A stretch of 64,000 nucleotides of DNA, taken from positions 1 through 64,000 of the forward strand of contig JAJPIJ010000028.1 of the NCBI GenBank assembly GCA_021324815.1, in the 5' to 3' direction. The notes below the pieces were generated by a model. That model worked only from the letters and a program-made list of their open reading frames with translations, made no database searches and had not been told where the DNA came from. The position numbers and the translations under genes were made by a program. Source of the stretch: Gammaproteobacteria bacterium (GTDB lineage: Bacteria; Pseudomonadota; Gammaproteobacteria; JAJPIJ01). Below, in pieces: positions 1-64,000 of the stretch; the first letter of the stretch is position 1, and each line of letters opens with the position of its first letter.

Positions 1-52
1 CCTTGAACTGATCGCCGTATCTCGCCACCTTGCGAGGTCCTGCTCTTGCCAT
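1..52 (-). CDS. IS3-family transposase OrfA, N-terminal start only (runs off the left edge)
   Basis: Reading leftward from an ATG at 52-50 gives MARAGPRKVARYGDQFK before the window ends. This resembles the N-terminus of the OrfA (helix-turn-helix) subunit of IS3-family transposases, which often open MARxGPRKxxRYSxEFK. A GGAGG ribosome binding site lies on the minus strand at 63-59, six bases from the ATG. Only 17 codons are visible, so the family call rests on a short match. Confidence 0.55.
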   Translation of the reverse strand, partial: MARAGPRKVARYGDQFK

Positions 53-113
53 CTCACACCTCCGAGCTCGTTAGCCCAGGGTGTCAACTAATTCGGGGGA
101 AGTTTGGACTCCA
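1..113 (-). mobile_element. Left-edge IS3-like element, 5' end
   Basis: The transposase start at 52-1 is preceded by about 60 non-coding bases that look like an IS leader. The minus-strand sequence from about 113 begins TGGAGTCCAAACTTCCCCCG, resembling an IS3-type terminal inverted repeat with a TG end. The exact boundary is inferred; the other end of the element is outside the window, so neither the partner repeat nor a target duplication can be seen. Confidence 0.4.
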
Positions 114-114
114 T

Positions 115-399
115 GGTGTTGAACAGGAGCGTTATCTCTGCGGCTGGTTACGAATGATTTACCAACGCTACGGCACAAACCCTAACAACCCCGCATCCTT
201 ACGAAAATTTGTCTCAGACGCTCTCACCGTTGCCGGGATACCGCATCCCGACATAGCCAAGCATCCAGTCCGGCTCGACGAATGGATTTACACACCGGTA
301 GAAATGCTTGACCCAGACGAACACGAAATGGCGGCGGAAGAGGCGATGACGCTGCTTGCCAAACACGCAAATTGGCCCCGTAACGGGGGTGAAGCATAA
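115..399 (+). CDS. Hypothetical protein, 5' end apparently cut by the IS
   Basis: The frame is open from 46, but residues encoded before about 113 fall in the putative IS end and read as non-protein. From 115 the translation looks genuine (VEQERYLCGWLRMIYQRYG, then LRKFVSDALTVAGIPHPDIA). Internal ATG 154 is the first Met in the likely real portion. About 65 bases separate it from the AlpA-like gene, so it probably belongs to the same accessory cassette. No family is recognised. It is either a 5'-truncated gene or a short gene starting at 154. Confidence 0.45.
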   Translation, partial: GVEQERYLCGWLRMIYQRYGTNPNNPASLRKFVSDALTVAGIPHPDIAKHPVRLDEWIYTPVEMLDPDEHEMAAEEAMTLLAKHANWPRNGGEA

Positions 400-464
400 G
401 ACGTTCCCGAGTCAACATTGCGCTCCATAAGCCGTGGCGGTATCGGGCGTAAAGGAGGCAGAGC

Positions 465-662
465 ATGGCGAAAATCCTTCTCCGGCGTAAGCAGGTTCAA
501 GAGCGCGTCAACCTTTCCCGCAGTGAGTTGTACAGGCTAATGGCGCTCAACCAATTCCCAAAATCCGTCCCGCTCGGTGAGCGAGCCGTCGCTTGGGATT
601 CGGACGAAATCGAGGCGTGGATTCAAGCTCGTATTGATGCGCGGGGGAAACGAGCGGCTTGA
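465..662 (+). CDS. AlpA-type helix-turn-helix regulator / excisionase
   Basis: This 65-residue protein has the AlpA/MerR-like winged-helix pattern: KILLRRKQVQERVNLSRSELYRLM followed by FPKSVPLGERAVAWDSDEIEAWI. The aromatic GxRxVxW...E(I/V)xxWI core is what the family uses to bind DNA. AlpA proteins typically activate integrase or excision genes of prophages and integrative islands. A strong site, AAAGGAGG, precedes the ATG. The gene abuts the DUF3631 gene (stop TGA directly followed by ATG at 663), so the two are co-translated. Confidence 0.85.
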   Translation: MAKILLRRKQVQERVNLSRSELYRLMALNQFPKSVPLGERAVAWDSDEIEAWIQARIDARGKRAA

Positions 663-2132
663 ATGGACGCACAGATTGCCTCTGACTCGTTACTGAGATA
701 TGGCGGTGAAGTTTTGGAGTTCACGCCGAACGCCGCGCCGCAACGCCTGGCGGCGCTGTCTCCGCTGGAGTACGACCGCTGCCGCCAGAAGGAAGCGGAG
801 GCGCTGGGCGTGCGGGTCATTACGCTGGATGCTGAAGTTGAGCGCGCGCGTAAACAGCTGGAGACAGGGCAGAGACAGGCGGCTATTTTCACCGCGCCCG
901 AACCGTGGCCGGAAGCCGTGGACGGCGCCTCGCTGTTAACCGAGTGCGCGGGTACCATTAACCGCTACGTGGCGTTGCCTGAGGGTGCGGCGGACGTGGC
1001 AGCGCTGTGGATCGCGCACGCGCATTGCTTTAACGCCTGTCAGCATACTCCGCGCCTGAACATCACCGCGCCGGAAAAAGGTTGTGGCAAAACTTTGTTT
1101 CTTGACGTGCTTCATGTGTTGGCTCCCAAGGCCATCCGCACGGAGAACATAACAACCGCCGTGCTGTTTCGTATTGTCGACAGGGAGACGCCCACCCTGT
1201 TGATCGATGAGTACGATTCGTTTCTCACTGAAAATGAGGAACTGCGCGGGGCATTGAACGCCGGGCACAAGCGCGGCGGCTGCATCATGCGCTGCGAGGG
1301 TGACAACAACGAAGTCAAAATCTTCAAGACATTCGCGCCCGTGGCGCTGGCCGGTATTCGTTCACTGCCCGGCACGCTAGCGGATCGCTCCATCATCATC
1401 CGCATGCAGCGGATCGCCCCCGGAGAAAAACGCCAGCCTTTTGATTCGCGGCGGGTGGAACATGAGACGGCGGCGTTGTGCCGGAAGCTGGCGCGGTTTG
1501 CACTGGATAACCTCTCTACGCTGGAGAACTGCGATCCGAAACTGCCGGAGGGCGCGGTCAATCGCATCGCTGACAACTGGCGCCCGCTGTTCGCCATCGC
1601 GGAGGTTGCCGGCGGCGAGTGGCCGGAGCGAGTGCGCCGGGCATATGAGTTGCTGGCGAAGCCTGACGATGACGCCGAGTCTTTGGGCGTGTTGTTGCTA
1701 GCCGACATGCGCGCGCTGTTCCATGAACGGGGCGACAGACTGCTATCAGCCGATGTGGTGGACGCCTTGGGCAAGAAGGAGGAAAGGCCGTGGCCGGAAC
1801 TCCGGAACGGGAGGCCGATCACGGCGCGGCAGCTTGCGGCGCTGCTGAAGCGCTTTGGGATCAGACCCACCACCCTGCGCGCCGGCGATGACCGAGGGAA
1901 GGGGTACGTGTTGGACGACTTCCGGGACGTCTTCGCTCGCTACCTGCCGGAGACAGGGGGTTTCGATCCGTGCATCCGTAACAACATAAGCGGGGCGCGG
2001 GTTTCAGGCCAATTACGATCCGTGACAGCCGAGGACACCGTCACGGATCGAAAACCCCCGGAAACCGCGCCAGATATGGATTGTCACGGATGTACGGATC
2101 GAAAACCCCTAGCCTGGTGGGTGAGGCTATGA
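663..2132 (+). CDS. DUF3631 P-loop protein of an integrative element
   Basis: The 489-residue protein carries a Walker A-like loop (TAPEKGCGKTLFLDVL, about residues 137-152), a Walker B-like segment (PTLLIDEYD) and an arginine-finger-like stretch (LADRSIIIRMQR). This is the layout of DUF3631 proteins, which sit in the primase/helicase position of phage-satellite and genomic-island replication cassettes. The N-terminus has no obvious primase domain, so the element may rely on a separate primase or on the host. The last 60 residues are low in conservation and are encoded by DNA with an internal repeat (CGGATCGAAAACCCC twice, near 2044 and 2095). The gene overlaps the next one by ATGA. Confidence 0.8.
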   Translation: MDAQIASDSLLRYGGEVLEFTPNAAPQRLAALSPLEYDRCRQKEAEALGVRVITLDAEVERARKQLETGQRQAAIFTAPEPWPEAVDGASLLTECAGTINRYVALPEGAADVAALWIAHAHCFNACQHTPRLNITAPEKGCGKTLFLDVLHVLAPKAIRTENITTAVLFRIVDRETPTLLIDEYDSFLTENEELRGALNAGHKRGGCIMRCEGDNNEVKIFKTFAPVALAGIRSLPGTLADRSIIIRMQRIAPGEKRQPFDSRRVEHETAALCRKLARFALDNLSTLENCDPKLPEGAVNRIADNWRPLFAIAEVAGGEWPERVRRAYELLAKPDDDAESLGVLLLADMRALFHERGDRLLSADVVDALGKKEERPWPELRNGRPITARQLAALLKRFGIRPTTLRAGDDRGKGYVLDDFRDVFARYLPETGGFDPCIRNNISGARVSGQLRSVTAEDTVTDRKPPETAPDMDCHGCTDRKPLAWWVRL

Positions 2133-2452
2133 GCGCATCGCATGTACTGCGGCAGGTCCAGCAAGCCGGTGGAACCTTGAGGCTGGATAGTGGCGGCTTG
2201 CTGTTGCTGGCGGAGCATGAATTACCGGCGGAACTGGTGGGGCTGGTGCGCTCCCACAAGCCGGAGATCATCAGCACACTGGAAATAGTTACCCGCGCCT
2301 GTAGTGGTCTGCCCCTGTCACCGAATCGCTTCATGGCCGAGATGACGGCGGAGGACATCGCCGACATAGAGGCCGGGTATATTCCAGTGGAGACGTTGCG
2401 GGCTTACGCGGAGAGCATTTCAATGCGCCAGGTCGGGAGACCGATAAATTGA
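2129..2452 (+). CDS. TubC N-terminal docking-like domain protein
   Basis: The start is the ATG at 2129, which overlaps the stop of the DUF3631 gene as ATGA. The 107-residue product begins with VLRQVQQAGGTLRLDSGG, then LLLLAEHELPAELVGLVRSHKPEIISTL. This is the small alpha/beta fold called TubC-N docking domain, also found in many small proteins of integrative elements. There its role is unknown; it probably mediates protein-protein contact. The C-terminal part is acidic and unassigned. An upstream in-frame ATG at 2081 would overlap the previous gene by more than 50 bases and is less likely. Confidence 0.65.
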   Translation: MSASHVLRQVQQAGGTLRLDSGGLLLLAEHELPAELVGLVRSHKPEIISTLEIVTRACSGLPLSPNRFMAEMTAEDIADIEAGYIPVETLRAYAESISMRQVGRPIN

Positions 2453-2859
2453 ATGGTACGGAACGCGATGAGCGTGGGCGTTATCTGAAGGGCGTCAGCG
2501 GTAATCCGGCGGGCCGGCCTCGCGGCAGTAAGAACCGGCCGGTGCTCTCCCCCTCGCAATGGGTCACCAAGCACTGGAAGCGGGCTTACAGCGAGGCACT
2601 CATCACGCACGGCAACGCCGAGGCCGCGCTCTTTGAACTGGCCGCGCTCTACGCACAGCATCACCCGCTAACTACACCGCCAGGCCTATGCCCCGCCTGC
2701 CACCGGCCGCTCAAGCTCACGTCCACAAGCCTGTACGATTGCGCCGTAATCGCCGCCCCTGCTGTGCTGACACATGCCCGCTGCGAGCCAATCTTCACTC
2801 AGGGCCGACTCGTCGAGGCCGCCTCCGCACTCAGGAAAATACTTGAGCTTGCAGGCTAG
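2449..2859 (+). CDS. DUF5681-like mobile-element protein
   Basis: The start is a TTG at 2449 overlapping the previous stop as TTGA, so it is probably translationally coupled. The N-terminal motif YLKGVSGNPAGRPRGSKN is the hallmark of DUF5681-type proteins encoded in prophages and genomic islands, often near terminase or transfer genes. The middle holds a possible zinc site (CPACHRPLKL, with further Cys downstream at YDCAVI and ARCEP). The 136-residue protein ends the visible cassette. The function is not established. An ATG at 2453 is out of frame. Confidence 0.65.
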   Translation: MNGTERDERGRYLKGVSGNPAGRPRGSKNRPVLSPSQWVTKHWKRAYSEALITHGNAEAALFELAALYAQHHPLTTPPGLCPACHRPLKLTSTSLYDCAVIAAPAVLTHARCEPIFTQGRLVEAASALRKILELAG

Positions 2860-3370
2860 CGCGCACGAAGGGCTGTGCACACCCGACGCTGTTTGTGCGA
2901 GGGCGTTGCGTGCAGACTGCCTGTAGCTTCCTGATGTAGTAACCACTAACCCGCGGTCACGAGATTGACCGCGCCGGGATTTAGCGCACGCGGCCGCACC
3001 AAAACCGGTTCTTTTTACACGTAATTCCTCGCGCTTGCCGCTGAAATTAAGGCCGTGGGCAGCGCAGAGCCGGCGAGATGCCGACGGGCAACGCGGCTAG
3101 CGGTGCATGCATAACCCGCTATGTGAGTGTTGCCTCCCTTTGTGGCAGGATAGAGCAGAGATACCTCGAAAATCCTAAATGAGGACGGGGTCATTGTAAC
3201 CTTCTCCCAGCCAAGCGGCCCGGGGAGACCGGGGAGATTTGTACCTGTTCCTTAAGTTCTACAAGAAAGGCCACGCGAAGGGCAGAGCGGCCAGTGATCC
3301 TAGTCCGCGACTTAATAAAGTTGCCAGACGTGGGGGAAGAATCTACTAAACGAGTAGTGGAGTGCAGCCT
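2860..3370. other. Non-coding stretch right of the accessory cassette
   Basis: No convincing coding region is seen on either strand across about 510 bases. A perfect 8-bp hairpin (CGCGGTCA / TGACCGCG, 2952-2973) could end transcription of the cassette, although it lacks a T run. The composition is less GC-rich toward 3130-3360. The right attachment site of the element could lie here, but without the left end the core repeat cannot be identified. Confidence 0.5.
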
Positions 3371-3775
3371 ATGACAAGAAAACCGAGAGTAATGATCTTG
3401 CTAGCGGCAGTGACTTTCATTGGTGTTGGAAACTTCGCTCATGGAGCCTGCCCTTATGATGCAGAATGCTTGGATAATCCATATGGGGCCGGAAACCCTT
3501 ATAAACCTGATGGCCTCATGAATCCTTACAGCCGGTATGGAAGCCGATACAGCAATCAATCATGGACGAATCCCTACGCTACCGATGCTCCGAAAATTTT
3601 CGATAGTCAAGGGAATTACCACGGAAGGTTTAGCACGAACCCCTACGATCCCGACTCTACATCGAATCCGTATGGACGGTATGGAAACCCCTATTCTCCA
3701 GATAGTCTGAATAATCCTTACGGCGCAGGGAATCCTTACTCAACCGAACAATATGAGGTTGTTCCATCTGAATGA
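3371..3775 (+). CDS. Secreted NPY-repeat protein
   Basis: The ATG at 3371 follows GGAG by nine bases; an in-frame GTG at 3362 is less likely. Residues 1-25 form a signal peptide (MILLAAVTFIGVGNFAHGA, with cleavage before CPYD). The mature protein is almost entirely built of Asn-Pro-Tyr units: nine NPY triplets, in blocks such as NPYGAGNPY and GRYGNPYSPDSLNNPYG. Small exported proteins of this kind occur in many proteobacteria without a known role. The repeat suggests an extended, Tyr-rich structural or surface protein. The gene stands alone, and its DNA is noticeably less GC-rich than the core genes downstream. Confidence 0.7.
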   Translation: MTRKPRVMILLAAVTFIGVGNFAHGACPYDAECLDNPYGAGNPYKPDGLMNPYSRYGSRYSNQSWTNPYATDAPKIFDSQGNYHGRFSTNPYDPDSTSNPYGRYGNPYSPDSLNNPYGAGNPYSTEQYEVVPSE

Positions 3776-3796
3776 ACAGCGAGATTACCTTAATTC

Positions 3797-3830
3797 TTTT
3801 TGGGGCGGGGAAGGTGTTGTGGACTTCAAT
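3797..3830 (+). repeat. Direct repeat copy 1 (34 bp)
   Basis: Begins TTTTTGGGGCGGGGAA and ends GTGGAC(T)TCAAT. The copy at 4090-4123 matches it at 29 of 34 positions in the same orientation. The two copies are 293 bases apart and bracket the palindrome at 3850-3933. Confidence 0.75.
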
Positions 3831-3849
3831 CTATTCGAATACACCGGTT

Positions 3850-3933
3850 GATGGTCATTACCGCCGAAGGTGGCCACCAACCCCGAAGATGTCCACACAA
3901 AAACGGTGGCCACCTTGGGCAAAGTTGACCATC
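3850..3933. repeat. Symmetrical inverted repeat, IS21-terminus-like
   Basis: The left arm is GATGGTCA, nine unpaired bases, then AAGGTGGCCACC. The right arm is GGTGGCCACCTT, nine bases, then TGACCATC. The arms are both 29 bases long around a 26-base loop, so 20 bases per arm pair exactly in register. Multiple GGTGGCCA-type repeats are reminiscent of the repeated ends of IS21-family elements, but no transposase is present, so this is at most a relic. Confidence 0.6.
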
Positions 3934-4089
3934 CCAACTCCGCCCTTCGCCGTGAAGCGTGAGCCGCGGACAACACAACCCGCACCCCACAACCATTCGG
4001 CAGTCTAAAAAACGCCCCTTTTCTCGATTAGTGAAAGCCACAGACGGCGTTTAAAGTCGAAACCAGCCCCAGTTATTGCACCAATTGAA

Positions 4090-4123
4090 TTTTTGGGGCG
4101 GGGAAATGGTGGTGGACATCAAT
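4090..4123 (+). repeat. Direct repeat copy 2 (34 bp)
   Basis: Second copy of the TTTTTGGGGCGGGGAA repeat, 29 of 34 bases identical to 3797-3830. Confidence 0.75.
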
Positions 4124-4201
4124 ATGACTCCCCGCATCCCCAACATAAGTTGTTACTGCGCACGGCGCAGACTTCGCGTACGGCGGTGTAACTCGCTCAA
4201 G

Positions 4202-4225
4202 TGACGGTAACTTTGACGGTAACCG
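4202..4225 (+). promoter_or_regulatory. Tandem 10-mer, possible operator upstream of the ClC gene
   Basis: TGACGGTAAC occurs at 4202-4211 and again at 4214-4223, a 12-base period. A partial copy (CACGGTAAC) recurs just inside the ClC gene near 4402. Tandem direct repeats in an upstream region suggest a binding site, but no regulator can be named. Confidence 0.3.
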
Positions 4226-4354
4226 TGGAACCGGCTATCATTGAAAGTGAACGGATTCAATCAATTGCGCGAGACATTCGAGTCCGCGCGCCGCACCATT
4301 TGAACAGGCGATTGATTCCCAACTGGCACCCTGATCGACCACGCGGAAGCGACG

Positions 4355-6211
4355 ATGAATTCAACGCGGACGGACGCCGTGCCACGGCACTTGGGCGACT
4401 TCACGGTAACTACAAGAACATTCCTGATTGTCCTGCTGGCCTGCGCCGCGGGCATCATCAGCACGGCGGCGGCATGGGCATTGCTGAAGCTCATCGGCCT
4501 CATCACCAACCTGGCCTTCTATCAGCGTTTCAACTTCGCCCTGGTCGCGCCCGGCGCCGATCATCACAGCCCGGCGCTGATCCTCCTGCTGCCCATCCTC
4601 GGCGGCCTGCTGGTCGGCTTGATGGCGCGCTACGGCAGCGAGGTCATCCGCGGGCACGGCATGCCCGAGACGATTTACTCCATCCTCCGCGACGGCAGCA
4701 AGGTGAAGCCGCGCGTCGCCATGCTCAAGCCCCTCTCCGCCGCAATCACCATCGGCACGGGCGGGCCGTTCGGCGCCGAGGGCCCCATCATCATGACCGG
4801 CGGCGCCTTCGGATCGCTGCTGGCCCAGTTCCTCAAGCTGACCGCGGACGAACGCAAGACGCTGCTGGTCGCCGGCGCCGTGGCGGGCATGACGGCGACG
4901 TTCAACGCGCCCTTCGCGTCGCTGCTGCTCGCGGTCGAGCTGCTGCTGTTCGAGTGGCGCCCCCGCAGCTTTCTGCCGGTGGCCTTCGCGGTGTGCGTGG
5001 CGGCGATACTCCGCGTACCCCTGATCGGCAGCGCGCCCATCTTCCCGGTCGGCACCCTGGCGCCGGCGTTGACGCCCGTCGAATATCTGCTCTGCGTCGT
5101 GTGCGGTGGCGCGGGCGCCCTCCTTGCGTTGGTGGCGACGCGCCTGATCTATTTTTCCGAGGACATGTTCATGAAGCTGCCCATCCACTGGATGTGGTGG
5201 CCCGCGATCGGCGGCCTGATCATCGGCGTCGGTGGTTTGTTCGAGCCGCGCGCGCTGGGCGTCGGTTACGACGTCATACAGGTTTTCCTCAACGGCACGG
5301 CGACGGTCCCGCTGATTACCGGCATTCTGGTCGTCAAGACGCTCATCTGGTCCCTGTCGCTGGGTTCCGGCACGTCCGGCGGCGTGCTGGCACCGATTGT
5401 CATGCTGGGCGCGGCCCTGGGCAGCCTGCTGGCGCTCATATTTCCACACGTCGCGCCGGGCTTCTGGGCGCTGGTTTGCCTGGCGGCCGTCATCGGGGGC
5501 GCGATGCGGCTGCCGCTGACCGGCGTGATCTTCGCCCTGGAACTCACGCACGACTGGACGGCGCTGCTTCCACTGGTGATCTCAGCCACCACGGCCTTCG
5601 GCATCTCCGCTCTCCTGCTCAAGCGATCGGTGCTGACTGAAAAAGTGGCCCGAAAGGGTTTCCATCTCACGCGGGAGTATTCCATCGATCCCCTCGAGGT
5701 CATGCTGGTGCGCGAGGTGATGCGCCGCAACTTCACCAGCTTCCGGAGAGGAACGTCGCTGAACGATGCAATCACCACCTTCACGGCGGCGCGGCGGGAA
5801 AGGAGCGACAGTGAAAATCCACAGCGCATTTACCCGATCCTGGACGGCCAGGGGCGGCTGGCGGGCATCGTCACGCGCCGCGACATGCTGGATGCCACCT
5901 TGTCGGAAACCGCGGCGCCGGATGTCTCGATCGATGAAATGATGGTGAGAACCCCGACCGTCTGCCATCCCGACATGACACTGCGCGAGGTCTCCTACCT
6001 GCTGGCGGAAAACCGGGTTTCCTGCGTCCCGGTGGTGGATCGTTCCGCTCGGGAAAAGATCGTCGGCATACTGACGCTAGAAGACCTGCTGCAGGGCCGC
6101 CTGCACGACCTTCAGGAGGAGCGCGTGCGGGAACGGGTGCTTCACGTGCGTCGCATTTTCCGCCTGCCGCGCGGCGGACGGCGGACCGGAAGCCGGTACT
6201 CCACTTCCTAG
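4355..6211 (+). CDS. ClC-type chloride channel/antiporter with tandem CBS domains
   Basis: The 618-residue inner-membrane protein has about ten hydrophobic segments and the ClC signatures: GHGMP in the GSGxP position (near residue 90), GTGGPFGAEGP containing the gating glutamate, and GSGTSGGVLAP for the GxFxP filter region. After about residue 430 it turns soluble and contains two CBS motifs (ILDGQGRLAGIVTRRDML and VPVVDRSAREKIVGILTLEDLL), which usually sense adenine nucleotides or ionic strength. It probably exchanges Cl- for H+ or passes Cl-. Gly-His replaces the usual Gly-Ser in the first filter loop, so anion selectivity may differ. It is not in an obvious operon. Confidence 0.9.
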   Translation: MNSTRTDAVPRHLGDFTVTTRTFLIVLLACAAGIISTAAAWALLKLIGLITNLAFYQRFNFALVAPGADHHSPALILLLPILGGLLVGLMARYGSEVIRGHGMPETIYSILRDGSKVKPRVAMLKPLSAAITIGTGGPFGAEGPIIMTGGAFGSLLAQFLKLTADERKTLLVAGAVAGMTATFNAPFASLLLAVELLLFEWRPRSFLPVAFAVCVAAILRVPLIGSAPIFPVGTLAPALTPVEYLLCVVCGGAGALLALVATRLIYFSEDMFMKLPIHWMWWPAIGGLIIGVGGLFEPRALGVGYDVIQVFLNGTATVPLITGILVVKTLIWSLSLGSGTSGGVLAPIVMLGAALGSLLALIFPHVAPGFWALVCLAAVIGGAMRLPLTGVIFALELTHDWTALLPLVISATTAFGISALLLKRSVLTEKVARKGFHLTREYSIDPLEVMLVREVMRRNFTSFRRGTSLNDAITTFTAARRERSDSENPQRIYPILDGQGRLAGIVTRRDMLDATLSETAAPDVSIDEMMVRTPTVCHPDMTLREVSYLLAENRVSCVPVVDRSAREKIVGILTLEDLLQGRLHDLQEERVRERVLHVRRIFRLPRGGRRTGSRYSTS

Positions 6212-6363
6212 GGCGGCCCGCGGTTCCCCCCTGCGCGCCGGCCGGCGTTTGTATCAGGAACTTTTATCCGGCCTTTCGCACCAAAGGTCGAGTCGGGCGG
6301 GGTCATCCGATGGAACCGTCGAAAGCCCCAAGACAAGCCAATGCGCCGGAGGGAAAACACGCC

Positions 6364-6723
6364 ATGCGCCGTTTGAACCATCTCTTGCTCGTATCGTTGA
6401 CCGTCCTGCCCGCCGTCTCCGAGGGGAAATCCACCATGACGGACACCACCGGAATCCTGTACCTTTCCTGCCTCTACGACAAGCCCGCGGAGCTCAGCGG
6501 CACCTATGCCCAGCTCATCGTCGATCAAGCCAAAAACACAATCACCACCGGCCTGGACTGCGCCACGTCCGAGGTGCGCATCAATCCCGCCCGCATCTCG
6601 TTCAAATGCGGGGATCAGCTGGATATGACCGTTGACCGCCTGAACGGGCACTTCCTGGCGACCGTCAAGCCGCAGGGCAAGGCGAGCGGCTTTTGCACCA
6701 AGCAGAAGGGCCCGCGATTTTAA
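6364..6723 (+). CDS. Exported hypothetical protein
   Basis: From the ATG at 6364 the product is 119 residues with an N-terminal signal sequence (MRRLNHLLLVSLTVLPAVSEG). The mature part has paired cysteines (YLSCLYD, LDCATSE, FKCGDQ, GFCTKQ), which suggests disulfides and a periplasmic location. No family is recognised. An in-frame ATG at 6310 would add 18 polar residues before the signal and is rejected. Confidence 0.6.
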   Translation: MRRLNHLLLVSLTVLPAVSEGKSTMTDTTGILYLSCLYDKPAELSGTYAQLIVDQAKNTITTGLDCATSEVRINPARISFKCGDQLDMTVDRLNGHFLATVKPQGKASGFCTKQKGPRF

Positions 6724-6954
6724 GTGGCGCGGGGGGACCCACCCGGCTGAACAGCCGGCAAATTAATGCAAAACGCCACAAGGCGTCCCGGATTCGTGGC
6801 AAAGTAATGTCGAGCGCGGCAGTTTTGCGCCGTTCAGTTGGCGTTTAAAATACCCGGAGCGTAATATCGCCCAATCCCGGAATCAGGAGCGGCTCTCCCG
6901 GTCTAATTTTGAGAGACCGCCCCTCGATGAACGAAACGAGCGCCGGAGGTGCCC
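6724..6954. other. Intergenic region with inverted repeats
   Basis: This 230-base gap contains GCAAAAC near 6770 matched by GTTTTGC near 6823, and GCCAC...GTGGC pairs around 6775-6805, so the transcript could fold. The sequence does not fit the c-di-GMP (GEMM) riboswitch consensus well enough to call. It probably contains the promoter for the next gene. Confidence 0.35.
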
Positions 6955-7485
6955 ATGCGAACACTGCCGCTGACCGCCCTTCCCTTCCTGCTGCTGTTTT
7001 CCGTCGCCGCCCACGCCGAGGTGTTCAAATGCACCATCAATGGCAAGGTGGAATACCGGGATTCGCCGTGCGCCGGAAGCGCCACGCAGGAAGTGATTGA
7101 ATTCAAGAGCGACGTGCTGAACGCCCCTCCGACGGATGCCGCGGCCGTCCTCGCGCAATTGCGCCAGGCCGATCAGGCGCTGTCAGATCGACTGCAGCAG
7201 GAACGCCTGCAGCGCATGCAGATCGCCGCCCGGCAGGCGCAGTTGGATCAGCAGGAACGCATCGCCATGGAGACAAGGGAGACGGAGGAAAATGATTACG
7301 CCGTGCCGCTGGTCGGCGGGTACTGGCCGTTCGTGGCCTTCAACCACCACCATTTCGGCAGGCGCTTTCACAACATGGGGAACTTCCCGCCGCACCAATT
7401 CCGCCATCACGGCGGCAACCGCAATTCATTCGGCGCCCGTGCGCCGATGCGCGCCGGCTCGTTCGCCGCCAACCTCAACTTTTGA
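6955..7485 (+). CDS. DUF4124-domain exported protein
   Basis: The ATG at 6955 is preferred over GTG 6949 because GGAGG (6945-6949) is then correctly spaced. After a signal peptide (LPLTALPFLLLFSVAAHAE) comes the DUF4124 core: VFKCTINGKVEYRDSPC. A Gln/Arg-rich coiled-coil follows (QADQALSDRLQQERLQRMQ), and then a His/Asn/Phe-rich tail (FNHHHFGRRFHNMGNFPPHQFRHHG, given here in parts). DUF4124 proteins are periplasmic and of unknown function. A second member lies at 33604. The His-rich tail might bind metal, which is inference. Confidence 0.75.
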   Translation: MRTLPLTALPFLLLFSVAAHAEVFKCTINGKVEYRDSPCAGSATQEVIEFKSDVLNAPPTDAAAVLAQLRQADQALSDRLQQERLQRMQIAARQAQLDQQERIAMETRETEENDYAVPLVGGYWPFVAFNHHHFGRRFHNMGNFPPHQFRHHGGNRNSFGARAPMRAGSFAANLNF

Positions 7486-7541
7486 TTTGTGTCACCGGCG
7501 CCCGCGCGGCTTGATTATTGAGTATCAGCCATTTAAAGAAA

Positions 7542-7606
7542 CCGTTCGTGCCGGGCCTTCGACAGGCCCAGGCCAAGGTACGCTACGCGCATCGAAGCAC
7601 GAACGG
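7542..7606. repeat. Intergenic inverted repeat with TTCGACAGGC core
   Basis: CCGTTCGTGC at 7542-7551 is the exact reverse complement of GCACGAACGG at 7597-7606. The left arm is followed by CGGGCCTTCGACAGGCCCAGG. This is the style of the short palindromic repeats (CGTTCGTG...TTCGACAGGC) scattered between genes in many proteobacterial genomes. It lies between two same-strand genes. Confidence 0.6.
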
Positions 7607-7695
7607 GATGTTCAGTGCCTGGAAGCGCCCTTCGATGCCACCAACCCCAGAAATATTGGCGGGAGTCTCCCCTGCTTATCCATGAGGAATCGCAC

Positions 7696-8043
7696 ATGAC
7701 CAAGAAAGCGGCCATCGTACTTGCGTTGATCATGCTGCTCATCGTCGGATGGGTGCTGTTCCTCGACGGCGGCGCCACCCAAATCATCATCAACGGCGAG
7801 GAGCTGACCGGACCGCTCAAGGGCATAGTTGGAGCGGGCGGCCTGATCGTCGCCTCGATCGCGCTTTTCTGCATGGCGATTTTCCTGGTCTTTGTGTTCG
7901 CGGGGATCGGCATTTTCGTGCTGGGCGGCTTCATCGTCATCGGACTGATCATGGCCTGGCTGACGTTCCCGATCCTGCTGTTCCTGCTGCTGCCGCTCGC
8001 CATCGTGTGGGTATTCGTCGCCTTTGTGCGGCATGGATCATGA
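7696..8043 (+). CDS. Small integral membrane protein, hypothetical
   Basis: From the ATG at 7696 the product is 115 residues, with an N-terminal membrane anchor (AAIVLALIMLLIVGWVLFL) and two or three further hydrophobic segments after a short polar loop (DGGATQIIINGEELTGPLKG). The C-terminus is basic (FVRHGS). The loop probably faces the periplasm. No named family is recognised. An alternative upstream start would read through the palindromic repeat region and is unlikely. Confidence 0.6.
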   Translation: MTKKAAIVLALIMLLIVGWVLFLDGGATQIIINGEELTGPLKGIVGAGGLIVASIALFCMAIFLVFVFAGIGIFVLGGFIVIGLIMAWLTFPILLFLLLPLAIVWVFVAFVRHGS

Positions 8044-8109
8044 CCACAAAGGAGGCGAAGGATTGAATTTTTCTCCGCTGCTCTGGCAATCGGTAGTGCG
8101 TCCCCTGCG

Positions 8110-8253
8110 TTACGTTTCCTTCACTGCAATGGCTTGTACAACTGCGCTGAGGCCGGTGTGGTAAATGCCCTCCACCACATTTCGTTCAAGCTCGATGAGA
8201 TGGACAAGATTCAATCCCGCCAACTCAAGAATCAATGATTTGGGATTCCCCAT
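8110..8253 (-). CDS. Possible 47-residue small protein
   Basis: An ATG at 8253 (minus strand) is preceded by AGGAG about eight bases upstream and opens a 47-codon frame: MGNPKSLILELAGLNLVHLI, then ELERNVVEGIYHTGLSAVVQ, ending VKET. The amino-acid composition is protein-like and amphipathic. It follows the ParB-like gene on the same strand by 75 bases. It was too short for a routine search threshold, and no homologue is known to me, so it could be chance. Confidence 0.3.
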   Translation of the reverse strand: MGNPKSLILELAGLNLVHLIELERNVVEGIYHTGLSAVVQAIAVKET

Positions 8254-8328
8254 CGCTCCCGCTCCTCGGAATAACAAAATGACCCGGTATTGCCTGTTCC
8301 AGCCCGCGGTTCCCGCAGCGGCAGACCA

Positions 8329-8700
8329 TCAGACAATCTTGCAGGGAATCAAGGCATCCTCGTCGAACGAATACACGGAACACATGCGATGGTAGCCGTC
8401 CGCGATGATGACCTTGCCGTTGTTGCCATCTCGGATCAGGAGCAACGGAGAAAGCTTCTCGCCCGAAAGAATCTTTTTTCGATCTTTCTCCACGTGTGAA
8501 TTGCTGATCCCCAGCAGTGACAGCCCCGAAGCCCTGAAAATGTCCTTGGCCTTGAACTCTGTCACCGGCGCTTTCTTCAACTTCTGCACATAACCGGCCG
8601 CGGTTTTCTGATCGTAAATCAGGCTTAAAAATGACTCCGCCGCCGGATAGTCGTGTTCTTCCGGCTCGTCCAGCCATTTGATTCTCGCGTTTTTGCCCAT
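8329..8700 (-). CDS. ParB/sulfiredoxin-fold protein, hypothetical
   Basis: This 123-residue soluble protein contains SPLLLIRDGNNGKVIIADGYHR, given here as SPLLLIRDG and VIIADGYHR. The (I/V)xDGxHR box is characteristic of the ParB/Srx nuclease-like fold. Stand-alone copies are not chromosome-partition proteins; some are nucleases or kinase-like, and most are unknown. It starts three bases after the upstream gene's stop (8704), so the two genes form an operon and probably act together. Confidence 0.6.
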   Translation of the reverse strand: MGKNARIKWLDEPEEHDYPAAESFLSLIYDQKTAAGYVQKLKKAPVTEFKAKDIFRASGLSLLGISNSHVEKDRKKILSGEKLSPLLLIRDGNNGKVIIADGYHRMCSVYSFDEDALIPCKIV

Positions 8701-8703
8701 GGA

Positions 8704-9333
8704 TCACCGGCCCGCGGCGCGAGTGTCGGCCTCCTGTTGTTTCGTATCTTGTTCATGCGCCAGCGCGTCGCGCAACTGTAAGCGCCCCGCGTGATACCCG
8801 GCGGCATCGCCGTAGTCGAGGAATTGCGCATAGCGGGCATGCGTGCCCAGCACCTTGCGGGCGTGCTTGATCGGGCACCAGTACTGCTCGGTGCGGGCCG
8901 CAATCTCGCGGACATAGGCAATGAGGCCGTTGGCATAGCCGCAATACTCGCAGTGCAGCCGTTCCATGACGTTGAGGTAGGCCAGATGATGCCGGTCGAT
9001 GACGATGTAGTCGGCGCGCCGCACCTTGCCGATGCGATACAGCGGGAAGCAGGCGGCCTGGTAAATCGTCACGCAAATATCAAGGAAGACAAGCGGCAGC
9101 GCCATGCCGTAGATGAAGGGCGCGGAGAGCAAGTTCTGCGGGCGGCTTTCGGTGAACCATTTCAGCAATCCGGTCTTGAGCCGGCTGTGCGCCTCGCGTA
9201 TGCCGTCCTCGAATTCGACGCGCTTGCCGCGGATGCGGAAGTGGATTCGCTCCTGCTGCTCGTGCAACGCCGTGCGCAGCTCGTCCTCAATGGCATTCAT
9301 CTCCTCCAACAACTGCCGGATGTGCTCGTTCAT
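8704..9333 (-). CDS. Conserved hypothetical membrane-associated protein with a CxxC motif
   Basis: The start is set at the second Met (9333, MNEHIRQLLEEMNAIEDEL); the first possible is 9369. The N-terminal half is a charged coiled coil (EEMNAIEDELRTALHEQQER). A hydrophobic segment follows (APFIYGMALPLVFLDICVTI), then a soluble region with RLHCEYCGYANGL and RTEQYWCPIKHA, whose three cysteines could bind zinc. The family is widespread in proteobacteria as an uncharacterised protein. It forms a two-gene unit with the ParB-like gene downstream. Confidence 0.6.
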   Translation of the reverse strand: MNEHIRQLLEEMNAIEDELRTALHEQQERIHFRIRGKRVEFEDGIREAHSRLKTGLLKWFTESRPQNLLSAPFIYGMALPLVFLDICVTIYQAACFPLYRIGKVRRADYIVIDRHHLAYLNVMERLHCEYCGYANGLIAYVREIAARTEQYWCPIKHARKVLGTHARYAQFLDYGDAAGYHAGRLQLRDALAHEQDTKQQEADTRAAGR

Positions 9334-9416
9334 GGGGGCCTCGGGCGGATGGATGGGCGCCGGGCGCATGATGACTCATTTCCCGGCCGGCGTCTCGCCG
9401 CCCGCCCGCGCCTGCC

Positions 9417-10472
9417 GTGACCGCAAAGTTAAAGTGCTTTCTCAAGGTTGATTCCGGCGATGACTCGGGGCAGACTTGCGCCCTACAAACAACAACGCCC
9501 CCGGGAGTCAAACGCGTGCGCCGCAACGACTTCGACGTCACGGACAAGATCCGCACCACCGATCCGGCCGGGGTCGCCGCCGAGGTGATGCGCCTGTACC
9601 ACGGCCTCTATCCCGCCGGCAGGTCCCGGCCGATGGAACACGCCTTCGAGGACGTGACCCTGATGTATCGGGGCAGGCATCCGGACTATCACCCCTGCGA
9701 CACCGAATACCACGACATCCAGCACGTGCTCGACGTGACGCTGGCGATGGCGCGCCTGCTCGACGGCTACGAGCGCGGCCGGCGGGGCGAGGCGCCGCTG
9801 CCGCCGGATGTTTTCAGCGTCGGCGTGGTGACCGCCCTGTTTCATGACTGCGGCTACCTGCGGCGCCGCCATGACCACCGGCACCTCCACGGCGGGGAAT
9901 ACACCCTGACGCACGTCTCGCGCGGCTCGCATTTCCTGCGCGATTACCTGCCGCGCATCGGCCTGAGGAAGCACGCGGCGGCGGCCGCGCAGCTGGTGCA
10001 CTTCACCGGCTACGAGCGCCCGGTCGACACCATCCGCCTCGCCGACCCGCTGCTGCGCCGGGTCGGCGAGATCCTCGGCACCGCCGACATCATCGCGCAG
10101 ATGTCCGATCGCTGTTACCTCGAGAAGTGCCGCGACCGCCTGTACCCGGAATTCGTGCTGGGCGGGCTCGCCCGCCGCAAAATGCCCGACGGGCAGACCG
10201 TCACGATGTTCGAATCCGGCGACGATCTGGTGCGCAAGACCCCGGGATTCTATGCCAACGCCTCCAAGCGCCTCGACCAGCAGCTGCACCGCGCCTACCG
10301 CTACGCGGAGCACCACTTCGACGGCCGGAGGAATTTCTACGTCGAACAGATGAACAAGAACGTGAGCTATGCGGAGATTGTGGCGGAGGTCATGACCGAC
10401 AATTCCCCGGGGGGTCTGCTGCGCCGCCGTCCGCCCCGCACCGTGCAGCCGGCCCTGCACGCGCAGGCCTAG
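9417..10472 (+). CDS. HD-domain metal-dependent phosphohydrolase
   Basis: The protein has the HD-superfamily metal ligands in order: YHDIQHVLDVT (first His), ALFHDCGYL (the HD pair), and downstream HLHGGEY and VHFTGYE. The domain covers about residues 80-260 of 351. HD proteins hydrolyse phosphomonoesters or phosphodiesters, often of nucleotides; there is no GYP motif, so a c-di-GMP role is not implied. The start is uncertain: GTG 9417 is the longest, and the first 35 residues look poorly conserved, so a GTG near 9516 is possible. It ends at a strong bidirectional terminator. Confidence 0.75.
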   Translation: MTAKLKCFLKVDSGDDSGQTCALQTTTPPGVKRVRRNDFDVTDKIRTTDPAGVAAEVMRLYHGLYPAGRSRPMEHAFEDVTLMYRGRHPDYHPCDTEYHDIQHVLDVTLAMARLLDGYERGRRGEAPLPPDVFSVGVVTALFHDCGYLRRRHDHRHLHGGEYTLTHVSRGSHFLRDYLPRIGLRKHAAAAAQLVHFTGYERPVDTIRLADPLLRRVGEILGTADIIAQMSDRCYLEKCRDRLYPEFVLGGLARRKMPDGQTVTMFESGDDLVRKTPGFYANASKRLDQQLHRAYRYAEHHFDGRRNFYVEQMNKNVSYAEIVAEVMTDNSPGGLLRRRPPRTVQPALHAQA

Positions 10473-10483
10473 AATCCAACGTC

Positions 10484-10511
10484 AAAAAAGCCCCGCGCGG
10501 GGCGGGGCTTT
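10484..10511. terminator. Bidirectional intrinsic terminator
   Basis: The stem GCCCCGC (10490-10496) / GCGGGGC (10502-10508) is flanked by six A on the left and T residues on the right, so it can work in both directions. It separates the convergent HD-domain gene and the Tyr-rich exported protein gene. Confidence 0.8.
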
Positions 10512-10541
10512 CATCACATCCCACTCTCTGCTTGAAGCCGG

Positions 10542-10856
10542 CTACCAGCGATCGTGGTCGCGCCAATCGCGGTCGTGCCAGTCGTGGAAATGATGGTGGT
10601 AATAACCCCAAGGCCCGCCGTAGTAGCGCACCGAAGCCCACGGCGCGTAATAACCATAGGGATAATAGTACGGCCGGTACACGGGCACCGTTTCCACATA
10701 GGCCGGCACATACGCCGGCTGCTCAACCACCGGCACGCCGACGTTGAAGCCGAAGAAGATCTCGGTGCCGTGCGCGGCGGCCGTCTGCGGCAGCGCCATG
10801 CCGGTCATCATCGTGCCCGCCAGAAGACCGCCCGCCAATGTCGTCCGAATGCTCAT
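10542..10856 (-). CDS. Exported Tyr/His/Trp-rich protein
   Basis: The second Met (10856) is chosen because AAAGGAGGT is then six bases away; the first ATG (10862) touches the Shine-Dalgarno sequence. A signal peptide (TLAGGLLAGTMMTGMALPQTA, cleaved after TAAA) leads into a mature protein rich in Tyr, Pro, His and Trp (VYRPYYYPYGYYAPW, YHHHFHDWHDRDW). Such YxP/Y-rich periplasmic or outer-membrane proteins are common in proteobacteria with no defined role. It resembles the central YPY region of the DUF3300 protein encoded nearby. Confidence 0.6.
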   Translation of the reverse strand: MSIRTTLAGGLLAGTMMTGMALPQTAAAHGTEIFFGFNVGVPVVEQPAYVPAYVETVPVYRPYYYPYGYYAPWASVRYYGGPWGYYHHHFHDWHDRDWRDHDRW

Positions 10857-11036
10857 GATCATACCTCCTTTCGATAACCCTCTGTTGTTGAATTGGACAG
10901 CGCCACTCTATGGGCATTCGACCAAACCGATGCTGAATTTTCGATCCGGTTTGCGGAAGTGTGATGCGGTTCTGATCGCTTGTTTAGGCTGCGTTCAGAA
11001 TCGCCCGCGCCCGGCGGGCGCTGCCGATGGCGGAAA

Positions 11037-11118
11037 ATTAAATTTCGTTAATGTTCCGGCTTTCGCGCCGCTCCCGGATGATAATAAGCCTGCGTCCCGT
11101 GAGCATCGCGGGATGATT
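11037..11118 (+). promoter_or_regulatory. Conserved leader of the mini-protein gene, copy 1
   Basis: Two blocks are shared with the leader of the paralogous gene at 34212. Block 1, ATTAAATTT(C)GTTAATGTT(C)CGG (11037-11059), matches 34093-34115 at 21 of 23 positions and contains two TTAA units 11 bases apart, the period of OmpR/PhoB-type tandem sites. Block 2 is GTCCCG...CGCGGGATGATT (11094-11118), with a small CCCG/CGGG stem. Conservation of non-coding DNA between paralogues implies shared regulation. Confidence 0.5.
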
Positions 11119-11155
11119 TTCACCGACAGCCACCCACCATTGAAGGAGATTCAGC

Positions 11156-11296
11156 ATGACCATTCGCAAGCTCATCCTTGCCCTGATGACCGGTCTTTTC
11201 CTGGTCAGCACCGGCGCCATGGCCGCCGACAAGCACAAGTGCAAGAAAGGCGAGAAGTGGGACGCGGAGAAGAAGGCCTGCGTCGCCACGAAGTAA
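11156..11296 (+). CDS. Two-cysteine exported mini-protein, paralogue 1
   Basis: The ATG at 11156 after GAAGGAGA opens a 46-residue product. A signal peptide (MTIRKLILALMTGLFLVSTG, then AMAA) is followed by a very short mature peptide of about 22 residues, DKHKCKKGEKWDAEKKACVA. Two cysteines 13 residues apart could form one disulfide loop, and the peptide is strongly basic. It is nearly identical to the product at 34212. No family is known to me. It has its own leader and terminator, so it is a free-standing gene probably made in quantity. Confidence 0.75.
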   Translation: MTIRKLILALMTGLFLVSTGAMAADKHKCKKGEKWDAEKKACVATK

Positions 11297-11326
11297 GAGC
11301 AAGTCAGGCGTCATTGCAGCAGGAAG

Positions 11327-11355
11327 GAGGAGGGCCATGCCCTCCTCTTTTTTTT
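11327..11355 (+). terminator. Intrinsic terminator of mini-protein gene 1
   Basis: A perfect nine-base stem, GAGGAGGGC / GCCCTCCTC, with a three-base loop is followed by eight T. The paralogue at 34212 ends in a matching hairpin. Confidence 0.9.
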
Positions 11356-11421
11356 GCGGCGGCGGGCTCGGTTATCATTGCCCGTGGCGACTGAATCGCC
11401 GCGGGGAAGCGGGGCGGGAGA

Positions 11422-12306
11422 ATGACGATGAAAATCGATGCCGACAGGTTCCGCGTGCGGGAGGGGGAGAAGGTCAGGCTCAAGGACTGGCCGACGCTCG
11501 TCAAGCCCGTGTACAAATCAAGGGGGCATTACGGGAAACTGCTCAATGACCACGTCCGGCGGTTGAGCGCGTTCCAGGAGCTGCACTACGCGACCAATTG
11601 CTGCGCGGTGCTGCTGATTTTCCAGGCGATGGACGCCGCCGGCAAGGACGGCGCCATCAAGCACGTGATGTCCGGCGTCAACCCGCAGGGCTGCAAGGTG
11701 TTCAGCTTCAAGCATCCGAGCGCCGCCGAGCTGGAGCACGATTTTTTGTGGCGCACGATCCAGTGCCTGCCGGAACGCGGCCGTATCGGCATCTTCAACC
11801 GCTCCTATTACGAGGAGGTGTTGATCGTGCGCGTGCATCCGGAGATTCTGCGCAGCGAGGGCATCCCGGATGATTCGCTGGACGGTGGCTCGATATGGGA
11901 ATCCCGCTACCGCTCCATCGTCGATCTGGAGCGGCATCTGCATCGCAACGGGACGCGGATCGCCAAGTTCTTCCTGCATCTGTCGAAGGAGGAGCAGCGC
12001 CGGCGTTTTCTCCAGCGCATCGACAATCCGAAGAAGAACTGGAAGCTGAGCGCCGGCGACATCGAGGAGCGGAAATTCTGGAAGCAGTACATGCAGGCCT
12101 ACGAGTCGTGCCTCGGCGCGACCAGCACCCGCTTCGCACCGTGGTACATCGTGCCCGCCGACGACAAGGAGAACGCCCGGTTGATCATTTCCCAGATCAT
12201 TCTTGACCTGTTTCGCGGGCTCAAGATGTCCTATCCGAAGGCCGGCCGCGAACGCCGCCGGGAATTGCTGGCAATCCGCAAACAGCTCCTGGCCGGCGCA
12301 AAATAG
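11422..12306 (+). CDS. ppk2: Polyphosphate kinase 2 family protein (PPK2)
   Basis: The 294-residue cytosolic enzyme shows the PPK2 P-loop [20 protein letters not shown], the following [10 protein letters not shown], the second motif [19 protein letters not shown] and the lid-region arginines. PPK2 enzymes move phosphate between polyphosphate and nucleotides (ADP, GDP or AMP). The NPQGxxVxSF region resembles the branch that phosphorylates AMP/ADP from polyphosphate, but the substrate is not certain. The start at ATG 11422 has a GGGAG site. It is single-domain and not paired with ppk1 here. Confidence 0.9.
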
Positions 12307-12427
12307 CGCGCGCCCGTTTAAAAAGCCATCATCGCCGACCACCGTCCGCCCCGACGGCCCGTCCTGAGACAGCGGGGATTTTTGAGCAAGGCCCGTGCGG
12401 CGAACGCTCCGCGACGCTGACGGCGGA

Positions 12428-13027
12428 TCAGGTCTTTTTGTCTTCCGCCGCGCCCGTGGCCGGCGTCTTTTCCTTCTCGTGGTGCGGCTCGGCGATCTTC
12501 ACCTGCGCGCGGCTCAGGTTCTGGTAGATGCGCCGGCGGCGGTTGAGGGGCCACCAGTCGTACAAAAAAATCTGGATCGGCCGCCACATTGCCACCCAGC
12601 CGGCGATGGTGAGGCTCTCGCGCCCGAAAACCAGCAGCGAACCACTGGCGTGGCGATCGATGGCATCGGCGCCGAGCAGGCACAGCGCCAGGAAACCCAG
12701 CCCGATGAGCAGGCTCTCGCGCCCCTGGCTCAAAAGCCGGCGCAACTCCCGGCGCGTCAGCTCCGCCTTGTAGCTGAAGTAGTTGTGGATCGCCTCGCTG
12801 ATCAGCGCGCCGGGATTGGGCTCGGCGGGCATTTGCTGGAGATGGACGATGATGTGATAGCGGCTGTCGGAGGGATATTCCATCGCCCAGCTTTCGATGT
12901 AGTCCTCCGCGTCCGAGCTCAGGTCGCGATTGAAAAACGGCGTGGGGTCCATGGAATTGAACAGCTGCGCCAGCTCGCGCAGCCGCAGTTCGAGGCGGTG
13001 GACGTGATGGGTGGAGGCGGTCGTCAT
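12428..13027 (-). CDS. Conserved hypothetical membrane protein
   Basis: The 199-residue protein has a soluble acidic N-terminal half (LFNSMDPTPFFNRDLSSDAE, YIESWAMEYPSD) and two hydrophobic segments near residues 105-150 (LLIGLGFLALCLLGADAI, SLTIAGWVAMWRPIQIFLYD). A basic, Glu/Lys-rich cytoplasmic tail follows. The function is not known. It is the last gene of a three-gene minus-strand unit after the DUF3300 and DUF2950 genes (40 bases downstream of the latter). Confidence 0.6.
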   Translation of the reverse strand: MTTASTHHVHRLELRLRELAQLFNSMDPTPFFNRDLSSDAEDYIESWAMEYPSDSRYHIIVHLQQMPAEPNPGALISEAIHNYFSYKAELTRRELRRLLSQGRESLLIGLGFLALCLLGADAIDRHASGSLLVFGRESLTIAGWVAMWRPIQIFLYDWWPLNRRRRIYQNLSRAQVKIAEPHHEKEKTPATGAAEDKKT

Positions 13028-13067
13028 GGCGGACCTGGTTCAGCGATCGCGCCCCGTCATGATGCCC

Positions 13068-14060
13068 TCAGTGCCGCACCGTCGTCCAGGTCAGGTCCGG
13101 ATTGAAGGTGGTCATCCGCCGCGCGATCGCGGCGGTGTCGGGGCCGAGGTTCTTCTGGTAGACGACGCCGCGCTGGTTCACGATGAAGGTCATGATGCCG
13201 GAGTTGCCGTATTTCGCCGGGAACGCCACCAGCGCGAAGCCGCCGATCATGCGGCCGTTGACGACATAGTCGAAAGCGCCGCCCAGCGCGGCCGCGCCCT
13301 GCCGGGCCAGGATCTTGTAATAATAGCCGTGGTAGGGCGCGCGCTGGCCGTGGGGTTCGCCGCCGTCATAGCCCTCGGCGCGGGCGCTGGCGACCAGCGG
13401 CCCCATGGGGCTTGCCTCCCCGCCCCCCTCCACATCCCAATAGAGCCCGTCATGCCTGCCGGGGCTGCTCATGAATTTCTGCGCGTATTCGAGGACGCCG
13501 TCGCCGTTGCGATCCACCGAGGCGTACTCGCGCTGTGCGTCGACGTAGGCGCGGCAGACTTCGATGGCGTTGAGTTCGTTGCGGCCGATCCGCCGCGTGA
13601 GGATCTCCTGCGCGCCCTTCCGGGTGTCGAACCGCCAGCCATCGCCCGCCTTCACGATCGGGATGGCAAAGGGCCAGTCCTCCTCCCCGATGTGGAGGAT
13701 CGCCGTCGCGTCGTCCTGGCGGACGATCTTGTGGGCCGCGTCGTACTTGGCGACGAATTTCTCGCGGCCCAGTTTGTCGGCCACCGGATCGCCGGAGTAA
13801 ATGAGATTTTTGCCCGCCGGCCCCAGGATTCCGAGCAGGCCGGCGGTGTCCCCCTCGCGCGCCGCCTTGACGAGCGTCTCCACCGCCACCGTGGGCGATG
13901 CAAATTGCATCTGCTGCCGGCCGGCCGCTGCGAACACCGTGACCGGCGTCACCAGCCACGCCAGGATCGCAACCATGATCACCGCGGCGACTCGGGGGCA
14001 TGGCGGACCTTTCATCTGGCGTGTCGGTCCGGTCATGAAGTTCTGGAATGGATTGCGCAT
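13068..14060 (-). CDS. DUF2950 exported protein
   Basis: The product is 330 residues with a signal/anchor near residues 25-45 (VAAVIMVAILAWLVTPVTVF). The mature part matches the DUF2950 pattern: FASPTVAVETLVKAAREGD, LLGILGPAGKNLIYSGDPV, AQREYASVDRNGDGVLEYAQ (an EF-hand-like Asp stretch), and HGYYYKILARQG followed by MIGGFALVAFPAKYGNSGI. DUF2950 proteins are periplasmic and regularly encoded next to DUF3300 proteins, as here (12-base gap); the joint role is unknown. The start could also be the internal Met before KGPPCP. Confidence 0.85.
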   Translation of the reverse strand: MRNPFQNFMTGPTRQMKGPPCPRVAAVIMVAILAWLVTPVTVFAAAGRQQMQFASPTVAVETLVKAAREGDTAGLLGILGPAGKNLIYSGDPVADKLGREKFVAKYDAAHKIVRQDDATAILHIGEEDWPFAIPIVKAGDGWRFDTRKGAQEILTRRIGRNELNAIEVCRAYVDAQREYASVDRNGDGVLEYAQKFMSSPGRHDGLYWDVEGGGEASPMGPLVASARAEGYDGGEPHGQRAPYHGYYYKILARQGAAALGGAFDYVVNGRMIGGFALVAFPAKYGNSGIMTFIVNQRGVVYQKNLGPDTAAIARRMTTFNPDLTWTTVRH

Positions 14061-14072
14061 GGCTCCGTCATC

Positions 14073-15464
14073 CTAGCGGCGAATCTGGCCGGCGCGGCCG
14101 GCCGGCGCAGTGCGCGGCCCCACCACCGGCTGTCCTCCCGGCGCCGGGATGTAACTCCTGTTCCACGTCGATCGCGGCAGTGCCAAACCGCCGGGTTGCA
14201 TTGAACGCGGAAGGTATTGGCGGCTTTGCTGCGCGCGTTCTATCTGCCGCTGCACCTCGGGCAGCCGCGCGATGCCCTCGAACGCCGGCGGCTGCGGCCG
14301 CTGCATCGTCATGGGCTGCTGCATCACCGATGCCGGCGGCGCAACGCGCGGGCCCACCACCGGCTGCCCTCCGGGCGCCGGGATCACGGCGGCGCCGGCG
14401 CGTGGCATCGTACGCAGCTCCATCGGCGGCTGTCGCGTCGCCGGCGGCACCGCGCGCGGCCCCACCACCGGCTGCCCTCCCGGGGCCGGGATCACCGCCG
14501 CGCCTCCGGTGGGCGCGTAGCCGCGGAAATCGCGGCGCGCGTCCGACGGACCGGCGCCCAGGAACCGCATGCGCGTGCCGGGATCGCGGTACGGAACGCC
14601 GCGACGATGGTAAGGATCATGGTCCCACGCCTCGCCGGCGAATCTCGGCCGATTCCGGCGGTCGATGGCGTACCTGTTGATGTGATCGTACCTGTCATGA
14701 TCGATGTGTATCCGGTGATGGCGCCAGTCGAAGTAATCCCATCCCCAGAGCGGCGCGATGATGCCGACGCCCACGCCGAAAAAGATGCCGCTCCCGGAGC
14801 CGTAATAGCTGTACGGTGACGGGAAATAATACGGCGGGTAGTCCGGATACGGCCACGGGGCATAGACGTACGCCGGACTGTAGTACGGGACGTAGACCAG
14901 ATCGGGCGACGCGGGCTGTATCATGATGTCGGAGCCCGCCGTGATCACCGTCTGCTCCGGCGTCGACTTGAGCGTGCCCGCCGTCTGCGCCTGCGCGCGC
15001 AGGCGCTGCACCGAATCCATGACGTCGGCCTGCTGCGCGAGGAAGGCGTCGCCCAGTTGCCGGGTCCACTGGAGGTTGTCGTCCATCATCTTGAGAATCT
15101 GCGGGAAGGGCGCCAGCGATTTCACGCTCGGGTCCCAGTCCTCCTCCTCAAGGGCGCTGGTGAGATCGTTGCCGCCGAGCCCGGCGTGGTCCGGATCCCT
15201 GACCCAGCGATCCGCCTCGACGACCTCCAGGGGATAGGTCGAAGCCATGAGAATCTGCGAGAGCAGCGCATCCGGATAGAGCGCGATGGGCGCCAGCAGT
15301 TGATCGAGCTGCGCCGGCGAGAGCCGCGGCACCTGCTGCGGCGGTGGCGGCGGCGGTGTTGACGGCGGCGGCGGCGGGATCACCTGCGCCGAAAGTACCG
15401 CCGGGGCGCTCAAGGCGATGACGGCAAGAATGCCCGCCATCATTCGGATCAGATTCGCCTTCAT
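14073..15464 (-). CDS. DUF3300 exported protein with C-terminal repeats
   Basis: After a signal peptide (MAGILAVIALSAPAVLSA) and a Pro-rich linker (IPPPPPSTPPPPPPQQ) comes the DUF3300 domain: LDQLLAPIALYPDALLSQIL, DRWVRDPDHAGL, ALEEEDWDPSVKSLAPFP. A Tyr/Pro-rich stretch follows (YVPYYSPAYVYAPWPYPDYP). The C-terminal third carries three copies of IPAPGGQPVVGPR. The protein is 463 residues and probably periplasmic or envelope-attached. It is first gene of the DUF3300-DUF2950-membrane protein unit. A GAAAGAGAGG site precedes the start. Confidence 0.85.
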   Translation of the reverse strand: MKANLIRMMAGILAVIALSAPAVLSAQVIPPPPPSTPPPPPPQQVPRLSPAQLDQLLAPIALYPDALLSQILMASTYPLEVVEADRWVRDPDHAGLGGNDLTSALEEEDWDPSVKSLAPFPQILKMMDDNLQWTRQLGDAFLAQQADVMDSVQRLRAQAQTAGTLKSTPEQTVITAGSDIMIQPASPDLVYVPYYSPAYVYAPWPYPDYPPYYFPSPYSYYGSGSGIFFGVGVGIIAPLWGWDYFDWRHHRIHIDHDRYDHINRYAIDRRNRPRFAGEAWDHDPYHRRGVPYRDPGTRMRFLGAGPSDARRDFRGYAPTGGAAVIPAPGGQPVVGPRAVPPATRQPPMELRTMPRAGAAVIPAPGGQPVVGPRVAPPASVMQQPMTMQRPQPPAFEGIARLPEVQRQIERAQQSRQYLPRSMQPGGLALPRSTWNRSYIPAPGGQPVVGPRTAPAGRAGQIRR

Positions 15465-15581
15465 CGCGCCTCTCTTTCGCGTTGGCGGCGCTTGCGCGTC
15501 AACCGCCCCGATTGACGTCGCTCAACCGTCCCGCCGGGGATCGCCAGTCCCGGACGGTGTTGCCGTGAATTGATGAACGGC

Positions 15582-15938
15582 CTACGGCTTTTTCCGTGCC
15601 TCCGATGTGTTGGCGGGCCTGCCGGACGTCGGCACGCCCGGCTTGAAGGCGGTCTTGACGTACTTGTCGCCCTCCTTCGCGATGCGCGTGGTCCAGCCCG
15701 TGTTCCAGTGAATCACGGCCGCGCCGTCCTCCTCCTTCCAGGTGCCCTGCTTCATGGTGTCCTTGTGGGTGCCCGTGGCGGTGCCGTCCTTGTTGAGGGT
15801 GATTTCGAAGGGCTTGCCGTCCGTGTCGGTCAGCATCCACGAACCCTCGTATTCCGAGGCCAGCGCGGCGCCGCATATCCCGATGAACAGGGCGGCGGCG
15901 GCCAGCCATGATGAGACTTTTTTGAACCGGGTGGTCAT
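15582..15938 (-). CDS. Exported hypothetical protein, lipocalin-like short beta domain
   Basis: The 118-residue protein has a signal peptide (WLAAAALFIGICGAALAS). The mature domain reads as a small beta-barrel-type sequence: YEGSWMLTDTDGKPFEITLN, DGTATGTHKDTMKQGTWKEE, AVIHWNTGWTTRI. The G-x-W-x-L and xGTWxxE pattern resembles small extracytoplasmic ligand-binding or inhibitor domains, but no family can be assigned. It is divergent from copC across a promoter region. Confidence 0.6.
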   Translation of the reverse strand: MTTRFKKVSSWLAAAALFIGICGAALASEYEGSWMLTDTDGKPFEITLNKDGTATGTHKDTMKQGTWKEEDGAAVIHWNTGWTTRIAKEGDKYVKTAFKPGVPTSGRPANTSEARKKP

Positions 15939-16009
15939 AATTTTGTTCCTCCGTTTTCGTGCGGGTATGCGCGGCCCTGCGTTTGTATCATGAGACTCAC
16001 GCAGTTTGC

Positions 16010-16017
16010 ATTATAAT
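16010..16017. promoter_or_regulatory. Palindromic -10 box shared by divergent genes
   Basis: ATTATAAT reads the same on both strands, giving a perfect TATAAT on each. It lies between copC (+) and the exported hypothetical gene (-). No good -35 box was found at 16-18 bases on either side, so use in both directions is only possible. Confidence 0.35.
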
Positions 16018-16052
16018 GAACCGGCAACCCTCCTGATGAATTGATCCACATC

Positions 16053-16451
16053 ATGAAACCATTTTCGTTTACGGCACCTGAACGGGCGCCGTTCACCGTT
16101 TTTTTGGGATTTTTTCTCGCGGCTTTCATGTCCGCGCAGCCGGTGCCGGCCTTCGCCCACGCGATCGTGGTCGAATCCACCCCGGCGGTCAACGCGAAAG
16201 TCAGCGGACCCGACGTTCACATCGATTTGCGTTTCAACAGCCGCGTCGATCATGCCCGATCGAGGTTGATCCTGACCGACGCCGCCGGACGCAAGGTTGG
16301 CGTGCCGTTTTCGAAGGACACGCCCCCCGATCATATTTCGACCTCGGTGAGGGACGTCGCGCCGGGCAAATACTCGCTGGAATGGCGGGTCCTGAGCGCC
16401 GACGGTCATCTCACCCGCGGACTCATTCCCTTTACCGTCACTGGCCCCTGA
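16053..16451 (+). CDS. copC: CopC-domain periplasmic protein
   Basis: The ATG at 16053 starts a 132-residue protein with a signal peptide ending PVPAFA, directly followed by HAIVVESTPAVNAKVSGP. This is the canonical CopC mature N-terminus with its copper-ligand His. The domain ends with WRVLSADGHLTRGLIPFTV, matching the family's DGHxxxGxxxFxV. It is a cupredoxin-like fold that carries copper in the periplasm. The copD gene follows nine bases later, so the pair forms a copper uptake/handling operon. An upstream TTG at 16041 is unnecessary. Confidence 0.88.
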   Translation: MKPFSFTAPERAPFTVFLGFFLAAFMSAQPVPAFAHAIVVESTPAVNAKVSGPDVHIDLRFNSRVDHARSRLILTDAAGRKVGVPFSKDTPPDHISTSVRDVAPGKYSLEWRVLSADGHLTRGLIPFTVTGP

Positions 16452-16460
16452 AGCGTAGCC

Positions 16461-18119
16461 GTGGATTTACTCATCGATTTGTTTGGATTCCTGAGCGTCA
16501 TGCTGCGGGGCCTGGCGCTCACGGTGGAGGCGCTGGCCGTGGGCGGGATCATATTCCGGTACGTCGCGCTGCCGGAGCTGGATGCGGCTCTTGCCGCCGA
16601 CAGGCGCGCCGCGACGCGCATGGGCAACCTGCTTCGTGCCAGCGCGCTGGCGCTGGCGGCGGTGGTTTTGCTGGCGACCACCATCGACGGCCTGGTGCTC
16701 GTCACCACCGTCGGCGTGAGCTGGACGGAGGCGATGACCGCCCCATTCGCCGTGGCCGGTGCGGCGCTCGTCGTCGCGGCGGCGGTGGTTGCGGCCGCGG
16801 CGCGGGCGGGCTGGGGGGCGGGACCGCCGGCCCCGCTGATGCTGGCGGCGGCCATCGTGATGATCGCGTCGTCCGTGGCGACGACGCACGCCATGGCCCG
16901 TCTGGACGCGCGCGCGCCGCTGCTGCTCGCCTCCGCGCTCCACCAGACGGGTGCCTTCCTGTGGATCGGCGGCATTCCCTACTTTCTCATCGCCCTCGCG
17001 GGCGTTGACGCGCCCGCCGCCCGCGCGCGGATCGCGCTGCGGTTCTCGAAGCTGTGTGTCGCCGCCGTCCTGGCGATCGCCGTCTCCATGGCGATTTATA
17101 TCGTGCGCTACATCGGCAGCCTCGACGCCGTCTACGGCACCGCCTATGGCGTCATGGCGGCAAGCAAGGCGGTGATGTTCGCCGCCCTGCTGGGTTTCGG
17201 CGCGGCCAATTACCTCGCCGTGCGCCGGCTGGGAGGCGGGGGCGGCGGCGCGGCGCTGCTGCGATTGCGGCGCTTTGCCGAGGTTGAGCTGGGCGTCGGC
17301 GTGGCCATATTCTTCGTCGCGGCGTCCCTCACCTCGCTGCCACCGGCCGTGGATTTGACCGATGACCGGGTGAGCTGGCGGCAGATTGTGGATCGCGTGC
17401 TGACGCCCCGGGAGCCGCGGCTGACCAGCCCCGCGCACGCCGCACTGGCGATCCCGCTGGCGCAGGAACGCTTGAACCGCCTGGCGGCGGCGGCGCGGCA
17501 GCAGGCGCCGCAGGCCTACGTGCCGGGCTCGGCCGAGCCGGCGCCCGGCAATGCCGCCGACATCGCCTGGTCGGAATACAATCACAACTGGTCCGGGATC
17601 ATGGTCCTGGTCATCGGCTTGCTGGCGCTGGCCTGGCGCGCGGGCTGGCCTCCCGCGCGGCATTGGCCGATCTTGTTCGTGGTGCTTGCGATTTTCATCG
17701 CCGTGCGCTCGGATCCGGAGGCGTGGCCGCTCGGCGACATCGGGTTTCTGGCCAGCATGCGCGCGCCCGAGGTGTTGCAGCACCGGCTGATGACATTGCT
17801 GGTCGCCGTCTTCGGAATTTTCGAATGGCAGGTGCGCAGCGGCCGCCTGCGGGGCACCTCCGCAGCCTATGTCTTTCCCCTCTCCAACGCGATTGGCGGC
17901 ATCATGCTGCTGACCCACAGCCACGCGCTTTCGAACATACAGGAGGCGCTGCTGGTCGAGTTCAGTCATATCCCCCTGGGACTGCTGGCCATCGCGGCCG
18001 GCGGGGCGCGCTGGCTCGAGCTGCGCGCCGGGCCGCCGGTGAAGAACGTCGCCGCTTGGGTGTGGCCGCTGTGCTTCGTCGGCGTGGGGCTGGTGTTGAT
18101 CACCTACCGCGAAAGTTGA
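16461..18119 (+). CDS. copD: CopD-family copper/membrane protein
   Basis: This 552-residue polytopic protein starts at GTG 16461. It has about a dozen hydrophobic segments, including LHQTGAFLWIGGIPYFLIAL in the CopD domain, where the His and Trp-x-Gly are family hallmarks. A long periplasmic loop near residues 290-370 (DRVSWRQIVDRVLTPREPRL) separates two membrane blocks. A later part with LTHSHALSN and FSHIPLGLLAIA adds further His residues. CopD works with CopC in copper import. It is longer than the usual 300-residue CopD because of the second membrane block. Confidence 0.82.
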   Translation: MDLLIDLFGFLSVMLRGLALTVEALAVGGIIFRYVALPELDAALAADRRAATRMGNLLRASALALAAVVLLATTIDGLVLVTTVGVSWTEAMTAPFAVAGAALVVAAAVVAAAARAGWGAGPPAPLMLAAAIVMIASSVATTHAMARLDARAPLLLASALHQTGAFLWIGGIPYFLIALAGVDAPAARARIALRFSKLCVAAVLAIAVSMAIYIVRYIGSLDAVYGTAYGVMAASKAVMFAALLGFGAANYLAVRRLGGGGGGAALLRLRRFAEVELGVGVAIFFVAASLTSLPPAVDLTDDRVSWRQIVDRVLTPREPRLTSPAHAALAIPLAQERLNRLAAAARQQAPQAYVPGSAEPAPGNAADIAWSEYNHNWSGIMVLVIGLLALAWRAGWPPARHWPILFVVLAIFIAVRSDPEAWPLGDIGFLASMRAPEVLQHRLMTLLVAVFGIFEWQVRSGRLRGTSAAYVFPLSNAIGGIMLLTHSHALSNIQEALLVEFSHIPLGLLAIAAGGARWLELRAGPPVKNVAAWVWPLCFVGVGLVLITYRES

Positions 18120-18233
18120 GTCCCGCCGCCTGCCGCGGTCCGTAGCCTCGAAAGGTGGCTCCGCGCTCATGCCCGGGCCGGCTTGACCGGCATGGTACTT
18201 GCTATAGTTTTCAGGACTGGAAGCAAGCCCGGC

Positions 18234-19676
18234 ATGCGCATCGACTGGAATAATTACCGGACGGGAAGGTTCTTCGACGAGTTGATCGACTCGCGCGGCC
18301 GGCCGCGCCCCGACGCGCGGGTGCTGGCGGCCTACCTGTCGTCGCTGTCCGCCGCCGAGATCAAGGCCCGCAAGGCGGCGGCCGAACTCGCCATCCGCGT
18401 CATGGGCGTCACCTTCACGGTCTACAGCGAGGGCGGCAACATCGACCGGCAGTGGCCCTTCGACATCATCCCGCGGGTGCTGCCCGCCGCCGAATGGCGG
18501 CGCACCGAGGCGGGGCTGCGGCAGCGGGTGGCCGCGCTCAATTGTTTCATCGACGATGTCTACAACCGGCAGCGCATCTTCACGGCCGGCGTCGTGCCGC
18601 GGGAGCTGCTGGCCACGTCGCGCAACTATCGCAGCCAGTGCGCCGGCATGCAGCCGCGCCACGGCGCGTGGGCGCACATCTGCGGCTCCGATCTGGTGCG
18701 CGACGCCGACGGCACGTTGTACGTGCTGGAGGACAACCTGCGCGTGCCCTCCGGCGTCTCCTACATGATCGAGAACCTCAACATCACCAAGCGCGTGCTG
18801 CCGGAGCTGTTCGCCGATCAGAACATCCTGCCGGTGGACGATTATCCCGAGCGCCTGTTCGACATGCTGGCCTCCCTGTCGCCGCGCCCGCAGGACCAGC
18901 CCGAGGTGGTCGTGCTGACACCGGGCATCTACAACTCGGCCTATTTCGAGCACGCCTTCCTGGCGCGCGAAATGGGCGTGGAACTGGTCGAGGGCGGCGA
19001 CCTGGTCACCGGCGACGACGACTGCGTGTACATGCGCACCATCGCGGGCCTCGCGCGCGTGGACGTCATCTACCGCCGCATCGATGATCTGTTCCTGGAT
19101 CCCGAGACCTTCAATCCCGAGTCACTGCTGGGCGTGCGTGGGTTGATGCGCGCCTGGCGCAAGGGCAATGTGGCGCTGGCCAACGCCCCGGGCGCCGGCG
19201 TGGCCGACGACAAGGTCATCTACCACTATGTGCCGAGGATGATCAAATACTATCTGGGCGAGGAGCCGATCCTGCCGAACGTGCCGACGTGGCTGTGTGT
19301 CGATGAACAGGATCGCCGGCACGTACTGGCGCATCTGGATCAACTGGTGGTGAAGCCCGCCAACGAATCCGGCGGCTACGGCATGCTGATCGGACCGCAG
19401 GCCGGCCGCCGCAAGCTCAACCAGTTCAAGAGACTCATCCAGGCCGATCCGCGCAACTACATCGCCCAGCCGCTGCTTGGGCTGTCGACCGCGCCGACGC
19501 TGTGCGGCAACCGGCTGGAACCGCGGCACGTCGACCTGCGGCCGTTCATCCTTCAGGGCCGCGGCACGCACGTCACCGCCGGCGGCCTCACGCGCGTGGC
19601 GCTGGTGAAGGGATCCTACGTCGTCAACTCCTCGCAGGGCGGCGGCAGCAAGGACACCTGGGTCGTGGCCGGGTAG
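18234..19676 (+). CDS. Circularly permuted ATP-grasp type 2 ligase (Anbu-cluster)
   Basis: The start at ATG 18234 (MRIDWNNY) is typical; an in-frame TTG at 18183 lies in the probable promoter region. The 480-residue product matches the DUF404/DUF407 circularly permuted ATP-grasp family: FTVYSEGGNIDRQWPFDIIP, SNYRSQ-like ATSRNYRSQCAGM, VLEDNLRVPSGVSYMIEN, VVLTPGIYNSAYFEHAFLA, VKPANESGGYGMLIGP. These are COOH-NH2 ligase-like proteins that co-occur with an alpha-E protein, a transglutaminase and the Anbu protease. The product is unknown. The alpha-E gene begins 16 bases later. Confidence 0.9.
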   Translation: MRIDWNNYRTGRFFDELIDSRGRPRPDARVLAAYLSSLSAAEIKARKAAAELAIRVMGVTFTVYSEGGNIDRQWPFDIIPRVLPAAEWRRTEAGLRQRVAALNCFIDDVYNRQRIFTAGVVPRELLATSRNYRSQCAGMQPRHGAWAHICGSDLVRDADGTLYVLEDNLRVPSGVSYMIENLNITKRVLPELFADQNILPVDDYPERLFDMLASLSPRPQDQPEVVVLTPGIYNSAYFEHAFLAREMGVELVEGGDLVTGDDDCVYMRTIAGLARVDVIYRRIDDLFLDPETFNPESLLGVRGLMRAWRKGNVALANAPGAGVADDKVIYHYVPRMIKYYLGEEPILPNVPTWLCVDEQDRRHVLAHLDQLVVKPANESGGYGMLIGPQAGRRKLNQFKRLIQADPRNYIAQPLLGLSTAPTLCGNRLEPRHVDLRPFILQGRGTHVTAGGLTRVALVKGSYVVNSSQGGGSKDTWVVAG

Positions 19677-19692
19677 GAGATGATCTTCAGTC

Positions 19693-20634
19693 ATGCTCTC
19701 GCGCGTCGCCGAACGGATGTACTGGACCGGGCGCCACATGGAGCGCGCCGAGAACATGGCCCGGCTCATCAGCGCCAACACGCGCATGGCGCTGGATTCG
19801 CCGCGTGAAGTGCCGGCGCCGTGGCGGGCCATGGTGCAGATCCTGGGCCTGGATGGACATTTCAATGATCGCTACGGCAGCGCCGACGAGCGCCACGTGG
19901 TGCGGTTTCTGATGGCGGACACGGGCAACCCATCATCAATCGTCTCGGCGCTGGCCCAGGCCCGCGAAAACGCGCGCACCACCCGCGAAATCCTGCCGAG
20001 CGAGGCCTGGGAGCAGATCAACGACGTCTACCTGCACGCCCGCGAGCAGGCGGCACGGTCCCTGGCCCGCAATCTGCGCGAGCCGTTCCTGATCGGCATC
20101 GTGCGCGCCTGCCAGTTGTTGAACGGCCTGCTGGCCGGCACGATGAGCCACGACGACGCCTATCAATTCATGCTGCTGGGGCGGAATCTGGAGCGCGCCG
20201 ACATGACCACGCGCGTCATCGATCTGGGCGCCGTCGGCATGACGGAACTGGTGCGCACGACGCGGGCCGGGCAGACGCCCGCCGCGTTCGCCAATCTGGC
20301 CTGGCTGAGCGTGCTGTCCTGCCTCTCCGGCTACCAGATGTACCACCAGCACGTGCAAACCGGCGTCAGGGGCCGGGAGGTGGTGCAGTTCCTGCTGCGC
20401 GACCCGCGCTTCCCGCGCGCCGTGGCCCACTGCCTCGCGGCGCTGCGGGACGGGCTCGCCCGCCTGCCGCGGCATGAAGCGCCGCTCGAGGCCGCCACCG
20501 CCATGAGCCGCCAGTTGCAGGCCATGGAGATCGCGCCGCTGCCGAACCAGAGACTGCGCGCCTGCATGGACGATCTACAGCAGAGCCTGAACAGGATTCA
20601 TGCCGCCATCGAGGCCAACTGGTTCCGCGCCTGA
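19693..20634 (+). CDS. Alpha-E (DUF403) domain protein
   Basis: The 313-residue, all-alpha soluble protein has the family start MLSRVAERMYWTGRHMERAE and ENMARLISANTRM. It continues with ARENARTTREILPSEAWEQI and a C-terminal LAALRDGLARLP helix run. Alpha-E proteins always travel with circularly permuted ATP-grasp ligases, as here, and are thought to act with them in making or modifying an unknown peptide-like compound. It converges on the Anbu gene with about 58 bases between stops. Confidence 0.9.
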   Translation: MLSRVAERMYWTGRHMERAENMARLISANTRMALDSPREVPAPWRAMVQILGLDGHFNDRYGSADERHVVRFLMADTGNPSSIVSALAQARENARTTREILPSEAWEQINDVYLHAREQAARSLARNLREPFLIGIVRACQLLNGLLAGTMSHDDAYQFMLLGRNLERADMTTRVIDLGAVGMTELVRTTRAGQTPAAFANLAWLSVLSCLSGYQMYHQHVQTGVRGREVVQFLLRDPRFPRAVAHCLAALRDGLARLPRHEAPLEAATAMSRQLQAMEIAPLPNQRLRACMDDLQQSLNRIHAAIEANWFRA

Positions 20635-20692
20635 GGCGGAATTACCGTGATGCATCGTTCGCCTCCTCCCCGAGCCGAGACGCCGGCGCGGG

Positions 20693-21451
20693 TTAATGCG
20701 AGACGGTGCTGACTTCGCGCAGATGTTCGCCGGCGCCGGCGAGATTGAGCGGCGGCAGCTTGCGGAAGGCCTCGGCCAGCCCGTTCTCCCAGGACTTTTT
20801 CAGCTCGCGCAGATACGGACTGTCGTGGTTCAGGCGGACGTGCTCCCCGGCGCGCAGGCTGCCGGCGCGGTAGATCACGAGATCGATGGGCGGGCCGACG
20901 GTGACGTTGCTGCGCATGGTCGAATCCATCGACACCAGTGCGCACAGCGCCGCCTGCTCGAGGGAGGTGTCGGCGTTGATGATGCGATCGAGGATCGGCT
21001 TGCCGTACTTGCTCTCGCCAATCTGCAGATAGGGCGTGGTGTCGGAGGCGCTGATGTGGTTGCCCTCCGGGTAGATGAGCATGATCGCCGGGGGATCGTT
21101 ACCGATCTGGCCGCCGAGGATGAAGCTGGCCTCGAAGGTGGTGCCGCCGCCGGTGAGCCGGGTCTGCTGATCGCGGCTGATCGCGCCGACGTAGTCCGCC
21201 GCCACGTGCATGTCGCTCACGGTGAACAGGCTGCTCTCCCAGCCCTCGCGGATGTCGCGTTGCAGGCGCGCCACCACGCCCTGGGTGGTGGCGAGATTGC
21301 CGGCGGAAAGCAGCACGAACTGGCGGTCGCCCTCGCGGCCGAAGGTGTGCATCTTGCTGTAGGTGCTGACCTGATCGATGCCCGCGTTGGTGCGCGAATC
21401 GGAGGTGAATACCAGCCCGGACTTGACCTGGGCGGCCAGGCAATAGGTCAT
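20693..21451 (-). CDS. Anbu proteasome-like peptidase
   Basis: The N-terminus MTYCLAAQVKSGLVFTSDSR followed by TNAGIDQVSTYSKMHTF is diagnostic of Anbu (ancestral beta-subunit, bacterial proteasome homologue). Thr2 is the expected nucleophile after Met removal, with Asp in SDSR and Lys in SKMH completing the proteasome-type active site. GGGTTFEASFILGGQIG and CALVSMDSTMRSNVTVGPPI are further conserved stretches. It should be a cytosolic self-assembling N-terminal-nucleophile hydrolase. It belongs functionally with the ATP-grasp and alpha-E genes, but here it is on the opposite strand, downstream of the MFS gene. Confidence 0.92.
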   Translation of the reverse strand: MTYCLAAQVKSGLVFTSDSRTNAGIDQVSTYSKMHTFGREGDRQFVLLSAGNLATTQGVVARLQRDIREGWESSLFTVSDMHVAADYVGAISRDQQTRLTGGGTTFEASFILGGQIGNDPPAIMLIYPEGNHISASDTTPYLQIGESKYGKPILDRIINADTSLEQAALCALVSMDSTMRSNVTVGPPIDLVIYRAGSLRAGEHVRLNHDSPYLRELKKSWENGLAEAFRKLPPLNLAGAGEHLREVSTVSH

Positions 21452-21540
21452 TGGCGGCGTCCTTTGATGTCTTCAATGCAGGGTAGGGCCTGCCTCCACA
21501 CGGGTCAAGGGCGACGGCGACCCGCCGCTGGTGCGCCGCA

Positions 21541-22728
21541 TCAAACGGTGATCGCCTGCGGTTGCGCCGCGCCCTCCAGCCAGCGCCAGGCGATGAGGTA
21601 CGCCAGCACGCCCAACAGGCTGGCGGCGGTGAAGGTCACGGCGGGGCCCTGCGCCTCCCACAGATAGCCGCTGGAGAGGGCGCCTGCGGCGCCGCCCACG
21701 CCGTAGGCGACACTGCTGTAGAGCGCCTGGCCGCGGCCCTGGTGGCGGCCGGTGAAATAGCGGTGGATGAGCTGCACCGCCGCCACGTGCTGCATGCCGA
21801 AGGAGAGCGCGTGCAGCAGTTGCGCCAGCACCAGCACGAACAGCCAGTGGACGAAGGCGGCGATCATCAACCAGCGCACGACGGTGGCGGCGATGCTGAG
21901 CAGCATGAGCAGGCGCAGCGGCAGGAACGCGAGCAGCCGGTGCATCACCAGAAACAGCAGCACCTCCGCCGCCACCCCCAGCGCCCAGAGCTCGCCGACC
22001 ACGCCACGGGCGTAGCCCTGCTCCTCGAGATAAATGGTGTAGAAATTGTAGTAGGGTCCGTAGCTCACCTGTGTCAGCAGGCAGGCGGCGAGCAGCGCGG
22101 CCACCCTGGGCTGCATAAGCACACGGCCCAGATGCACGGGAGCCGGCGGCGGGCGCGGCACCCGCCGCTCCGGCGTGTACAGGCTCATGAGGCAGGCAGC
22201 GGCCAGCAATCCCGCCAGCACCGCCGGCAGCGGCGCGAGACCCGTGCGCTGGAACGCCCAGCCGAGCAGCATGACGGTGACGATGAAGCCGATCGAGCCC
22301 CAGACGCGGATGCGGGCGTAGGCCGCCGTGGAGTCGCCGAGGTGGCTGAAGGTCACCGCCTCGAATTGCGGCAGCGACGCGCTCCAGAAAAAACCGAAGA
22401 TCAGCATCACCGTGAGCAGCGGCACGTAGCTTTTGATCCACAACAGCGGCAGAAAACTCAGCAGCGACAGCAGGAAACTCGCGCGCACCACCCGCATCCG
22501 CCCGCCGTGATGATCGGCGATCCAGCCCCACAGCGTCGGCGCGACGATGCGTCCCGCGACCAGCGCGCCGGTCAAAAGGCCGATCTGCGCCGGCGTGCAG
22601 CCCAGCAATTTGAAATAGGGATTGAGATACGGCACCAGGGCGCCGATGACGGCGAAGTAGGCGAAGTAGCCGCCGGACAACCGCCAGTACGGAACTGGAG
22701 GTTGTTGAAAAACTACTGCTCTCGCCAT
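21541..22728 (-). CDS. MFS transporter, HcaT-like
   Basis: This polytopic protein of about 395 residues has twelve predicted membrane helices. It opens with WRLSGGYFAYFAVIGALVPY and PYFKLLGCTPAQIGLLTGAL, has APTLWGWIADHHGGRMRVVR as the MFS loop 2-3 motif, and HALSFGMQHVAAVQLIHRYF later. This is the HcaT/NucH-like MFS branch, often encoded beside aroC in gammaproteobacteria; the substrate is unknown. The start is unclear: both candidate ATGs (22776 and 22728) lie inside a dispersed repeat, so a repeat insertion may have replaced the native 5' end. 22728 is used here. Confidence 0.8.
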   Translation of the reverse strand: MARAVVFQQPPVPYWRLSGGYFAYFAVIGALVPYLNPYFKLLGCTPAQIGLLTGALVAGRIVAPTLWGWIADHHGGRMRVVRASFLLSLLSFLPLLWIKSYVPLLTVMLIFGFFWSASLPQFEAVTFSHLGDSTAAYARIRVWGSIGFIVTVMLLGWAFQRTGLAPLPAVLAGLLAAACLMSLYTPERRVPRPPPAPVHLGRVLMQPRVAALLAACLLTQVSYGPYYNFYTIYLEEQGYARGVVGELWALGVAAEVLLFLVMHRLLAFLPLRLLMLLSIAATVVRWLMIAAFVHWLFVLVLAQLLHALSFGMQHVAAVQLIHRYFTGRHQGRGQALYSSVAYGVGGAAGALSSGYLWEAQGPAVTFTAASLLGVLAYLIAWRWLEGAAQPQAITV

Positions 22729-22838
22729 GACGTTGTTGCTCGCACCCTCAAAATCCTCATGTACTGCCGTGTACACTCCGGTTTTTCGGATGCTCGCGCC
22801 TAGTCATGTCTTCGCTCGTGACGTTTTTCAACAACCTC
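22698..22838. repeat. Dispersed repeat, copy 1, bounded by a 16-bp inverted repeat
   Basis: GAGGTTGTTGAAAAAC (22698-22713) and GTTTTTCAACAACCTC (22823-22838) are perfect inverted repeats around about 110 bases. The interior (GTTGTTGCTCG, CTCAAAATCCT, GTTTTTCG, CTCGCGCCT) recurs at 38721-38820. The unit looks like a REP- or MITE-like intergenic element. It overlaps the apparent start of the MFS gene. Confidence 0.75.
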
Positions 22839-22848
22839 TAACAAAGAA

Positions 22849-23952
22849 TTAACGCTTGGGCGTGGCGGGGATGACGGGCGTCGGCGATCGGACGTCGGGA
22901 TTCTGGGCGCGGTGGCGCAGGGCGTGATCCATCAGCACCAGCGCCAGCATGGCCTCGGCAATCGGCGTGGCGCGGATGCCGACGCAGGGATCGTGGCGCC
23001 CGTGCGTCGCCACCTCCACCGGATTGCCGTGGACGTCGATGGTGCGCGCCGGCAAGCGGATGCTGGAGGTCGGCTTCAGCGCGATGCTGACGAGAATGTC
23101 CTGGCCGCTGGAGATGCCGCCGAGGATGCCGCCGGCGTTGTTGCTCAAGAATCCCTCCGGCGTCATTTCATCGCGATGCTGCGTGCCCTTGTGCTCGACG
23201 GCGGCAAAGCCGGCGCCGATCTCCACCGCCTTGACGGCGTTGATGCCCATCATCGCCTTGGCGATGTCGGCGTCCAGCCGGTCGAACACCGGCTCGCCCC
23301 AGCCCGGCGGCACACGGCTGGCGACGACGTTGACGCGCGCGCCGATGGAGTCGCCCTCCTTGCGCAGCGCGTCCATGAACGCCTCCAGTTCGGCGACACG
23401 CGCCGGATCGGGACAGAAGAACGGATTGTCGTCGACCGCGTCCCAGTCCTTGAGCTCGAGCTTGATCGGCCCCAGTTGCGCGAGATAGCCGCGGATCTCC
23501 ACGCCGTACTTCTCGCGCAGGTATTTCTTGGCGATGCCCGCCGCCGCCACGCGCATGCAGGTCTCGCGCGCCGAGGCGCGCCCGCCGCCGCGGTAATCGC
23601 GGAAGCCGTATTTCTGATTGTAGGTGTAGTCGGCGTGGCCGGGACGGAAACGATCGAGGATGTTGTCGTAGTCCTTCGATCGCTGATCGGTGTTTTCGAT
23701 GAGCAGGCCGATCGGCGTGCCGGTGGTTTTGCCCTCGAACACGCCGGAGAGAATGCGCACGCGGTCCTCCTCGCGCCGCTGTGTCGTGTGGCGCGACTTG
23801 CCGGGTTTGCGCCGATCCAGATCGCGCTGCAAGTCCTCCGCGCAGAGCGCCAGGCCCGGCGGACAGCCGTCGACGATGCCGGCGTAGGCCGGCCCGTGGC
23901 TCTCGCCGCAGGTGGTGAGCGTGAACAACTTGCCGATGGTGTTGCCAGACAT
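22849..23952 (-). CDS. aroC: Chorismate synthase
   Basis: The 367-residue enzyme opens with [20 protein letters not shown] and has the family signatures [50 protein letters not shown] and [16 protein letters not shown]. It converts 5-enolpyruvylshikimate 3-phosphate to chorismate using reduced FMN, the last shared step of aromatic amino acid synthesis. It is full length, soluble and single-domain. It lies 47 bases downstream of prmB on the same strand, the order usual in gammaproteobacteria. Confidence 0.97.
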
Positions 23953-23999
23953 GATGCTATTGTAGCGGTTGATGTTGCCGTGGCGAAATCGGCGTCGGA

Positions 24000-24890
24000 T
24001 CAGGCGGGAGATTTGCCGCCGAAATGCCCGCGCAGCTGCGCGGCGGTGAGCAGGAACACGCCGTCGCCGCCGCGCTCGAAATCAAACCACAGGAACGGCA
24101 CCCCGGGATGACGCTTCGACAACAGCTCCCGCCTGTCGCCCACCTCGACGATCAGCACGCCGTGATCGCTCAAGTAGGCGCCGGATTCGCGCAGGATGCG
24201 GACGACGACGGCCAGTCCCTCGTCATCCGCGGCCAGGCCCAGGGCCGGTTCGTGCTGATATTCGCGCGGGAGAACAGCCACCTCCGCGGCGGGCACGTAG
24301 GGCGGATTGGCGACAATCAAATCGTAGCGTCCCGCCGGCACCGCTTCATAGAGATCGGATTCGATCAGCCGCACGCGATCGCCCACCGCATGCCGCTCGA
24401 CGTTGATCTCCGCCACCGCCAGCGCCGCGGGCGAGATGTCGGTGGCGTCGACCCGCGCCTCGGGGAAGGCCAGCGCGCAGGCCGCCGCGATGCAGCCGCT
24501 GCCGGTGCAGAGTTCGAGGATCCGGCGCACACGGGCGCCCTCCACCCACGGCGCGAACCCCTGCTCGATCAATTCCGCGATCGGCGAGCGCGGCACGAGC
24601 ACGCGCTCGTCGACGTAAAACTCCAGCCCCGCAAACCAGGCCCTGCGCAGCAGATAGGCGACGGGTTTGCGCGTGGTGATTCGCTCCCGCACCAGCGCAC
24701 GCAGGCGCCGGAGCGTGTCTTCGTCCAGCGGTTCGTCCAGCCGCGGTCCGCCGTAATCGAAGGGCAGGCCGAGCGCCCCCAGCACCAGGTACACCGCCTC
24801 CTCGCGGGCGTTGCGGGTGCCGTGGCCGTAGGTCAGGCCGGCATATTCGAATTTGGACCCGGCCCAGCGGACCAGCTCGCGCGGCGTCAA
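24000..24890 (-). CDS. prmB: Ribosomal protein uL3 glutamine N5-methyltransferase
   Basis: The start is a TTG at 24890 overlapping the upstream stop as TTGA, giving 296 residues, the family's normal length. SAM-binding motif I is [20 protein letters not shown], and the catalytic NPPY motif is in [37 protein letters not shown] is the PrmB-type segment before motif I. It methylates Gln in ribosomal protein L3. It is coupled to the GAF/HD-GYP gene upstream and followed by aroC. The frame stays open far upstream, but that part is an overlap shadow of the neighbouring gene. Confidence 0.93.
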
Positions 24891-26506
24891 TGGGTGACGG
24901 CGCCGGGGATTCTGGCCGGATCGACGTCGTCGATCTGTTCGGGGGCCAGAAACTGCCGCGCGTACCTGAGATAGACCTTCTCGCGGATGAACACGTCGAA
25001 CAGGTCCGCGTCGATGTGGTTTTCCAGCTTCATGCGGCCGAGGATGGCGAGGGCCTGCGACAGCGGCATCGGCTTCTTGTAGGGGCGATCCTTGGCGGTC
25101 AGCGCCTCGAAGATGTCGGCGATCGCCACCATGCGCGCCGGGATCGACATCTGCTCGCGCTTCAGCCCGTTGGGATAGCCGGTGCCGTCCATTTTCTCGT
25201 GATGCCCGCCGGCGTACTCCGGCACGCGCCGCAGGTGCTTGGGATAGGGCAGCGACTCCAGCATCTTGATGGTGACGCTGACGTGGTTGTTGATGATCTG
25301 CCGCTCCTCGAAATTCAGCGTGCCGCGGCTGATGTGCAGATTGTAGACCTCGCTGTCCGACAGGAAGGATTTCTCGAGACCGTCCTCGCGCCAGCGCTGG
25401 GCGGCGATGCGGTTGACGCGCTCCTTGTCCTCCTCGGACAGAAATTCGCCGCCCTGGTTGCAGCGGTGGAGGAACTCGCGATCCTCGGCGTATTGCTGCA
25501 GCTGACGCCGGTATTCGGGGTCGTTCGTCACGTCGGCGTCGGCGCCGAAGCGGGCCTCGAGCCGCCGCCTGAGCGCCGCGATCTCGGCCTCGCGCTTCAG
25601 CACCTCGTAACGGGTGTCGATCAACTTGATGCGATCGAAAATGGTCTCCAGCTTGGTGGACTTGTCCACCACGAATTCGGGCGTGGTGATCTTGCCGCAG
25701 TCGTGCAGCCAGGCGGCGACGTTCAACTCGTAACGCTCCTGCTCGGTCATGGTGAAGTTCGCGAGCGGCCCCTCCGTCGTGTGGCACGCGGCCTCGGCCA
25801 GCATGTCGGTCAACACCGGCACGCGCCGGCAATGCCCCGCGGTGTAGGGCGATTTCTCGTCGATGGCGTTGGCGATGAGCTGGATGAGGGAGTCGAACAG
25901 CAGCTTCTGCGCCTCGATCAGCTGCTTGTTGGTGATGGCCACCGCCGCCATCGAGGCCAGCGACTCCACCAGCTGCTGATCCTGGTGGCTGAAGGCGATG
26001 GCATCCGAACCGTCGGGCTCGCGCTTGTTCAGGAGCTGCAGCACGCCGATGACCTCGTTCTCGTGGTTGGTCATCGGCACGGTGAGGAAGGACTTGGAAC
26101 GGTAGCCGGTCTTCTGATCGAAGGCGCGGGTGCCGGAGAAATCGAATTCCCTGCTGGTGTAGGCGTCGCGGATGTTGACGGTGCGGCGGGTGAGGGCGGC
26201 GCACGCGGCGACCATCTTCATGTTGGGATTGCCCTGCTCGTCGTACAGCGGCAGCGGCGCGAAGGGAATGGACCTGCCGCTGGTGCCGCCCATGTGGAAG
26301 TTGAGGCTGGCGGTGTGCATGATTTCGAATTTGAGGCGCCGATCCTCGGTCACCGAGTACAGCGTGCCGCCGTCCGCGTTGGTGAAATGCTCGGCCTGTT
26401 CGAGGATCATCTCCAGCAGGCGGGCGTGATTCTTCTCGGCTGACAGGGCGATGCCGATGGCCGTCAGCTCTTGCAGCAGTTGCAGTGAACGGGCGCTAGA
26501 GGTCAT
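24887..26506 (-). CDS. GAF plus HD-GYP domain signalling phosphodiesterase
   Basis: Residues 1-190 form a GAF sensor (FTNADGGTLYSVTEDRRLKF, SFLTVPMTNHENEVIGVLQL). The rest is an HD-GYP domain: YTAGHCRRVPVLTDMLAEAA, WLHDCGKITTPEFVVDK and HHEKMDGTGYPNGLKREQMS. The HD pair and the HHE...DGTGYP motif are intact, so c-di-GMP hydrolysis is plausible. A charged insertion of about 130 residues (ALRRRLEARFGADADVTNDP and on) sits between the HD and GYP parts, longer than usual. At 539 residues it is soluble and shares an overlapping junction with prmB. Confidence 0.9.
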   Translation of the reverse strand: MTSSARSLQLLQELTAIGIALSAEKNHARLLEMILEQAEHFTNADGGTLYSVTEDRRLKFEIMHTASLNFHMGGTSGRSIPFAPLPLYDEQGNPNMKMVAACAALTRRTVNIRDAYTSREFDFSGTRAFDQKTGYRSKSFLTVPMTNHENEVIGVLQLLNKREPDGSDAIAFSHQDQQLVESLASMAAVAITNKQLIEAQKLLFDSLIQLIANAIDEKSPYTAGHCRRVPVLTDMLAEAACHTTEGPLANFTMTEQERYELNVAAWLHDCGKITTPEFVVDKSTKLETIFDRIKLIDTRYEVLKREAEIAALRRRLEARFGADADVTNDPEYRRQLQQYAEDREFLHRCNQGGEFLSEEDKERVNRIAAQRWREDGLEKSFLSDSEVYNLHISRGTLNFEERQIINNHVSVTIKMLESLPYPKHLRRVPEYAGGHHEKMDGTGYPNGLKREQMSIPARMVAIADIFEALTAKDRPYKKPMPLSQALAILGRMKLENHIDADLFDVFIREKVYLRYARQFLAPEQIDDVDPARIPGAVTH

Positions 26507-26718
26507 CCATTGTCACCGTCAATCGGCCGGATTTTAGCCCGATTCCCGCCCTGTCGCCATGCAAAACAGCATGTTGCGGTGCGATCACCGGCGCAAATCA
26601 TGTTGAAGGGCGGCCCGGCGGGGGGACGCCGCCGTCACCCCTCTGTCAACGGACGTTCGCCGGCCTGTCACAGCCGTCATGCAGGATGGCCGCATCATGA
26701 CCACGCGGATTCCTTGAG

Positions 26719-28551
26719 ATGCGCCAGGGGACGAAGATTCGCGGCCACTTCAGCACGCGTCACATTTTTTCCGGCAGCGGGTCCGCGGGCCGCCCCGGTT
26801 TCATCTTTCGATCCCTCGACCGGCTCTGTCGCCTGGATCATCTGGATCGGCTCTATCAGCAATTGCCCGCCGGGCTGGAGGGGGCGGAATTCCTGGAGCG
26901 ATCGTTGGGGCTGCTCGGCATCCGGCCGCGCATTTTGAGCGGCGGGATCGAGGACATTCCGGCCAGCGGCCCCGTCGTCGTGGTCGCCAACCATCCCTAC
27001 GGCGGCCCGGAGGCGCTGCTGCTGGCGCACATGCTGCTGAAGATCCGCCCCGACGTGCGCCTGATGGCCAATTACCTGCTGCGGCAGATCGCGGAAATCC
27101 GCGATTACCTGATCGACGTGGATCCGTTCGGCGGCGAAACCTCGGCGCGCAGGAACGCGGCGCCGCTGCGGCGCTGCCTGCGCTGGCTGCGGTCCGGCGG
27201 CATGCTGCTGACCTTTCCGGCGGGCGCGGTCGCGCACCTGCAATGGCGCTCGGGCCGGATTGCCGACCCGCCGTGGGATTCATCCATTGCCCGGCTGGTG
27301 CAGTTGAGCCGGGCCGGCGTGGTGCCGGTGTACATCCATGGCCGCAACAGCCTGCGCTTTCAGATTCTGGGCCTGCTGCATCCGCTGCTGCGCACCGCCA
27401 TGCTGCCGCGCGAGTTCGCCGACCGGGCCGGCCGGCACATCGATCTGCGCATCGGCGCGCCCATCGCGCACGACGCCCTGAAGCGGCTCAAGGACAAAAC
27501 CGCGATCATCGAACATCTGCGCCTGCGCACCGAACTGCTGGGCAGGATGAGCCAGGCTGCCGCCTCCGGCGCGGCGATAACGCCGGCCGCGCCGCGACGT
27601 GCGATCCCCCTGATCCCCGCGCCCGCACCCTCGCTGCTCAAGGCGGAGATGGACGCCCTGTCGGAGGGGCAGATCCTGATTCGCAACCGGGAATGGCGCG
27701 TCGCCTGCGCGCCCGCGCGGCAAATCCCGTGGCTGCTGCAGGAGATCGGCCGGCTGCGCGAACTCTCGTTCCGCAGCGTCGGCGAGGGCACGGGCAGGGC
27801 CGCGGACATCGATCTGTACGACGCCCATTACCAGCATCTCGTCGTCTGGAACGAGGCGGCCGGTCAGATCGCCGGCGGCTACCGGCTGGGCGTGGTGGCC
27901 GACATCCTGCGGCACTACGGCGTGCGGGGGTTGTACACGCACTCATTGTTTGAATTCAAACGGCCGCTGCTCCGCCAGCTGGCGGCGGCCGTCGAGCTGG
28001 GCCGCTCGTTCGTGCGGCCGGAGTTCCAGAAAAGCTTCGCGCCGCTGTTCCTGCTGTGGCGCGGCATCGGCGAATTCATCGTCCGGCGGCCGCAATGCCA
28101 CCGGCTGTTCGGGGCCGTCAGCATCAGCAACGATTACCACTGGCTGTCGCGCCTGCTCATCGTCAAGCATTTGCGCACACGGCACTACGAGCGGGAACTG
28201 GCCCGCTGGGTGCGGCCGCGGCGGCCATTCAAGCCGCTGCGCGCCGTGCCGTGGCGGGAGACGCCATCGGCCGGTCTGGATGATCCCGACGTGATCGCGG
28301 ACCTGGTGCGCGGCCTGGAGACGGACGGCAAGGCGCCGCCCATCCTGCTGCGCCAGTATCTCAAGCTGGGCGGGCAATTGCTGGGCTTCAACGTCGATCC
28401 GGAGTTCGGAGAGGCGCTGGACGGCCTCATCCTGGTGGATCTGCGCCGCACCGACGTGCGCCTCCTGGAGCGCTACATGGGCCGGGAGGGCGCGCGGGAT
28501 TTCCTCGCCCGCCATCGCGCGGCGGCCACGCCGGCGCGCCGGTCGGCGTGA
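26719..28551 (+). CDS. Bifunctional acyltransferase, OlsF-like (PlsC-like plus GNAT-like)
   Basis: The 610-residue protein joins two enzymes. Residues about 60-290 are a PlsC/LPLAT-type acyltransferase (VVVVANHPYGGPEALLLAHM, LLTFPAGAVAHLQW for the FPxG box, VVPVYIHGRNS). Residues about 330-600 are an OlsB/hemolysin-type N-acyltransferase (ELSFRSVGEGTGRAADIDLY, VGRS-like VELGRSFVRPEFQ, YLKLGGQLLGFNVDPEFGEA). The same order occurs in OlsF, which makes ornithine lipids in a two-step reaction. A membrane aminolipid synthase is therefore likely; the amino acid head group is not known. It is divergent from the GAF/HD-GYP gene. Confidence 0.8.
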   Translation: MRQGTKIRGHFSTRHIFSGSGSAGRPGFIFRSLDRLCRLDHLDRLYQQLPAGLEGAEFLERSLGLLGIRPRILSGGIEDIPASGPVVVVANHPYGGPEALLLAHMLLKIRPDVRLMANYLLRQIAEIRDYLIDVDPFGGETSARRNAAPLRRCLRWLRSGGMLLTFPAGAVAHLQWRSGRIADPPWDSSIARLVQLSRAGVVPVYIHGRNSLRFQILGLLHPLLRTAMLPREFADRAGRHIDLRIGAPIAHDALKRLKDKTAIIEHLRLRTELLGRMSQAAASGAAITPAAPRRAIPLIPAPAPSLLKAEMDALSEGQILIRNREWRVACAPARQIPWLLQEIGRLRELSFRSVGEGTGRAADIDLYDAHYQHLVVWNEAAGQIAGGYRLGVVADILRHYGVRGLYTHSLFEFKRPLLRQLAAAVELGRSFVRPEFQKSFAPLFLLWRGIGEFIVRRPQCHRLFGAVSISNDYHWLSRLLIVKHLRTRHYERELARWVRPRRPFKPLRAVPWRETPSAGLDDPDVIADLVRGLETDGKAPPILLRQYLKLGGQLLGFNVDPEFGEALDGLILVDLRRTDVRLLERYMGREGARDFLARHRAAATPARRSA

Positions 28552-28558
28552 GGCGCGC

Positions 28559-30457
28559 TCAGGTCCCGAGCGAGCCGACGATGAGGGCGTTCAGGCGGCG
28601 CACGAAACCGGCCGGGTCGCCGAGCCTGCCGCCCTCGGCCAGCAGCGCCTGATCGAAAATGATCCGCGCCCAGTCGTTGAAGCGCGCCTCGTCCTCGATG
28701 CCGGCGAGGCGCTTGATCAGCGCGTGCCCGGGATTGATTTCCAGGATGGGCTTGGCGGCGGGGACGTTCTGCCCCACGGCCTTGAGCAGGCGCTCGAGGT
28801 TGCCGCCCATGTCCTGGCTGTCCGCCACCAGGCAGGCGGGGGAATCGGTGAGACGGCGGGTGATGCGGACGTCCTTGGTTTCATGCTCCAGCGTCTTGCG
28901 CAGCCGGCCCAGCAGGTCCTTCAACTCGCGGGTCTCGCCCTGGCGCTCCTTTTTCTCCTCCTCCGTCTCCAGCCCGCCGAGGTCCAGATCGCCCCTGCTC
29001 ACGGACTTGAGCGGCTTGCCCTTGAACTCCGTCAGATGCATGACCACCCACTCGTCCACCGGATCGGACATCAGCAGTACCTCGACGCCTTTTTTGCGGA
29101 ACACCTCCAGATGCGGGCTGCTGCGCGCGGCGGCGGCGTCCGTCGCGGCGAGATAGTAGATGGCCTCCTGTCCAGGCGGCATGCGGGAGACATAATCCGC
29201 CAGCGACACGGTCTGCTCGTCGCCCGGATGCAGCGTGCTCTCGAAGCGCAGCAGGCCGGCCAGCGTCTCGCGGTTGTCGGGGTCCTCCACCACGCCCTCC
29301 TTCAGCACCCGTCCGAATTCCTTCCACAGCGTCTTGTATTCCTCCTTCCCCGCCAGGCTTTCGATCAGACCCAGGATTTTCTTCACCGAGGCGGCGCGGA
29401 TGGTGTCGATGGTCTTGTTCCGCTGCAGCAGCTCGCGCGAGACGTTGAGCGGCAGATCGGAGGAATCGACGACGCCGCGCACAAAGCGGAGGTAGCGCGG
29501 CAGCAGTTGCTCGGCGTCGTCCATGATGAACACCCGCCGCACGTACAGCTTGACGCCGTGGCGGGCCTCGCGATCCCACAGATCGAACGGCGCCCTTGAT
29601 GGGATGTAGAACAGCGTGATGTATTCGAGCTTGCCCTCGGTGCGGGTATGGACGTGCGCCAGCGGCTTCTCGAAATCGTGGGCGATGTGCTTGTAGAACT
29701 CGTCGTAATCCCCCGGCGTGATGTCCTTCTTGGGGCGCGCCCACAGCGCGGTGGCGCGGTTGACGGTCTCCCAGCCGGTCCTGCCCCCGCCCTCCTCCGG
29801 CATGCGGATGGGCAGGGCGATGTGATCGGAATAGCGGCGGATGATCTCGCGCAACCGCCAGCCATTGAGATATTCCTTGAACTCATCCTTCAGATGCAGG
29901 ACGACCTCGGTGCCGCGTTTCTTGCGCAGCACGCCCTGCACCGTGTACTCGCCGAGGCCGTCGGACTCCCAGCGCACGCCCTGCTCGGGGGGCAGGCCGG
30001 CGCGCCGGCTGCTGACCGTGACCCTGTCGGCCACGATGAACGCCGAGTAAAACCCCACGCCGAACTGGCCGATCAACTGCGAGTCGTGCTGGCGGTCGCC
30101 GGTCAGGTTCTTGAAAAACTCGCGCGTCCCGGAGCGGGCCAGGGTGCCCAGATTGTTGATGATCTCCTCGCGCGACATGCCGATGCCGTTGTCGCGGATG
30201 GTCAGTGTCTTCTGCTGCCCGCTGTACTCGATCTGAATCTCGAGCTGGCTGTCGCCCTCGTACAGTCCGTCGTTGCCCAGCGCCTCGAAACGCAGCTTCT
30301 CGGCCGCATCCGAGGCGTTGGAGATGAGTTCGCGCAGGAAAATCTCCGGGTGGCTGTACAGAGAATGGATGACGAGATCGAGCAGCGCCCGGGTTTCGGA
30401 TTGAAATCCCAGGGTCTCCTTGTTGACATCCACCCTGTCCGCGTTCGCTTCGGTCAT
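28559..30457 (-). CDS. htpG: Hsp90 chaperone HtpG
   Basis: The 632-residue protein has all Hsp90 N-domain signatures: [60 protein letters not shown] and the GHKL ATP-binding glycines. The middle domain ([26 protein letters not shown]-like [11 protein letters not shown]) and the C-terminal dimerisation domain are complete. It is cytosolic and folds client proteins with ATP. A good heat-shock (sigma-32-type) promoter lies upstream. It is transcribed away from mutS. Confidence 0.97.
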
Positions 30458-30511
30458 GACTGCTCCCCTCCGTCAAAAGTCTTTCCACTGACCACAGTTG
30501 ATCTCGTATAG

Positions 30512-30538
30512 TTATGGGATGCCCCGGGAAATTTCAAC
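30512..30538 (-). promoter_or_regulatory. Sigma-32-type heat-shock promoter of htpG
   Basis: On the minus strand TTGAAA (30537-30532) is followed after 13 bases by CCCATAA (30518-30512). The sigma-32 consensus is CTTGAAA, 13-15 bases, then CCCCATNT, so five to six positions match in each box. It sits about 55 bases before the htpG start, inside the htpG/mutS divergent gap. Confidence 0.65.
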
Positions 30539-30550
30539 CCCAATCGAGTC

Positions 30551-33067
30551 ATGAGCGTCCAGCCCACCCCCCCGGGGCGCCCGGACCACGCGGACCACAC
30601 CCCGGTCATGCGCCAGTACTTGGGCTTCAAGGCGCAATACCCCGATCTGCTGCTGTTCTACCGCATGGGCGATTTCTACGAGTTGTTCTACGACGACGCC
30701 CGCAGGGCGGCGCGACTGCTGGGGATCGCGCTGACCACGCGCGGCCAGTCGGCGGGCGAGCCCATCCCCATGGCCGGCGTGCCGGCGCATGCGGTGGATC
30801 AATACCTCGCCAAACTCATCCGGCTGGGCGAATCGGCGGTCATCTGCGAGCAGGTGGGCGACCCGGCCCTGAGCCGGGGGCCCGTGGAGCGGCAAATCAC
30901 CCGCATCGTGACGCCCGGGACGGTGACCGATGAGGCGCTGCTGGAGGCGCGGTGCGACAATCATCTCCTCGCCGCCCATGCTGCGGACGGTGAAATCGGT
31001 TATGCCGCGCTGGACCTCGGCAGCGGGCGTTTCTCCCTCATGCAGTGCGACGGCTGGGACACATTCAACGACGAACTGGAGCGGCTCAAACCCACGGAGA
31101 TATTGATCGCCGAGTCCTCGCCACTCGCGGGAAAACTTTCGGCATGGCGCGGCGTCAACGCCAAACCACCGTGGTATTTCGACGCCGACGCCGCGCGGCG
31201 GGAATTGATGCAGCAGTTCGGCGTGGCTGATGTGGCCGGCCTGGGCTGTGAACACGCGCCGCTTGCGGTGGCCGCGGCGGGCTGCATCCTGCGGCACGCC
31301 CGCGACACCCAGTGCGCGGCGCTGCCGCATCTGCAGGCCCCGCGCCTCGAGCAGCGGCGCGACTGGCTCATCCTCGACGCCGGGAGCCGCCGGAACCTCG
31401 AAATCGACGAGAGCCTCGCCGGACGCCCCGAGCACACCCTCGCTCATCTCATGGACAGCGCCGTCACGCCCATGGGCAGCCGCTGGCTCAAGCGCTGGCT
31501 CAAGGCGCCGCTGCGCGATCAAAACGTGCTGCGGGCGCGCCATGACGCCGTAGCCTGCCTGCTGGAATGGGCCCGGCAGGATCGCCTGCGCGAACTCCTG
31601 AAGCCCGTCGGCGACATGGAGCGCATCCTGGCGCGGGTGGCGCTCTTGACCGCGCGGCCGCGCGATCTCGCCCAGTTGCGCGCGGCGCTGGCGCAGATCC
31701 CCCTGCTGCAGGCGCCGCTGCGGGAGCTGGACAGCCCGCGTCTGCGCGAGCTCTCGGCGCGGCTGCAAAGCTTTCCGGGACTCCATGACCTGCTCAAGCG
31801 CGCGCTGGTGGAATCCCCGCCGGTGTGGCTGCGCGATGGCGGCGTCATCGCCGCGGGCTATGACGCGGAGCTGGACGGGCTGCGCCGGCTCGGCGTCGAT
31901 GCCGGCGACACCCTCGCCGAAATGGAGCGCTGCGAGCGCGCGGCGACCGGCATTGCCAATCTGCGCCTGGGCTTCAACCGCGTGCACGGCTATTACATCG
32001 AGGTCAGCCGCGCCCAGGGCGCCAATGTCCCGGCGCGTTACACCCGCCGGCAGACGTTGAAGTCCGTCGAGCGCTACATCACGCCGGAATTGCAGGCGCT
32101 GGAGCAACGGGTCCTGAGCGCCGGGGCGCGGGCGCTGGCGCGCGAGAAGGCCCTCTACGAGGAGCTGCTGCACAAACTGCGGGAACATCTGCCGGCCTTG
32201 CAGGATTGCGCGGCGGCGCTCTGCGAGCTGGACGCGCTCGCCGCCTTCGCCGAGCGCGCCGGCACACTTGATCTTTCGCGCCCGGAGCTGGCCGCCGAGC
32301 CGGGCATCGCCATCCGCGCCGGTCGTCATCCGGTGGTGGAGCGCGCCGGCGGCGAGCCGTTCATCCCCAACGACCTCGTCATGGACGAGACGCGCCGGCT
32401 GCTCATCATCACCGGCCCGAACATGGGCGGCAAGTCCACCTACATGCGGCAGGCCGCGCTCATCGTGCTCTTGGCGCACGCCGGCAGCTTCGTGCCCGCC
32501 GCCGCGGCGCGCATCGGCCCCATCGATCGCATCTTCACGCGCATCGGCGCGGCCGATGATCTGGCGGGGGGGCGCTCCACGTTCATGGTGGAGATGATCG
32601 AGACGGCGCAGATCCTGCGCCAGGCGACAAGACAGAGCCTGGTGCTGGTGGACGAGATCGGACGCGGCACCGGCACCTACGACGGGCTGGCGCTGGCCTG
32701 GGCCGTCGCCGAGACGCTGGGCCGCGAGGTCGGCGCGTTCACGCTCTTCGCCACCCATTATTTCGAGATCACCGCGCTGACCGAATTGATCGCAAACGCC
32801 GCGAACGTGCATTTCGACGCCGTCGAGCATCAGGATCGCATCGTCTTCCTGCGTGCGGTAAAGGACGGTCCGGCCAGCCGCAGTTACGGCCTGCAGGTGG
32901 CCCTGCTGGCCGGCGTGCCGGCGCCGGTCATCGACCGCGCCCGCGCCTGGCTGCAGGATCTGGAGGACCACCCGCGCGCGGCGCCGGGGGCCCCGCCGCA
33001 GGGGACGCTGCTGTCCACGCCGCATCCGGTGCTGGAGACGCTCGGGCGGCTCTCCCGGACGACCTGA
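30551..33067 (+). CDS. mutS: DNA mismatch repair protein MutS, C-terminally frameshifted
   Basis: The 838-residue ATPase binds mismatches through Phe42-x-Glu44 ([12 protein letters not shown]). It carries the P-loop [13 protein letters not shown] (about residue 621), [20 protein letters not shown] and the ATHYFEIT motif. Domains are in the normal order, and everything up to about residue 830 is complete. The reading frame then ends GRLSRTT at 33067, while the typical MutS C-terminus ([20 protein letters not shown]) continues in another frame to 33126. One missing C in the run near 33054-33056 would explain it. Core repair should work, but the terminal tetramer-forming helix is lost. Confidence 0.95.
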
Positions 33068-33126
33068 GCCCGCGCGAGGCGCTGGAGGCGATCTACCGCC
33101 TGCGCGCGTTGCTGGAAAAACGCTGA
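33055..33126 (+). pseudogene. Out-of-frame tail of MutS
   Basis: In the frame one base back from mutS, codons from 33055 read [20 protein letters not shown], then EKR and stop at 33124-33126. E. coli MutS ends [20 protein letters not shown], so this is clearly the displaced C-terminus. It is either a true mutation or a base-call error in a short C homopolymer. Confidence 0.85.
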
Positions 33127-33144
33127 TCGCCCGCCGCCGCGTCA

Positions 33145-33173
33145 TTTTCATTGCCGGGGCTTGCGACTATAAT
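33145..33173 (+). promoter_or_regulatory. Sigma-70-type promoter of fdxA
   Basis: A perfect TATAAT at 33168-33173 is 17 bases from TTTTCA (33145-33150), a 4-of-6 match to the -35 box. It lies about 38 bases before the fdxA start. Confidence 0.6.
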
Positions 33174-33210
33174 TGCCCATCCTCGTCATTCCGAAAGCGC
33201 GAGAGCAATC

Positions 33211-33534
33211 ATGACATTCGTCGTCACCGAAAGCTGCATCAAGTGCAAATACACCGACTGTGTGGAGGTCTGCCCCGTGGACTGCTTCCACGAAGGCCCC
33301 AACATGCTGGTGATCGACCCCGACGAGTGCATCGATTGCACGCTCTGCGAGCCGGAATGCCCGGTCAACGCCATCGTGTCGGAGGATGATCTGCCCGAGA
33401 ACCAGCAGGAATTCCTCAAGCTGAACGCCGAGCTGTCGAAGGTCTGGCCGGTCATCAACGAGGTCAAGGATGCGCCGGCCGACGCCGACAAGTGGAAGGA
33501 CGTCAAGGACAAGCGCCAATACCTGGAGCGCTAG
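33211..33534 (+). CDS. fdxA: 7Fe/8Fe-type ferredoxin FdxA
   Basis: The ATG at 33211 ([20 protein letters not shown]) gives 107 residues, the length of Azotobacter ferredoxin I. Cluster ligands are visible in [20 protein letters not shown] and [16 protein letters not shown]; the C-x7-C spacing in the first motif is the pattern for a 3Fe-4S plus 4Fe-4S protein. The C-terminal half is the usual acidic FdxA extension ([17 protein letters not shown]). It is a small cytosolic electron carrier. It follows mutS, a common gammaproteobacterial order, and has its own promoter. Confidence 0.95.
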
Positions 33535-33603
33535 CCGCGCCGCCGTTTTCGGGGGGAGTTTTGCCGCCACGTCATCGACCGCCGGCAAGGCGTTTGTAAT
33601 TTT

Positions 33604-34068
33604 ATGACGGGATACGCCATGGCATCCTGGTTGCGCTGTGCATCCCTGGCCCTGCTGTCCATCACGGGCGCCTCGCTGCACGCCGGGGTATACAAATGGG
33701 TGGATGAGCAGGGCAAGGTGCACTACGGCGATCGGCCCGAAAGCGCGCAAAGCCAGCAGCTCCAAATCCAGTCCGCGCCGCCGCCCGACCCCGACGCCGT
33801 CGAGCGCATGGAGAGAAGCCAGAGGATGTTGAACGAATATTCCGACGACCAGGCGGAGCAGAAAAAAAAGCGGGAGGCCAGGGAGCAGGAGGAGGCGCGG
33901 CGCAAGGCCAACTGCGAACTGGCCAGAAAACGCCTGGACGACTATGAGCACGCCTCCACCCTCTATGTCACGGACCCGAACGGCGAGCGCCGTTACATGA
34001 ACGAGGACGAACAGAAGAAGGCCCTCGACATCAGCCGCGCCGAGGTCAAGAAATGGTGCGACACGTAG
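33604..34068 (+). CDS. DUF4124-domain exported protein
   Basis: The 154-residue protein has a signal peptide (MASWLRCASLALLSITGASL, then HA) and the DUF4124 core VYKWVDEQGKVHYGDRPESA. A highly charged coiled coil follows (DDQAEQKKKREAREQEEARR), and then NCELARKRLDDYEHASTLYV and an EKW-type tail with one more Cys. It is periplasmic with unknown function and is a second, non-adjacent member of the family at 6955. The ATG at 33619 (MASWL) is an alternative start. Confidence 0.8.
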   Translation: MTGYAMASWLRCASLALLSITGASLHAGVYKWVDEQGKVHYGDRPESAQSQQLQIQSAPPPDPDAVERMERSQRMLNEYSDDQAEQKKKREAREQEEARRKANCELARKRLDDYEHASTLYVTDPNGERRYMNEDEQKKALDISRAEVKKWCDT

Positions 34069-34092
34069 GCAAACCCGGGCGGCCGGGCGCAG

Positions 34093-34171
34093 ATTAAATT
34101 TTGTTAATGTTACGGATCACCGTTGAATCCGCGGTCAAAATAGGGCGAGTCCCGCAAGCCGCGGGATGATT
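34093..34171 (+). promoter_or_regulatory. Conserved leader of the mini-protein gene, copy 2
   Basis: Block 1 (34093-34115, TTAAATTTTGTTAATGTTACGG core) and block 2 (34149-34171, GTCCCG...CGCGGGATGATT) match the leader at 11037-11118 in sequence and order, while the DNA between the blocks differs. TTAA units again recur 11 bases apart. Confidence 0.5.
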
Positions 34172-34211
34172 GCAAACCACAACAGACATTGACATGAAAG
34201 GAGATCGATCA

Positions 34212-34355
34212 ATGACTATTCGCAAACTCATGCTCGCCCTCATGACCGGCCTTTTCCTGGTCAGCACCGCCGCCATGGCCGCCGACACCCACAAGTGTAA
34301 AAAAGGCGAAAAATGGGACGATGCGAAGAAGGCCTGCGTCGCCGAGAAAAAATAA
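34212..34355 (+). CDS. Two-cysteine exported mini-protein, paralogue 2
   Basis: Starting at ATG 34212 behind AAAGGAGA, this 47-residue product has the same signal peptide as the one at 11156 (MTIRKLMLALMTGLFLVSTA, then AMAA) and the mature peptide DTHKCKKGEKWDDAKKACVA. The two differ at only a few positions. The Lys-rich loop between two Cys and the conserved Trp suggest a compact disulfide-stabilised periplasmic or secreted peptide. It has its own leader and terminator. Confidence 0.78.
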   Translation: MTIRKLMLALMTGLFLVSTAAMAADTHKCKKGEKWDDAKKACVAEKK

Positions 34356-34379
34356 TCCAGGCTTGCAGTGTTGCCGTGA

Positions 34380-34410
34380 AGAGGAGGGTCTCCCCTCCTC
34401 TTTGCTTTTT
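34380..34410 (+). terminator. Intrinsic terminator of mini-protein gene 2
   Basis: The stem AGAGGAGGG (34380-34388) / CCCTCCTCT (34393-34401) is followed by TTGCTTTTT. It matches the hairpin after the paralogue at 11156. Confidence 0.85.
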
Positions 34411-34596
34411 CGCGGCAAACGATCCCCGCCTCCCCAGGCCGGCCCGGGCGCGACGCGGGTGGAAGCCGCCCACGCCGGGCAGCGGGGGATTTTTGAGATA
34501 AGTTCCAATTCGGTGCTAGGATTCAACTCCCGGGAGGCCCCGGATTTGATCCGGCGATCCCGCTGAGGCCACCCATTCCCAGGCACGGACGGGCGC

Positions 34597-37131
34597 ATGC
34601 GGAAAAAATTCTGGACCACCGACTGGTTTGCCGGCCTTGCGGTATCGGTGGCCTTTCTCGCCCTGTACTGGCTGCAACCCCCCTTCGTGGAATCATTGGA
34701 GCGGGCCGCCTATGACCTCGGGGTGCGCTCCTCGACGCGGCAGCCGAGCGGCCAGATTGCGGTCATCGCCATCGACGACAACAGCATCACCAACCTCGGG
34801 CGCTGGCCGTGGCCGCGCAACATCATCGCCGACCTCACCGACCGGCTGGCCAAGGCGGGCGCCAAGGTCATCGCCAACACGGTGTTGTACACCGAGCCGC
34901 AAATCGATCCCGGGCTGACCCACATCAACGAGCTGCTGGCTCTCTACCAGACCAAGGGACTGTCCAAAAGCACCGATGCCGCCATCGTCGAACTGGGCAA
35001 CAAACTCAAGGCGGCGCAGGAGGACCTCGACAAGGACAAGAAGCTTGCCGACGCCGTGGGCCGCGCCGGCAACGTCGTGCTGGGCATGCAATTCATTCCC
35101 GGCCAGCCGCTGGGCAAGGCCGACAAGCCGACGCCGGATTACGTGGCCAGAAACGCCCTGCCGGACAACAAGGTGCTGCCGGGGGCGGGTGACGCCGAGC
35201 CGCTGTACGCCTCCCAGTTGTTCGCGCCCATCCCCGAAATCGGCGCCAGGGCCGCCGCCATCGGCCATCTCAACCAGGATCCGGACAGCGACGGCGGGCT
35301 GCGCAAGGAGCCGCTGATCTTCAATTACTTCGATCACTACTACCCGTCGTTTGCGCTCGCCGTCGCCGCGCGCACGCTCAATCTCGCGCCGGGTGAGATT
35401 GAACTCACCAAGGGCGAGCACGTCAAGATCGGCAAGCTGCTCATCAAGACCAATCCCGAATCGGAGATGTACACGTTCTTCTACAAGGACGAGGGCGACA
35501 GGCCGGCCTTCAAAATCGATTCGTTCTATGACGTGTTCTACAACAAGATTCCGCTGGAAAATTACAAGGACAAGGTGGTGTTGATCGGTCCCACCGCCTT
35601 CGGCGTCGGCGAGACCTTCCCGACGCCGATCTCCAAGGGCATGGCCCCCGTCGTGGTGCTCGCCCACACGGTCTCCAGCATTCTGAACGAGCATTTCTTC
35701 ATCGTGCCGTCGTGGGGCTCGCTGGTCGAATTCCTGATCCTGATCGGGGTCGCGGCATATCTCATCGCCGCCCTGCCGCGGCTGCCCGCCGGGCCGGCGG
35801 CGGGCGCCACCGGCGCGCTGCTGGCGGCGCTGCTGGCCGTCAACTTCCTCGCCATGAAGGCCGGCGGGATGTGGTTGCAGACCATGCTCCCCGCCCTGTT
35901 CCTGATTTGCGGGCACCTGCTGCTCACCACCAAGCGCTTCCTGGTCACCGAGCGGGGCAAGATGAAGGCGGACACCGAGTCGGCCGAGAGCAACCGGCAG
36001 CTGGGGTTGTCGTTGCAGCAGTCCGGCCAGCTGGACATGGCCTTCGAACGGTTCCGCCGCCTGCCGATGGACGATTCCGTGATGGAACTGCTGTACAACC
36101 TCGCCGGCGACTTCGAGCGCAAGCGGCAGTTCAACAAGGCCAACTCCGTCTACGCGGTCATGGCGCAGTACAACAGGAAATTCCGTGATCTCGAGATGCG
36201 CATGACCCGCGCCAAGGCGATGGAGGAGACGGTCATGCTGGGCGGCGGCGGCGGCCATCCGGGCGGCACCCTCATCCTGGCCGACGGCAACGTGCAGAAA
36301 CCCATGCTGGGCCGCTACCAGGTGGAAAAGGAGCTCGGCAAGGGGGCCATGGGCGTCGTCTACCAGGGCCGCGACCCCAAGATCAACCGCATCGTCGCCA
36401 TCAAGACACTGGCCCTGCAGGAGCTTCCCGCCGATGAACTGGAGACGATCAAGTCGCGTTTCTACCGCGAGGCCGAGACCGCCGGCCGCCTGCAGCACCC
36501 GAACATCGTCGCCATCTATGACGTCGGCGAGGAGCATGATCTGGCCTACATCGCCATGGAATTCCTGAAGGGCCATGACCTCACCCGCTACACCAAGAAG
36601 GAAAGCCTCATGGCGGTGCAGCTGGTCATGGGCATCGTCTACAAGGCCGCGCTGGCGCTCGATTACGCGCATTCCCAGGGGGTGGTGCATCGCGACATCA
36701 AGCCGGCCAATATCATGTTCGACCCCGAGGCCAAGAGCATCAAGCTGACCGACTTCGGCATCGCCCGCATCACCGATTCCAGCAAGACCAAGACCGGCAT
36801 GGTGCTCGGCACGCCGTCGTACATGTCGCCGGAGCAACTCGCCGGCAAGAAGATCGACGGCCGTTCCGATCTGTTTTCGCTGGGCGTCATGCTCTACCAG
36901 ATGGTCACCGGCGAACTGCCGTTCAAGGGCGAATCGATGGCCACGCTCATGTACAATATCGCCAACGAACCGCATCAGGATGTGTTCATCTTGCGTCCCG
37001 AACTGGCAAAGACCAAACCCTGCCTGCGGGTGATCATCAACAAGGCCCTGGAGAAGGACCTGGCCAGGCGCTACCAGACCGGCGCGGAGATGGCCAGGGA
37101 TGTCCAGGCCTGCGCCAAGAAGGCCGGCTGA
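34597..37131 (+). CDS. CHASE2-domain serine/threonine protein kinase
   Basis: The 844-residue membrane receptor kinase has an N-terminal anchor (WFAGLAVSVAFLALYWLQ), a periplasmic CHASE2 sensor (residues about 35-360; GQIAVIAIDDNSITNLGRWP), and three membrane helices (EFLILIGVAAYLIAALP and following). A TPR-like linker follows (LQQSGQLDMAFERFRRLP). The kinase domain at about 570-840 has LGKGAMGVVYQGRD, VAIKTL with the ATP lysine, HRDIKPANIMFD, DFGIAR and MSPEQLAG, so it should be active. EETVMLGG just before the domain may be an autophosphorylation site. PP2C and FHA genes follow, which suggests a reversible phospho-signalling unit. Confidence 0.93.
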   Translation: MRKKFWTTDWFAGLAVSVAFLALYWLQPPFVESLERAAYDLGVRSSTRQPSGQIAVIAIDDNSITNLGRWPWPRNIIADLTDRLAKAGAKVIANTVLYTEPQIDPGLTHINELLALYQTKGLSKSTDAAIVELGNKLKAAQEDLDKDKKLADAVGRAGNVVLGMQFIPGQPLGKADKPTPDYVARNALPDNKVLPGAGDAEPLYASQLFAPIPEIGARAAAIGHLNQDPDSDGGLRKEPLIFNYFDHYYPSFALAVAARTLNLAPGEIELTKGEHVKIGKLLIKTNPESEMYTFFYKDEGDRPAFKIDSFYDVFYNKIPLENYKDKVVLIGPTAFGVGETFPTPISKGMAPVVVLAHTVSSILNEHFFIVPSWGSLVEFLILIGVAAYLIAALPRLPAGPAAGATGALLAALLAVNFLAMKAGGMWLQTMLPALFLICGHLLLTTKRFLVTERGKMKADTESAESNRQLGLSLQQSGQLDMAFERFRRLPMDDSVMELLYNLAGDFERKRQFNKANSVYAVMAQYNRKFRDLEMRMTRAKAMEETVMLGGGGGHPGGTLILADGNVQKPMLGRYQVEKELGKGAMGVVYQGRDPKINRIVAIKTLALQELPADELETIKSRFYREAETAGRLQHPNIVAIYDVGEEHDLAYIAMEFLKGHDLTRYTKKESLMAVQLVMGIVYKAALALDYAHSQGVVHRDIKPANIMFDPEAKSIKLTDFGIARITDSSKTKTGMVLGTPSYMSPEQLAGKKIDGRSDLFSLGVMLYQMVTGELPFKGESMATLMYNIANEPHQDVFILRPELAKTKPCLRVIINKALEKDLARRYQTGAEMARDVQACAKKAG

Positions 37132-37144
37132 GGGGACCGCCGCC

Positions 37145-37972
37145 GTGGACATGTCTGGCGTGCTTGAAATCGTCAACATGTCCGACACCGGACGCAAGCG
37201 CCCCCACAACGAGGACAGCACCGTCAGCGACGCGCGCCTGGGGCTGGCCATCGTCGCCGACGGCATGGGCGGCTACAAGGGCGGCGAGGTGGCCAGCGCC
37301 ATCGCCGTGACCACCATCCTGCACGAGATGCGTCAGGCGCTCTCCCGCATCAATCCCACCCAGATCGACAAGGCCAGCGGCTTGAGCCAGGGCGCGCTGC
37401 TGCTGCGCGACGCCATCACCCTGGCCAACGGCCAGATCTTCCAGACCGCGAGCCAGGAGCCGCTGTGCCAGGGCATGGGCACCACCGTGGTTGCCGTCCT
37501 GCTGCATGACGGCAACCGGATCAGCATCGCGCATGTCGGCGACTCAAGGCTCTACCGCCTGAGAAACGGCCGGTTCGAGCAGATTACGAGCGATCATTCC
37601 CTCATCCAGGAACTGATCAACAAGGGCTATTTCACCAGGGAGGAGGCCGTCGCCAACACCCCCAAGAATCTGGTGACGCGCGCCTTGGGGATAGAGGAGG
37701 ACGTCGTGGTGGATATCCAGGACGACGTTTTTCTGCCTCAGGACACCTACCTGATGTGCTCGGACGGTTTAAATGATATGATATCTGATGAAGAAATTCA
37801 CTTAACCCTAAGTAAATATAGTGGTAATCTTATACAGGCGGCCAGCGAATTGATACGTATTGCCAACCAAAATGGGGGCAAGGACAATATTTCGGTCATA
37901 CTGATTCGCCCGCGCGTGGGAGCCCGCGGGAAGATGGGGTGGTGGAAAAAATTATTCGGATGGTTCAGTTAA
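37145..37972 (+). CDS. PP2C-family protein phosphatase
   Basis: The start is placed at GTG 37145 after AGGGG; ATG 37151 is equally possible, and an upstream ATG at 37100 overlaps the kinase. The product of about 275 residues has the PP2C metal-binding motifs RPHNEDS, VADGMGGYKGGE, VGDSRLYRL, CSDGLNDM and GGKDNISVILI, all intact. It likely dephosphorylates the kinase and the FHA protein. The DNA from about 37765 to 37890 is clearly AT-rich, with codons such as TTA, AGT and ATA. A basic, Trp-rich C-terminus (GWWKKLFGWFS) may bind membrane. Confidence 0.93.
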   Translation: MDMSGVLEIVNMSDTGRKRPHNEDSTVSDARLGLAIVADGMGGYKGGEVASAIAVTTILHEMRQALSRINPTQIDKASGLSQGALLLRDAITLANGQIFQTASQEPLCQGMGTTVVAVLLHDGNRISIAHVGDSRLYRLRNGRFEQITSDHSLIQELINKGYFTREEAVANTPKNLVTRALGIEEDVVVDIQDDVFLPQDTYLMCSDGLNDMISDEEIHLTLSKYSGNLIQAASELIRIANQNGGKDNISVILIRPRVGARGKMGWWKKLFGWFS

Positions 37973-37995
37973 GTATGAAATAACAGGATGAACGC

Positions 37996-38715
37996 ATGGC
38001 GAAACTCATACTCAGCCTGAACGGTGTGGTACAGAAGGAATACCAGTTGACCAAGGAACGTACCACCATCGGCCGCAAACCCGACAACGACATCCAGGTC
38101 GACAACCTCGCCGTGAGCGGCAAGCACGCGCTCATCATCACCATTCTGGACGATTCCTTCCTTGAGGATCTGGGCAGCACCAACGGCACCTACGTCAACG
38201 GCAAGCTCATCAAGAAGCACGCCCTGCGTGACGGCGACGTCATTGGCCTCGGCAAGCATGAACTGAAATACATCAACGAGCACGCCAGCGCCGACGACGA
38301 GGAATTCGAGAAGACCATGATCATCCGGCCGGGCTCGGCCAGTGCCGCCGTGGCCGCCGCCCAGGCCGCCGCCGCCGCCGCGCCGCAGGCGGCACCCGCC
38401 GCTGCCGCGGTCGGGGTTCCCCCACAGGCGCCCGGCATGCCGCTCGGCAAACTGCACGTGTTGAACGGCCCCATCGCCGGCAAGGAACTGGAACTCACCA
38501 AGGCGCTGATCACGCTCGGCAAGCCCGGCGTGCAGGTGGCGGTGATTTCGCGCCGGCCGCAGGGCTATTTCCTGACGCACATCGAGAGCGACAGCGGCGG
38601 CAAGAATTATCCCGTCGTCAACGGCAAGCCCATCGGCCCGCAGGCCTACACCCTGCAAAGCGGCGACGTGATCGAACTGGCGGGGATAAAGATGGAGTTC
38701 TCCCTCGCCCGCTGA
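37996..38715 (+). CDS. FHA-domain protein with a degenerate second FHA
   Basis: The N-terminal FHA domain is canonical: TTIGRKPDNDIQVDNLAVSG, KHALI and LGSTNGTYVNG, with Arg, Ser, His and Asn phosphothreonine-binding residues. A linker with FEKTMIIRP and an Ala-rich stretch (AVAAAQAAAAAAPQAAP) leads to a second FHA-like region (GKLHVLNGPIAGKELELTK, NGKPIG). It lacks the Gly-Arg and Ser-x-x-His, so it should not bind phosphothreonine. The 239-residue soluble protein is the probable reader of the kinase's phospho-sites. It starts 24 bases after the phosphatase. Confidence 0.9.
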   Translation: MAKLILSLNGVVQKEYQLTKERTTIGRKPDNDIQVDNLAVSGKHALIITILDDSFLEDLGSTNGTYVNGKLIKKHALRDGDVIGLGKHELKYINEHASADDEEFEKTMIIRPGSASAAVAAAQAAAAAAPQAAPAAAAVGVPPQAPGMPLGKLHVLNGPIAGKELELTKALITLGKPGVQVAVISRRPQGYFLTHIESDSGGKNYPVVNGKPIGPQAYTLQSGDVIELAGIKMEFSLAR

Positions 38716-38720
38716 CGGGC

Positions 38721-38822
38721 CGCTGTAAAACCACCGCGCCCGGCGGGACGCTGTTGCTCGATCGCTCAAAATCCTAATCTTGTCCGGTCAACCCCCGTTT
38801 TTCGCGCTCTCGCGCCTGACCC
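38721..38822. repeat. Dispersed repeat, copy 2
   Basis: Shares CTGTTGCTCG, GCTCAAAATCCT, CCGTTTTTCG and CTCGCGCCT, in order and similar spacing, with the repeat at 22698-22838. The outer inverted repeat is degraded here (GCTGTAAAACCACC). It lies between the convergent FHA and adenylate cyclase genes. Confidence 0.6.
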
Positions 38823-39002
38823 TGGCGCGGCTGCGGCCCGGTGCGCGCGGCGGCGAGTACGGGAGCAGCCGCCAGTGACCCGGTTTGATCTTGAACGCAG
38901 CCGCTTGCAGCCCCTTCCCGAAAGAGCTGCTCCGCAGCCACGTGTCCGGCGCGCCTCATCGCGCTTCACGACGGTCCGCCGAAAGTTTAAGGGCACACGC
39001 GG

Positions 39003-41267
39003 CTATTTGGTGGTGTGAGTGTAGACGCCGTCCCAATCCGCGCCCGGCGGATTTCTTCTGAACTCGGCGACACGTTTCGCGTACATTTCGTACAAATACG
39101 GGCGTGCTGCAGCCTTGGCCAGATTCAGGAACTGCAACTCGGCCAGGTCCCATTGCTGCGTCCGGTAATATTTGAGCGCCTGCCGGTAGATTTCCAATTC
39201 ATCCCGCTTCTCCTTGGAAATATCGGCCGGCGGGCCCAGCGGCTCGTAGATCGACACCGGCCTGTCCTTGCCCTTGACACGCACCATGTCCAGCTCGCGA
39301 TAGACCAGTTCCGGCACCGCCGCCTTCGTCGTCTCACTCACGATAATGTCGACGCCGTAGACCTTGGTCAGGCCTTCCAGCCGCGAACCGAGATTGACGG
39401 CATCGCCCATCACGGTGTAGGCCATGCGGAATTCCGAGCCCATGTTGCCGACGGTCATGGTGCCGGTGTTGATGCCGATGCCGATGCGCATTTCCGGCCA
39501 GCCGCGCCGCTTGAAGTCGGCGTTCACGCCCTCGAGTTTTTCGATCATGCGCAGCGCGGCCAGCACGGCGTGCCTGGCGTGCTCGCGATCGGGAACCGGC
39601 GCGCCCCAGAACGCCATGATGGCATCGCCCATGTACTTGTCGATGGTGCCGCGGTGCTCGTGAATGACCCGTGTCATCGGCGTCAGCATTTCATTCATCA
39701 ACTCGGACAGCGCCCTGGGGTTCATGCCCTCGGAGATCGTGGTGAACCCGCGGACGTCGGAGAACAGCACGGTCATCTCCCGGCTCACCGCCTCCAGCGA
39801 GTAGCGCTCCGGGTCATCCGCCATCTCGTCGACCAGCTCCGGAGGCACATACTGCCCGAACAGGCCGGTCAACTGGCGCTTGCCGCGGTTTTCGATGAAG
39901 TAGCCGTAGAACATGTCGAGGATGAACAGGAGGATGATCAGCACCCAGCCGGAGGCCAGCGGCAGCACCAGCTGCCCCTTGATCCAGCAGAACATGTTGA
40001 ACGCCGTGTAGAGTGCGAGCGCGCCGAGCGTCGTCAGGGTTTCGGCCAGCGGGCCGAGCAGCGGCAGCGTCAGCGCCAGCGCCATCCCGAAGACGAACAG
40101 CAGGATGATCTCGGCGCCCCGCACGTAGGCGGGTTTCTGCATGATGCGGCCCTCCAGAATGCCGGCAATCAGGTTGGCGTGCACCTCGACGCCGGGATAG
40201 GCCTTTTGCACCGGCGTGGAGCGCAGGTCGAGGAGGCCGGCGGCGGTGGTGCCGACGATGGCGATGGCGCCCGGCCGCAGCAGTTCCGGATTGGCGGTGC
40301 CATGGATGACGTCGGTGGCGGCCACGTAGGGGAAGCTGCCCTGGCCGCCGCGATAGGGCACCAGCGCCTGGATGTGTTCATCCACCGGGATTGAGCGATT
40401 GCCGATGCGCAGCGATTCCAGGCCGGCGTAATTTTTGGAGGCGCCGAACGGCGCCTGCTCGAACTTGGCCTCCACCCCGCTCGCGCCCAGATAGGTGCGC
40501 GCCATCGCCAGCGACAGTGATTCGTACTGCGCGCCGTCGTAGTCCATGACCATGGGCACGCGGCGGACAATGCCGTCGTCATCCAGCCAGGGATTGAAAT
40601 GGCCGGCGGCGGCGGCCTTCTCCTGGAATACGGGCAGATTGCCGCCATATCCCGAGGCGGGGCGGAAGGAGATGTGCCTGCCTTCAAAGGCCCCCCTGGG
40701 GAAGGTCGGCGGCGGCAGGGCGCCGGAATGCGCGGCCTTGACGTCGCTGCTGGCCTCGTTGAAAAAATAGCCGAGCACCACCTTGTACTTGCCGATGATG
40801 TTGGCGAAGTTGCCGTCGTTGTCGAGCCGGGGCTTGAGTTCCCTCAGGCGCTGTTCAAAACCGGAGATGCCGCCGAACTCCCGCCGCGACAACTGCTCCA
40901 GCACCTTGAGGCCGGAGCTTTCATCGGGCTCGGCGAACACCACGTCGAATCCGACCAGCGCAACCTTGTATTTCTCGAACAGCTGCTCGACCATGCGCGC
41001 CACGCGGTCGCGTCCCCAGGGCCAGCGCCCCTCCGCCTGCAGGCTTTTTTCGTCGATGTCGATGATGACCACGCCGGGGTCCACCGTCCTCGGCATGGTC
41101 AGCAACAGGCGGGCGTCGTAGCTGATGTTTTCCAGTTGATCAATGGACGACCAGCGCAGCGGGCTGCCCTCCTCCTCGCGGGCATGCAACAGCAGGGTCG
41201 CCAGCACCCCCAGGCTCAGGGCGACGGGGACGCGCTGTTTTTTCAGCCTGTCGAGCCAGGGCCGCAT
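39003..41267 (-). CDS. CHASE2-domain adenylate/guanylate cyclase
   Basis: The 754-residue membrane protein has an N-terminal helix (PVALSLGVLATLLLH) and a CHASE2 sensor (about 40-380; GVVIIDIDEKSLQAEGRWPW, IAIVGTTAAGLLDLRSTPVQ). Three membrane helices follow, then a class III cyclase domain (about 485-680): TVLFSDVRGFTTISEG with the first metal Asp, DKYMGDAIMAFWGAP with the second, and GDAVNLGSRLEGLTKVYG. The Lys in DKYMGD fits adenylate cyclase. The ATG overlaps the lipoprotein gene's stop (TGATG), so the gene is coupled to the lipid-transport operon. A short TPR-like C-terminal tail (LKYYRTQQWDLAELQF) resembles the kinase's linker. Confidence 0.93.
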   Translation of the reverse strand: MRPWLDRLKKQRVPVALSLGVLATLLLHAREEEGSPLRWSSIDQLENISYDARLLLTMPRTVDPGVVIIDIDEKSLQAEGRWPWGRDRVARMVEQLFEKYKVALVGFDVVFAEPDESSGLKVLEQLSRREFGGISGFEQRLRELKPRLDNDGNFANIIGKYKVVLGYFFNEASSDVKAAHSGALPPPTFPRGAFEGRHISFRPASGYGGNLPVFQEKAAAAGHFNPWLDDDGIVRRVPMVMDYDGAQYESLSLAMARTYLGASGVEAKFEQAPFGASKNYAGLESLRIGNRSIPVDEHIQALVPYRGGQGSFPYVAATDVIHGTANPELLRPGAIAIVGTTAAGLLDLRSTPVQKAYPGVEVHANLIAGILEGRIMQKPAYVRGAEIILLFVFGMALALTLPLLGPLAETLTTLGALALYTAFNMFCWIKGQLVLPLASGWVLIILLFILDMFYGYFIENRGKRQLTGLFGQYVPPELVDEMADDPERYSLEAVSREMTVLFSDVRGFTTISEGMNPRALSELMNEMLTPMTRVIHEHRGTIDKYMGDAIMAFWGAPVPDREHARHAVLAALRMIEKLEGVNADFKRRGWPEMRIGIGINTGTMTVGNMGSEFRMAYTVMGDAVNLGSRLEGLTKVYGVDIIVSETTKAAVPELVYRELDMVRVKGKDRPVSIYEPLGPPADISKEKRDELEIYRQALKYYRTQQWDLAELQFLNLAKAAARPYLYEMYAKRVAEFRRNPPGADWDGVYTHTTK

Positions 41268-41872
41268 CAGTGGCCGGCGGCGACGGCCTTGGAGGCATCG
41301 GCCAGAAAGCGGGCGAAAAGGGCGTTCAAGGCCTGATCGAAGGCCGCCACCGTGCTGCCTAAATCATCGCCGGCGGCGGCGATGCGTTCACTGTAATCCT
41401 GCACCAGCAGCGGCCGGCCGCGCGCGTCATCCAGCCGCAGTTCCAGATCGACGCGGGCGGTCGCCCGCCCGCCGCCCTCGAGGCGTTCGAACTGCCTGAT
41501 GCGGCCGCTGACAACCAGCGCCGGCTCGCTCTGCAGCTCGCCCACCACCAAACGTCCGGCCTGCGCCGCGCGCAGGTAATCGATGAGTTGATGCTGGATC
41601 AGCCGCGGCGGGGCCTCGGTCCAGAAATGATAGCTGTACTGCGTGAGCACCACGCCCTGCGGGTCCCCGGCGTGGAGGATGGCGCGATCCGAATGCAGTC
41701 CGTCGCCCTGCAGCGGGCGCACCAGGATGATGCCCGTGGTCAGCGGCGTCACGGCCGCCGCCTGCGGCGCGGTGAGTCGGTAATAGGTGTCCGTGGGCAC
41801 CGGCGGCGCCTTGGCGCACGCCGCCAGGACCAGCACCATCGTCGTCACACCCAGCGCGCGGGATCGTGTCAT
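41267..41872 (-). CDS. ABC-type transport auxiliary lipoprotein (PqiC-like)
   Basis: The 201-residue protein has a lipobox (TTMVLVLAACAKAPP, lipidated Cys19) and the ABC_trans_aux/PqiC pattern: YYRLTAPQA, GIILVRPLQGDGLHSDRAIL, TQYSYHFWTEAPPRLIQHQL. Such outer-membrane-anchored lipoproteins work with MCE proteins in lipid transfer. It overlaps the MlaD gene by ATGA upstream and the cyclase by TGATG downstream. No MlaA/MlaC genes are nearby, so the outer-membrane partner of this transporter is probably this lipoprotein. Confidence 0.88.
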   Translation of the reverse strand: MTRSRALGVTTMVLVLAACAKAPPVPTDTYYRLTAPQAAAVTPLTTGIILVRPLQGDGLHSDRAILHAGDPQGVVLTQYSYHFWTEAPPRLIQHQLIDYLRAAQAGRLVVGELQSEPALVVSGRIRQFERLEGGGRATARVDLELRLDDARGRPLLVQDYSERIAAAGDDLGSTVAAFDQALNALFARFLADASKAVAAGH

Positions 41873-42969
41873 GGCGTTTCCTTCCCCTGTTCTGTTTTCC
41901 TCTGCGTGCCGCCCTGCGCTCCGCTGGCCTCCGCCCGATCCTTCACGTCGTCCTTCTGCGGCGAACTGTTCAGCAGCAGGCCGGGGTTCTCGCGCAGCTG
42001 GCGCGCGAACTCGTGCATGTCGCGGCTGCTGCCCTCCAGGTGATAGAGGATGGTGTCGAGGTTGTGGGAGACGGTCTCGAGACTCTGCCGCAGCGACTGC
42101 ATCGCCGCCCGCAGATCGGCGGTCGAGGCCGCGGTGTCGCTCAGCGCCTGGTTGACGTTGCCGCGGTTGTCGGTGACCATCTGGTCGAGCTCGCCGAAGG
42201 CATGGTGCATCTGCAGGCGCGTGATCTCGATGCGGTTCAGCAGATCGAGCGTGTTTTCCGAGACCTTCTCGACGTTGGCCAGCGTCGAGGTCACGGCCTG
42301 CTGGTTCTTGTCGCCGAGCAGACGCTGCAGGCGGGCGGCGCTGTCGTCCATCCTCTTCAGGATGGCCTTGAGCTTGTCGAACAGCTCCGGATCGTCAATC
42401 CGGCGGCGCGTGGATTCGAGCAGCGGTCGCAAATCGGACTTTGACAGATCCTGGTATTCCTGCGCCAGGGCGCTGACGCGCTCGTTCAGATTCTTGAGGG
42501 TGGGCATGATGCCTTCCTCGGACAGGTTGTGGAAATCCCTGGCGAGATCATTGAACGCGGCGAACATGTTCACCTGTCCCTGACCTTTGATCTCCGAACC
42601 CGGCGCCAGCGTGGTCTTGCTCCTGCCCTCCTGGATGTTGATGGCGACGCCGGAAAGCAGGCCGGAGGCAATGATGGCGGCCACGCTGTCGTCGGGAATC
42701 TTCCAGCCGGATTTCACGCTCAACTCCACCTTGTAGCGGGTGTGGTCGCCGTCGCGCTCCGGCGTGATTTTTTCGATCTGGCCGACCTGGAACCCCTCGT
42801 AGAACGCGCCGGTGCCGTACTTGAGGCCGAAGACGTTGTCGTAGTGAACGAAATAGCGATCCGTCGGGCCGGCGCTGCCGGTCAGCTTGTAGAGCAGCAC
42901 GAGAAACGCCAGGCCCGTGATGAGCACGAAGACACCGACCACGGTGTAATTGATGTGATCCCGTTTCAC
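41869..42969 (-). CDS. mlaD: MCE (MlaD-family) substrate-binding protein
   Basis: An N-terminal membrane anchor (INYTVVGVFVLITGLAFLVL) precedes one MCE domain (RYFVHYDNVFGLKYGTGAFY, FYEGFQVGQIEKITPER, IIASGLLSGVAINIQEG). A long alpha-helical, coiled-coil region follows (LARDFHNLSEEGIMPTLKNL, TLANVEKVSENTLDLLNR, SLRQSLETVSHNLDTIL) to residue 366. MlaD of E. coli is about half this size, so here the helical needle is extended, as in other single-MCE proteins. It forms the periplasmic ring on the MlaE/MlaF complex. The C-terminus is polar and low in complexity. Confidence 0.92.
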   Translation of the reverse strand: MKRDHINYTVVGVFVLITGLAFLVLLYKLTGSAGPTDRYFVHYDNVFGLKYGTGAFYEGFQVGQIEKITPERDGDHTRYKVELSVKSGWKIPDDSVAAIIASGLLSGVAINIQEGRSKTTLAPGSEIKGQGQVNMFAAFNDLARDFHNLSEEGIMPTLKNLNERVSALAQEYQDLSKSDLRPLLESTRRRIDDPELFDKLKAILKRMDDSAARLQRLLGDKNQQAVTSTLANVEKVSENTLDLLNRIEITRLQMHHAFGELDQMVTDNRGNVNQALSDTAASTADLRAAMQSLRQSLETVSHNLDTILYHLEGSSRDMHEFARQLRENPGLLLNSSPQKDDVKDRAEASGAQGGTQRKTEQGKETP

Positions 42970-42982
42970 AAAATCGTTCCTT

Positions 42983-43783
42983 TCAACCCTCGGTTAATCG
43001 TTGCATATATTCGTCGGCGTCGATCTCCTCGTCGCGCGGCCGGCGGTTCAACAGGTCCTGCACCCGCGTGTTGTCGCAACCGCGCACCTCGTCGACCGTG
43101 CCGGTCATCAGGATGCGGCCGTGATCGAGCACGGTGATGCGATCCGCGATCTTGAACGCGCTGTCGAGCTCGTGCGTCACCACCACGATGGTCATGCCCA
43201 TGGCGTCGCGCAAACGGAGAATCAGTTCATCCAGCTCGGCGGACACCACCGGGTCGAGGCCCGCCGAGGGCTCGTCGAAAAACAGCAGCTTGGGATCCAT
43301 GATGATGGCGCGCGCCACGGCGGCGCGCTTGATCATGCCGCCGGACAGCTGCGCCGGCATGAGATTCTCAAAACCGGCCAGGTTCACCACCTCGAGTTTG
43401 AGACGCGTCATGATGTTCATGGTGGCCTCGTCCAGCCGGGCGTGTTCGCGCAGCGGCAGCTTGATGTTCTCGCCCACGGTCAGGGAGCTGAACAGCGCGC
43501 CGCCCTGGAAGGCGACGCCCATGCGTTTGCGCAGAGCGTGCACGGTGTGCGCCGGGGCGCGGGTGATGTCCACGCCCAGCACGCGGATGTGGCCGGAGGT
43601 CGGCCGGTTCAGGCCCAGGAGATGCCGCAGCAGCGTGCTTTTGCCGGAGCCGCTGCCGCCCATGATGATCATGATCTCGCCGGATTCCACCTGCATGTTG
43701 ATCCGGTCGAGGATTTTGCGGCTGCCGTAATGGGCCACCAGTTCATTCACCTCGATCACCGGCTGTGCGGCGCTGGCGTTCAT
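42983..43783 (-). CDS. mlaF: ABC transporter ATPase of the MCE system (MlaF)
   Basis: The 266-residue ATPase has Walker A GGSGSGKSTLLRHL, a Q-loop (VAFQGGALF), signature LSGGMIKRAAVARAI and Walker B LLFFDEPSAGLDP. LSGGM(I/Q)KRxxxARA is characteristic of MlaF/MCE ATPases. It energises lipid movement between the membranes. The C-terminal extension (RDEEIDADEYMQRLTEG) corresponds to the region by which MlaF contacts neighbouring subunits. It lies 10 bases after mlaE and 13 before mlaD. Confidence 0.95.
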   Translation of the reverse strand: MNASAAQPVIEVNELVAHYGSRKILDRINMQVESGEIMIIMGGSGSGKSTLLRHLLGLNRPTSGHIRVLGVDITRAPAHTVHALRKRMGVAFQGGALFSSLTVGENIKLPLREHARLDEATMNIMTRLKLEVVNLAGFENLMPAQLSGGMIKRAAVARAIIMDPKLLFFDEPSAGLDPVVSAELDELILRLRDAMGMTIVVVTHELDSAFKIADRITVLDHGRILMTGTVDEVRGCDNTRVQDLLNRRPRDEEIDADEYMQRLTEG

Positions 43784-43793
43784 GGCGGGGCAA

Positions 43794-44606
43794 TCACCGA
43801 TTCAGGAAATATGTGAACATCATGTCGGCCACCACGATGTAGGAGATCGACAGCACTACGGAACGCGTCGTCGCCCGGCCCACGCCCTCGGCGCCGCCGG
43901 TCACCTGGAAGCCGTTGCTGATGCCGATGACGGTGATGATCACGCCGAAGACGAGGCTTTTGTTCAGCCCCTGCATGACGTCGTCGACCACCAGCGCGTC
44001 CAGGGTGCGGTCGATGTAGGCGTTGTAGGAGAGACCCAGCTCCAGATTGGTGAACACCGCCCCGCCGAGCAGGCCGGACAGGTCGGCGAGATAGGTCAGC
44101 GACGGCAGCATGACCAGCATGGCCGCCAGCACCGGTGAGGACAGGTAACGCACGGGATTGATGCTCATGACGCGCAGGGCGTCGATTTCCTGCGACACCT
44201 GCATGGTGCCGATGCGCGCCGCCAGCGCCGATCCCGAGCGCCCGGCCACCACGATGGCGGTGATGAGGGCGCCGAATTCGCGGGTGACGGACAGCGCGAT
44301 GCCGGTCACCACCTGCTGCTCGGCGCCGAAGGTCTTGAGCGTGTGGATGCCCTGGATGGCGAGCATGATGCCGATGGTGAACGACAGGATGAACACGATG
44401 GGAATGGCGGCGACGCCGATGGTCATCATCTGCGCCGCGATGGACGGCGGCCGCACCGGCTGATGGCGGAAGGGGCCGGCGATCAGCCAGTAGATGCTCT
44501 CCACAAACAGCAGGAAGTAGTAGCCGAACTCCTCGACGGCGTCGACCGTGGCGCGGCCAAGCTGTTCCAGGAAGGTCGGCTGGGGATGGGTGTGGGCGTC
44601 TGCCAT
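43794..44606 (-). CDS. mlaE: MCE-system permease (MlaE)
   Basis: This 270-residue inner-membrane protein has five to six helices and the permease signatures PSIAAQMMTIGVAAIPIVFI, FTIGIMLAIQGIHTLKTFGA and VTREFGALITAIVVAGRSGS, followed by MQVSQEIDALRVMSINPVRY. These are the MlaE family's EFG...GRxGS and EIDAL blocks. An amphipathic N-terminus (EQLGRATVDAVEEFGYYFLL) precedes the first full helix. It lies eight bases after the STAS gene. Confidence 0.94.
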   Translation of the reverse strand: MADAHTHPQPTFLEQLGRATVDAVEEFGYYFLLFVESIYWLIAGPFRHQPVRPPSIAAQMMTIGVAAIPIVFILSFTIGIMLAIQGIHTLKTFGAEQQVVTGIALSVTREFGALITAIVVAGRSGSALAARIGTMQVSQEIDALRVMSINPVRYLSSPVLAAMLVMLPSLTYLADLSGLLGGAVFTNLELGLSYNAYIDRTLDALVVDDVMQGLNKSLVFGVIITVIGISNGFQVTGGAEGVGRATTRSVVLSISYIVVADMMFTYFLNR

Positions 44607-44614
44607 CCGCCGTA

Positions 44615-44947
44615 TCAGCCATCTGCCTTGACGCGGGCGGCCACGGTGTCGTGGATGGGGAACACCTTGTCGAGCCGCGCCAGCTTGAGCACGTTCAGCG
44701 CCGCCCCGCTCACGCCGACGAGGCCGAATTTGAGCTTCTTTTTCTTCGCGGTCTGGTATCCCTCGACCAGGCTGGCCACGCCGGAGCTGTCGATGTAGGT
44801 CACGCGGGACAAATCCACCAGCACATTCCTGGTGTCCTTCAAACAGGACAGGATGGCGCTGCGGGCCTCCGGGGAGCAGGACAAATCCACCTCGCCCGTC
44901 AATTCGACCACCGCGTAGCCGCTGTCGTCACGGACCCGGTAAGACAT
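44615..44947 (-). CDS. STAS-domain protein (MlaB-like / anti-sigma-antagonist type)
   Basis: From the ATG at 44947 (MSYRVRDDSGYAVVELTGEV), nine bases after AAAGGGG, the product is 110 residues; an ATG at 44956 touches the ribosome binding site. The STAS core is complete: VLVDLSRVTYIDSSGVASLV. The DSSG serine is the residue that RsbW-type kinases phosphorylate. E. coli MlaB is also a STAS protein, which binds MlaF. Here the same position in the operon is filled by a protein that keeps a phosphorylatable Ser, next to a phosphatase/kinase gene. Confidence 0.88.
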   Translation of the reverse strand: MSYRVRDDSGYAVVELTGEVDLSCSPEARSAILSCLKDTRNVLVDLSRVTYIDSSGVASLVEGYQTAKKKKLKFGLVGVSGAALNVLKLARLDKVFPIHDTVAARVKADG

Positions 44948-44997
44948 CGTGGACATCCCCTTTGGTTTTTCTCCGCCGGCCGCGGTGCATCCGCGGC

Positions 44998-46665
44998 TCA
45001 GCCTATTTTCTTTTTCATCTTGAGATAATTGCCGCACTCCGCCGGGAGATGGCCGTAGACCCAGTCATCCATGATGGTCTGTATGAAATGCGTCCCCAGA
45101 CCCCCGGGCCGCACCTCGTCCAGAGCGCGCGGCTTGATGCTGCCGATATCAACGGGCGCGGCAAAATCCCGCACCTCGAATTCCAACTCACGGCCATTAT
45201 TTAGGATTTCAAGAATAATTTCACCTGAGCAGTCGCCACGATAGGCATGCTGCATGACGTTCATGCAGGCCTCGTTGACGGCCAGCACCAGGCTGTCCGC
45301 CAGCTCGCCCCCGCAACCGCTGCGGACCACCGCCTCCCGCACCCGCTGGCGGACTTCCTTCAAGTCGGCCGGATCGGAACGAAATCTCATTTCCAACAAA
45401 GGATTAGCCATCGCCGCTCCCACCCGCCGGTCGACCAGCATCAAGGTGATGTCATCGCGCTGTTTCTGACCCATGCGCCGCACCGCCCCCACCAGCTCCT
45501 CCAGCCGCGCGCGGGGGTTCAAGCCGGCATAGCGCTTGATCAGCGCCATCAATCCGGCGGTTTCCAGCGCCCGCCCCTCCTCATCCAGGGCCTCGGTGAC
45601 GCCGTCGGTGTACAAATACAGCGAGCCGCCGTCCAGGGCCAGGCGCGCGATCGGAAATTCCGCGCCGGGCAGGACGCCCACCGGCGGCCCCTGGGCCTCG
45701 ATCTCACGAAACTCCCCGGTGCGACTGCGATACAGCACGGGCAGATGGCCGGCGTTGACCAGCGTCAGGGTGTCATCGCGCGGATCGAGCGCGCCGGCGA
45801 CCAGCGTCACGAACATGCCGTGCGAGGCGGTTTCGCATATTTCATCGTTCACTTTTGCCACCAGCGCGCTCAAATCCGGCGTGGTCTTGGCGAGACAGCG
45901 CAGCAGCCCGCCGGTCTTGGCCATCCACAGGGCCGTGTTCATGCCCTTGCCGGAGACGTCCGCGAGATTGAAGTGGATGCGGCCGTCCGGCAGGGCGAAA
46001 TAGTCGTAAAAATCTCCGGAGACCTCGCGCGCCGGGAAATTGACGGCCACCACCGGCAGGGCGCCCTCCGCGATGCGCGGCAGCAGATTCACCTGCACCT
46101 CCCGCACCAGCTCCAGCTCCTTGCGCATGCGTTCCTGCTCCACCAGCGCCTCGGCGATGCGGGCGTTGTGGATCGCCAGCGCCGCGGCGGCCGCCAGCGC
46201 GATCAGGATGTGTTCGTCCTCGCTGTCGAACAGACCGTCGCCGCTTTTTTTGTTGATCAATTCCAGCGCGCCGATATGCTGGCCGCGCACGGTCAGCGGC
46301 GCGCACAGGATGGAGCGGGTGACGAAGCCGGTGTCGGCGTCCACGGCGGCCATGAAGGCGGCCTCCTTCTGCACGTCGCGCACCATCTGGCAGCGCTGCT
46401 CGCGCACCGTCTTGCCGACGATGCCCTGGTGGGCGGGGATGCGCAGGCCGGCGATGTCCACCGGGCCGGCGCATTGCTGGCAGACCAGTTCCGTCTCCTC
46501 CTTCTCGAGCAGGAAGATGGAGGCGGCCTCGGCGTCCATGTACTCGATGAAGGTGGCGATGGCGTGACGCAGGGTCTCGCGCAGGTCCAGCGAGGCGGCG
46601 AAACTCTGGATCACCTCCGCCAGCACTTCCAGCCGCTGTTCCAGTCGTGTGCGCGCCTGCGTCAT
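44998..46665 (-). CDS. GAF / SpoIIE (RsbU) phosphatase / RsbW-type kinase fusion
   Basis: The start is the ATG at 46665, overlapping the nth stop as ATGA (555 residues). Domains in order: a coiled-coil start, a GAF sensor (about 25-175; MDAEAASIFLLEKEETELVC, RSILCAPLTVRGQHIGALEL), and a PP2C/SpoIIE phosphatase (about 200-405; REVSGDFYDYFALPDGRIHF, LADVSGKG, LYTDGVTEALDEEG, RDDITLMLV). A C-terminal GHKL/RsbW kinase follows (SLVLAVNEACMNVMQHAYRG, RPGGLGTHFIQTIMD). Both opposing activities of a partner switch are in one chain. The STAS gene 50 bases downstream is the obvious target. Confidence 0.9.
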   Translation of the reverse strand: MTQARTRLEQRLEVLAEVIQSFAASLDLRETLRHAIATFIEYMDAEAASIFLLEKEETELVCQQCAGPVDIAGLRIPAHQGIVGKTVREQRCQMVRDVQKEAAFMAAVDADTGFVTRSILCAPLTVRGQHIGALELINKKSGDGLFDSEDEHILIALAAAAALAIHNARIAEALVEQERMRKELELVREVQVNLLPRIAEGALPVVAVNFPAREVSGDFYDYFALPDGRIHFNLADVSGKGMNTALWMAKTGGLLRCLAKTTPDLSALVAKVNDEICETASHGMFVTLVAGALDPRDDTLTLVNAGHLPVLYRSRTGEFREIEAQGPPVGVLPGAEFPIARLALDGGSLYLYTDGVTEALDEEGRALETAGLMALIKRYAGLNPRARLEELVGAVRRMGQKQRDDITLMLVDRRVGAAMANPLLEMRFRSDPADLKEVRQRVREAVVRSGCGGELADSLVLAVNEACMNVMQHAYRGDCSGEIILEILNNGRELEFEVRDFAAPVDIGSIKPRALDEVRPGGLGTHFIQTIMDDWVYGHLPAECGNYLKMKKKIG

Positions 46666-47333
46666 GCCGCCCCCCATGCCGCCTTCCCCGGCGGATTCAG
46701 ATAACGCGCCTTGTCCTTCCAGCCGCACAAATCATAAATGGCGCATTCCCCGCAGCGCGGCCTGCGCGCCATGCATACGTAGCGCCCGTGCAGGATCAGC
46801 CAGTGATGCGCGTCATGCCGGTACCTCTCCGGCACGCGCTTGAGCAGTTTTTGTTCCACCTCCCACACCGTCCTGCCGGGCGCCAGCCCCGTGCGGTTGG
46901 CGACCCGGAAGATGTGCGTATCCACGGCGATGGTCGGCTGCCCGAAGGCGGTGTTCAGGATCACGTTGGCCGTCTTGCGACCCACGCCCGGCAGCCGCTC
47001 CAGCGCCTCGCGATCCGCCGGCACTTCACCGCCGTGTTCCTCCAGCAAGAGCCTGCAGGTCTTGAGGATGTTTTTAGCCTTGGTGTTGTAGAGGCCGATC
47101 GTTTTGATGTGGCGCTTCAAGCCCCGCTCACCCAGCGCCAGCATGGCCGCCGGAGTGCTGGCCACGCGGTACAACCCGCGGGTGGCCTTGTTCACGCTGA
47201 CGTCGGTGGCCTGCGCCGAGAGCATGACGGCGATCAGCAACTCAAAGGGGGTTTGGTATTGCAGCTCGGTGCGCGGCTCGGGATTGAGCGCGCGCAAACG
47301 TTCGAATAATGCCTCACGCCGGGCCGGCCTCAT
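46662..47333 (-). CDS. nth: Endonuclease III
   Basis: The 223-residue base-excision glycosylase/lyase has the helix-hairpin-helix with catalytic Lys (LERLPGVGRKTANVILNTAF), the catalytic Asp in AVDTHIFRVANRTGL, and a C-terminal 4Fe-4S cluster (CMARRPRCGECAIYDLC). All active residues are present. It removes oxidised pyrimidines from DNA. It lies six bases after rnfE, as in E. coli, and overlaps the next gene by ATGA, so it is transcribed into the lipid-transport operon. Confidence 0.96.
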   Translation of the reverse strand: MRPARREALFERLRALNPEPRTELQYQTPFELLIAVMLSAQATDVSVNKATRGLYRVASTPAAMLALGERGLKRHIKTIGLYNTKAKNILKTCRLLLEEHGGEVPADREALERLPGVGRKTANVILNTAFGQPTIAVDTHIFRVANRTGLAPGRTVWEVEQKLLKRVPERYRHDAHHWLILHGRYVCMARRPRCGECAIYDLCGWKDKARYLNPPGKAAWGAA

Positions 47334-47339
47334 TCGTGG

Positions 47340-47996
47340 TCACACCCGACGGTCGGCGGGCGGTGCCGGAGTCAGCCGCCGATGAATGGCCAGTACCAGA
47401 CCCAACAACAGCAGCGCGCCGGGCGGCAGGGCGGCGACCGCCAACCCCTGATCCCCCGGCCAGAGGCGCAGCGCGAATTCCGGCGGTAACGCGGGCACAA
47501 GTTGATCGGCGTCGCGCAGCAGCGTGCCGTAGGCCAGCACTTCGCGCGCCGCCGAAAACGGAATCAGGAATGCCGCCATCGCCGCCGCCACTCCGGCCCC
47601 GCTCCGCAGGCTCAAGGCAGGCGGGTGGCGGCCGCTGAATTCGGCCGATTGCGCGACGAGCAGGCAGCAGCCCGCCATGACCGGCACATAGATGCCGAGT
47701 TGCGCGGCGAGATCGAGACGGAAGGTTTTGAGGAGCACGGTGACGATGCCGGCGCCGGTGGCCAGGAACAGCGCCCGGCAGATCGCACGTGCCTCCGGCG
47801 GAATGAGCCGGCGCGTGCCCGACACGAGGGCGGCGGTCCATAGACCGACCGCCGCGAGCAGGATCGACAGCGCGATGCCGTCGATCAGGCGCGTGGAGAC
47901 GGCGAGCAGCGGGCACAACCCCAGCAGCCGGACGAGCAGCGGGTTGTGCCGCCACAACACATTGCAGCCATGCAGGCAGGAAACGGAGGTGGACAT
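47340..47996 (-). CDS. rnfE: Rnf electron-transport complex subunit RnfE
   Basis: The 218-residue integral membrane protein begins with [20 protein letters not shown], the RnfE/NqrD signature, and has about six helices; GIYVPVMAGCCLLVAQSAEF is the second family hallmark, with paired Cys thought to sit near a 2Fe-2S site. It is part of the ion-translocating ferredoxin:NAD oxidoreductase. The other subunits (ABCDG) are encoded 9 kb away at 56977-61211, an unusual separation. The C-terminus is Pro/Arg-rich. Confidence 0.9.
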   Translation of the reverse strand: MSTSVSCLHGCNVLWRHNPLLVRLLGLCPLLAVSTRLIDGIALSILLAAVGLWTAALVSGTRRLIPPEARAICRALFLATGAGIVTVLLKTFRLDLAAQLGIYVPVMAGCCLLVAQSAEFSGRHPPALSLRSGAGVAAAMAAFLIPFSAAREVLAYGTLLRDADQLVPALPPEFALRLWPGDQGLAVAALPPGALLLLGLVLAIHRRLTPAPPADRRV

Positions 47997-48087
47997 GGAT
48001 CGCTGTGCTCGCGTGTCACCGGGCCGGAAGCGGAATTGACATTATACTATGCCGTCCATGCCAGCCCCGCCCGCGAACCCGCACCCC

Positions 48088-49281
48088 ATGGACTACGCGC
48101 CGCTTTATCTCAAAAAGAACGAGGACCGGCGGCTGCGCGCCGGCCACGTCTGGGTGTTCAGCAACGAGGTGGACACCGGCCGCAGCCCGCTCACGGCGTT
48201 TGCGCCCGGCCAGGCCGTCCGCGTGCTGGCCGCCGGCGGCCGGCCGCTCGGCACCGGCTATGTCAATCCGCGATCATTGATCAGCGCGCGGCTGGTGAGC
48301 ACCGATCCGTCGGCGCCCTATTCGCCCGCATTGCTCCATGAACGCCTGCGCGCCGCCCTGCTGTTGCGCGAGCGGTTCTTTGCCGGGCCTTATTACCGCC
48401 TGGCCCATGCCGAAAGCGATGGCCTGCCCGGCCTCATCGTCGATCGCTACGGCGAAATCCTGGTGGCGCAGATCAACACCGCCGGCATGGAGCGGATGCG
48501 GACGCACATCATCGACGGCCTGCGCGAACTGGTAAGACCCGCGGGCGTACTGCTGCGCAACGACGGCGCCGGCCGCGCGTTGGAAGGCTTGCCGAATGAG
48601 ATCGAGGTCGCGCATGGAGAAATTCCCGAGACCGTCACCATCACCGAGAACGGCTGCCGGTTCAAGGTGCCGCTGCGCCAGGGACAGAAAACGGGCTGGT
48701 TTTACGACCATCGCGCCAACCGCGCCCGGCTGCCGGATTACGTCAAGGGCCGGCGGGTGCTGGACGTGTTCAGCTATCTGGGCGGCTGGGGCGTGCAGGC
48801 CGCCGCCGCGGGCGCCGCGCAGGTGCATTGCGTGGAGGCCTCCGCCGCCGCCGCGGAGTTTATTCGTGACAATGCCATCCTGAACAACGTCGATGCCAGG
48901 CTGACGGTGGAGGTGGAGGAGGCCTTCACCGCATTGAAAAAACTGCGCGAATCCTCCCAACGGTTTGACGTGGTCATTCTCGATCCGCCGGCCTTCGCCA
49001 GGCGCAGGAAGGATCTGAGGCAGGGCATGGAGGCCTACCAGCGCTTGAACACGCTGGCCATGCAGGTGCTGAACGATGACGGGATCGTGATCAGCGCCTC
49101 CTGCTCATCGCATGTCACGGCCGCGGACTTTCGCAATGTCGTGCGGCAGGCGGGCCTGAAGGCGCAATGTTCGTTGCAAATATTGGAACAGGGGCATCAG
49201 GCCCCCGACCACCCCGTTCACCCGGCCATCCCCGAAACCGAGTATCTCAAGACCCTTTTTCTCCACGTCTCGCCGGGATGA
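48088..49281 (+). CDS. rlmI: 23S rRNA (cytosine-1962-C5)-methyltransferase RlmI
   Basis: The ATG at 48088 gives MDYAPLYLKKNEDRRLRAGH, the typical family start; ATGs at 48049 and 48058 lie within or next to a TATACT -10 box (48043-48048). A PUA domain (VWVFSNEVDTGRSPLTAF) leads into a Rossmann methyltransferase: GWFYDHRANRARL, VLDVFSYLGGWGVQAAAAGA, VVILDPPAFARRRKDL and ISASCSSHV with the catalytic Cys. It modifies 23S rRNA. It is divergent from rnfE and ends in DNA without an obvious terminator. Confidence 0.92.
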   Translation: MDYAPLYLKKNEDRRLRAGHVWVFSNEVDTGRSPLTAFAPGQAVRVLAAGGRPLGTGYVNPRSLISARLVSTDPSAPYSPALLHERLRAALLLRERFFAGPYYRLAHAESDGLPGLIVDRYGEILVAQINTAGMERMRTHIIDGLRELVRPAGVLLRNDGAGRALEGLPNEIEVAHGEIPETVTITENGCRFKVPLRQGQKTGWFYDHRANRARLPDYVKGRRVLDVFSYLGGWGVQAAAAGAAQVHCVEASAAAAEFIRDNAILNNVDARLTVEVEEAFTALKKLRESSQRFDVVILDPPAFARRRKDLRQGMEAYQRLNTLAMQVLNDDGIVISASCSSHVTAADFRNVVRQAGLKAQCSLQILEQGHQAPDHPVHPAIPETEYLKTLFLHVSPG

Positions 49282-49376
49282 CAGCCTTAGGGCATGCAAA
49301 TTCACTCCCACGCGCGTCTTCTCCCGCGGCCGGGGGGCGCCACGCCGCTGGCGTGTAGCAACCGGCGTCAATTTGC

Positions 49377-49682
49377 TTATTGCAGCGTCCCGAAGCCGTC
49401 CACCGGCTCGATCCAGTAGGCCGCCTCCGGATGCCGGACGGTGTCGCGCAGGCGGCGAATCAGCTCGTCGATGCGCACGGCGGGCAGGACGATGAACAGC
49501 ATCCGCCGGGCGACGCGGCCGCGGACCTTTTCACGCACGCTCGCGCGCGTGAAATCCTGGCCGTGTCCCTCGGCATTGGTCACCGTGAATCCGCCCAGCG
49601 GCGGTTCAAAGGCGAACAGCGCTTCCGTCACGGTGTCCTCGATCGACGCCGGAAAGACGATGGTGAGCTTGCATAGTTTCAC
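49377..49682 (-). CDS. DUF3240 protein of the metal efflux operon
   Basis: A GTG start at 49682 overlaps the pump gene's stop as GTGA; the product is 101 residues (MKLCKLTIVFPASIEDTVTE). It is a small alpha/beta PII-like protein (GGFTVTNAEGHGQDF, RMLFIVLPAVRIDELIRRLR). DUF3240 genes typically follow HME-type RND pumps; a metal-binding or regulatory role has been suggested but is not proven. An open frame runs upstream to 50876, but that part is only an overlap shadow of the pump gene. Confidence 0.85.
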   Translation of the reverse strand: MKLCKLTIVFPASIEDTVTEALFAFEPPLGGFTVTNAEGHGQDFTRASVREKVRGRVARRMLFIVLPAVRIDELIRRLRDTVRHPEAAYWIEPVDGFGTLQ

Positions 49683-52600
49683 GTGCGGATTTCCAATGCC
49701 GCAGGGCGCCGCTCCACACCGAAATGACGGTAAAGAGCCGGCAGCAACAGCAACGTCAGCAGCGTCGCGCTGACCAGGCCGCCGATGACCACGATGGCCA
49801 GTGGCCGCTGGATTTCGGAACCCGGGCCGGTTGCGAACAGCAGCGGCACCATGCCGAAGGCGGTGATGCTGGCCGTCATCAGCACCGGCCTCAAGCGCCG
49901 CTGCGCGCCTTCCAGCACCACGCGATCCAGCGGCAGGCCGGTGTCCAGCAGTTGATTGAAGGTCGTCACCATCACGAGCCCGTTCAGGACCGCGATGCCG
50001 AGCAGGGCGATGAAGCCCACTGACGCCGGCACCGAGAGATATACCCCTGTCGCGGCCAGCGCCAGCACGCCGCCGACCATCGCGAACGGTATGTTCGCCA
50101 GGATCAGCATCGCCTGCCGCATGCTGCCGAAGGTGGAGAACAGCACGACGAAGATCAACCCCAGCGCCGCCGGCACCACCAGCACCAGCCGCGCCGCCGC
50201 GCGCTGCTGATTTTTGAACTGCCCGCCCCAGGCCAGCCGGTACCCGGACGGCAGCGCAACGCGCGCCGCCACGGCGCGCCGCGCCTCCTCGACGTAACCG
50301 ACCAGATCGCGCCCGGTCACGTTGGCCTGCACCACCGCGTAGCGCGAGTTGCCTTCGCGATCCACCTTCACCGGACCGTCGACGCGGCGGACGGCGGCGA
50401 CATCGGAGACTCTGGCGCTGCCACCGTCCGGCGCAGCCAACCGCAGATCGCCGAGCCGCTCCGGCATCGCGCGCAGTCGCTCCTCGCCGCGGATGACGAG
50501 CGGAATCCGCCGCCCGGCCTCCAGCACGTAACCGGCGTTCATGCCCTCGATCTGGCCGCGAAGTTCGGCCTGCACGTCGTTCACGCTCAGGCCCGCCCGG
50601 CCCGCCGCCTCGCGATTGACGTCGATTTCGAGATACTGCACGCCGGTATTGGTCAGCGTGTACACGTCGGCGCTGCCGCGCAGGGATTGCAGGACCGCGT
50701 GTATGCGGGCGGCGATGCGGCCGAGCTCCCCAAGATCCGGGCCGAACACCTTGACGGCCAGATCGCCGCGCGTCCCCGTCAGCATCTCGGAGACGCGCAT
50801 TTCGATCGGCTGCGTGAAGACGTACGCGATGCCCGGAAACCGGTCGATGACGCCGCGGATCGCATCGACCAGCCATGGCTTGTCGGGATGACGCCAGCTC
50901 GCCTTGGGCTTGAGCATGAGAAAGCTGTCGGTCTGGTTGAGACCCATCGGATCGAAGCCCAGCTCGTCGGACCCGAGGCGCGCGATGATGCTTTCGACCT
51001 CGGGCACGTCTCGCAGTATCGCGCGCTGCATGCGGAGATCGATGTCGGCGCTGCGATCGATGTTGATCGACGGCAGCTTCTCGATCTGGACCAGGAGGGC
51101 GCCCTCATCCATGGCAGGCATGAATGTCTTGCCGACGTGGCCCCAGGCGAGGACGGCGGCGGCAATCATCGCCGCCGCGCCGATCGCGACGGCGCCCCGG
51201 TACCGCAGCGCCAGCGGCAGAAGGCGCGCATAGAGGCCGTCGAGCCTGCGCATCAGCCAGGGTTCATCGTGCGCGCCGGCCCGCAGCAACAGCGACGCCA
51301 GCACCGGCACCACCGTCAGCGACAGCACCAGGGAGGCGCCCAGCGCGAAGACGATGGCCAGCGCCACCGGGCTGAACAGCTTGCCCTCCAGTCCCTGCAG
51401 CGTCAGCAGCGGGACGAACACCAGGCAGATGATGAGTATGCCAGCGGATACGGGCGTGATGACCTCGCACGCCGCGCGGTACACGATGTGGAGCCGCGGC
51501 AGCTTCGCCGCGTCCGGCCGCGCCAGATGCGTGACCACGTTCTCGACGACCACGACGGCGCCGTCGACCAGCATGCCGATGGCGATGGCGAGTCCGCCCA
51601 GGCTCATCAGGTTCGCCGACAGGCCGGATACCCGCATCAGCATGAAGGTGATGAGCGCGGCCAGCGGCAAAGTGGTCGCGACCACCAGCGCGGCGCGCAG
51701 CTCGCCCAGAAACACGAGCAGCAGCACGACCACCAGGACCGTCGCCTCCAGCAGTGCGCGGCTGACGGTGCCGACGGCGCGCTCAATCAGATCGCTGCGG
51801 TCGTAAAACACCCGGATGGTCGTTCCGCGCGGCAGCACCGGTTCGAGCTCCTGCAGCCGTGCCCGCACCGCAGCCACGGTCCGGCTGGTGTTGGCGCCGC
51901 GCAGGCCCATGACGAGACCCTCAACCGCTTCGCCCGCGCCGTCCTTCGTCACCGCGCCGTAGCGTGTCAGTGTTCCCATGCGCACCGCGGCGACGTCCTG
52001 CACGCGCACGATGCGGTTGCCCTCGCGCTTGACGACGGTCGACTTCAGATCGTCGAGGCCGCGGACGGCGCCGGTGGCGCGCACCACCAGGGCCTCCTCG
52101 CCCTCGGCCAGGCGTCCCGCCCCGTCATTGCCGTTATTGACCTCCAGCACCTGCCTGAGATCGGCAAGTGTGACGCCGATCGCGGTCATGGCGGCGCGAT
52201 CCGGCACGATCTCGAAGGTAGGGACCCGGCCGCCGAGCGCGTTGACGTCGGCGACGCCGGGCAGGGTCCGCAGCGCCGGCCGGATGACCCAGTCGAGCAG
52301 CGACCGTCGCTCTTCAAGCGAGGCCGGCCCCTCGATCGTGAACATGAACACATCGGACAGCGGGGTGGCAATCGGCGCCAGTCCGCCGCCGACCCCCGGC
52401 GGCAGGCTGCCGCTGACGCTCGCGTAGCGCTCGGCCACCTGCTGGCGCGCCCAGTAGATGTCCGTGCCGTCGGCGAAGTCCAGCGTCACGTCGGCGATCG
52501 CGTACTTCGCCGACGACCGCAGCATCGTCTGCCGCGGGATTCCCATGAGTTCCATTTCGAGTGGAATGATGACGCGGGTTTCGACCTCCTCCGGCGTCAT

Positions 52601-52765
52601 GCCCGGGGCCTTGAGTATCAGCTTGACCTGCGTCGGCGAGATGTCGGGAAACGCGTCGATGGGCAGCTGCCGGAATGACCACGTGCCGCCGGCCGCAATC
52701 AGTATGACGAAGAGGGCCGTCACCAGGCGCTGCGAGAGCGCGAATTCCACGAGGCGGCGCAGCAT
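49679..52765 (-). CDS. Heavy-metal efflux (HME) RND pump, CzcA/CusA type
   Basis: The 1028-residue inner-membrane protein has the RND layout: TM1 (VTALFVILIAAGGTWSFRQL), two large periplasmic loops and twelve helices. It is of the HME branch (PTQVKLILKAPGMTPEEVET, RLHIVYRAACEVITPVSAGI). Helix 4 reads LAIAIGMLVDGAVVVVENVV, with one Asp; the DFGxxxDG Asp pair of CzcA is absent. The metal specificity therefore cannot be assigned and a Cu/Ag-like or other specificity is open. It exports a cation with the adaptor encoded four bases upstream; no outer-membrane factor gene is in the window. Confidence 0.92.
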   Translation of the reverse strand: MLRRLVEFALSQRLVTALFVILIAAGGTWSFRQLPIDAFPDISPTQVKLILKAPGMTPEEVETRVIIPLEMELMGIPRQTMLRSSAKYAIADVTLDFADGTDIYWARQQVAERYASVSGSLPPGVGGGLAPIATPLSDVFMFTIEGPASLEERRSLLDWVIRPALRTLPGVADVNALGGRVPTFEIVPDRAAMTAIGVTLADLRQVLEVNNGNDGAGRLAEGEEALVVRATGAVRGLDDLKSTVVKREGNRIVRVQDVAAVRMGTLTRYGAVTKDGAGEAVEGLVMGLRGANTSRTVAAVRARLQELEPVLPRGTTIRVFYDRSDLIERAVGTVSRALLEATVLVVVLLLVFLGELRAALVVATTLPLAALITFMLMRVSGLSANLMSLGGLAIAIGMLVDGAVVVVENVVTHLARPDAAKLPRLHIVYRAACEVITPVSAGILIICLVFVPLLTLQGLEGKLFSPVALAIVFALGASLVLSLTVVPVLASLLLRAGAHDEPWLMRRLDGLYARLLPLALRYRGAVAIGAAAMIAAAVLAWGHVGKTFMPAMDEGALLVQIEKLPSINIDRSADIDLRMQRAILRDVPEVESIIARLGSDELGFDPMGLNQTDSFLMLKPKASWRHPDKPWLVDAIRGVIDRFPGIAYVFTQPIEMRVSEMLTGTRGDLAVKVFGPDLGELGRIAARIHAVLQSLRGSADVYTLTNTGVQYLEIDVNREAAGRAGLSVNDVQAELRGQIEGMNAGYVLEAGRRIPLVIRGEERLRAMPERLGDLRLAAPDGGSARVSDVAAVRRVDGPVKVDREGNSRYAVVQANVTGRDLVGYVEEARRAVAARVALPSGYRLAWGGQFKNQQRAAARLVLVVPAALGLIFVVLFSTFGSMRQAMLILANIPFAMVGGVLALAATGVYLSVPASVGFIALLGIAVLNGLVMVTTFNQLLDTGLPLDRVVLEGAQRRLRPVLMTASITAFGMVPLLFATGPGSEIQRPLAIVVIGGLVSATLLTLLLLPALYRHFGVERRPAALEIRT

Positions 52766-52769
52766 GAGG

Positions 52770-53825
52770 CTATTCGCTCACGGCGATGGATTTCAGCGCG
52801 CTGACGCCGCTGATCGCAATTTGCGCGCCAGTGTCGAGTGGCGGCGCCTGCACCACCACTTCATCGCCGATGCGTGCGCCGGGCCGGACCTCAAGCGTCC
52901 TGAAACCGGTGGCGGTGCGCAGGAAGATCACCGACGCGTCGCCGAGCCGCGTGACGGCTGGGGCCGGCAGCAGCAGCGTGCCGGGCGCGGCCGCGTCGTA
53001 CAGCGTGGCCTCCAGCGTCTGGCCGGCGATGAGACCCCGGGGATCGGGGATTTCGAGGCGCGCCAGCGCCGAGCGCGTGGAGGGATCCAGTTGCAGGCCG
53101 ACCGCAATCACGGTCGCGCCAACCTGCACCGGCCCCACCGTCGCGCGCTGGCCGGGATGCAGCCTGGCAATCAGCGCCTCCGGCACCTGGGCCTCGCCCC
53201 ACAGTGCCGCGCTGTCGACGATGAACAGCGCGGTCGATTCGGCGCTGACCGCGGCACCGACCCGCAGGCCGTTTTCGACCGCGCGTCCGGCCACCGGCGC
53301 CAGCAACTCGATTTCCGTCTGCGACCCTTCCACCGGCTGTAGGCGGCCCATCAGCGTGCGCTTTTCCCGCAGGGCGGTCTCCCGGGCGCGATACTCGGCA
53401 CGGCTCTCCTCCAGCCGCCGCCGCGGCGCCAGCCCCTCCCGGACCAGCGCCTCATCGCGCCGCAGACGCATGTGCAGCATTTCCGTTTCGGCAGTCAGGC
53501 GGGCGATGTCCGCAGTCAGCGTCGCCAGCTCCCGGCTGTTTATGCGCAGCAGGGGCTGGCCGGCCCGGACGCTGTCGCCCTCCTGCACATGCAGGCGCGA
53601 CACTACGCCGCCCACCGGCGTGATCACCGCGTGCGTGTGAGTGGCCGGCAGCACCAGCCGCACCGGAACGACGCCCAGCGCCGCCTCGGTCACGCTGGAC
53701 GCTGCGCGGGATTCAACGCCGAGCGCCTGCAGCTGCTCGGTGCTGACGCGGATGTCGAGCGCCCCGGCCACCGGCGCACCCGTGAATGAAACCGCGAGCA
53801 CCGCAGCCGGAATCATCTTGTTCAT
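52770..53825 (-). CDS. RND periplasmic adaptor (CusB/CzcB-like)
   Basis: The start at 53825 follows GGAGG by six bases; an in-frame upstream ATG (53876) would cross the putative operator. The 351-residue protein has a signal peptide (MIPAAVLAVSFTGAPVAGA), lipoyl half-motifs (TPVGGVVSRLHVQEGDSVRA, LLAPVAGRAVENGLRVGAAV) and an alpha-hairpin between them (ADIARLTAETEMLHMRLRRD). A beta-barrel part follows (ATVGPVQVGATVIAVGLQLD). It links the pump to an outer-membrane channel. No N-terminal His/Met metal tail is seen. Confidence 0.88.
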   Translation of the reverse strand: MNKMIPAAVLAVSFTGAPVAGALDIRVSTEQLQALGVESRAASSVTEAALGVVPVRLVLPATHTHAVITPVGGVVSRLHVQEGDSVRAGQPLLRINSRELATLTADIARLTAETEMLHMRLRRDEALVREGLAPRRRLEESRAEYRARETALREKRTLMGRLQPVEGSQTEIELLAPVAGRAVENGLRVGAAVSAESTALFIVDSAALWGEAQVPEALIARLHPGQRATVGPVQVGATVIAVGLQLDPSTRSALARLEIPDPRGLIAGQTLEATLYDAAAPGTLLLPAPAVTRLGDASVIFLRTATGFRTLEVRPGARIGDEVVVQAPPLDTGAQIAISGVSALKSIAVSE

Positions 53826-53877
53826 CGGCCACCTCCGACAGATACGAATGGATATGCGGCCATTGTTTCGGATCAAG

Positions 53878-53894
53878 CTTTGAAAATGCTTAAA
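53878..53894 (-). promoter_or_regulatory. Candidate response-regulator site upstream of the efflux operon
   Basis: CTTTGA, five bases (AAATG), then CTTAAA: a degenerate form of the direct repeat at 56187-56203, sharing ATGCTTAA. It is 53 bases upstream of the adaptor start, a usual place for an activator site. Confidence 0.45.
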
Positions 53895-53972
53895 CCCGCC
53901 ATGGCGCGGCCGTGGCCGGCATTGGAAGGGGGGTACAGCCGCCGCGACCGGTCCCGCCCGCAGCGGCCCGAG

Positions 53973-55397
53973 TCACGGAACCGGGGGCTGTTTCTCCGCG
54001 TCCACCGACATGAGCGGCTGGAAGCCGGACACGGTCGTGCACAAGCGCTGGTCGGGCTCAAGCCGGTGGCTCACCGTCCATCCATGCACGCGGGCGACGG
54101 CGGCAACGAGGGCGAGACCAGCGCCCAAGTGCGGCGAAGCGGCCCCGGCCTGCGGCCCGCGCGCGCCCGCGAAAGGCTCACCCAACTGCGCGACGTCATC
54201 GGCCGACAGCGAGGGCGCGGCGTTGCGCACCCGCAGGCGGTCCCCGCCCAGCGCGATTTCGACGGCCGTTCCGGCGGGGGCATATTCGAGGGCGTTTTCG
54301 AGCAGATTCTTGCAAACGCTGTCGGCAAGTACCGGGTCCGCCTGCACCCACAATTCGGGCACCCGCGCGCCGGTCACCTGCAATCGACGACCCGCGATCT
54401 GCGGCTCGAGGCGGTGCAGATGACGGGCCACGAGCTCCGCCAGATTCACCGGCTCCCGAGCCGGCTTTTCGAGGCCGGCGTCGTAGCGCGCCAGCATCAG
54501 CAGCACGTTAACGATGGACTCCATCTGCTGCGCTGCGCCGCCCACCACATCCAGATGCGCGCGTAGGCCGGCAACCGTGTCGTCGAGCGCGCCGACCTCG
54601 GCGGTCATGCGCATCTCGGCGAGCGGCGTGCGCAGCTCGTGGGCGATGTTGCGCGCAAAGCGACGTTCGCTGGACAGGGCGTGATACAACCGGCGAATCA
54701 GGCTCGCGAATTTTTGCGTCACCGGCTGCAGTTCCACGGGCAGCGCGCGCATGTCGAAATCGGGCGGCGCCTGATCGGGATCGATGCGGGCGATCTCGCG
54801 TGCCAGGACGCGGACCGGCTTCAGGCCGCGGTCGACCGTCAGCCATGCCAGCGCGAGAATCACCGCCAGCGTGATGCCGGCGGCGGTCAGCAGCAGCAGG
54901 TGCAGGCGGATTTCGAGCGCGTCCCGCTCCGCGCTGGATTCCGCCAGCGTCACCAGCAGCCGGCCGCGCGGGTCGGCCGGCGGCAGATCAAAGGCCATGC
55001 TGACGGCGCGGCCCTCCCGCCCGTCCGGCAGACGCAAATCGAAGAACACCGGCCCGGCGCCGGCGTTCGCGGGCGGCGCGAGATCGAGATCGCCGGTCTC
55101 GGAGCGCGCCAGCGCGCGGCCCGACCGGTCCCACACCTTGTACATTTCCTGATGCACACCGGAGGCCGCCTCCACCGGCACCGGCGCGGCCGCCGTCCCC
55201 GTCGCCCGCTGCGCAAAGCGGGCGCCCAGGGCGCGGGCGCGATCAACCATGCTGTGATCGAAGCGGTTGCTGATTTCCCGATCGATCATCAGATCGAAGC
55301 CGGCCGTGAAGGCACCCAGGCACAGCGCCAGTGCCGCCGACAGGTTGATGACCAGCCGGCCGCGCAGCGAACCGCGCAGGCGCTCAAGCCAGCACAT
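53973..55397 (-). CDS. Sensor histidine kinase of the metal efflux cluster
   Basis: The 474-residue inner-membrane kinase has TM1 (VINLSAALALCLGAFTAGFD), a periplasmic loop of about 130 residues, TM2 (LLLLTAAGITLAVILALAWL), and a HAMP-like linker. Then come the H-box SSERRFARNIAHELRTPLAE, an N-box (SVCKNLLENALEYAPAG) and a G-box (HLGAGLALVAAVARVHGW). All catalytic motifs are present. The family resembles the CusS/PmrB/QseC-type kinases. It overlaps the response regulator gene by 14 bases. Confidence 0.92.
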   Translation of the reverse strand: MCWLERLRGSLRGRLVINLSAALALCLGAFTAGFDLMIDREISNRFDHSMVDRARALGARFAQRATGTAAAPVPVEAASGVHQEMYKVWDRSGRALARSETGDLDLAPPANAGAGPVFFDLRLPDGREGRAVSMAFDLPPADPRGRLLVTLAESSAERDALEIRLHLLLLTAAGITLAVILALAWLTVDRGLKPVRVLAREIARIDPDQAPPDFDMRALPVELQPVTQKFASLIRRLYHALSSERRFARNIAHELRTPLAEMRMTAEVGALDDTVAGLRAHLDVVGGAAQQMESIVNVLLMLARYDAGLEKPAREPVNLAELVARHLHRLEPQIAGRRLQVTGARVPELWVQADPVLADSVCKNLLENALEYAPAGTAVEIALGGDRLRVRNAAPSLSADDVAQLGEPFAGARGPQAGAASPHLGAGLALVAAVARVHGWTVSHRLEPDQRLCTTVSGFQPLMSVDAEKQPPVP

Positions 55398-56049
55398 AAC
55401 CGAATCCGCGCCGCGTTTCGATGAGCTCGCCCGCGCCGGCGCCGGCGAGCTTGGCGCGCAGCGTGCTCATCAGCACCTCGATGACCTTGTCGGACGCCTC
55501 GCTGTGGCTGGCGTAGAGATGCTCGAAGATTGCCGCGCGGCTCAGCACCTGGCCACGCCGGCGCGCCAGCAGTTCGAGCAGAGCGTATTCCTTGGGTGTC
55601 AGGGCCAGCCGCGCGCCGCCGACCCGCACCGTCTTGGTCACGGTGTCGATGATGACGGTCCCGGCGGTCAGTTCCGTCGCCGGACGCTCCTGATCGCGGC
55701 GGCCCAGCGCCTGGATGCGCGCCCGCACCTCGTCGAACGAGAACGGCTTGATCAGGAAATCGTCGGCGCCGAGATCAAGGGCGCGCACGCGATCCTCCAC
55801 CTGATCCATCGCCGACAGCACCAGCACGCGCGTCTGGAGCCGCGCTGACCGGATGTGCTGGAGCACCTTCCAGCCGTCGACGCGCGGCATCATGAGATCG
55901 AGCACGACGACGTCATACGGATAGCGTTCGAGGTAGGCCAGCGCGTCCTGGCCGTCCACGGCCGCATCGACGACCAAGCCCTGCGCGGTGAGGCCGGTTT
56001 GCAAAAGGGATCGCATGCGCTCGGAGTCTTCGACAATCAGGATCCGCAT
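55384..56049 (-). CDS. OmpR-family response regulator (PmrA/QseB/CopR-like)
   Basis: The Met at 56049 (MRILIVEDSERMRSLLQTGL) gives the family's standard 220-odd residues; the open frame extends to 56139. The receiver has the acidic pair in VED, phospho-Asp in VVLDLMMPRVDGWKVL, and Lys in LIKPFSFDEV. The winged-helix output domain has LTPKEYALLELLARRRGQVL, SEASDKVIEVLMSTLRAKL and IETRRGFGYVLA. PmrA/QseB-type regulators bind CTTAA direct repeats, and such a site is present upstream. It probably regulates the efflux genes and itself. Confidence 0.92.
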   Translation of the reverse strand: MRILIVEDSERMRSLLQTGLTAQGLVVDAAVDGQDALAYLERYPYDVVVLDLMMPRVDGWKVLQHIRSARLQTRVLVLSAMDQVEDRVRALDLGADDFLIKPFSFDEVRARIQALGRRDQERPATELTAGTVIIDTVTKTVRVGGARLALTPKEYALLELLARRRGQVLSRAAIFEHLYASHSEASDKVIEVLMSTLRAKLAGAGAGELIETRRGFGYVLA

Positions 56050-56186
56050 GACCGGTTCCGCATCCGACTCGATGCCCGTGGCTGGTGAAGGGATGGGGGG
56101 CTTTGTCGTATGCATCAATGATAACGCCAGTTCCGGCACGATGCAGCGCGCGGAGCACGCCGTGACGGTTACTGTGGATCGCCGAA

Positions 56187-56203
56187 CTTAAGGGATGCTT
56201 AAG
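56187..56203 (-). promoter_or_regulatory. PmrA/QseB-type direct-repeat box, autoregulatory candidate
   Basis: CTTAAG, GGATG, CTTAAG is a perfect match to the CTTAA(G/T)-N5-CTTAA(G/T) site known for PmrA/BasR and close to that for QseB. It is about 140 bases upstream of the regulator's chosen start and 113 bases upstream of the divergent NlpC gene. CTTAAG is itself palindromic, so the strand is not defined. Confidence 0.6.
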
Positions 56204-56315
56204 GCCCGGCGGCCGATGCGGCGCAGCATGCAATGAAACCGCACATCATTTATGCTTTTCAGCGTCGCTGAAAAACTTTATCCCGCTGGGTCGCTGGAAA
56301 AGGGGGTTGGGGAGG

Positions 56316-56858
56316 ATGCGGGCAGGTCTGCTGGTATCGGTGTTCTTGCTGCTTTGCGGCTGCGCCGCCACCCCGCCGGCGCCGGTCACCGACAAATCCA
56401 TCCCGCCGTCGGAATATTCCACCCAGGCGCCGTTGCCGCCCGCCGCCCCGACGCCCGGCACGTCGCTCGTGGAATTGCTGGCCTATGCCGAAAGCCTCCG
56501 GGGCGCGGCCTATCATCCGGGCGGGACGACGCCGCAACAGGGTTTCGATTGCAGCGGCTTCGTGCAGCACGTGTACGGCCGCTGGGGGGTTTCATTGCCG
56601 CATAACGCGGATGAAATGGCGCGCGGCCTGCCGGCCGTCAATCCGATGAATCCCCAACCCGGCGACCTGGTGTTCTTCAATACCCTCGGCCGCGCCCATT
56701 CGCATGTCGGCATCTATCTGGGAAAGAACGAGTTCATCCACGCCCCCAGCCGCAGCAGCGAGACCGTGATGGTGTCGAGCCTCCAGGACGGCTACTGGCG
56801 CAAACGCCTCGATGGCGTGCGCCGGCCCGTCATTGCCTGGGCGCAAACCGCAAAATAG
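56316..56858 (+). CDS. NlpC/P60-family lipoprotein, cell-wall hydrolase
   Basis: ATG 56316 starts a 180-residue lipoprotein (MRAGLLVSVFLLLCGCAATP, lipidated Cys in CGC). The NlpC/P60 domain has all three catalytic elements: FDCSGFVQHVYG (Cys), AHSHVGIYLG (His) and FIHAPSRS (third His). The enzyme should cut peptidoglycan stem peptides at the outer membrane inner face. Length and layout match Spr/MepS- and NlpC-type hydrolases. It is divergent from the response regulator gene and may share its control region. Confidence 0.9.
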   Translation: MRAGLLVSVFLLLCGCAATPPAPVTDKSIPPSEYSTQAPLPPAAPTPGTSLVELLAYAESLRGAAYHPGGTTPQQGFDCSGFVQHVYGRWGVSLPHNADEMARGLPAVNPMNPQPGDLVFFNTLGRAHSHVGIYLGKNEFIHAPSRSSETVMVSSLQDGYWRKRLDGVRRPVIAWAQTAK

Positions 56859-56892
56859 CCCGCGCCCCCTCACCCGCCCATTGGCACGGCGG

Positions 56893-56962
56893 GCCTCTCC
56901 CGAACCTGTCCCATTCGACCAGCGTGGGACAGGCCCTGGGCGCAGTCGAAGGAGGGAGAGGC
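56893..56962. repeat. Nested palindrome between convergent genes
   Basis: GCCTCTCCC (56893-56901) pairs with GGGAGAGGC (56954-56962), and inside it CCTGTCCCA (56905-56913) pairs with TGGGACAGG (56925-56933). It lies between the ends of the NlpC (+) and rnfG (-) genes, so it may act as a two-way terminator. Inner TTCGAC...CAGGCCC resembles the repeat at 7542. Confidence 0.65.
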
Positions 56963-56976
56963 GGGACGGGCGTCTC

Positions 56977-57597
56977 TCATCGGGGTGGTGATGCGATTTC
57001 GTCGCGATGGGCGGCGTACAGCGCCAGCCCCTGATGCAGGGCATTGGTCACCGCGCGCGAGGTGATGGTCGCGCCGCTCAAGGCGTCGAACTCGCCGCCA
57101 TCGGGCCTGACCGACCAGCGCTCCGGCGGCGGATCGGAGAGCGAGCGCCCGCTGAAGCGCGCCAGCCAGTCGGAATGGCGCGGATCGACGTTGGCGCCCA
57201 GACCCGCCGTCTCGTGCTGCTCCAGCACCCGCACCGCGTGCAGCCGCCCCTCCGCCTCCACACCGATCATGAGCCGCAGCGGCGCGTTGTAGCCCGGCGC
57301 GGAGGTGATCGCGAGCGCCGCGCCGATCAATACGCCCGCCCGCCGCGCCGGATAAATCGCAAGTTTCTCCCGCCCGCCGAAATAGTCCGGATCGGTGAAT
57401 TGCACCGCCTCCTTCAGCACGTCGTTGTCGTATCCCGGCGGCAACACCTGCCGCAGATCCCGCAGCAGATGCTGCTCCGCCGCCATGCCGGCGCGGGCGG
57501 CGGTGTAGCCGTCGACGACCTTCAACACCGCGCCGGAAAACAGGCTTACGATCAGCACGGCGAGCGGCGCACGCCACGAGCGCGGGCGCGCGTTCAC
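56977..57597 (-). CDS. rnfG: Rnf complex subunit RnfG
   Basis: GTG start at 57597, overlapping the rnfD stop as GTGA; 206 residues. An N-terminal membrane anchor (APLAVLIVSLFSGAVLKVVD) is followed by the FMN-binding domain with the covalent-flavin motif FDALSGATITSRAVTNAL, where the last Thr of SGAT carries FMN. LIGAALAITSAPGYNAPLRL and LEQHETAGLGANVD are further family blocks. Last gene of the rnfABCDG operon; rnfE is not next. Confidence 0.93.
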   Translation of the reverse strand: MNARPRSWRAPLAVLIVSLFSGAVLKVVDGYTAARAGMAAEQHLLRDLRQVLPPGYDNDVLKEAVQFTDPDYFGGREKLAIYPARRAGVLIGAALAITSAPGYNAPLRLMIGVEAEGRLHAVRVLEQHETAGLGANVDPRHSDWLARFSGRSLSDPPPERWSVRPDGGEFDALSGATITSRAVTNALHQGLALYAAHRDEIASPPR

Positions 57598-58619
57598 GCC
57601 GGCGCCCCCAGGATGCGCGGCTGGGTGTGACGTTCGATGAGCGGCGCGGCGCCGTTCATGATCAACACCGCGAAGGCCACGCCGTCGGGATAATTGCCGA
57701 AGGTGCGGATGAGATAAATCAACAGCCCCACCGCCGCGCCGAACACGAGCCGGCCGCGTGGCGTGCCGGGCGCGGTGATCGGATCGGTGGCGATGAAAAA
57801 GGCGCCCGGCATGGTGGCGCCGCTGAACAGATGCAGCAGCGGCGAGGCGTAGCGATCGCCGTCCGCCAGATGAAAAGCGGCGGCGGTGAGAAACAACGCC
57901 GCCAGCGCCGCGACGGGTATCTGCCAGCGGATCACGCCGGTCCACAGCAACCACAACCCGCCCAGCAACGCCGCGACGTTGACCCACTGGGCGTTGCGAT
58001 CGCCGAGCATTCCGTAAACCGGCTGCGCGGTGATTTCCGACAGCATCTTCATGGCGCGCAACTGCGTGCGCGTGTATTCCAGCACCGTGGCGCCGCTGTA
58101 GCCGTCGGCCATGGATGAGGCACCGCCGGCAAGGCGCACGAGGGATTCAATCCACCCCGGCGCGGCGTGTCCGGCGTCGATCGGCGCCCAGGCCTTCATC
58201 GCCACCGGGAAGCACAACAGCAAAAAAACGTAGCCGCCCATCGCCGGATTGAAGAGATTGTGGCCGAGACCGCCGTAGGCGTGCTTGACCAGGGCGAGCG
58301 CGAATACGAGACCCAGCACCGTGAGCCACCATGGCGCCCACGGCGGCATGGCCAGCGCAAACAGCGTGGCCGTGACCGCCGCGCTGCCGTCGCTCAAATG
58401 CGGCTGCAGCGGCAGACCGCGCCAGCGCAGCATCAGCGCCTCCACGGCATGCGCGACGAGGATCGCCCACAACCACTGCATGAGCGCGCCGGGACCGTAA
58501 CAATAAAACATGGCGATCAGCGTCGGGACGAGCGCCACCAGCACCCGTCGCATCACCAGCGCGACCGATGTGGCCTGATGCAGATGCGGCGAACTCGCGC
58601 CGCTGGAAACCGTCGTCAT
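57594..58619 (-). CDS. rnfD: Rnf complex subunit RnfD
   Basis: The 341-residue membrane protein (about nine helices) has LVKHAYGGLGHNLFNPAMGG, typical of RnfD/NqrB, and the covalent-FMN motif in ADGYSGATVLEYTRTQ. ATDPITAPGTPRGRLVFGAA and FGNYPDGVAFAVLIMNGAAP complete the family pattern. It overlaps rnfC by ATGA and rnfG by GTGA. It forms part of the ion-conducting core. Confidence 0.94.
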   Translation of the reverse strand: MTTVSSGASSPHLHQATSVALVMRRVLVALVPTLIAMFYCYGPGALMQWLWAILVAHAVEALMLRWRGLPLQPHLSDGSAAVTATLFALAMPPWAPWWLTVLGLVFALALVKHAYGGLGHNLFNPAMGGYVFLLLCFPVAMKAWAPIDAGHAAPGWIESLVRLAGGASSMADGYSGATVLEYTRTQLRAMKMLSEITAQPVYGMLGDRNAQWVNVAALLGGLWLLWTGVIRWQIPVAALAALFLTAAAFHLADGDRYASPLLHLFSGATMPGAFFIATDPITAPGTPRGRLVFGAAVGLLIYLIRTFGNYPDGVAFAVLIMNGAAPLIERHTQPRILGAPA

Positions 58620-60136
58620 GCCGGCCCGCCCCGTTCCCCGTCCGGCGGCTCGCTGGCGGCGCGCCGGGCGCGGACGCGCTCGACGGCGGCCGCGATCTCC
58701 GCGCGCAGCGCCTCCCGGTCCTCTCCGGCCGCCGCCGGCAGCGGAGATGCCGTCGCGGAGCCGGCCTGATCAGCGGCCTGGCGCCGCTGATGGCGCTCGT
58801 ATCGCCCGCGATTCTCCGCCGCCGCGCGCTGCCGGCGCTCGGCGGCGGCGATGGCTGCCTTGGCCGCCCGGAAATAACCCACCAGCGGAATGTGGCTGGG
58901 GCAGACGTAGGCGCAGGCGCCGCACTCAATGCAATCGAAAAGATTCAAATCCTGCGCGGCGTCAAGATCGCCGGCCTTCGAATACTCGTACAGCGCGCGG
59001 GCGTTGAGCTGCACCGGACAGACCCGCAGGCACTCACCGCAGCGTATGCACGGCATGGCCGCCAGGAACGCCGGTGCCGCCTCCTGCACCAGGAGGCAGT
59101 TCGTCACCTTGGTCACCGGCACCTCCAGGCTGCACAGCGCCATCCCCATCATCGGCCCGCCCATGATCACGCGCTGATCGCCGCCGCGCCAGCCGCCCTC
59201 CTGCAACAGGTGGCTCACGGGTGTGCCGATCAGCGCCCGCCAGTTGCCCGGCCGCGTCATGCCGCCGGTCACCGTGACGTAGCGCGAGGTGAGCGGCCGC
59301 CCCTCCACCACCGCCGCGTACACCGCCCGCGCGGTGGCGACGTTGTGCATCAGCACGCCCGCCTGTATGGGCAGGCCCTTGCTCGGCACCTCGCGACCGG
59401 TCAGCAGCTTGATCAACTGCTTCTCGCCGCCGGCGGGATAGATCGCCGGCACCGTTCCGATGGTCACACCCTCCGCCGGATGCGCCTGCAACGCGGCCAG
59501 CGCCTCCGGCATGTCCTCCTCCACGGCGATGAAACATTCGCCCGCGTTCACCGCCCGCTTCAGCCAGCGCGCGCCGGCCACGATTTCGGCGGCGTGTTCG
59601 CGCATCAGGCGATCGTCGCAGGTGATGTACGGCTCGCACTCGACGCCGTTGATGATCAGGGTGCGCACCGTGCGCGTCAGCCCCTCCCTGACCTTGACGT
59701 GCGAGGGAAAGCCGGCGCCGCCCATGCCGATGACACCGGCCTCCGTGAGCCGCCGCTGTATGGCATCGCCATCCGCGTCCGCCGGCAGCGACGGCCAGGG
59801 ATCGATGCCGCGATCCTCGCCGTCCACCTCGATGACGATGCTCGCCGTCATCACATCGCCGGGCGCGACCGGATAATCAAGGATGTCACGAACCGTGCCC
59901 GAGGTGGCGGCATGCAGGGCCTGGCTCACGTAGGAATCCGGCTCGGCGAGACACTGCCCCTTCAACACGCGGTCGCCGGGGCCGACGACGGGCCGCGCCG
60001 CCGTGCCGATGTGGCTGCGCAGCGGGTAAATCAACCGCGCCGGCAGCGGCGGCGCGCGTGACGGCTCCGTGTTGGAGAGGTTCTTGTGGCGCGGCACGCG
60101 CACGCCGCCGCGCCAGGCGTGCCGCGGCAGCGTCAC
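58616..60136 (-). CDS. rnfC: Rnf complex subunit RnfC
   Basis: GTG start at 60136 overlaps the rnfB stop as GTGA; 506 residues. The N-terminal barrel and Rossmann-like NADH/FMN-binding domain show [20 protein letters not shown] and [18 protein letters not shown]. Two 4Fe-4S motifs follow: [20 protein letters not shown] and [19 protein letters not shown]. The C-terminal Ala/Arg-rich coil ([20 protein letters not shown]) is common in gammaproteobacterial RnfC. It is a peripheral membrane subunit that takes electrons to or from NAD(H). Confidence 0.94.
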
Positions 60137-60636
60137 CCCGCCCCCCGCGCCGCCGGCACAGGCCGCAACTGAATGCAGTCCACCGGGCACGGCGGCAGGC
60201 ACAAACCGCAGCCGGTGCACAGCGCCGCGATCACGGTGTGCATCAGCCTGGGCGCGCCGACGATGGCGTCCACCGGGCAGGCGTCCAGACAGAGCGTGCA
60301 GCCGATGCACAGGCGCTCATCAATCACCGCCACCCGCGCCGGCGGCGACACCGGCGCGGGCAGTGGCTCCACGCCCAGCAGATCCGCCAATGCCGCGACC
60401 GTCGCCGCGCCGCCGGGCGGACAGCGGTCGATCGCCGCCTCGCCGCGCGCCACGGCCTCGGCATAAGGCCGGCAGCCATGATAACCGCACAAACCACATT
60501 GGGTCTGCGGCAACAGCGCGTCGATGCGTTCGGTTTTTTCCGCCAACGCCGCGTCGTCGCGGCCGCCGCGCGCGGGCCGTGTCACCGCCAGTCCCGCCGC
60601 GAGACCCAGAATTGCCAGCAACAGCCACGGCAGCAT
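60133..60636 (-). CDS. rnfB: Rnf complex subunit RnfB
   Basis: The 167-residue protein has an N-terminal membrane helix ([18 protein letters not shown]). A 4Fe-4S domain follows ([20 protein letters not shown], with a later Cys in DRCPPGG), then two ferredoxin-type motifs ([32 protein letters not shown]). It passes electrons between ferredoxin and the complex. Its start overlaps the rnfA stop (TGATG). Confidence 0.94.
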
Positions 60637-61211
60637 CAGAAAACGCCCTTCAGCCCCTGCCAGCCGAGCGACATGAGTCCCAGTGTGATCACGGTGATGG
60701 GCGCGCCGCGGAAGGCCGCCGGCGTCTCGGCCAGCGCCAGCCGCTCACGCAGCGCCGCGAGCATCAGCAGCACCAGCGCGTAGCCCGCCGCCATGCCCAG
60801 CCCGCCCAGCACGGCGGCAAAAAATCCATCAAATTTTTCCACCGCCAGCAGCGCCGCGCCCAGCACCAGGCAGTTGATTCGGAACATCGGCAGGAAGACG
60901 GCGTATTGCTCGTGCAGGCGCGGGAGCCATCGCAGCACCGTCAGCTCCAGCAGCCGCAACACCAGGAAAAACACCAGCACCCACGCCGGCAACTGCCAGG
61001 CCGCGAGTTCCAGCGGCGCCAGCACCCCGGCCTGCACGGCGTAACCGGCGACCGCCAGCAGCGGCACGACCACAAGGGTCACGAACGCCATGTCCTGCGC
61101 CACCTCGTAACGCCGCGACAGCGCCAGCAGCGGGCACAGCCCCAGTTGATATTCCAGCGCCAGGTTGCCGGCGAGGGCCATGGTCCAGAAACCGTAGGCG
61201 GCGTGCGACAT
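60636..61211 (-). CDS. rnfA: Rnf complex subunit RnfA
   Basis: The 191-residue six-helix membrane protein has [20 protein letters not shown] near the N-terminus and [20 protein letters not shown] in the middle, the paired Cys-containing segments shared by RnfA/RnfE that hold a 2Fe-2S cluster between subunits. First gene of the operon; the promoter should lie in 61212-61248, close to nspC, so both could be co-transcribed. Confidence 0.93.
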
Positions 61212-61248
61212 GGCCCCATCTTACTCCACGGCTCAGAGCCCCGGCATC

Positions 61249-62433
61249 TCAACACCACCGCCGCCGATAGTCCTCATAGCCGTACTGTTTGAGCAGCCGC
61301 AGTTCGCCTGAAGGCAGGCGCAGGTAAATCGCCGGCAGATTGTGGCCGTTGAAGCGATGGGCCTTGGCCAGGGCGTACGCCCCCACGCCGCGGAAGGTCA
61401 GCCGGCTGCCGATCTTGAGCGGTTCGGAAAACCGGTGGCGGCCGAAGAGGTCGCCGGCGAGGCAGGTGCCGCCCGCCAGCAGATATTCATGCGCGCCCGC
61501 CGCGGTTGCCTCCCGCACGTATGGCGTGCGCTGGTATTCAAAAACCTCGGGCTGGTGGTTTACCGACGTGTCGAGCACCGCGATCCGCACGTCCTCGCGA
61601 TCGAACACGTCCACCACCGAGGCCACGAGACTGCCGGCCTCGTTCACCAGGGTCTTGCCGGGCTCGAAATACACCGCCAGATCCGGATGACGATGCTTGA
61701 GATCGCCAACCAGCCCGGTGAGCACGCTGACATCGACGCCCTCCTCCAGCAGATAGCCGCCGCCCAGGTTGAGCCAGCGCACCTGCCGCAGCGCGCCGGG
61801 CAGGGCCGTCTCGATGCGCCGGACGATTTCGCGCAGCGGACTGAAATCCCGCGACTCGCAATGGCTGTGGAAATGGATGCCATCGGGAGGATGGGCGCTT
61901 TTCATCAGCCGCGCCCAGGCGGCGGCGCATTGCGGCAGCGTCACGCCGAGCTTCGAATCCGGCCGGCAGGGATCGTAGCGGGGATCGGCCACCTGTGAAT
62001 ATTGCGGGTTGATGCGCAGGCCGCGCCGGGAGCCGCCGGCCAGCGGCGCGCAGCGCTCGTACTGCGGGATTGAATTGAAATTGATGTGATCGGCGTGTCG
62101 GGCGAGTTCTTCCAGTTCCGCGGGCGCGTATGCCGGCGAGGTCACGTGCACCTCGCCGCCCCCGCCCAGCACCTCCCGCGACAGCCTGGCCTCGAACAGG
62201 GAGCTGGCCGAGAAGCCGTCCACGTGCGGCGCAATCCGGCGCAGCACTTCGGCCACCGCACAGGCCTTGATCGAATACAGCACCTTGAGGCCGCCCTGCA
62301 CGCGCAGCCGCCGGACCTGCTGCAATCGCTCCTCCAGGACGGCCAGGTCGTAGATCACGGCCGGCGTCGCCGGCAGGGCCGCGGCGTCCATCCATGGCCC
62401 TTCGAATGTCGAGGTTTTTTCCCGCCGGGTCAT
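61249..62433 (-). CDS. nspC: Carboxynorspermidine decarboxylase
   Basis: The 394-residue PLP enzyme of the alanine-racemase fold has the Schiff-base lysine in KVLYSIKACAVAEVLRRI, NLGGGYLLEEGVDVSVL, YFEPGKTLVNEAGSLVASVV and CLAGDLFG with the second-subunit active-site Cys. The ending KQYGYEDYRRRW is typical for NspC. It makes norspermidine or spermidine from the carboxylated form. Carboxyspermidine dehydrogenase, its usual partner, is not in the window. A start at 62391 is possible. It lies 37 bases upstream of rnfA on the same strand. Confidence 0.92.
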   Translation of the reverse strand: MTRREKTSTFEGPWMDAAALPATPAVIYDLAVLEERLQQVRRLRVQGGLKVLYSIKACAVAEVLRRIAPHVDGFSASSLFEARLSREVLGGGGEVHVTSPAYAPAELEELARHADHINFNSIPQYERCAPLAGGSRRGLRINPQYSQVADPRYDPCRPDSKLGVTLPQCAAAWARLMKSAHPPDGIHFHSHCESRDFSPLREIVRRIETALPGALRQVRWLNLGGGYLLEEGVDVSVLTGLVGDLKHRHPDLAVYFEPGKTLVNEAGSLVASVVDVFDREDVRIAVLDTSVNHQPEVFEYQRTPYVREATAAGAHEYLLAGGTCLAGDLFGRHRFSEPLKIGSRLTFRGVGAYALAKAHRFNGHNLPAIYLRLPSGELRLLKQYGYEDYRRRWC

Positions 62434-62531
62434 GGTCTTCGGGCACCAGGAGCGCTGTCGATTGTGAACCTAATCACGTAATTTTCCTCCAATCATTTCA
62501 GGCCAATCCGACGGGGCGTAGGATTCGGTTT

Positions 62532-63407
62532 ATGAGCCATTTCGTGCCCAAGCCGGACGTCAAGACGCTGCGCGCCGTGGACGCGCTGAGCCGCCTGGCG
62601 GACGCGGAACTGGAGCAGATTCTGCACTCGCCGGCCAACGGTATTGTGGCATACGACACGGGCCAGAACATCATCAAGGAGGGCGCCGAGGCCGATTGCA
62701 TGTACGTCATCCTGGACGGCACGGTGGACGTGCGCATCAACGCGGCCGTCGGCCGGGAGGTCACCATCGCCACCCTCAGGCACGGCGAGTACTTCGGCGA
62801 GCAGGCGCTCATGCCCGGGGCCACCGGCAGGCGCAACGCCACCGTCCGGGCGCTGGAACCCTGCCAGTTGTTCCGCATCTGCAAGTCCACCGCCTGCCTG
62901 GCCGACCACAGCCCCCCGCCCGGCGCCCTGGAGGCCGATGTCCCCCGCTTCCCCGACAGCGAGGAGCGGGTGATGCAGCTCCTGCGCAGCAACCGCCTGT
63001 TCCGATCCCTGCCCGATCAGGATCTTTCCAGCATGGTGCAGACGGTGGCCGTCGTCGACGTGCCGCCGGGCGAACTCATCATCCGCGAGGCCGAGCCCGG
63101 CGACTGCATGTACGTCATCCTGGACGGCCGCGTGGAGGTGTTCATCGTCGACGACGAGGGCCGGGTGACCGTGCTCGCCACCCTGGATCGCGGCCATTAC
63201 TTCGGCGAGCAGGCGCTGCTGCCGGAAGGCAGCGGCAAGCGCAACGCCAACGTGCGCAGCGACACCGCGGTTTCGCTGATCAGAATCACCAAGGAGCAAT
63301 TCCGGCGGGTGCTGTTCCGCGATCAGAAACTGTTGCTCGCCCTGCGCGCCGTCGGCGACATGCAGCGGGCCAGGATTACGGAGACGCTCGCCCGCCATCC
63401 ACACTAG
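62532..63407 (+). CDS. Protein with two cyclic-nucleotide-binding domains
   Basis: ATG 62532 starts a 291-residue soluble protein (MSHFVPKPDVKTLRAVDALS) with two CNB domains. The first has MYVILDGTVDVRI and YFGEQALMPGATGRRNATVR, the second MYVILDGRVEVFI and YFGEQALLPEGSGKRNANVR. Both keep Gly-Glu and Arg of the phosphate-binding cassette, so cAMP/cGMP binding is possible. No helix-turn-helix, kinase or other output domain is visible, so it would act by binding a partner. It is the only candidate cAMP receptor in a window that also has a cyclase. The open frame upstream of 62532 is probably non-coding. Confidence 0.85.
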   Translation: MSHFVPKPDVKTLRAVDALSRLADAELEQILHSPANGIVAYDTGQNIIKEGAEADCMYVILDGTVDVRINAAVGREVTIATLRHGEYFGEQALMPGATGRRNATVRALEPCQLFRICKSTACLADHSPPPGALEADVPRFPDSEERVMQLLRSNRLFRSLPDQDLSSMVQTVAVVDVPPGELIIREAEPGDCMYVILDGRVEVFIVDDEGRVTVLATLDRGHYFGEQALLPEGSGKRNANVRSDTAVSLIRITKEQFRRVLFRDQKLLLALRAVGDMQRARITETLARHPH

Positions 63408-63448
63408 CCTGCATCACCGCGCAGTTGTTGTAGAATGCGCGTGTCAGT

Positions 63449-64000
63449 ATGAACGCGCTTGAAATCACCGGCCTGCACAAGGTCTATAAAAACGGCGTCC
63501 AGGCCCTCAAAGGCATCGATCTACGCGTGAAGCAGGGAGATTTCTTCGCCCTGCTGGGGCCGAACGGCGCCGGCAAGTCCACCACCATCGGCATCGTGAG
63601 CTCGCTGGTCAACAAGACGGCGGGCCAGGTGCGCGTCTTCGGCCATGACATCGACACTGATCTCGAAACCGCCAAGAGCTGCATCGGGCTGGTGCCGCAG
63701 GAATTGAATTTCTCCCAGTTCGAACCGGGCCTCCAAATCGTCGTCAACCACGCCGGTTTCTACGGCGTTCCCCGCCCGCTGGCGCTCCGGCGCGCTGAAA
63801 AATACCTGAAGCAACTGGGCCTGTGGGAGAAACGCAACCAGCCCTCGCGCACGCTCTCCGGCGGCATGAAGCGGCGGCTGATGGTCGCGCGCGCGCTGCT
63901 GCACGAACCGAAGCTCTTGATCCTCGATGAGCCGACCGCGGGCGTGAACATCGAACTGCGCCGCTCGCTGTGGGACTTCCTGCGGGAGATCAACGCCAAC
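63449..64000 (+). CDS. ABC transporter ATPase, YadG-like (cut by window end)
   Basis: The first 184 codons are visible: MNALEITGLHKVYKNGVQAL, Walker A LLGPNGAGKSTTIGIVSS, Q-loop GLVPQELNFSQFEPG, signature TLSGGMKRRLMVARALLH and Walker B LLILDEPTAGVNIELRRSLW. It is an ABC-2-type drug/polysaccharide exporter ATPase most like E. coli YadG. The missing end is outside the window; a membrane permease gene (YadH-like) is expected to follow. Confidence 0.92.
   Translation, partial: MNALEITGLHKVYKNGVQALKGIDLRVKQGDFFALLGPNGAGKSTTIGIVSSLVNKTAGQVRVFGHDIDTDLETAKSCIGLVPQELNFSQFEPGLQIVVNHAGFYGVPRPLALRRAEKYLKQLGLWEKRNQPSRTLSGGMKRRLMVARALLHEPKLLILDEPTAGVNIELRRSLWDFLREINAN

Follow-up and report, generated by a model that had tools for sequence, protein, structure and literature searches.

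A four-gene AlpA-DUF3631 cassette belongs to a putative tRNA-Thr integrative element with a predicted iteron origin inside its initiator gene

The first 2,859 nucleotides of contig JAJPIJ010000028.1 (C26; assembly GCA_021324815.1, a gammaproteobacterium) hold an AlpA-like gene, a DUF3631 gene, a gene for a TubC-docking-like protein and a DUF5681-like gene, which raises the question of what these genes belong to and how it would replicate. We analyzed positions 1 to 64,000 of this contig, referred to below as the window, whose position 1 is the first base of C26. A sequence-only reading had described the cassette as the edge of a small integrative element. ORF calls confirmed its four joined genes: the ATG of the DUF3631 gene directly follows the AlpA stop (662/663), and ATGA and TTGA overlaps link the remaining genes. 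The features of the left part of the window are as follows.

1-106, strand not given: end of an insertion sequence (IS), the other end of the pair being C43:1-30
107-399, plus strand: 3' portion of gene X, which the IS interrupts; the 5' portion is at C43:32-370 (minus strand), in frame over 3-bp GAC
465-662, plus strand: AlpA-like regulator/excisionase (Pfam PF05930 Phage_AlpA, 6.5e-20; PHROG 2790, excisionase and transcriptional regulator)
663-2132, plus strand: predicted 489-aa AAA+ initiator helicase of the DUF3631 (RepAM) type (Pfam, 1.6e-46), without a fused primase
2129-2452, plus strand: TubC_N-like small protein with a predicted beta-hairpin docking fold; ATGA overlap with the helicase gene
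2449-2859, plus strand: DUF5681-like protein, TTG start, TTGA overlap
3362-3775, plus strand: NPY-repeat protein with a signal-like N terminus, from the ORF list, inside the element; no Pfam or PHROG match
4201-4223, plus strand: paired TGACGGTAAC repeats, identical at 23/23 positions to the C43 repeats between tRNA-Thr and integrase
4277-4299, plus strand: attR, a copy of the tRNA-Thr(CGT) 3' end (95.8% over 24 alignment columns, E 1.4e-5)
4355-6211, plus strand: ClC-type channel with CBS domains, the chromosomal right flank; protein 87% identical in same-genus genome G001

The absence of an integrase noted earlier is an assembly limit, because the window starts where the contig does. A second contig, C43, carries the missing left end: tRNA-Thr(CGT) (2644-2719), an adjoining tyrosine integrase (1266-2480), a HigB/HigA-like pair and the 5' portion of gene X. 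Extension to the left, as the sequence-only reading had advised, thereby yielded the integrase and tRNA-Thr, and the att copy at 4277-4299 was found only once C43 had been located; a scan of the window alone for a tRNA-type att motif had given GGTTCGANTCC matches at chance level. The IS placed just upstream, inside a small gene, is indeed there, its end at 1-106 splitting gene X. These 106 bases matched the end of contig C10 at 106/106 positions, with divergence from 107 on, the opening bases of C43 are an end of the same IS, and a similar inverted repeat occurs on another IS end. Target duplications pair the contig ends, GAC for C43 with the C26 start and TCA for the C26 end with C10, and the halves of gene X on C43 and C26, the 3' part within ORF 46-399, share a frame across the GAC duplication. 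The IS may be IS3-like; no IS transposase (PF01527) was detected in the contigs of its own genome, where the IS body is unassembled, and neither part of gene X scored above the Pfam cut-off.

The gene order on each contig, the integrase and both att copies are present in the sequence. From the 3-bp duplication, the reading frame and the att sites, taken from contigs and not from reads, we infer that C43 joins C26 through the IS. The whole is then, judged by its sequence, an element of ~6.8 kb (IS not counted) integrated at tRNA-Thr(CGT), in the order tRNA-Thr, integrase, HigB/HigA-like pair, gene X, AlpA, DUF3631, TubC-like, DUF5681-like, cargo and attR, with attR upstream of the ClC channel gene. 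The paired TGACGGTAAC repeats are likely integrase arm sites, and the NPY-repeat protein is presumably cargo. The edge had been set at 2859; the element in fact continues to about 4299, an extent that the first reading missed. When window positions 1-9500 were searched for DNA relatives in G001-G005, G007 and G010, only G001 matched, solely in parts right of 4357. The G001 att sequence, used as a pattern with at most 3 mismatches, was absent from G000 because the tRNA-Thr sequences differ, and an Rfam search of the window gave no match.

The distribution of the DUF3631 gene, found in 4/143 relatives and 14/398 phylum genomes (both counts including the window's own genome), shows that the gene is not fixed, and a single-protein search of genome contigs returned no close relatives of its product. 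These data support the integrative-element reading of the cassette, which would have fallen had integrase and att sites been absent nearby and the genes been fixed in relatives; neither applied. The AlpA-like and DUF3631 assignments stood far above cut-off (159.2 bits for DUF3631 against PF12307, gathering cut-off 24), whereas the DUF5681-like one barely passed (29.0 bits against 27.5); DUF5681-like genes also follow DUF3631 genes at loci L205 and L185. The AlpA-like gene and the helicase gene have no primase gene between them, and the same is true of L155.

In PMC3218068, DUF3631 corresponds to RepAM, which initiates replication of pMEA300, an actinomycete element. The predicted model of the window protein (pLDDT 85.8) matched MCM helicases and SaPI PriRep1 (7pds, TM 0.42), suggesting an AAA+ helicase that resembles MCM and PriRep1. 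The fold search barely reached past residue 337, and the winged domain was taken from predicted secondary structure; residues 433-489 had very low confidence and were read as disordered. A profile sequence search of solved structures gave no match for the helicase at E up to 10, and no other Pfam domain, primase or nuclease, exceeded its cut-off.

The TubC-docking-like assignment is suggested by a predicted fold match but not by Pfam, where TubC_N reached 14.4 bits against a cut-off of 26. The model best matched solved NRPS docking domains with a Foldseek probability of 1.00 and a weak E of 0.07 (TMt 0.68-0.72 and E 0.07-0.15 for the top three rows). NRPS beta-hairpin (TubC_N) docking domains take a short C-terminal motif of the partner as target (PMC13324335); the protein here may share their fold, as predicted, and this kind of target, but unlike them it stands alone beside a replication helicase, with PF18563 under cut-off. 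The protein had been said to have no known role in such elements. However, the last residue of the helicase was I, V, L or F in 19/19 genes with an adjacent TubC gene versus 21/59 without in a GTDB genome set, and in 10/10 versus 6/72 in the first set, and the two genes overlapped by 4 nt in 13/19 of the genome set. From these sequences, the TubC-like protein is likely a recurrent partner of the initiator, and the hydrophobic helicase end fits a docking motif. It is possible, if somewhat doubtful, that the protein docks elsewhere, on a host primase, SSB or a phage protein, and that the hydrophobic helicase C terminus is otherwise caused: the TubC-like protein has a variable, helical C-terminal half, and docking domains may also bind folded domains (PMC13324335). 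Both the tracking of the hydrophobic end with a TubC neighbor and the gene overlap argue against this, and we retain docking on the helicase tail.

The last ~180 bp of the DUF3631 gene carry inverted copies of TGTNNCGG and encode the predicted disordered tail. The long inverted repeat at this 3' end had escaped the first reading.

1955-2110, strand not given: inverted repeat with iterons, proposed origin, within the DUF3631 CDS; arms 1955-1984/2081-2110 and 2000-2026/2040-2066
1976-1983, minus strand: iteron TGTTACGG, by motif scan
2020-2027, minus strand: iteron TGTCACGG, by motif scan
2039-2046, plus strand: degenerate iteron CGTCACGG, one mismatch, opposing 2020-2027 about 2033; read from the sequence
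2082-2089, plus strand: iteron TGTCACGG, opposing 1976-1983 about 2032.5; by motif scan

The window holds three exact iterons only; the centre-finding script favored a single pair centred at 107.5, and the long inverted repeat gives a centre near 86. We read the inverted iterons as a predicted origin within the gene, to which the product of that gene, the initiator, would bind.

The motif TGTNNCGG was picked by eye on a first set of relatives, and the GTDB genome set served as an independent test of it. In the 82 complete genes of the first set, the tails contained 134 copies versus 10.5 expected from the remainder of the same loci; 58 non-redundant tails (from 61 of at least 20 aa, 80% identity filter) contained 112 versus 21.2 when codons of the same protein were redrawn (maximum 35, 200 draws). 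In the genome set, 51 non-redundant tails (from 62 of at least 40 aa, 78/80 genes used, 70% filter) held 131 matches in 12,099 bp versus 367 in 724,572 bp of flanks, a 21-fold higher density, and the redraw gave 26.8 against 129 observed (maximum 40, 200 draws). The tail iterons exceed what the protein requires, because codon redraws yield far fewer sites; at the level of single genes, 31/54 tails exceeded the redraws at 1 in 100. Copy number varied: fewer than two exact copies were present in 31/58 tails of at least 20 aa and in 19/51 of at least 40 aa, and 16/78 genome-set genes had a tail under 40 aa. A phylum survey took 12/17 DUF3631 loci, omitting that of the window's own genome and four broken ones. 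Five loci (L112, L113, L114, L116 and L118) had at least three copies, L117 had one, and L119, L121, L122 and the truncated L124 had none; the ORF filter yielded no gene for L120 and L123.

The two variable positions of the motif, NN, were identical in 134/204 within-element pairs versus 27.5 after shuffling (maximum 45 of 1000), and in the genome set they were mostly alike within an element and unlike between elements. The commonest spacings in that set were 8, 43 and 51 on the same strand and 62, 70, 113 and 121 for inverted copies. Strict inverted pairs with one shared centre occurred in 8/28 testable elements (random mean 1.0, maximum 5), a modest count, so the reading leans on density, spacing, coherence and covariation. 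One locus inspection covered 28/79 loci, and centre finding covered 20 chosen elements.

Of the 73 elements in which one NN was in the majority, 64 remained after a 75% filter; covariation analysis of these singled out the following feature.

1872-1898, plus strand: codons 404-412, predicted wing; 404, 411 and 412 covary with NN among relatives

Residues 404, 411 and 412, which sit in a predicted C-terminal hairpin, scored z values of 9.5, 7.0 and 7.0; the next of the 379 alignment columns reached 3.7, and the top z over 300 label shuffles was 5.1. The three ranked 2, 3 and 1 of 378 when only the genome half was used and 1, 3 and 43 of 340 when only the viral half was used. Triplets taken from viral elements predicted 19.5/38 genome elements versus 4.7 shuffled (maximum 12.6), a prediction that is partly non-blind because the columns were chosen on all 64 elements. 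Residue 411 tracked the first N (Val mostly A, Thr T or G, Asn C) and residue 412 the second (Pro G, Ala mostly A). No other element of the set has the triplet of the window, T-R-G, so the window protein offers no check on the code. We consider it likely that in many bacterial groups the CDS of the DUF3631 initiator contains the origin, built of inverted iterons whose geometry recurs, with a code at 404/411/412 of the C-terminal wing setting the NN of TGTNNCGG.

The repeats might instead be sites through which the initiator, or AlpA, regulates the operon rather than initiates replication. AlpA is a DNA-binding protein, and covariation tells which protein binds, not for what purpose; yet the covarying residues lie in the helicase, on whose columns the analysis was run, DUF3631/RepAM is a known initiator family (PMC3218068), and the end of the initiator gene that holds the sites, the 3' one, is close to where the origins of SaPI Rep, Cch2 and PICIs are placed (PMC7581432, PMC6092414). 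We consider a purely regulatory role improbable. Slightly less probable again is rolling-circle initiation with the inverted repeat as nicking site. PMC3218068 does predict RepAM proteins to be rolling-circle initiators with pC194-like nick sites; however, the predicted fold resembles the AAA+ helicases MCM and PriRep1, no nuclease domain appeared among the Pfam matches, and the repeats are multi-copy inverted arrays with element-specific letters, not a single fixed nick sequence. Least probable, although the IS splits the element and exact iterons are few in the window, is that the repeats are mere protein low complexity in a decaying remnant without a working origin, since inverted repeats are not implied by a protein sequence, codon redraws give far fewer sites in both sets, the four core ORFs are intact and many genomes show the same arrangement.

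The explanation that we hold highly probable, on sequence evidence, is a tRNA-Thr element whose initiator would bind its own intragenic iterons and would carry the TubC-like protein docked on its tail. AlpA would aid the integrase in excising the element. The C-terminal domain of the DUF3631 AAA+ helicase would then bind the inverted TGTNNCGG iterons near the 3' terminus of the gene that encodes it. On these sites the helicase would assemble, probably in two opposed rings, and open the DNA for host primase and polymerase to copy the circle. The iteron DNA would double as codons for the disordered tail, the hydrophobic end of which would dock the TubC-like protein. With iterons, initiator and partner in adjoining DNA, initiator, recognition site and partner would move as one 1.8-kb unit.

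Phage lambda also has iterons inside an initiator gene, O, but O is not known to be a helicase and is of another family; the arrangement of iterons in the initiator gene is shared here, whereas the DUF3631 initiator is a helicase of a different family. We found no description of an intragenic DUF3631 origin in the literature searched, which covers few subscription journals and rarely names DUF3631; the pMEA300 origin has reportedly been placed inside repAM already. As in actinomycete elements such as pMEA300, a member of the DUF3631/RepAM Pfam family would start the replication of an integrative element here (PMC3218068). The actinomycete elements have FtsK-like Tra and, in some cases, Prim-Pol, whereas the present one has genes for AlpA-like, TubC-like and DUF5681-like proteins but none for a primase, and no AICE-type FtsK/SpoIIIE Tra was found by Pfam among the main ORFs on both contigs. 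Gram-negative PICIs and cf-PICIs have int-alpA-rep in one direction, att integration and an iteron origin at rep (PMC6092414), a gene order seen here if C43 joins C26, and two relatives, L037 and L042, additionally carry prohead protease and phage capsid genes. The origin of PICIs follows rep directly on its 3' side and is arranged around an AT-rich region, whereas the candidate origin here is inside the CDS, and no primase (pri) gene or domain accompanies rep here. The SaPI Rep/PriRep1 and SCCmec Cch2 proteins are helicases with an iteron-binding C-terminal domain and iterons directly downstream of the gene (PMC7581432), not within it as here; an AAA+ core of their type is predicted here from the 7pds match. 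Capsid, terminase and primase genes were not found among the main ORFs on both contigs, and a cf-PICI identity was rejected on the lack of capsid or packaging genes there.

If the intragenic origin is real, a single gene would reveal origin position, geometry and specificity across a large family of integrative elements and satellites, so that incompatibility, helper dependence and host range become testable by gel-shift and plasmid assays. If the code is true, origin specificity could be read from the protein, and element compatibility groups predicted from sequence. The same DNA would also encode a tether ending in a TubC docking motif, the "TubC docking" proteins, puzzling members of such elements, would gain a testable role, and the rolling-circle label printed for RepAM (PMC3218068) would be put in question.

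The four-gene core begins close to the first base of contig C26, which is also window base 1. Its open reading frames lie head to tail, and their coordinates bear out the abutment and ATGA/TTGA overlaps described in the sequence-only reading. They are listed here with a gene pair from a second contig of the same genome, C43:

Window 465-662: AlpA-like regulator
Window 663-2132: DUF3631 protein (the helicase)
Window 2129-2452: TubC-like protein
Window 2449-2859: DUF5681-like protein, last of the run
C43 596-1215, minus strand: Gp49 (PF05973) and HTH_37 proteins, between the integrase and gene X

The alternative that these are fixed chromosomal genes was tested; DUF3631 relatives occurred in only 4 of 143 relatives' genomes and in 14 of 398 from across the phylum, the window's own genome counted in both, and on this distribution the core is not a fixed chromosomal module. 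The integrase and att sites absent from the earlier description were also sought. Read in reverse, C43 carries tRNA-Thr(CGT), a 404-aa tyrosine integrase (Arm-DNA-bind_3, Phage_int_M, Phage_integrase), the Gp49 protein, the HTH_37 protein and an open reading frame running into the insertion sequence (IS), and the tRNA-Thr 3' end is copied at window 4277-4299. The IS-split frame (gene X) continues in frame from C43 into window 107-399. Window 1-106 is an IS end with a second copy at the end of contig C10, and the IS terminal repeat occurs at seven places in the genome, two of which are where C43 starts and where C26 ends. The triplet flanking the IS is GAC both on C43 and at the start of C26, and TCA both on C10 and at the end of C26, which pairs these contig ends. 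Paired TGACGGTAAC repeats lie at window 4201-4223 and between tRNA-Thr and the integrase on C43. Without the IS, the element measures 6,803 bp.

A ClC gene starts at window 4355. The site ahead of it looks like a used integration site, because in a same-genus genome the ClC gene, whose protein is 87% identical, likewise follows a copied tRNA-Thr 3' half together with an integrase fragment (Arm-DNA-bind_3). We take the Gp49 protein to be HigB-like and the HTH_37 protein to be HigA-like; the pair is likely a toxin-antitoxin module, which, if so, could stabilize the element. The genome assembly is interrupted by at least four copies of the IS end described above (L005 6641-6746, L229 1-30, L230 80-99 and L231 3526-3545), and some contig ends can be matched through the GAC and TCA target duplications. 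Window 3362-3775, which lies within the element and beside attR, encodes a small secreted-looking protein of NPY-containing repeats, which had no match in Pfam or PHROG. The stretch between this cargo and attR (3797-4123) contains two kinds of repeat: an inverted one around GGTGGCCACC, with 29-nt arms at 3850-3878 and 3905-3933 (79%), and a direct one, TTTTTGGGGCGGGGAA, 34 nt long and present at 3797 and again at 4090.

We surveyed the neighborhoods of the best 80 of 290 homologous loci in the genome collection. In at least 44 of these 80, the 6 kb upstream held a tyrosine integrase in the same orientation, and an AlpA-like gene was present in at least 33, both lower bounds because 23 loci have less than 3 kb of upstream sequence; a TubC-like gene was adjacent in 19 by our own models. 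A Magnetococcales MAG (L155) has a near-identical minimal order (integrase, 374-aa protein, HTH_17 regulator, helicase, TubC-like protein); there, as in the window element, the regulator and the helicase are not separated by a primase. In L130, a separate Toprim protein precedes the helicase. L037 and L042 resemble capsid-forming satellites, the module being followed by genes for a prohead protease and a phage capsid protein. The window element is PICI-like; we do not call it a PICI because no primase or capsid gene was found among its main open reading frames. One contig (L017, 1-3500) holds several partial, degenerate module copies in tandem.

Within the DUF3631 gene, at its 3' end, lies an inverted repeat that matches at 72% across some 156 bp and at 90% in its 30-nt outer arms; relatives carry repeats with other letters at the same place. 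The common iteron form is TGTNNCGG, in which the dinucleotide NN varies from element to element. Tails of the first set of 82 complete genes hold 134 copies against 10.5 expected; the 51 non-redundant tails of the genome set total 12,099 bp and carry 131 copies, compared with 367 across the other 724,572 bp of the loci, and redrawing codons for the same protein gave a mean of 26.8 (maximum 40) against 129 observed. By their record titles, iteron-bearing loci belong to Proteobacteria, Planctomycetota, Acidobacteriota, Gemmatimonadetes and others, mostly as MAGs in which binning errors are possible. Genome-set spacings recur at 8, 43 and 51 on the same strand and at 62, 70, 113 and 121 between strands. 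Three nested inverted pairs shared one center in 9 of 20 chosen elements, one mismatch being allowed per copy; in these, typical offsets after the RYL motif are -22, -30, -73, +92, +135 and +143, or the whole block is shifted. The window has exact iterons at -29, -73 and +135 and one with a single mismatch at +92. When only exact copies counted, 8 of the 28 genome loci that could be tested had a common center, where random placement gave a mean of 1.0 and a maximum of 5. NN agreed within elements in 134 of 204 pairs in the genome set (shuffled mean 27.5, maximum 45) and in 134 of 209 in the first set (20.7, maximum 34).

The motif family is wider than TGTNNCGG: at the corresponding position, the more distant tails of L089 and L108 hold another inverted repeat, GGNGTTAGG. 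The L113 tail has two arrays (offsets 21-134 and 211-332), each with a different dinucleotide, as if the origin were duplicated. In L023, L061, L063, L067, L073 and L102, the tails are only 16 to 18 aa and no iteron pair was found in them; any origin of these genes would lie outside the tail.

We then related protein columns to NN across 64 elements less than 75% identical (379 columns). Columns 404, 411 and 412 stood out (z = 9.5, 7.0 and 7.0; next 3.7); over 300 label shuffles of all columns the maximum z was 5.1, the three columns scoring 9.1, 6.7 and 6.5 in that run. In the predicted C-terminal domain, all three map to the final beta-hairpin (strands 403-407 and 410-416). They ranked 2, 3 and 1 of 378 columns in the genome half alone and 1, 3 and 43 of 340 in the viral half. 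Triplets taken from the viral half gave the right NN for 19.5 of the 38 genome elements, and shuffled labels for 4.7 (maximum 12.6), a prediction not fully blind in that the positions were picked on all 64 elements. With partners less than 50% identical, 28.9 of the 64 elements were predicted by the triplet and 9 by the nearest whole-core neighbor. It is difficult to account for this covariation and prediction if the iterons are not bound by the helicase itself.

Covariation does not by itself prove that the iterons are an origin. The pMEA300 origin may, reportedly, already have been placed within repAM; new, as far as the literature searched shows, are the geometry that recurs in different groups, the dinucleotide specific to each element and the code in the protein. 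We read the iterons as an origin because the DUF3631 (RepAM) family is described as replication initiators in PMC3218068, and by analogy with SaPI, SCCmec and Gram-negative PICI initiators, whose iteron origins, known or proposed, are situated immediately 3' of the gene (PMC7581432 and PMC6092414). PMC3218068 also predicts that RepAM starts rolling-circle replication, but the predicted AAA+ fold and the multi-site inverted array argue against this and for a putative helicase-loading origin. An integrated element whose initiator binds iterons within its own gene is the best explanation as a whole, and we consider it highly probable.

The predicted TubC-like fold matches NRPS beta-hairpin docking domains, with a nonsignificant E-value; such domains bind a short C-terminal motif of their partner (PMC13324335). 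We propose that the TubC-like protein docks on the helicase tail. All 19 helicases with an adjacent TubC-like gene have I, L, V or F as their last residue, versus 21 of 59 without such a neighbor (Fisher, 2.5e-7) or 18 of 43 when the comparison is restricted to tails of at least 40 aa (8e-6). In the first set the counts were 10 of 10 versus 6 of 72, the 72 including the window and L040, which the TubC model for that set failed to detect.

Follow-up and report, generated by a model that had tools for sequence, protein, structure and literature searches.

Two very short genes on one bacterial contig encode closely similar exported-looking peptides, and the likeness of the two loci reaches well beyond the coding parts. 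What switches these genes on, and what might the peptides do? The stretch of DNA analysed here, which we call the window, is 64 kb long (G000:C26:1-64000). It comes from a 2.37-Mb genome in 54 contigs and has a GC content of 65.5%. A first-pass annotation of the window had described both genes, and we followed its claims with homology searches, comparison of genomes and structure prediction.

Two mini-protein genes lie in duplicated cassettes

Self-BLAST of positions 10001-12500 against the window returned a single long secondary match, which pairs 11037-11360 with 34093-34416 at 74.8% identity over 333 columns (E = 2.3e-49). The local alignment score of the two cassettes is 231, compared with 26 or less among 50 shuffles. 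The DNA homology runs from an AT-rich box to just past the terminator, and none is seen outside these limits. Because the likeness spans box to terminator, it indicates duplication of a cassette, more than of the coding part alone. The first-pass annotation had likewise proposed that whole expression cassettes are kept, and the 333-bp homology bears this out. The elements of both cassettes are listed in Table 1.

Table 1. Elements of the two cassettes in the window, and the genes elsewhere that carry the same box
Feature	Position	Strand	Details
Operator-like box, copy 1	11037..11055	+	ATTAAATTTCGTTAATGTT (ATTA-N8-TAAT); 119 bp ahead of copy 1 start codon
Predicted -10, copy 1	11080..11085	+	GATAAT; 43 bp after box start; predicted transcription start about 11092
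5'-end mRNA hairpin, copy 1	11092..11118	+	GUCCCG...CGGGAU, then GAUU; from folding
Mini-protein copy 1, 46 aa	11156-11296 (incl. stop)	+	Predicted signal peptide 1-23; mature ADKHKCKKGEKWDAEKKACVATK
Intrinsic terminator, copy 1	11321..11355	+	GGAGGAGGG hairpin and T run; z = -4.98
Operator-like box, copy 2	34093..34111	+	ATTAAATTTTGTTAATGTT; 119 bp ahead of copy 2 start codon
Predicted -10, copy 2	34136..34141	+	CAAAAT; 43 bp after box start; predicted transcription start about 34148
5'-end mRNA hairpin, copy 2	34149..34173	+	GUCCCGC AAGCC GCGGGAU, then GAUU; from folding
Mini-protein copy 2, 47 aa	34212-34355 (incl. stop)	+	Mature ADTHKCKKGEKWDDAKKACVAEKK; syntenic orthologue in sister genome (L004)
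Intrinsic terminator, copy 2	34376..34412	+	GAGGAGGG hairpin and T run; z = -5.21; also listed by consensus scan
Small exported protein, two cysteines	L089:7475-7780 and L068:8383-8685		Beside radA and CusR/HprR-like two-component genes; same box

The 46- and 47-residue reading frames, their coordinates, signal peptides and two cysteines all proved to be as first annotated. The two peptides differ at 6 of 46 aligned residues. A basic n-region, a hydrophobic core and an AxA cleavage site, read from the sequence and the alignment, agree with Sec export. Export of the mini-proteins is thus well supported, as is the earlier proposal of a secreted or periplasmic peptide. The predicted mature parts start after AMA|AD and are 23 (copy 1) and 24 (copy 2) residues long, slightly more than the 22 or so first given; their basic character stands, with a calculated pI of 9.4 and 9.1 and a net charge of +3.9 and +2.9, respectively. 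Each contains one His and two Cys (C29 and C42). The dN/dS ratio is 0.15 between the copies and 0.14-0.16 between each copy and its counterpart in the sister genome, which indicates purifying selection on the mini-protein.

No model in Pfam or NCBIfam fits the mini-protein, and a sequence search of solved structures gave one irrelevant match (E 3.1). NCBIfam matches of two members to Asr and CpxP were set aside, copy 1 being without any match; these matches appear to stem from the signal peptide and a Lys/Glu-rich tail. Rfam gave no match at gathering score in the whole window, and at 11000-11400 weak matches far under the cut-off (e.g., RsmZ, 14.9 bits).

The mini-protein gene is present twice in the window and three times in the genome (G000). 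The third copy, on contig C5, is 64% identical and has a Lys/Glu-rich tail; both peptide and box are kept. Downstream neighbours are unlike between the window's copies, with PPK2 after copy 1 and a CHASE2 kinase after copy 2. The sister genome (G001), the other genome of the genus, has one copy, whose neighbours match those of copy 2. Upstream lies a DUF4124-like gene, and downstream a CHASE2 kinase and then PP2C and FHA genes (assigned from family models for copy 2 and read from the sequence in G001). Because the G001 orthologue has the neighbours of copy 2, copy 1 is probably the derived copy. The window's CHASE2 Ser/Thr kinase, PP2C phosphatase and FHA protein genes lie in series at 34597-38712 (+), a similar series being found in the sister genome (L069), and are followed by a gene for a CHASE2 adenylate/guanylate cyclase at 39003-41267 (-).

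Predicted promoters and transcript ends

Both leader blocks that had been described as common to the two copies were recovered: block 1 is ATTA-N8-TAAT, and block 2 consists of an inverted repeat with GATGATT after it. In four peptide genes, -10-like hexamers (GATAAT, CAAAAT, CAAAAT and CAATAT) lie 42-43 bp after the box start. A good -35 element is not evident in the peptide genes, and a consensus promoter scan of the copy 1 region calls none; this absence fits an activated promoter. With the predicted transcription start, the mRNA would begin with the block 2 hairpin. Hairpins at the 5' end may make an mRNA more stable. Across four homologous leaders, 28 of 28 pair cells are standard and two pairs are compensatory, with 31 of 500 shuffles doing equally well; we take the compensatory support for this hairpin as suggestive only.

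At the other end of each gene, the strong hairpin terminator noted earlier holds up. The two hairpins have folding energies of -23 and -22 kcal/mol (z about -5), and no shuffle of 200 was as good. The list produced by a simple consensus scan lacks the copy 1 terminator.

Leader block 1 is a candidate operator

ATTA-N8-TAAT occurs at just two sites in the 64 kb (11037 and 34093), against an expectation of 0.07, and none of 100 shuffles had two. A search of five genomes with the paralogue consensus found, beyond the peptide genes, a site in G001 (contig C21) upstream of a gene whose product is an exported protein of 101 residues. This site reads CATTAACAAAAGTTAATG, and the orthologous gene in G000 (contig C13) has a similar site upstream. 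The refined pattern ATTAANNNNNGKTAATNT, searched with no mismatch, matches exactly 4 places in G000 against a calculated expectation of about 0.02, although the pattern was built from the very sites that it finds and the reasoning is partly circular. Three of these places are at the peptide genes; the fourth is at the gene that lies between radA and a histidine kinase-response regulator (HK-RR) pair. In G001 there are exactly 2 sites, at the peptide orthologue and at the corresponding radA/HK-linked gene. When one mismatch is allowed, the match count nears that of a reversed-pattern control.

In G000 and G001 alike, the radA-linked gene is flanked by radA and a convergent HK-RR pair, and its small exported product has no Pfam or NCBIfam family. 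The boxes lie 119, 119, 120, 110, 126 and 120 bp from the start (the first two values from coordinates), which amounts to 110-120 bp for peptide genes and 120-126 bp for radA/HK-linked genes. That two genomes carry the site ahead of orthologous genes, at a similar distance from the start, offers independent support for an operator. Beyond what was first annotated, leader block 1 can thus be proposed as a candidate operator common with a gene beside a two-component system of heavy-metal/oxidant type.

In E. coli, the CusR/HprR box is CATTACAAAATTGTAATG (PMC9302797). The leader box has the same ATTA-N8-TAAT geometry, but the half-site interiors are unlike those of E. coli: the inner 8 bases are ACAAAAGT in G001 and CAAAATTG in E. 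coli. Against such regulation, exact pattern matches were absent from metal-efflux genes of G000, and no box lies directly upstream of the response regulator itself in G001. With one mismatch allowed, the canonical CATTAC-N6-GTAATG did not clearly outnumber its control in seven genomes. G094 has CATTACTAAACGTTAATG (CATTA-N8-TAATG) between a divergent RR-HK pair and a three-gene efflux operon. This operon appears CusCBA-like, with CopC/CopD-like genes nearby, as read from the sequences and not from family models. G094 has one more CATTA-N8-TAATG site, which falls within a coding frame; we took it as chance.

A candidate regulator lies beside radA

The best NCBIfam models for the C13 response regulator are the heavy-metal response regulator TIGR01387 (237-240 bits), then CusR, then HprR, and among six full-length regulators of G000 it is the best match of heavy-metal type. 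These are the curated families nearest to it, which likens the system to the CusR/HprR regulon of E. coli. It differs from that regulon in that its targets would be peptide genes and in that regulator and kinase fall under every curated cut-off shown, with 237-240 bits against 279 for TIGR01387. By curated score the regulator is therefore outside TIGR01387, CusR and HprR, and we leave the stimulus of the C13 system unassigned. It is plausible, with moderate support from these comparisons, that the box belongs to the C13 regulator.

The window's own two-component system (about 53976-56049) is a less likely regulator, as its heavy-metal response regulator score is lower than that of the C13 regulator and its upstream repeat is different, TTAAG-N6-TTAAG. 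This repeat, at 56187-56202, is unique in the window and lies upstream of an OmpR-type regulator. The region 49679-56049 (-) encodes a heavy-metal RND efflux transporter of the CusA/CzcA family (965 bits, above the cut-off), accompanied by an RND adaptor, a histidine kinase and the OmpR-type response regulator.

A sparse family with a two-cysteine unit

Among 369 genomes of the class, and after many weak matches that covered the signal peptide alone were thrown out, G001, G002, G003 and G094 have convincing short homologues, and G123 and G315 have weaker ones. The first-pass annotation had named homologues in close relatives as a test, and such homologues exist. It had also suggested that the family may be widely missed, its genes being too short for most gene callers. 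This is not supported: convincing relatives are few, plasmid and viral contig collections contain none, and the short family is sparse; the usual floor of gene callers is 90 nt, which the 141-nt gene exceeds. A9, A21, C29, W35 and C42 are invariant in 9 of 9 aligned members. The relatives in G002 and G003 keep the peptide and have a different upstream region, a point against control of the family through the box. At loci L006 and L007, another conserved stretch, TTTTACATGYCGTGACACYGCTGTGATTCC, replaces the ATTA-N8-TAAT box upstream of the peptide gene.

A profile of the mature part, searched in 399 genomes of the phylum, identified exported TPR proteins whose N-terminus carries the unit C-x2-G-x2-WD-x5-CV, and L019 likewise has this unit. 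By our own reading, these proteins are alphaproteobacterial. Their N-terminal CKKGEVWDKKKKKCV presents the same unit after a signal peptide, but there it is fused to TPR repeats, whereas in the mini-proteins it makes up the entire mature protein. The His of the mature peptide is not kept in these relatives, which favours a structural role for the cysteines. AlphaFold2, given a nine-sequence alignment, predicted two strands, 33-36 and 41-44; block pLDDT is 79-80 for the mature part, against an overall value of 66.9. The mature peptide is thus modelled as a beta-hairpin, which a Cys29-Cys42 disulphide would likely close.

A possible role in metal or oxidant stress, and its rivals

Our preferred reading, held tentatively and with somewhat less than even confidence, is that of a metal- or oxidant-induced exported peptide under CusR/HprR-like control. 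Each cassette would give one short mRNA with a 5' hairpin and a 3' intrinsic terminator. The CusR/HprR-like regulator of the RR-HK pair near radA would bind ATTA-N8-TAAT and turn transcription on; besides the three peptide genes, its regulon would take in a single additional small exported protein. The peptide would be exported by Sec and cleaved after AMA to about 23 residues, and in the periplasm C29 and C42 would close a small basic beta-hairpin bearing the invariant Trp. CusR/HprR-like regulation, export and two cysteines together suggest a periplasmic buffer or protectant, a biochemical role that is weakly supported and guessed from the regulation.

The logic would resemble that of PcoE, a periplasmic metal-binding protein (metal sponge) controlled by CusRS (PMC7558416). 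The mini-protein is small and exported like PcoE and SilE, and PcoE is under a heavy-metal two-component system (PMC7558416). However, the mini-protein has 23 residues with one His and two Cys, no multiple metal-binding sites and an unrelated sequence, and no Pfam or NCBIfam model places it with PcoE/SilE. So few ligands argue against a metal sponge.

The main rival is a CBM_14-type glycan- or partner-binding hairpin, which we consider unlikely. Here, C-x2-G-x2-W-[DS]-x5-C-V would be a minimal disulphide beta-hairpin like the C-terminal half of CBM_14, would bind peptidoglycan or an envelope partner, and would be stress-regulated only secondarily. Its place at the head of exported TPR proteins suits such a role, and the C-terminal hairpin of CBM_14 (peritrophin-A) has a like C-x2-G-x2-aromatic-D-x5-C spacing, the mini-protein being a predicted beta-hairpin too. 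Of 7 members, 5 match CBM_14 (PF01607; best E 0.017), as do the TPR proteins bearing the unit, but every match falls on the profile's second half and under the gathering cut-off (13.1 bits for copy 1 against 22.1), so that the mini-protein equals half a domain, with two cysteines against six. Foldseek places EGF- and TNF-receptor-type small extracellular hairpins at the top of its matches; none is below E 0.001, however, and short motifs converge easily.

The remaining alternatives concern the box and the purpose of export. The AT-rich block could be an UP element for the polymerase alpha subunit within a strong constitutive cassette for an abundant envelope peptide, since it is AT-rich in a GC-rich window and would lie about -55 to -37 from the predicted start, the usual UP position. 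We think this distinctly unlikely: G is found among the conserved positions, as is a symmetric ATTA/TAAT spacing, the geometry equals that of the CusR/HprR box, and exact matches are confined to four genes, one of them linked to a two-component system in both genomes. The antimicrobial or signalling role raised by the first-pass annotation found no positive evidence, and among the genes kept with the copies we recognised none for immunity, a transporter or a receptor. A small, basic, exported, disulphide-capable peptide would suit a secreted antimicrobial or bacteriocin, but neighbours vary between copies and include no recognised immunity or dedicated export gene, and the orthologue is syntenic and under purifying selection, which makes this improbable. 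Extracellular signalling by a small, exported, multicopy peptide is the most improbable of all, as none of the neighbouring genes was recognised as one for maturation or a receptor and common regulation indicates output rather than input.

Returning to the metal- or oxidant-induced peptide, a more specific version seems rather doubtful to us. In it, the CusR/HprR-like system would control almost only tiny two-cysteine hairpin peptides and one small partner, a dedicated periplasmic buffer against metal or oxidant stress encoded in stabilised monocistronic cassettes copied whole. If the metal- or oxidant-induced reading is right, this would be a very small stress regulon in which the output genes are copied whole, from promoter to terminator. 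An unannotated peptide family would also be tied to a named kind of sensor and a defined operator, so its function would be directly testable, and the C-x2-G-x2-W-D-x5-C unit that heads the alphaproteobacterial exported TPR proteins would gain a possible interpretation.

Divergent from copy 1, a gene at 10542-10862 (-) encodes an exported-looking protein without a Pfam match. Its His-rich C-terminus, YYHHHFHDWHDRDWRDHDRW, may possibly bind metal.
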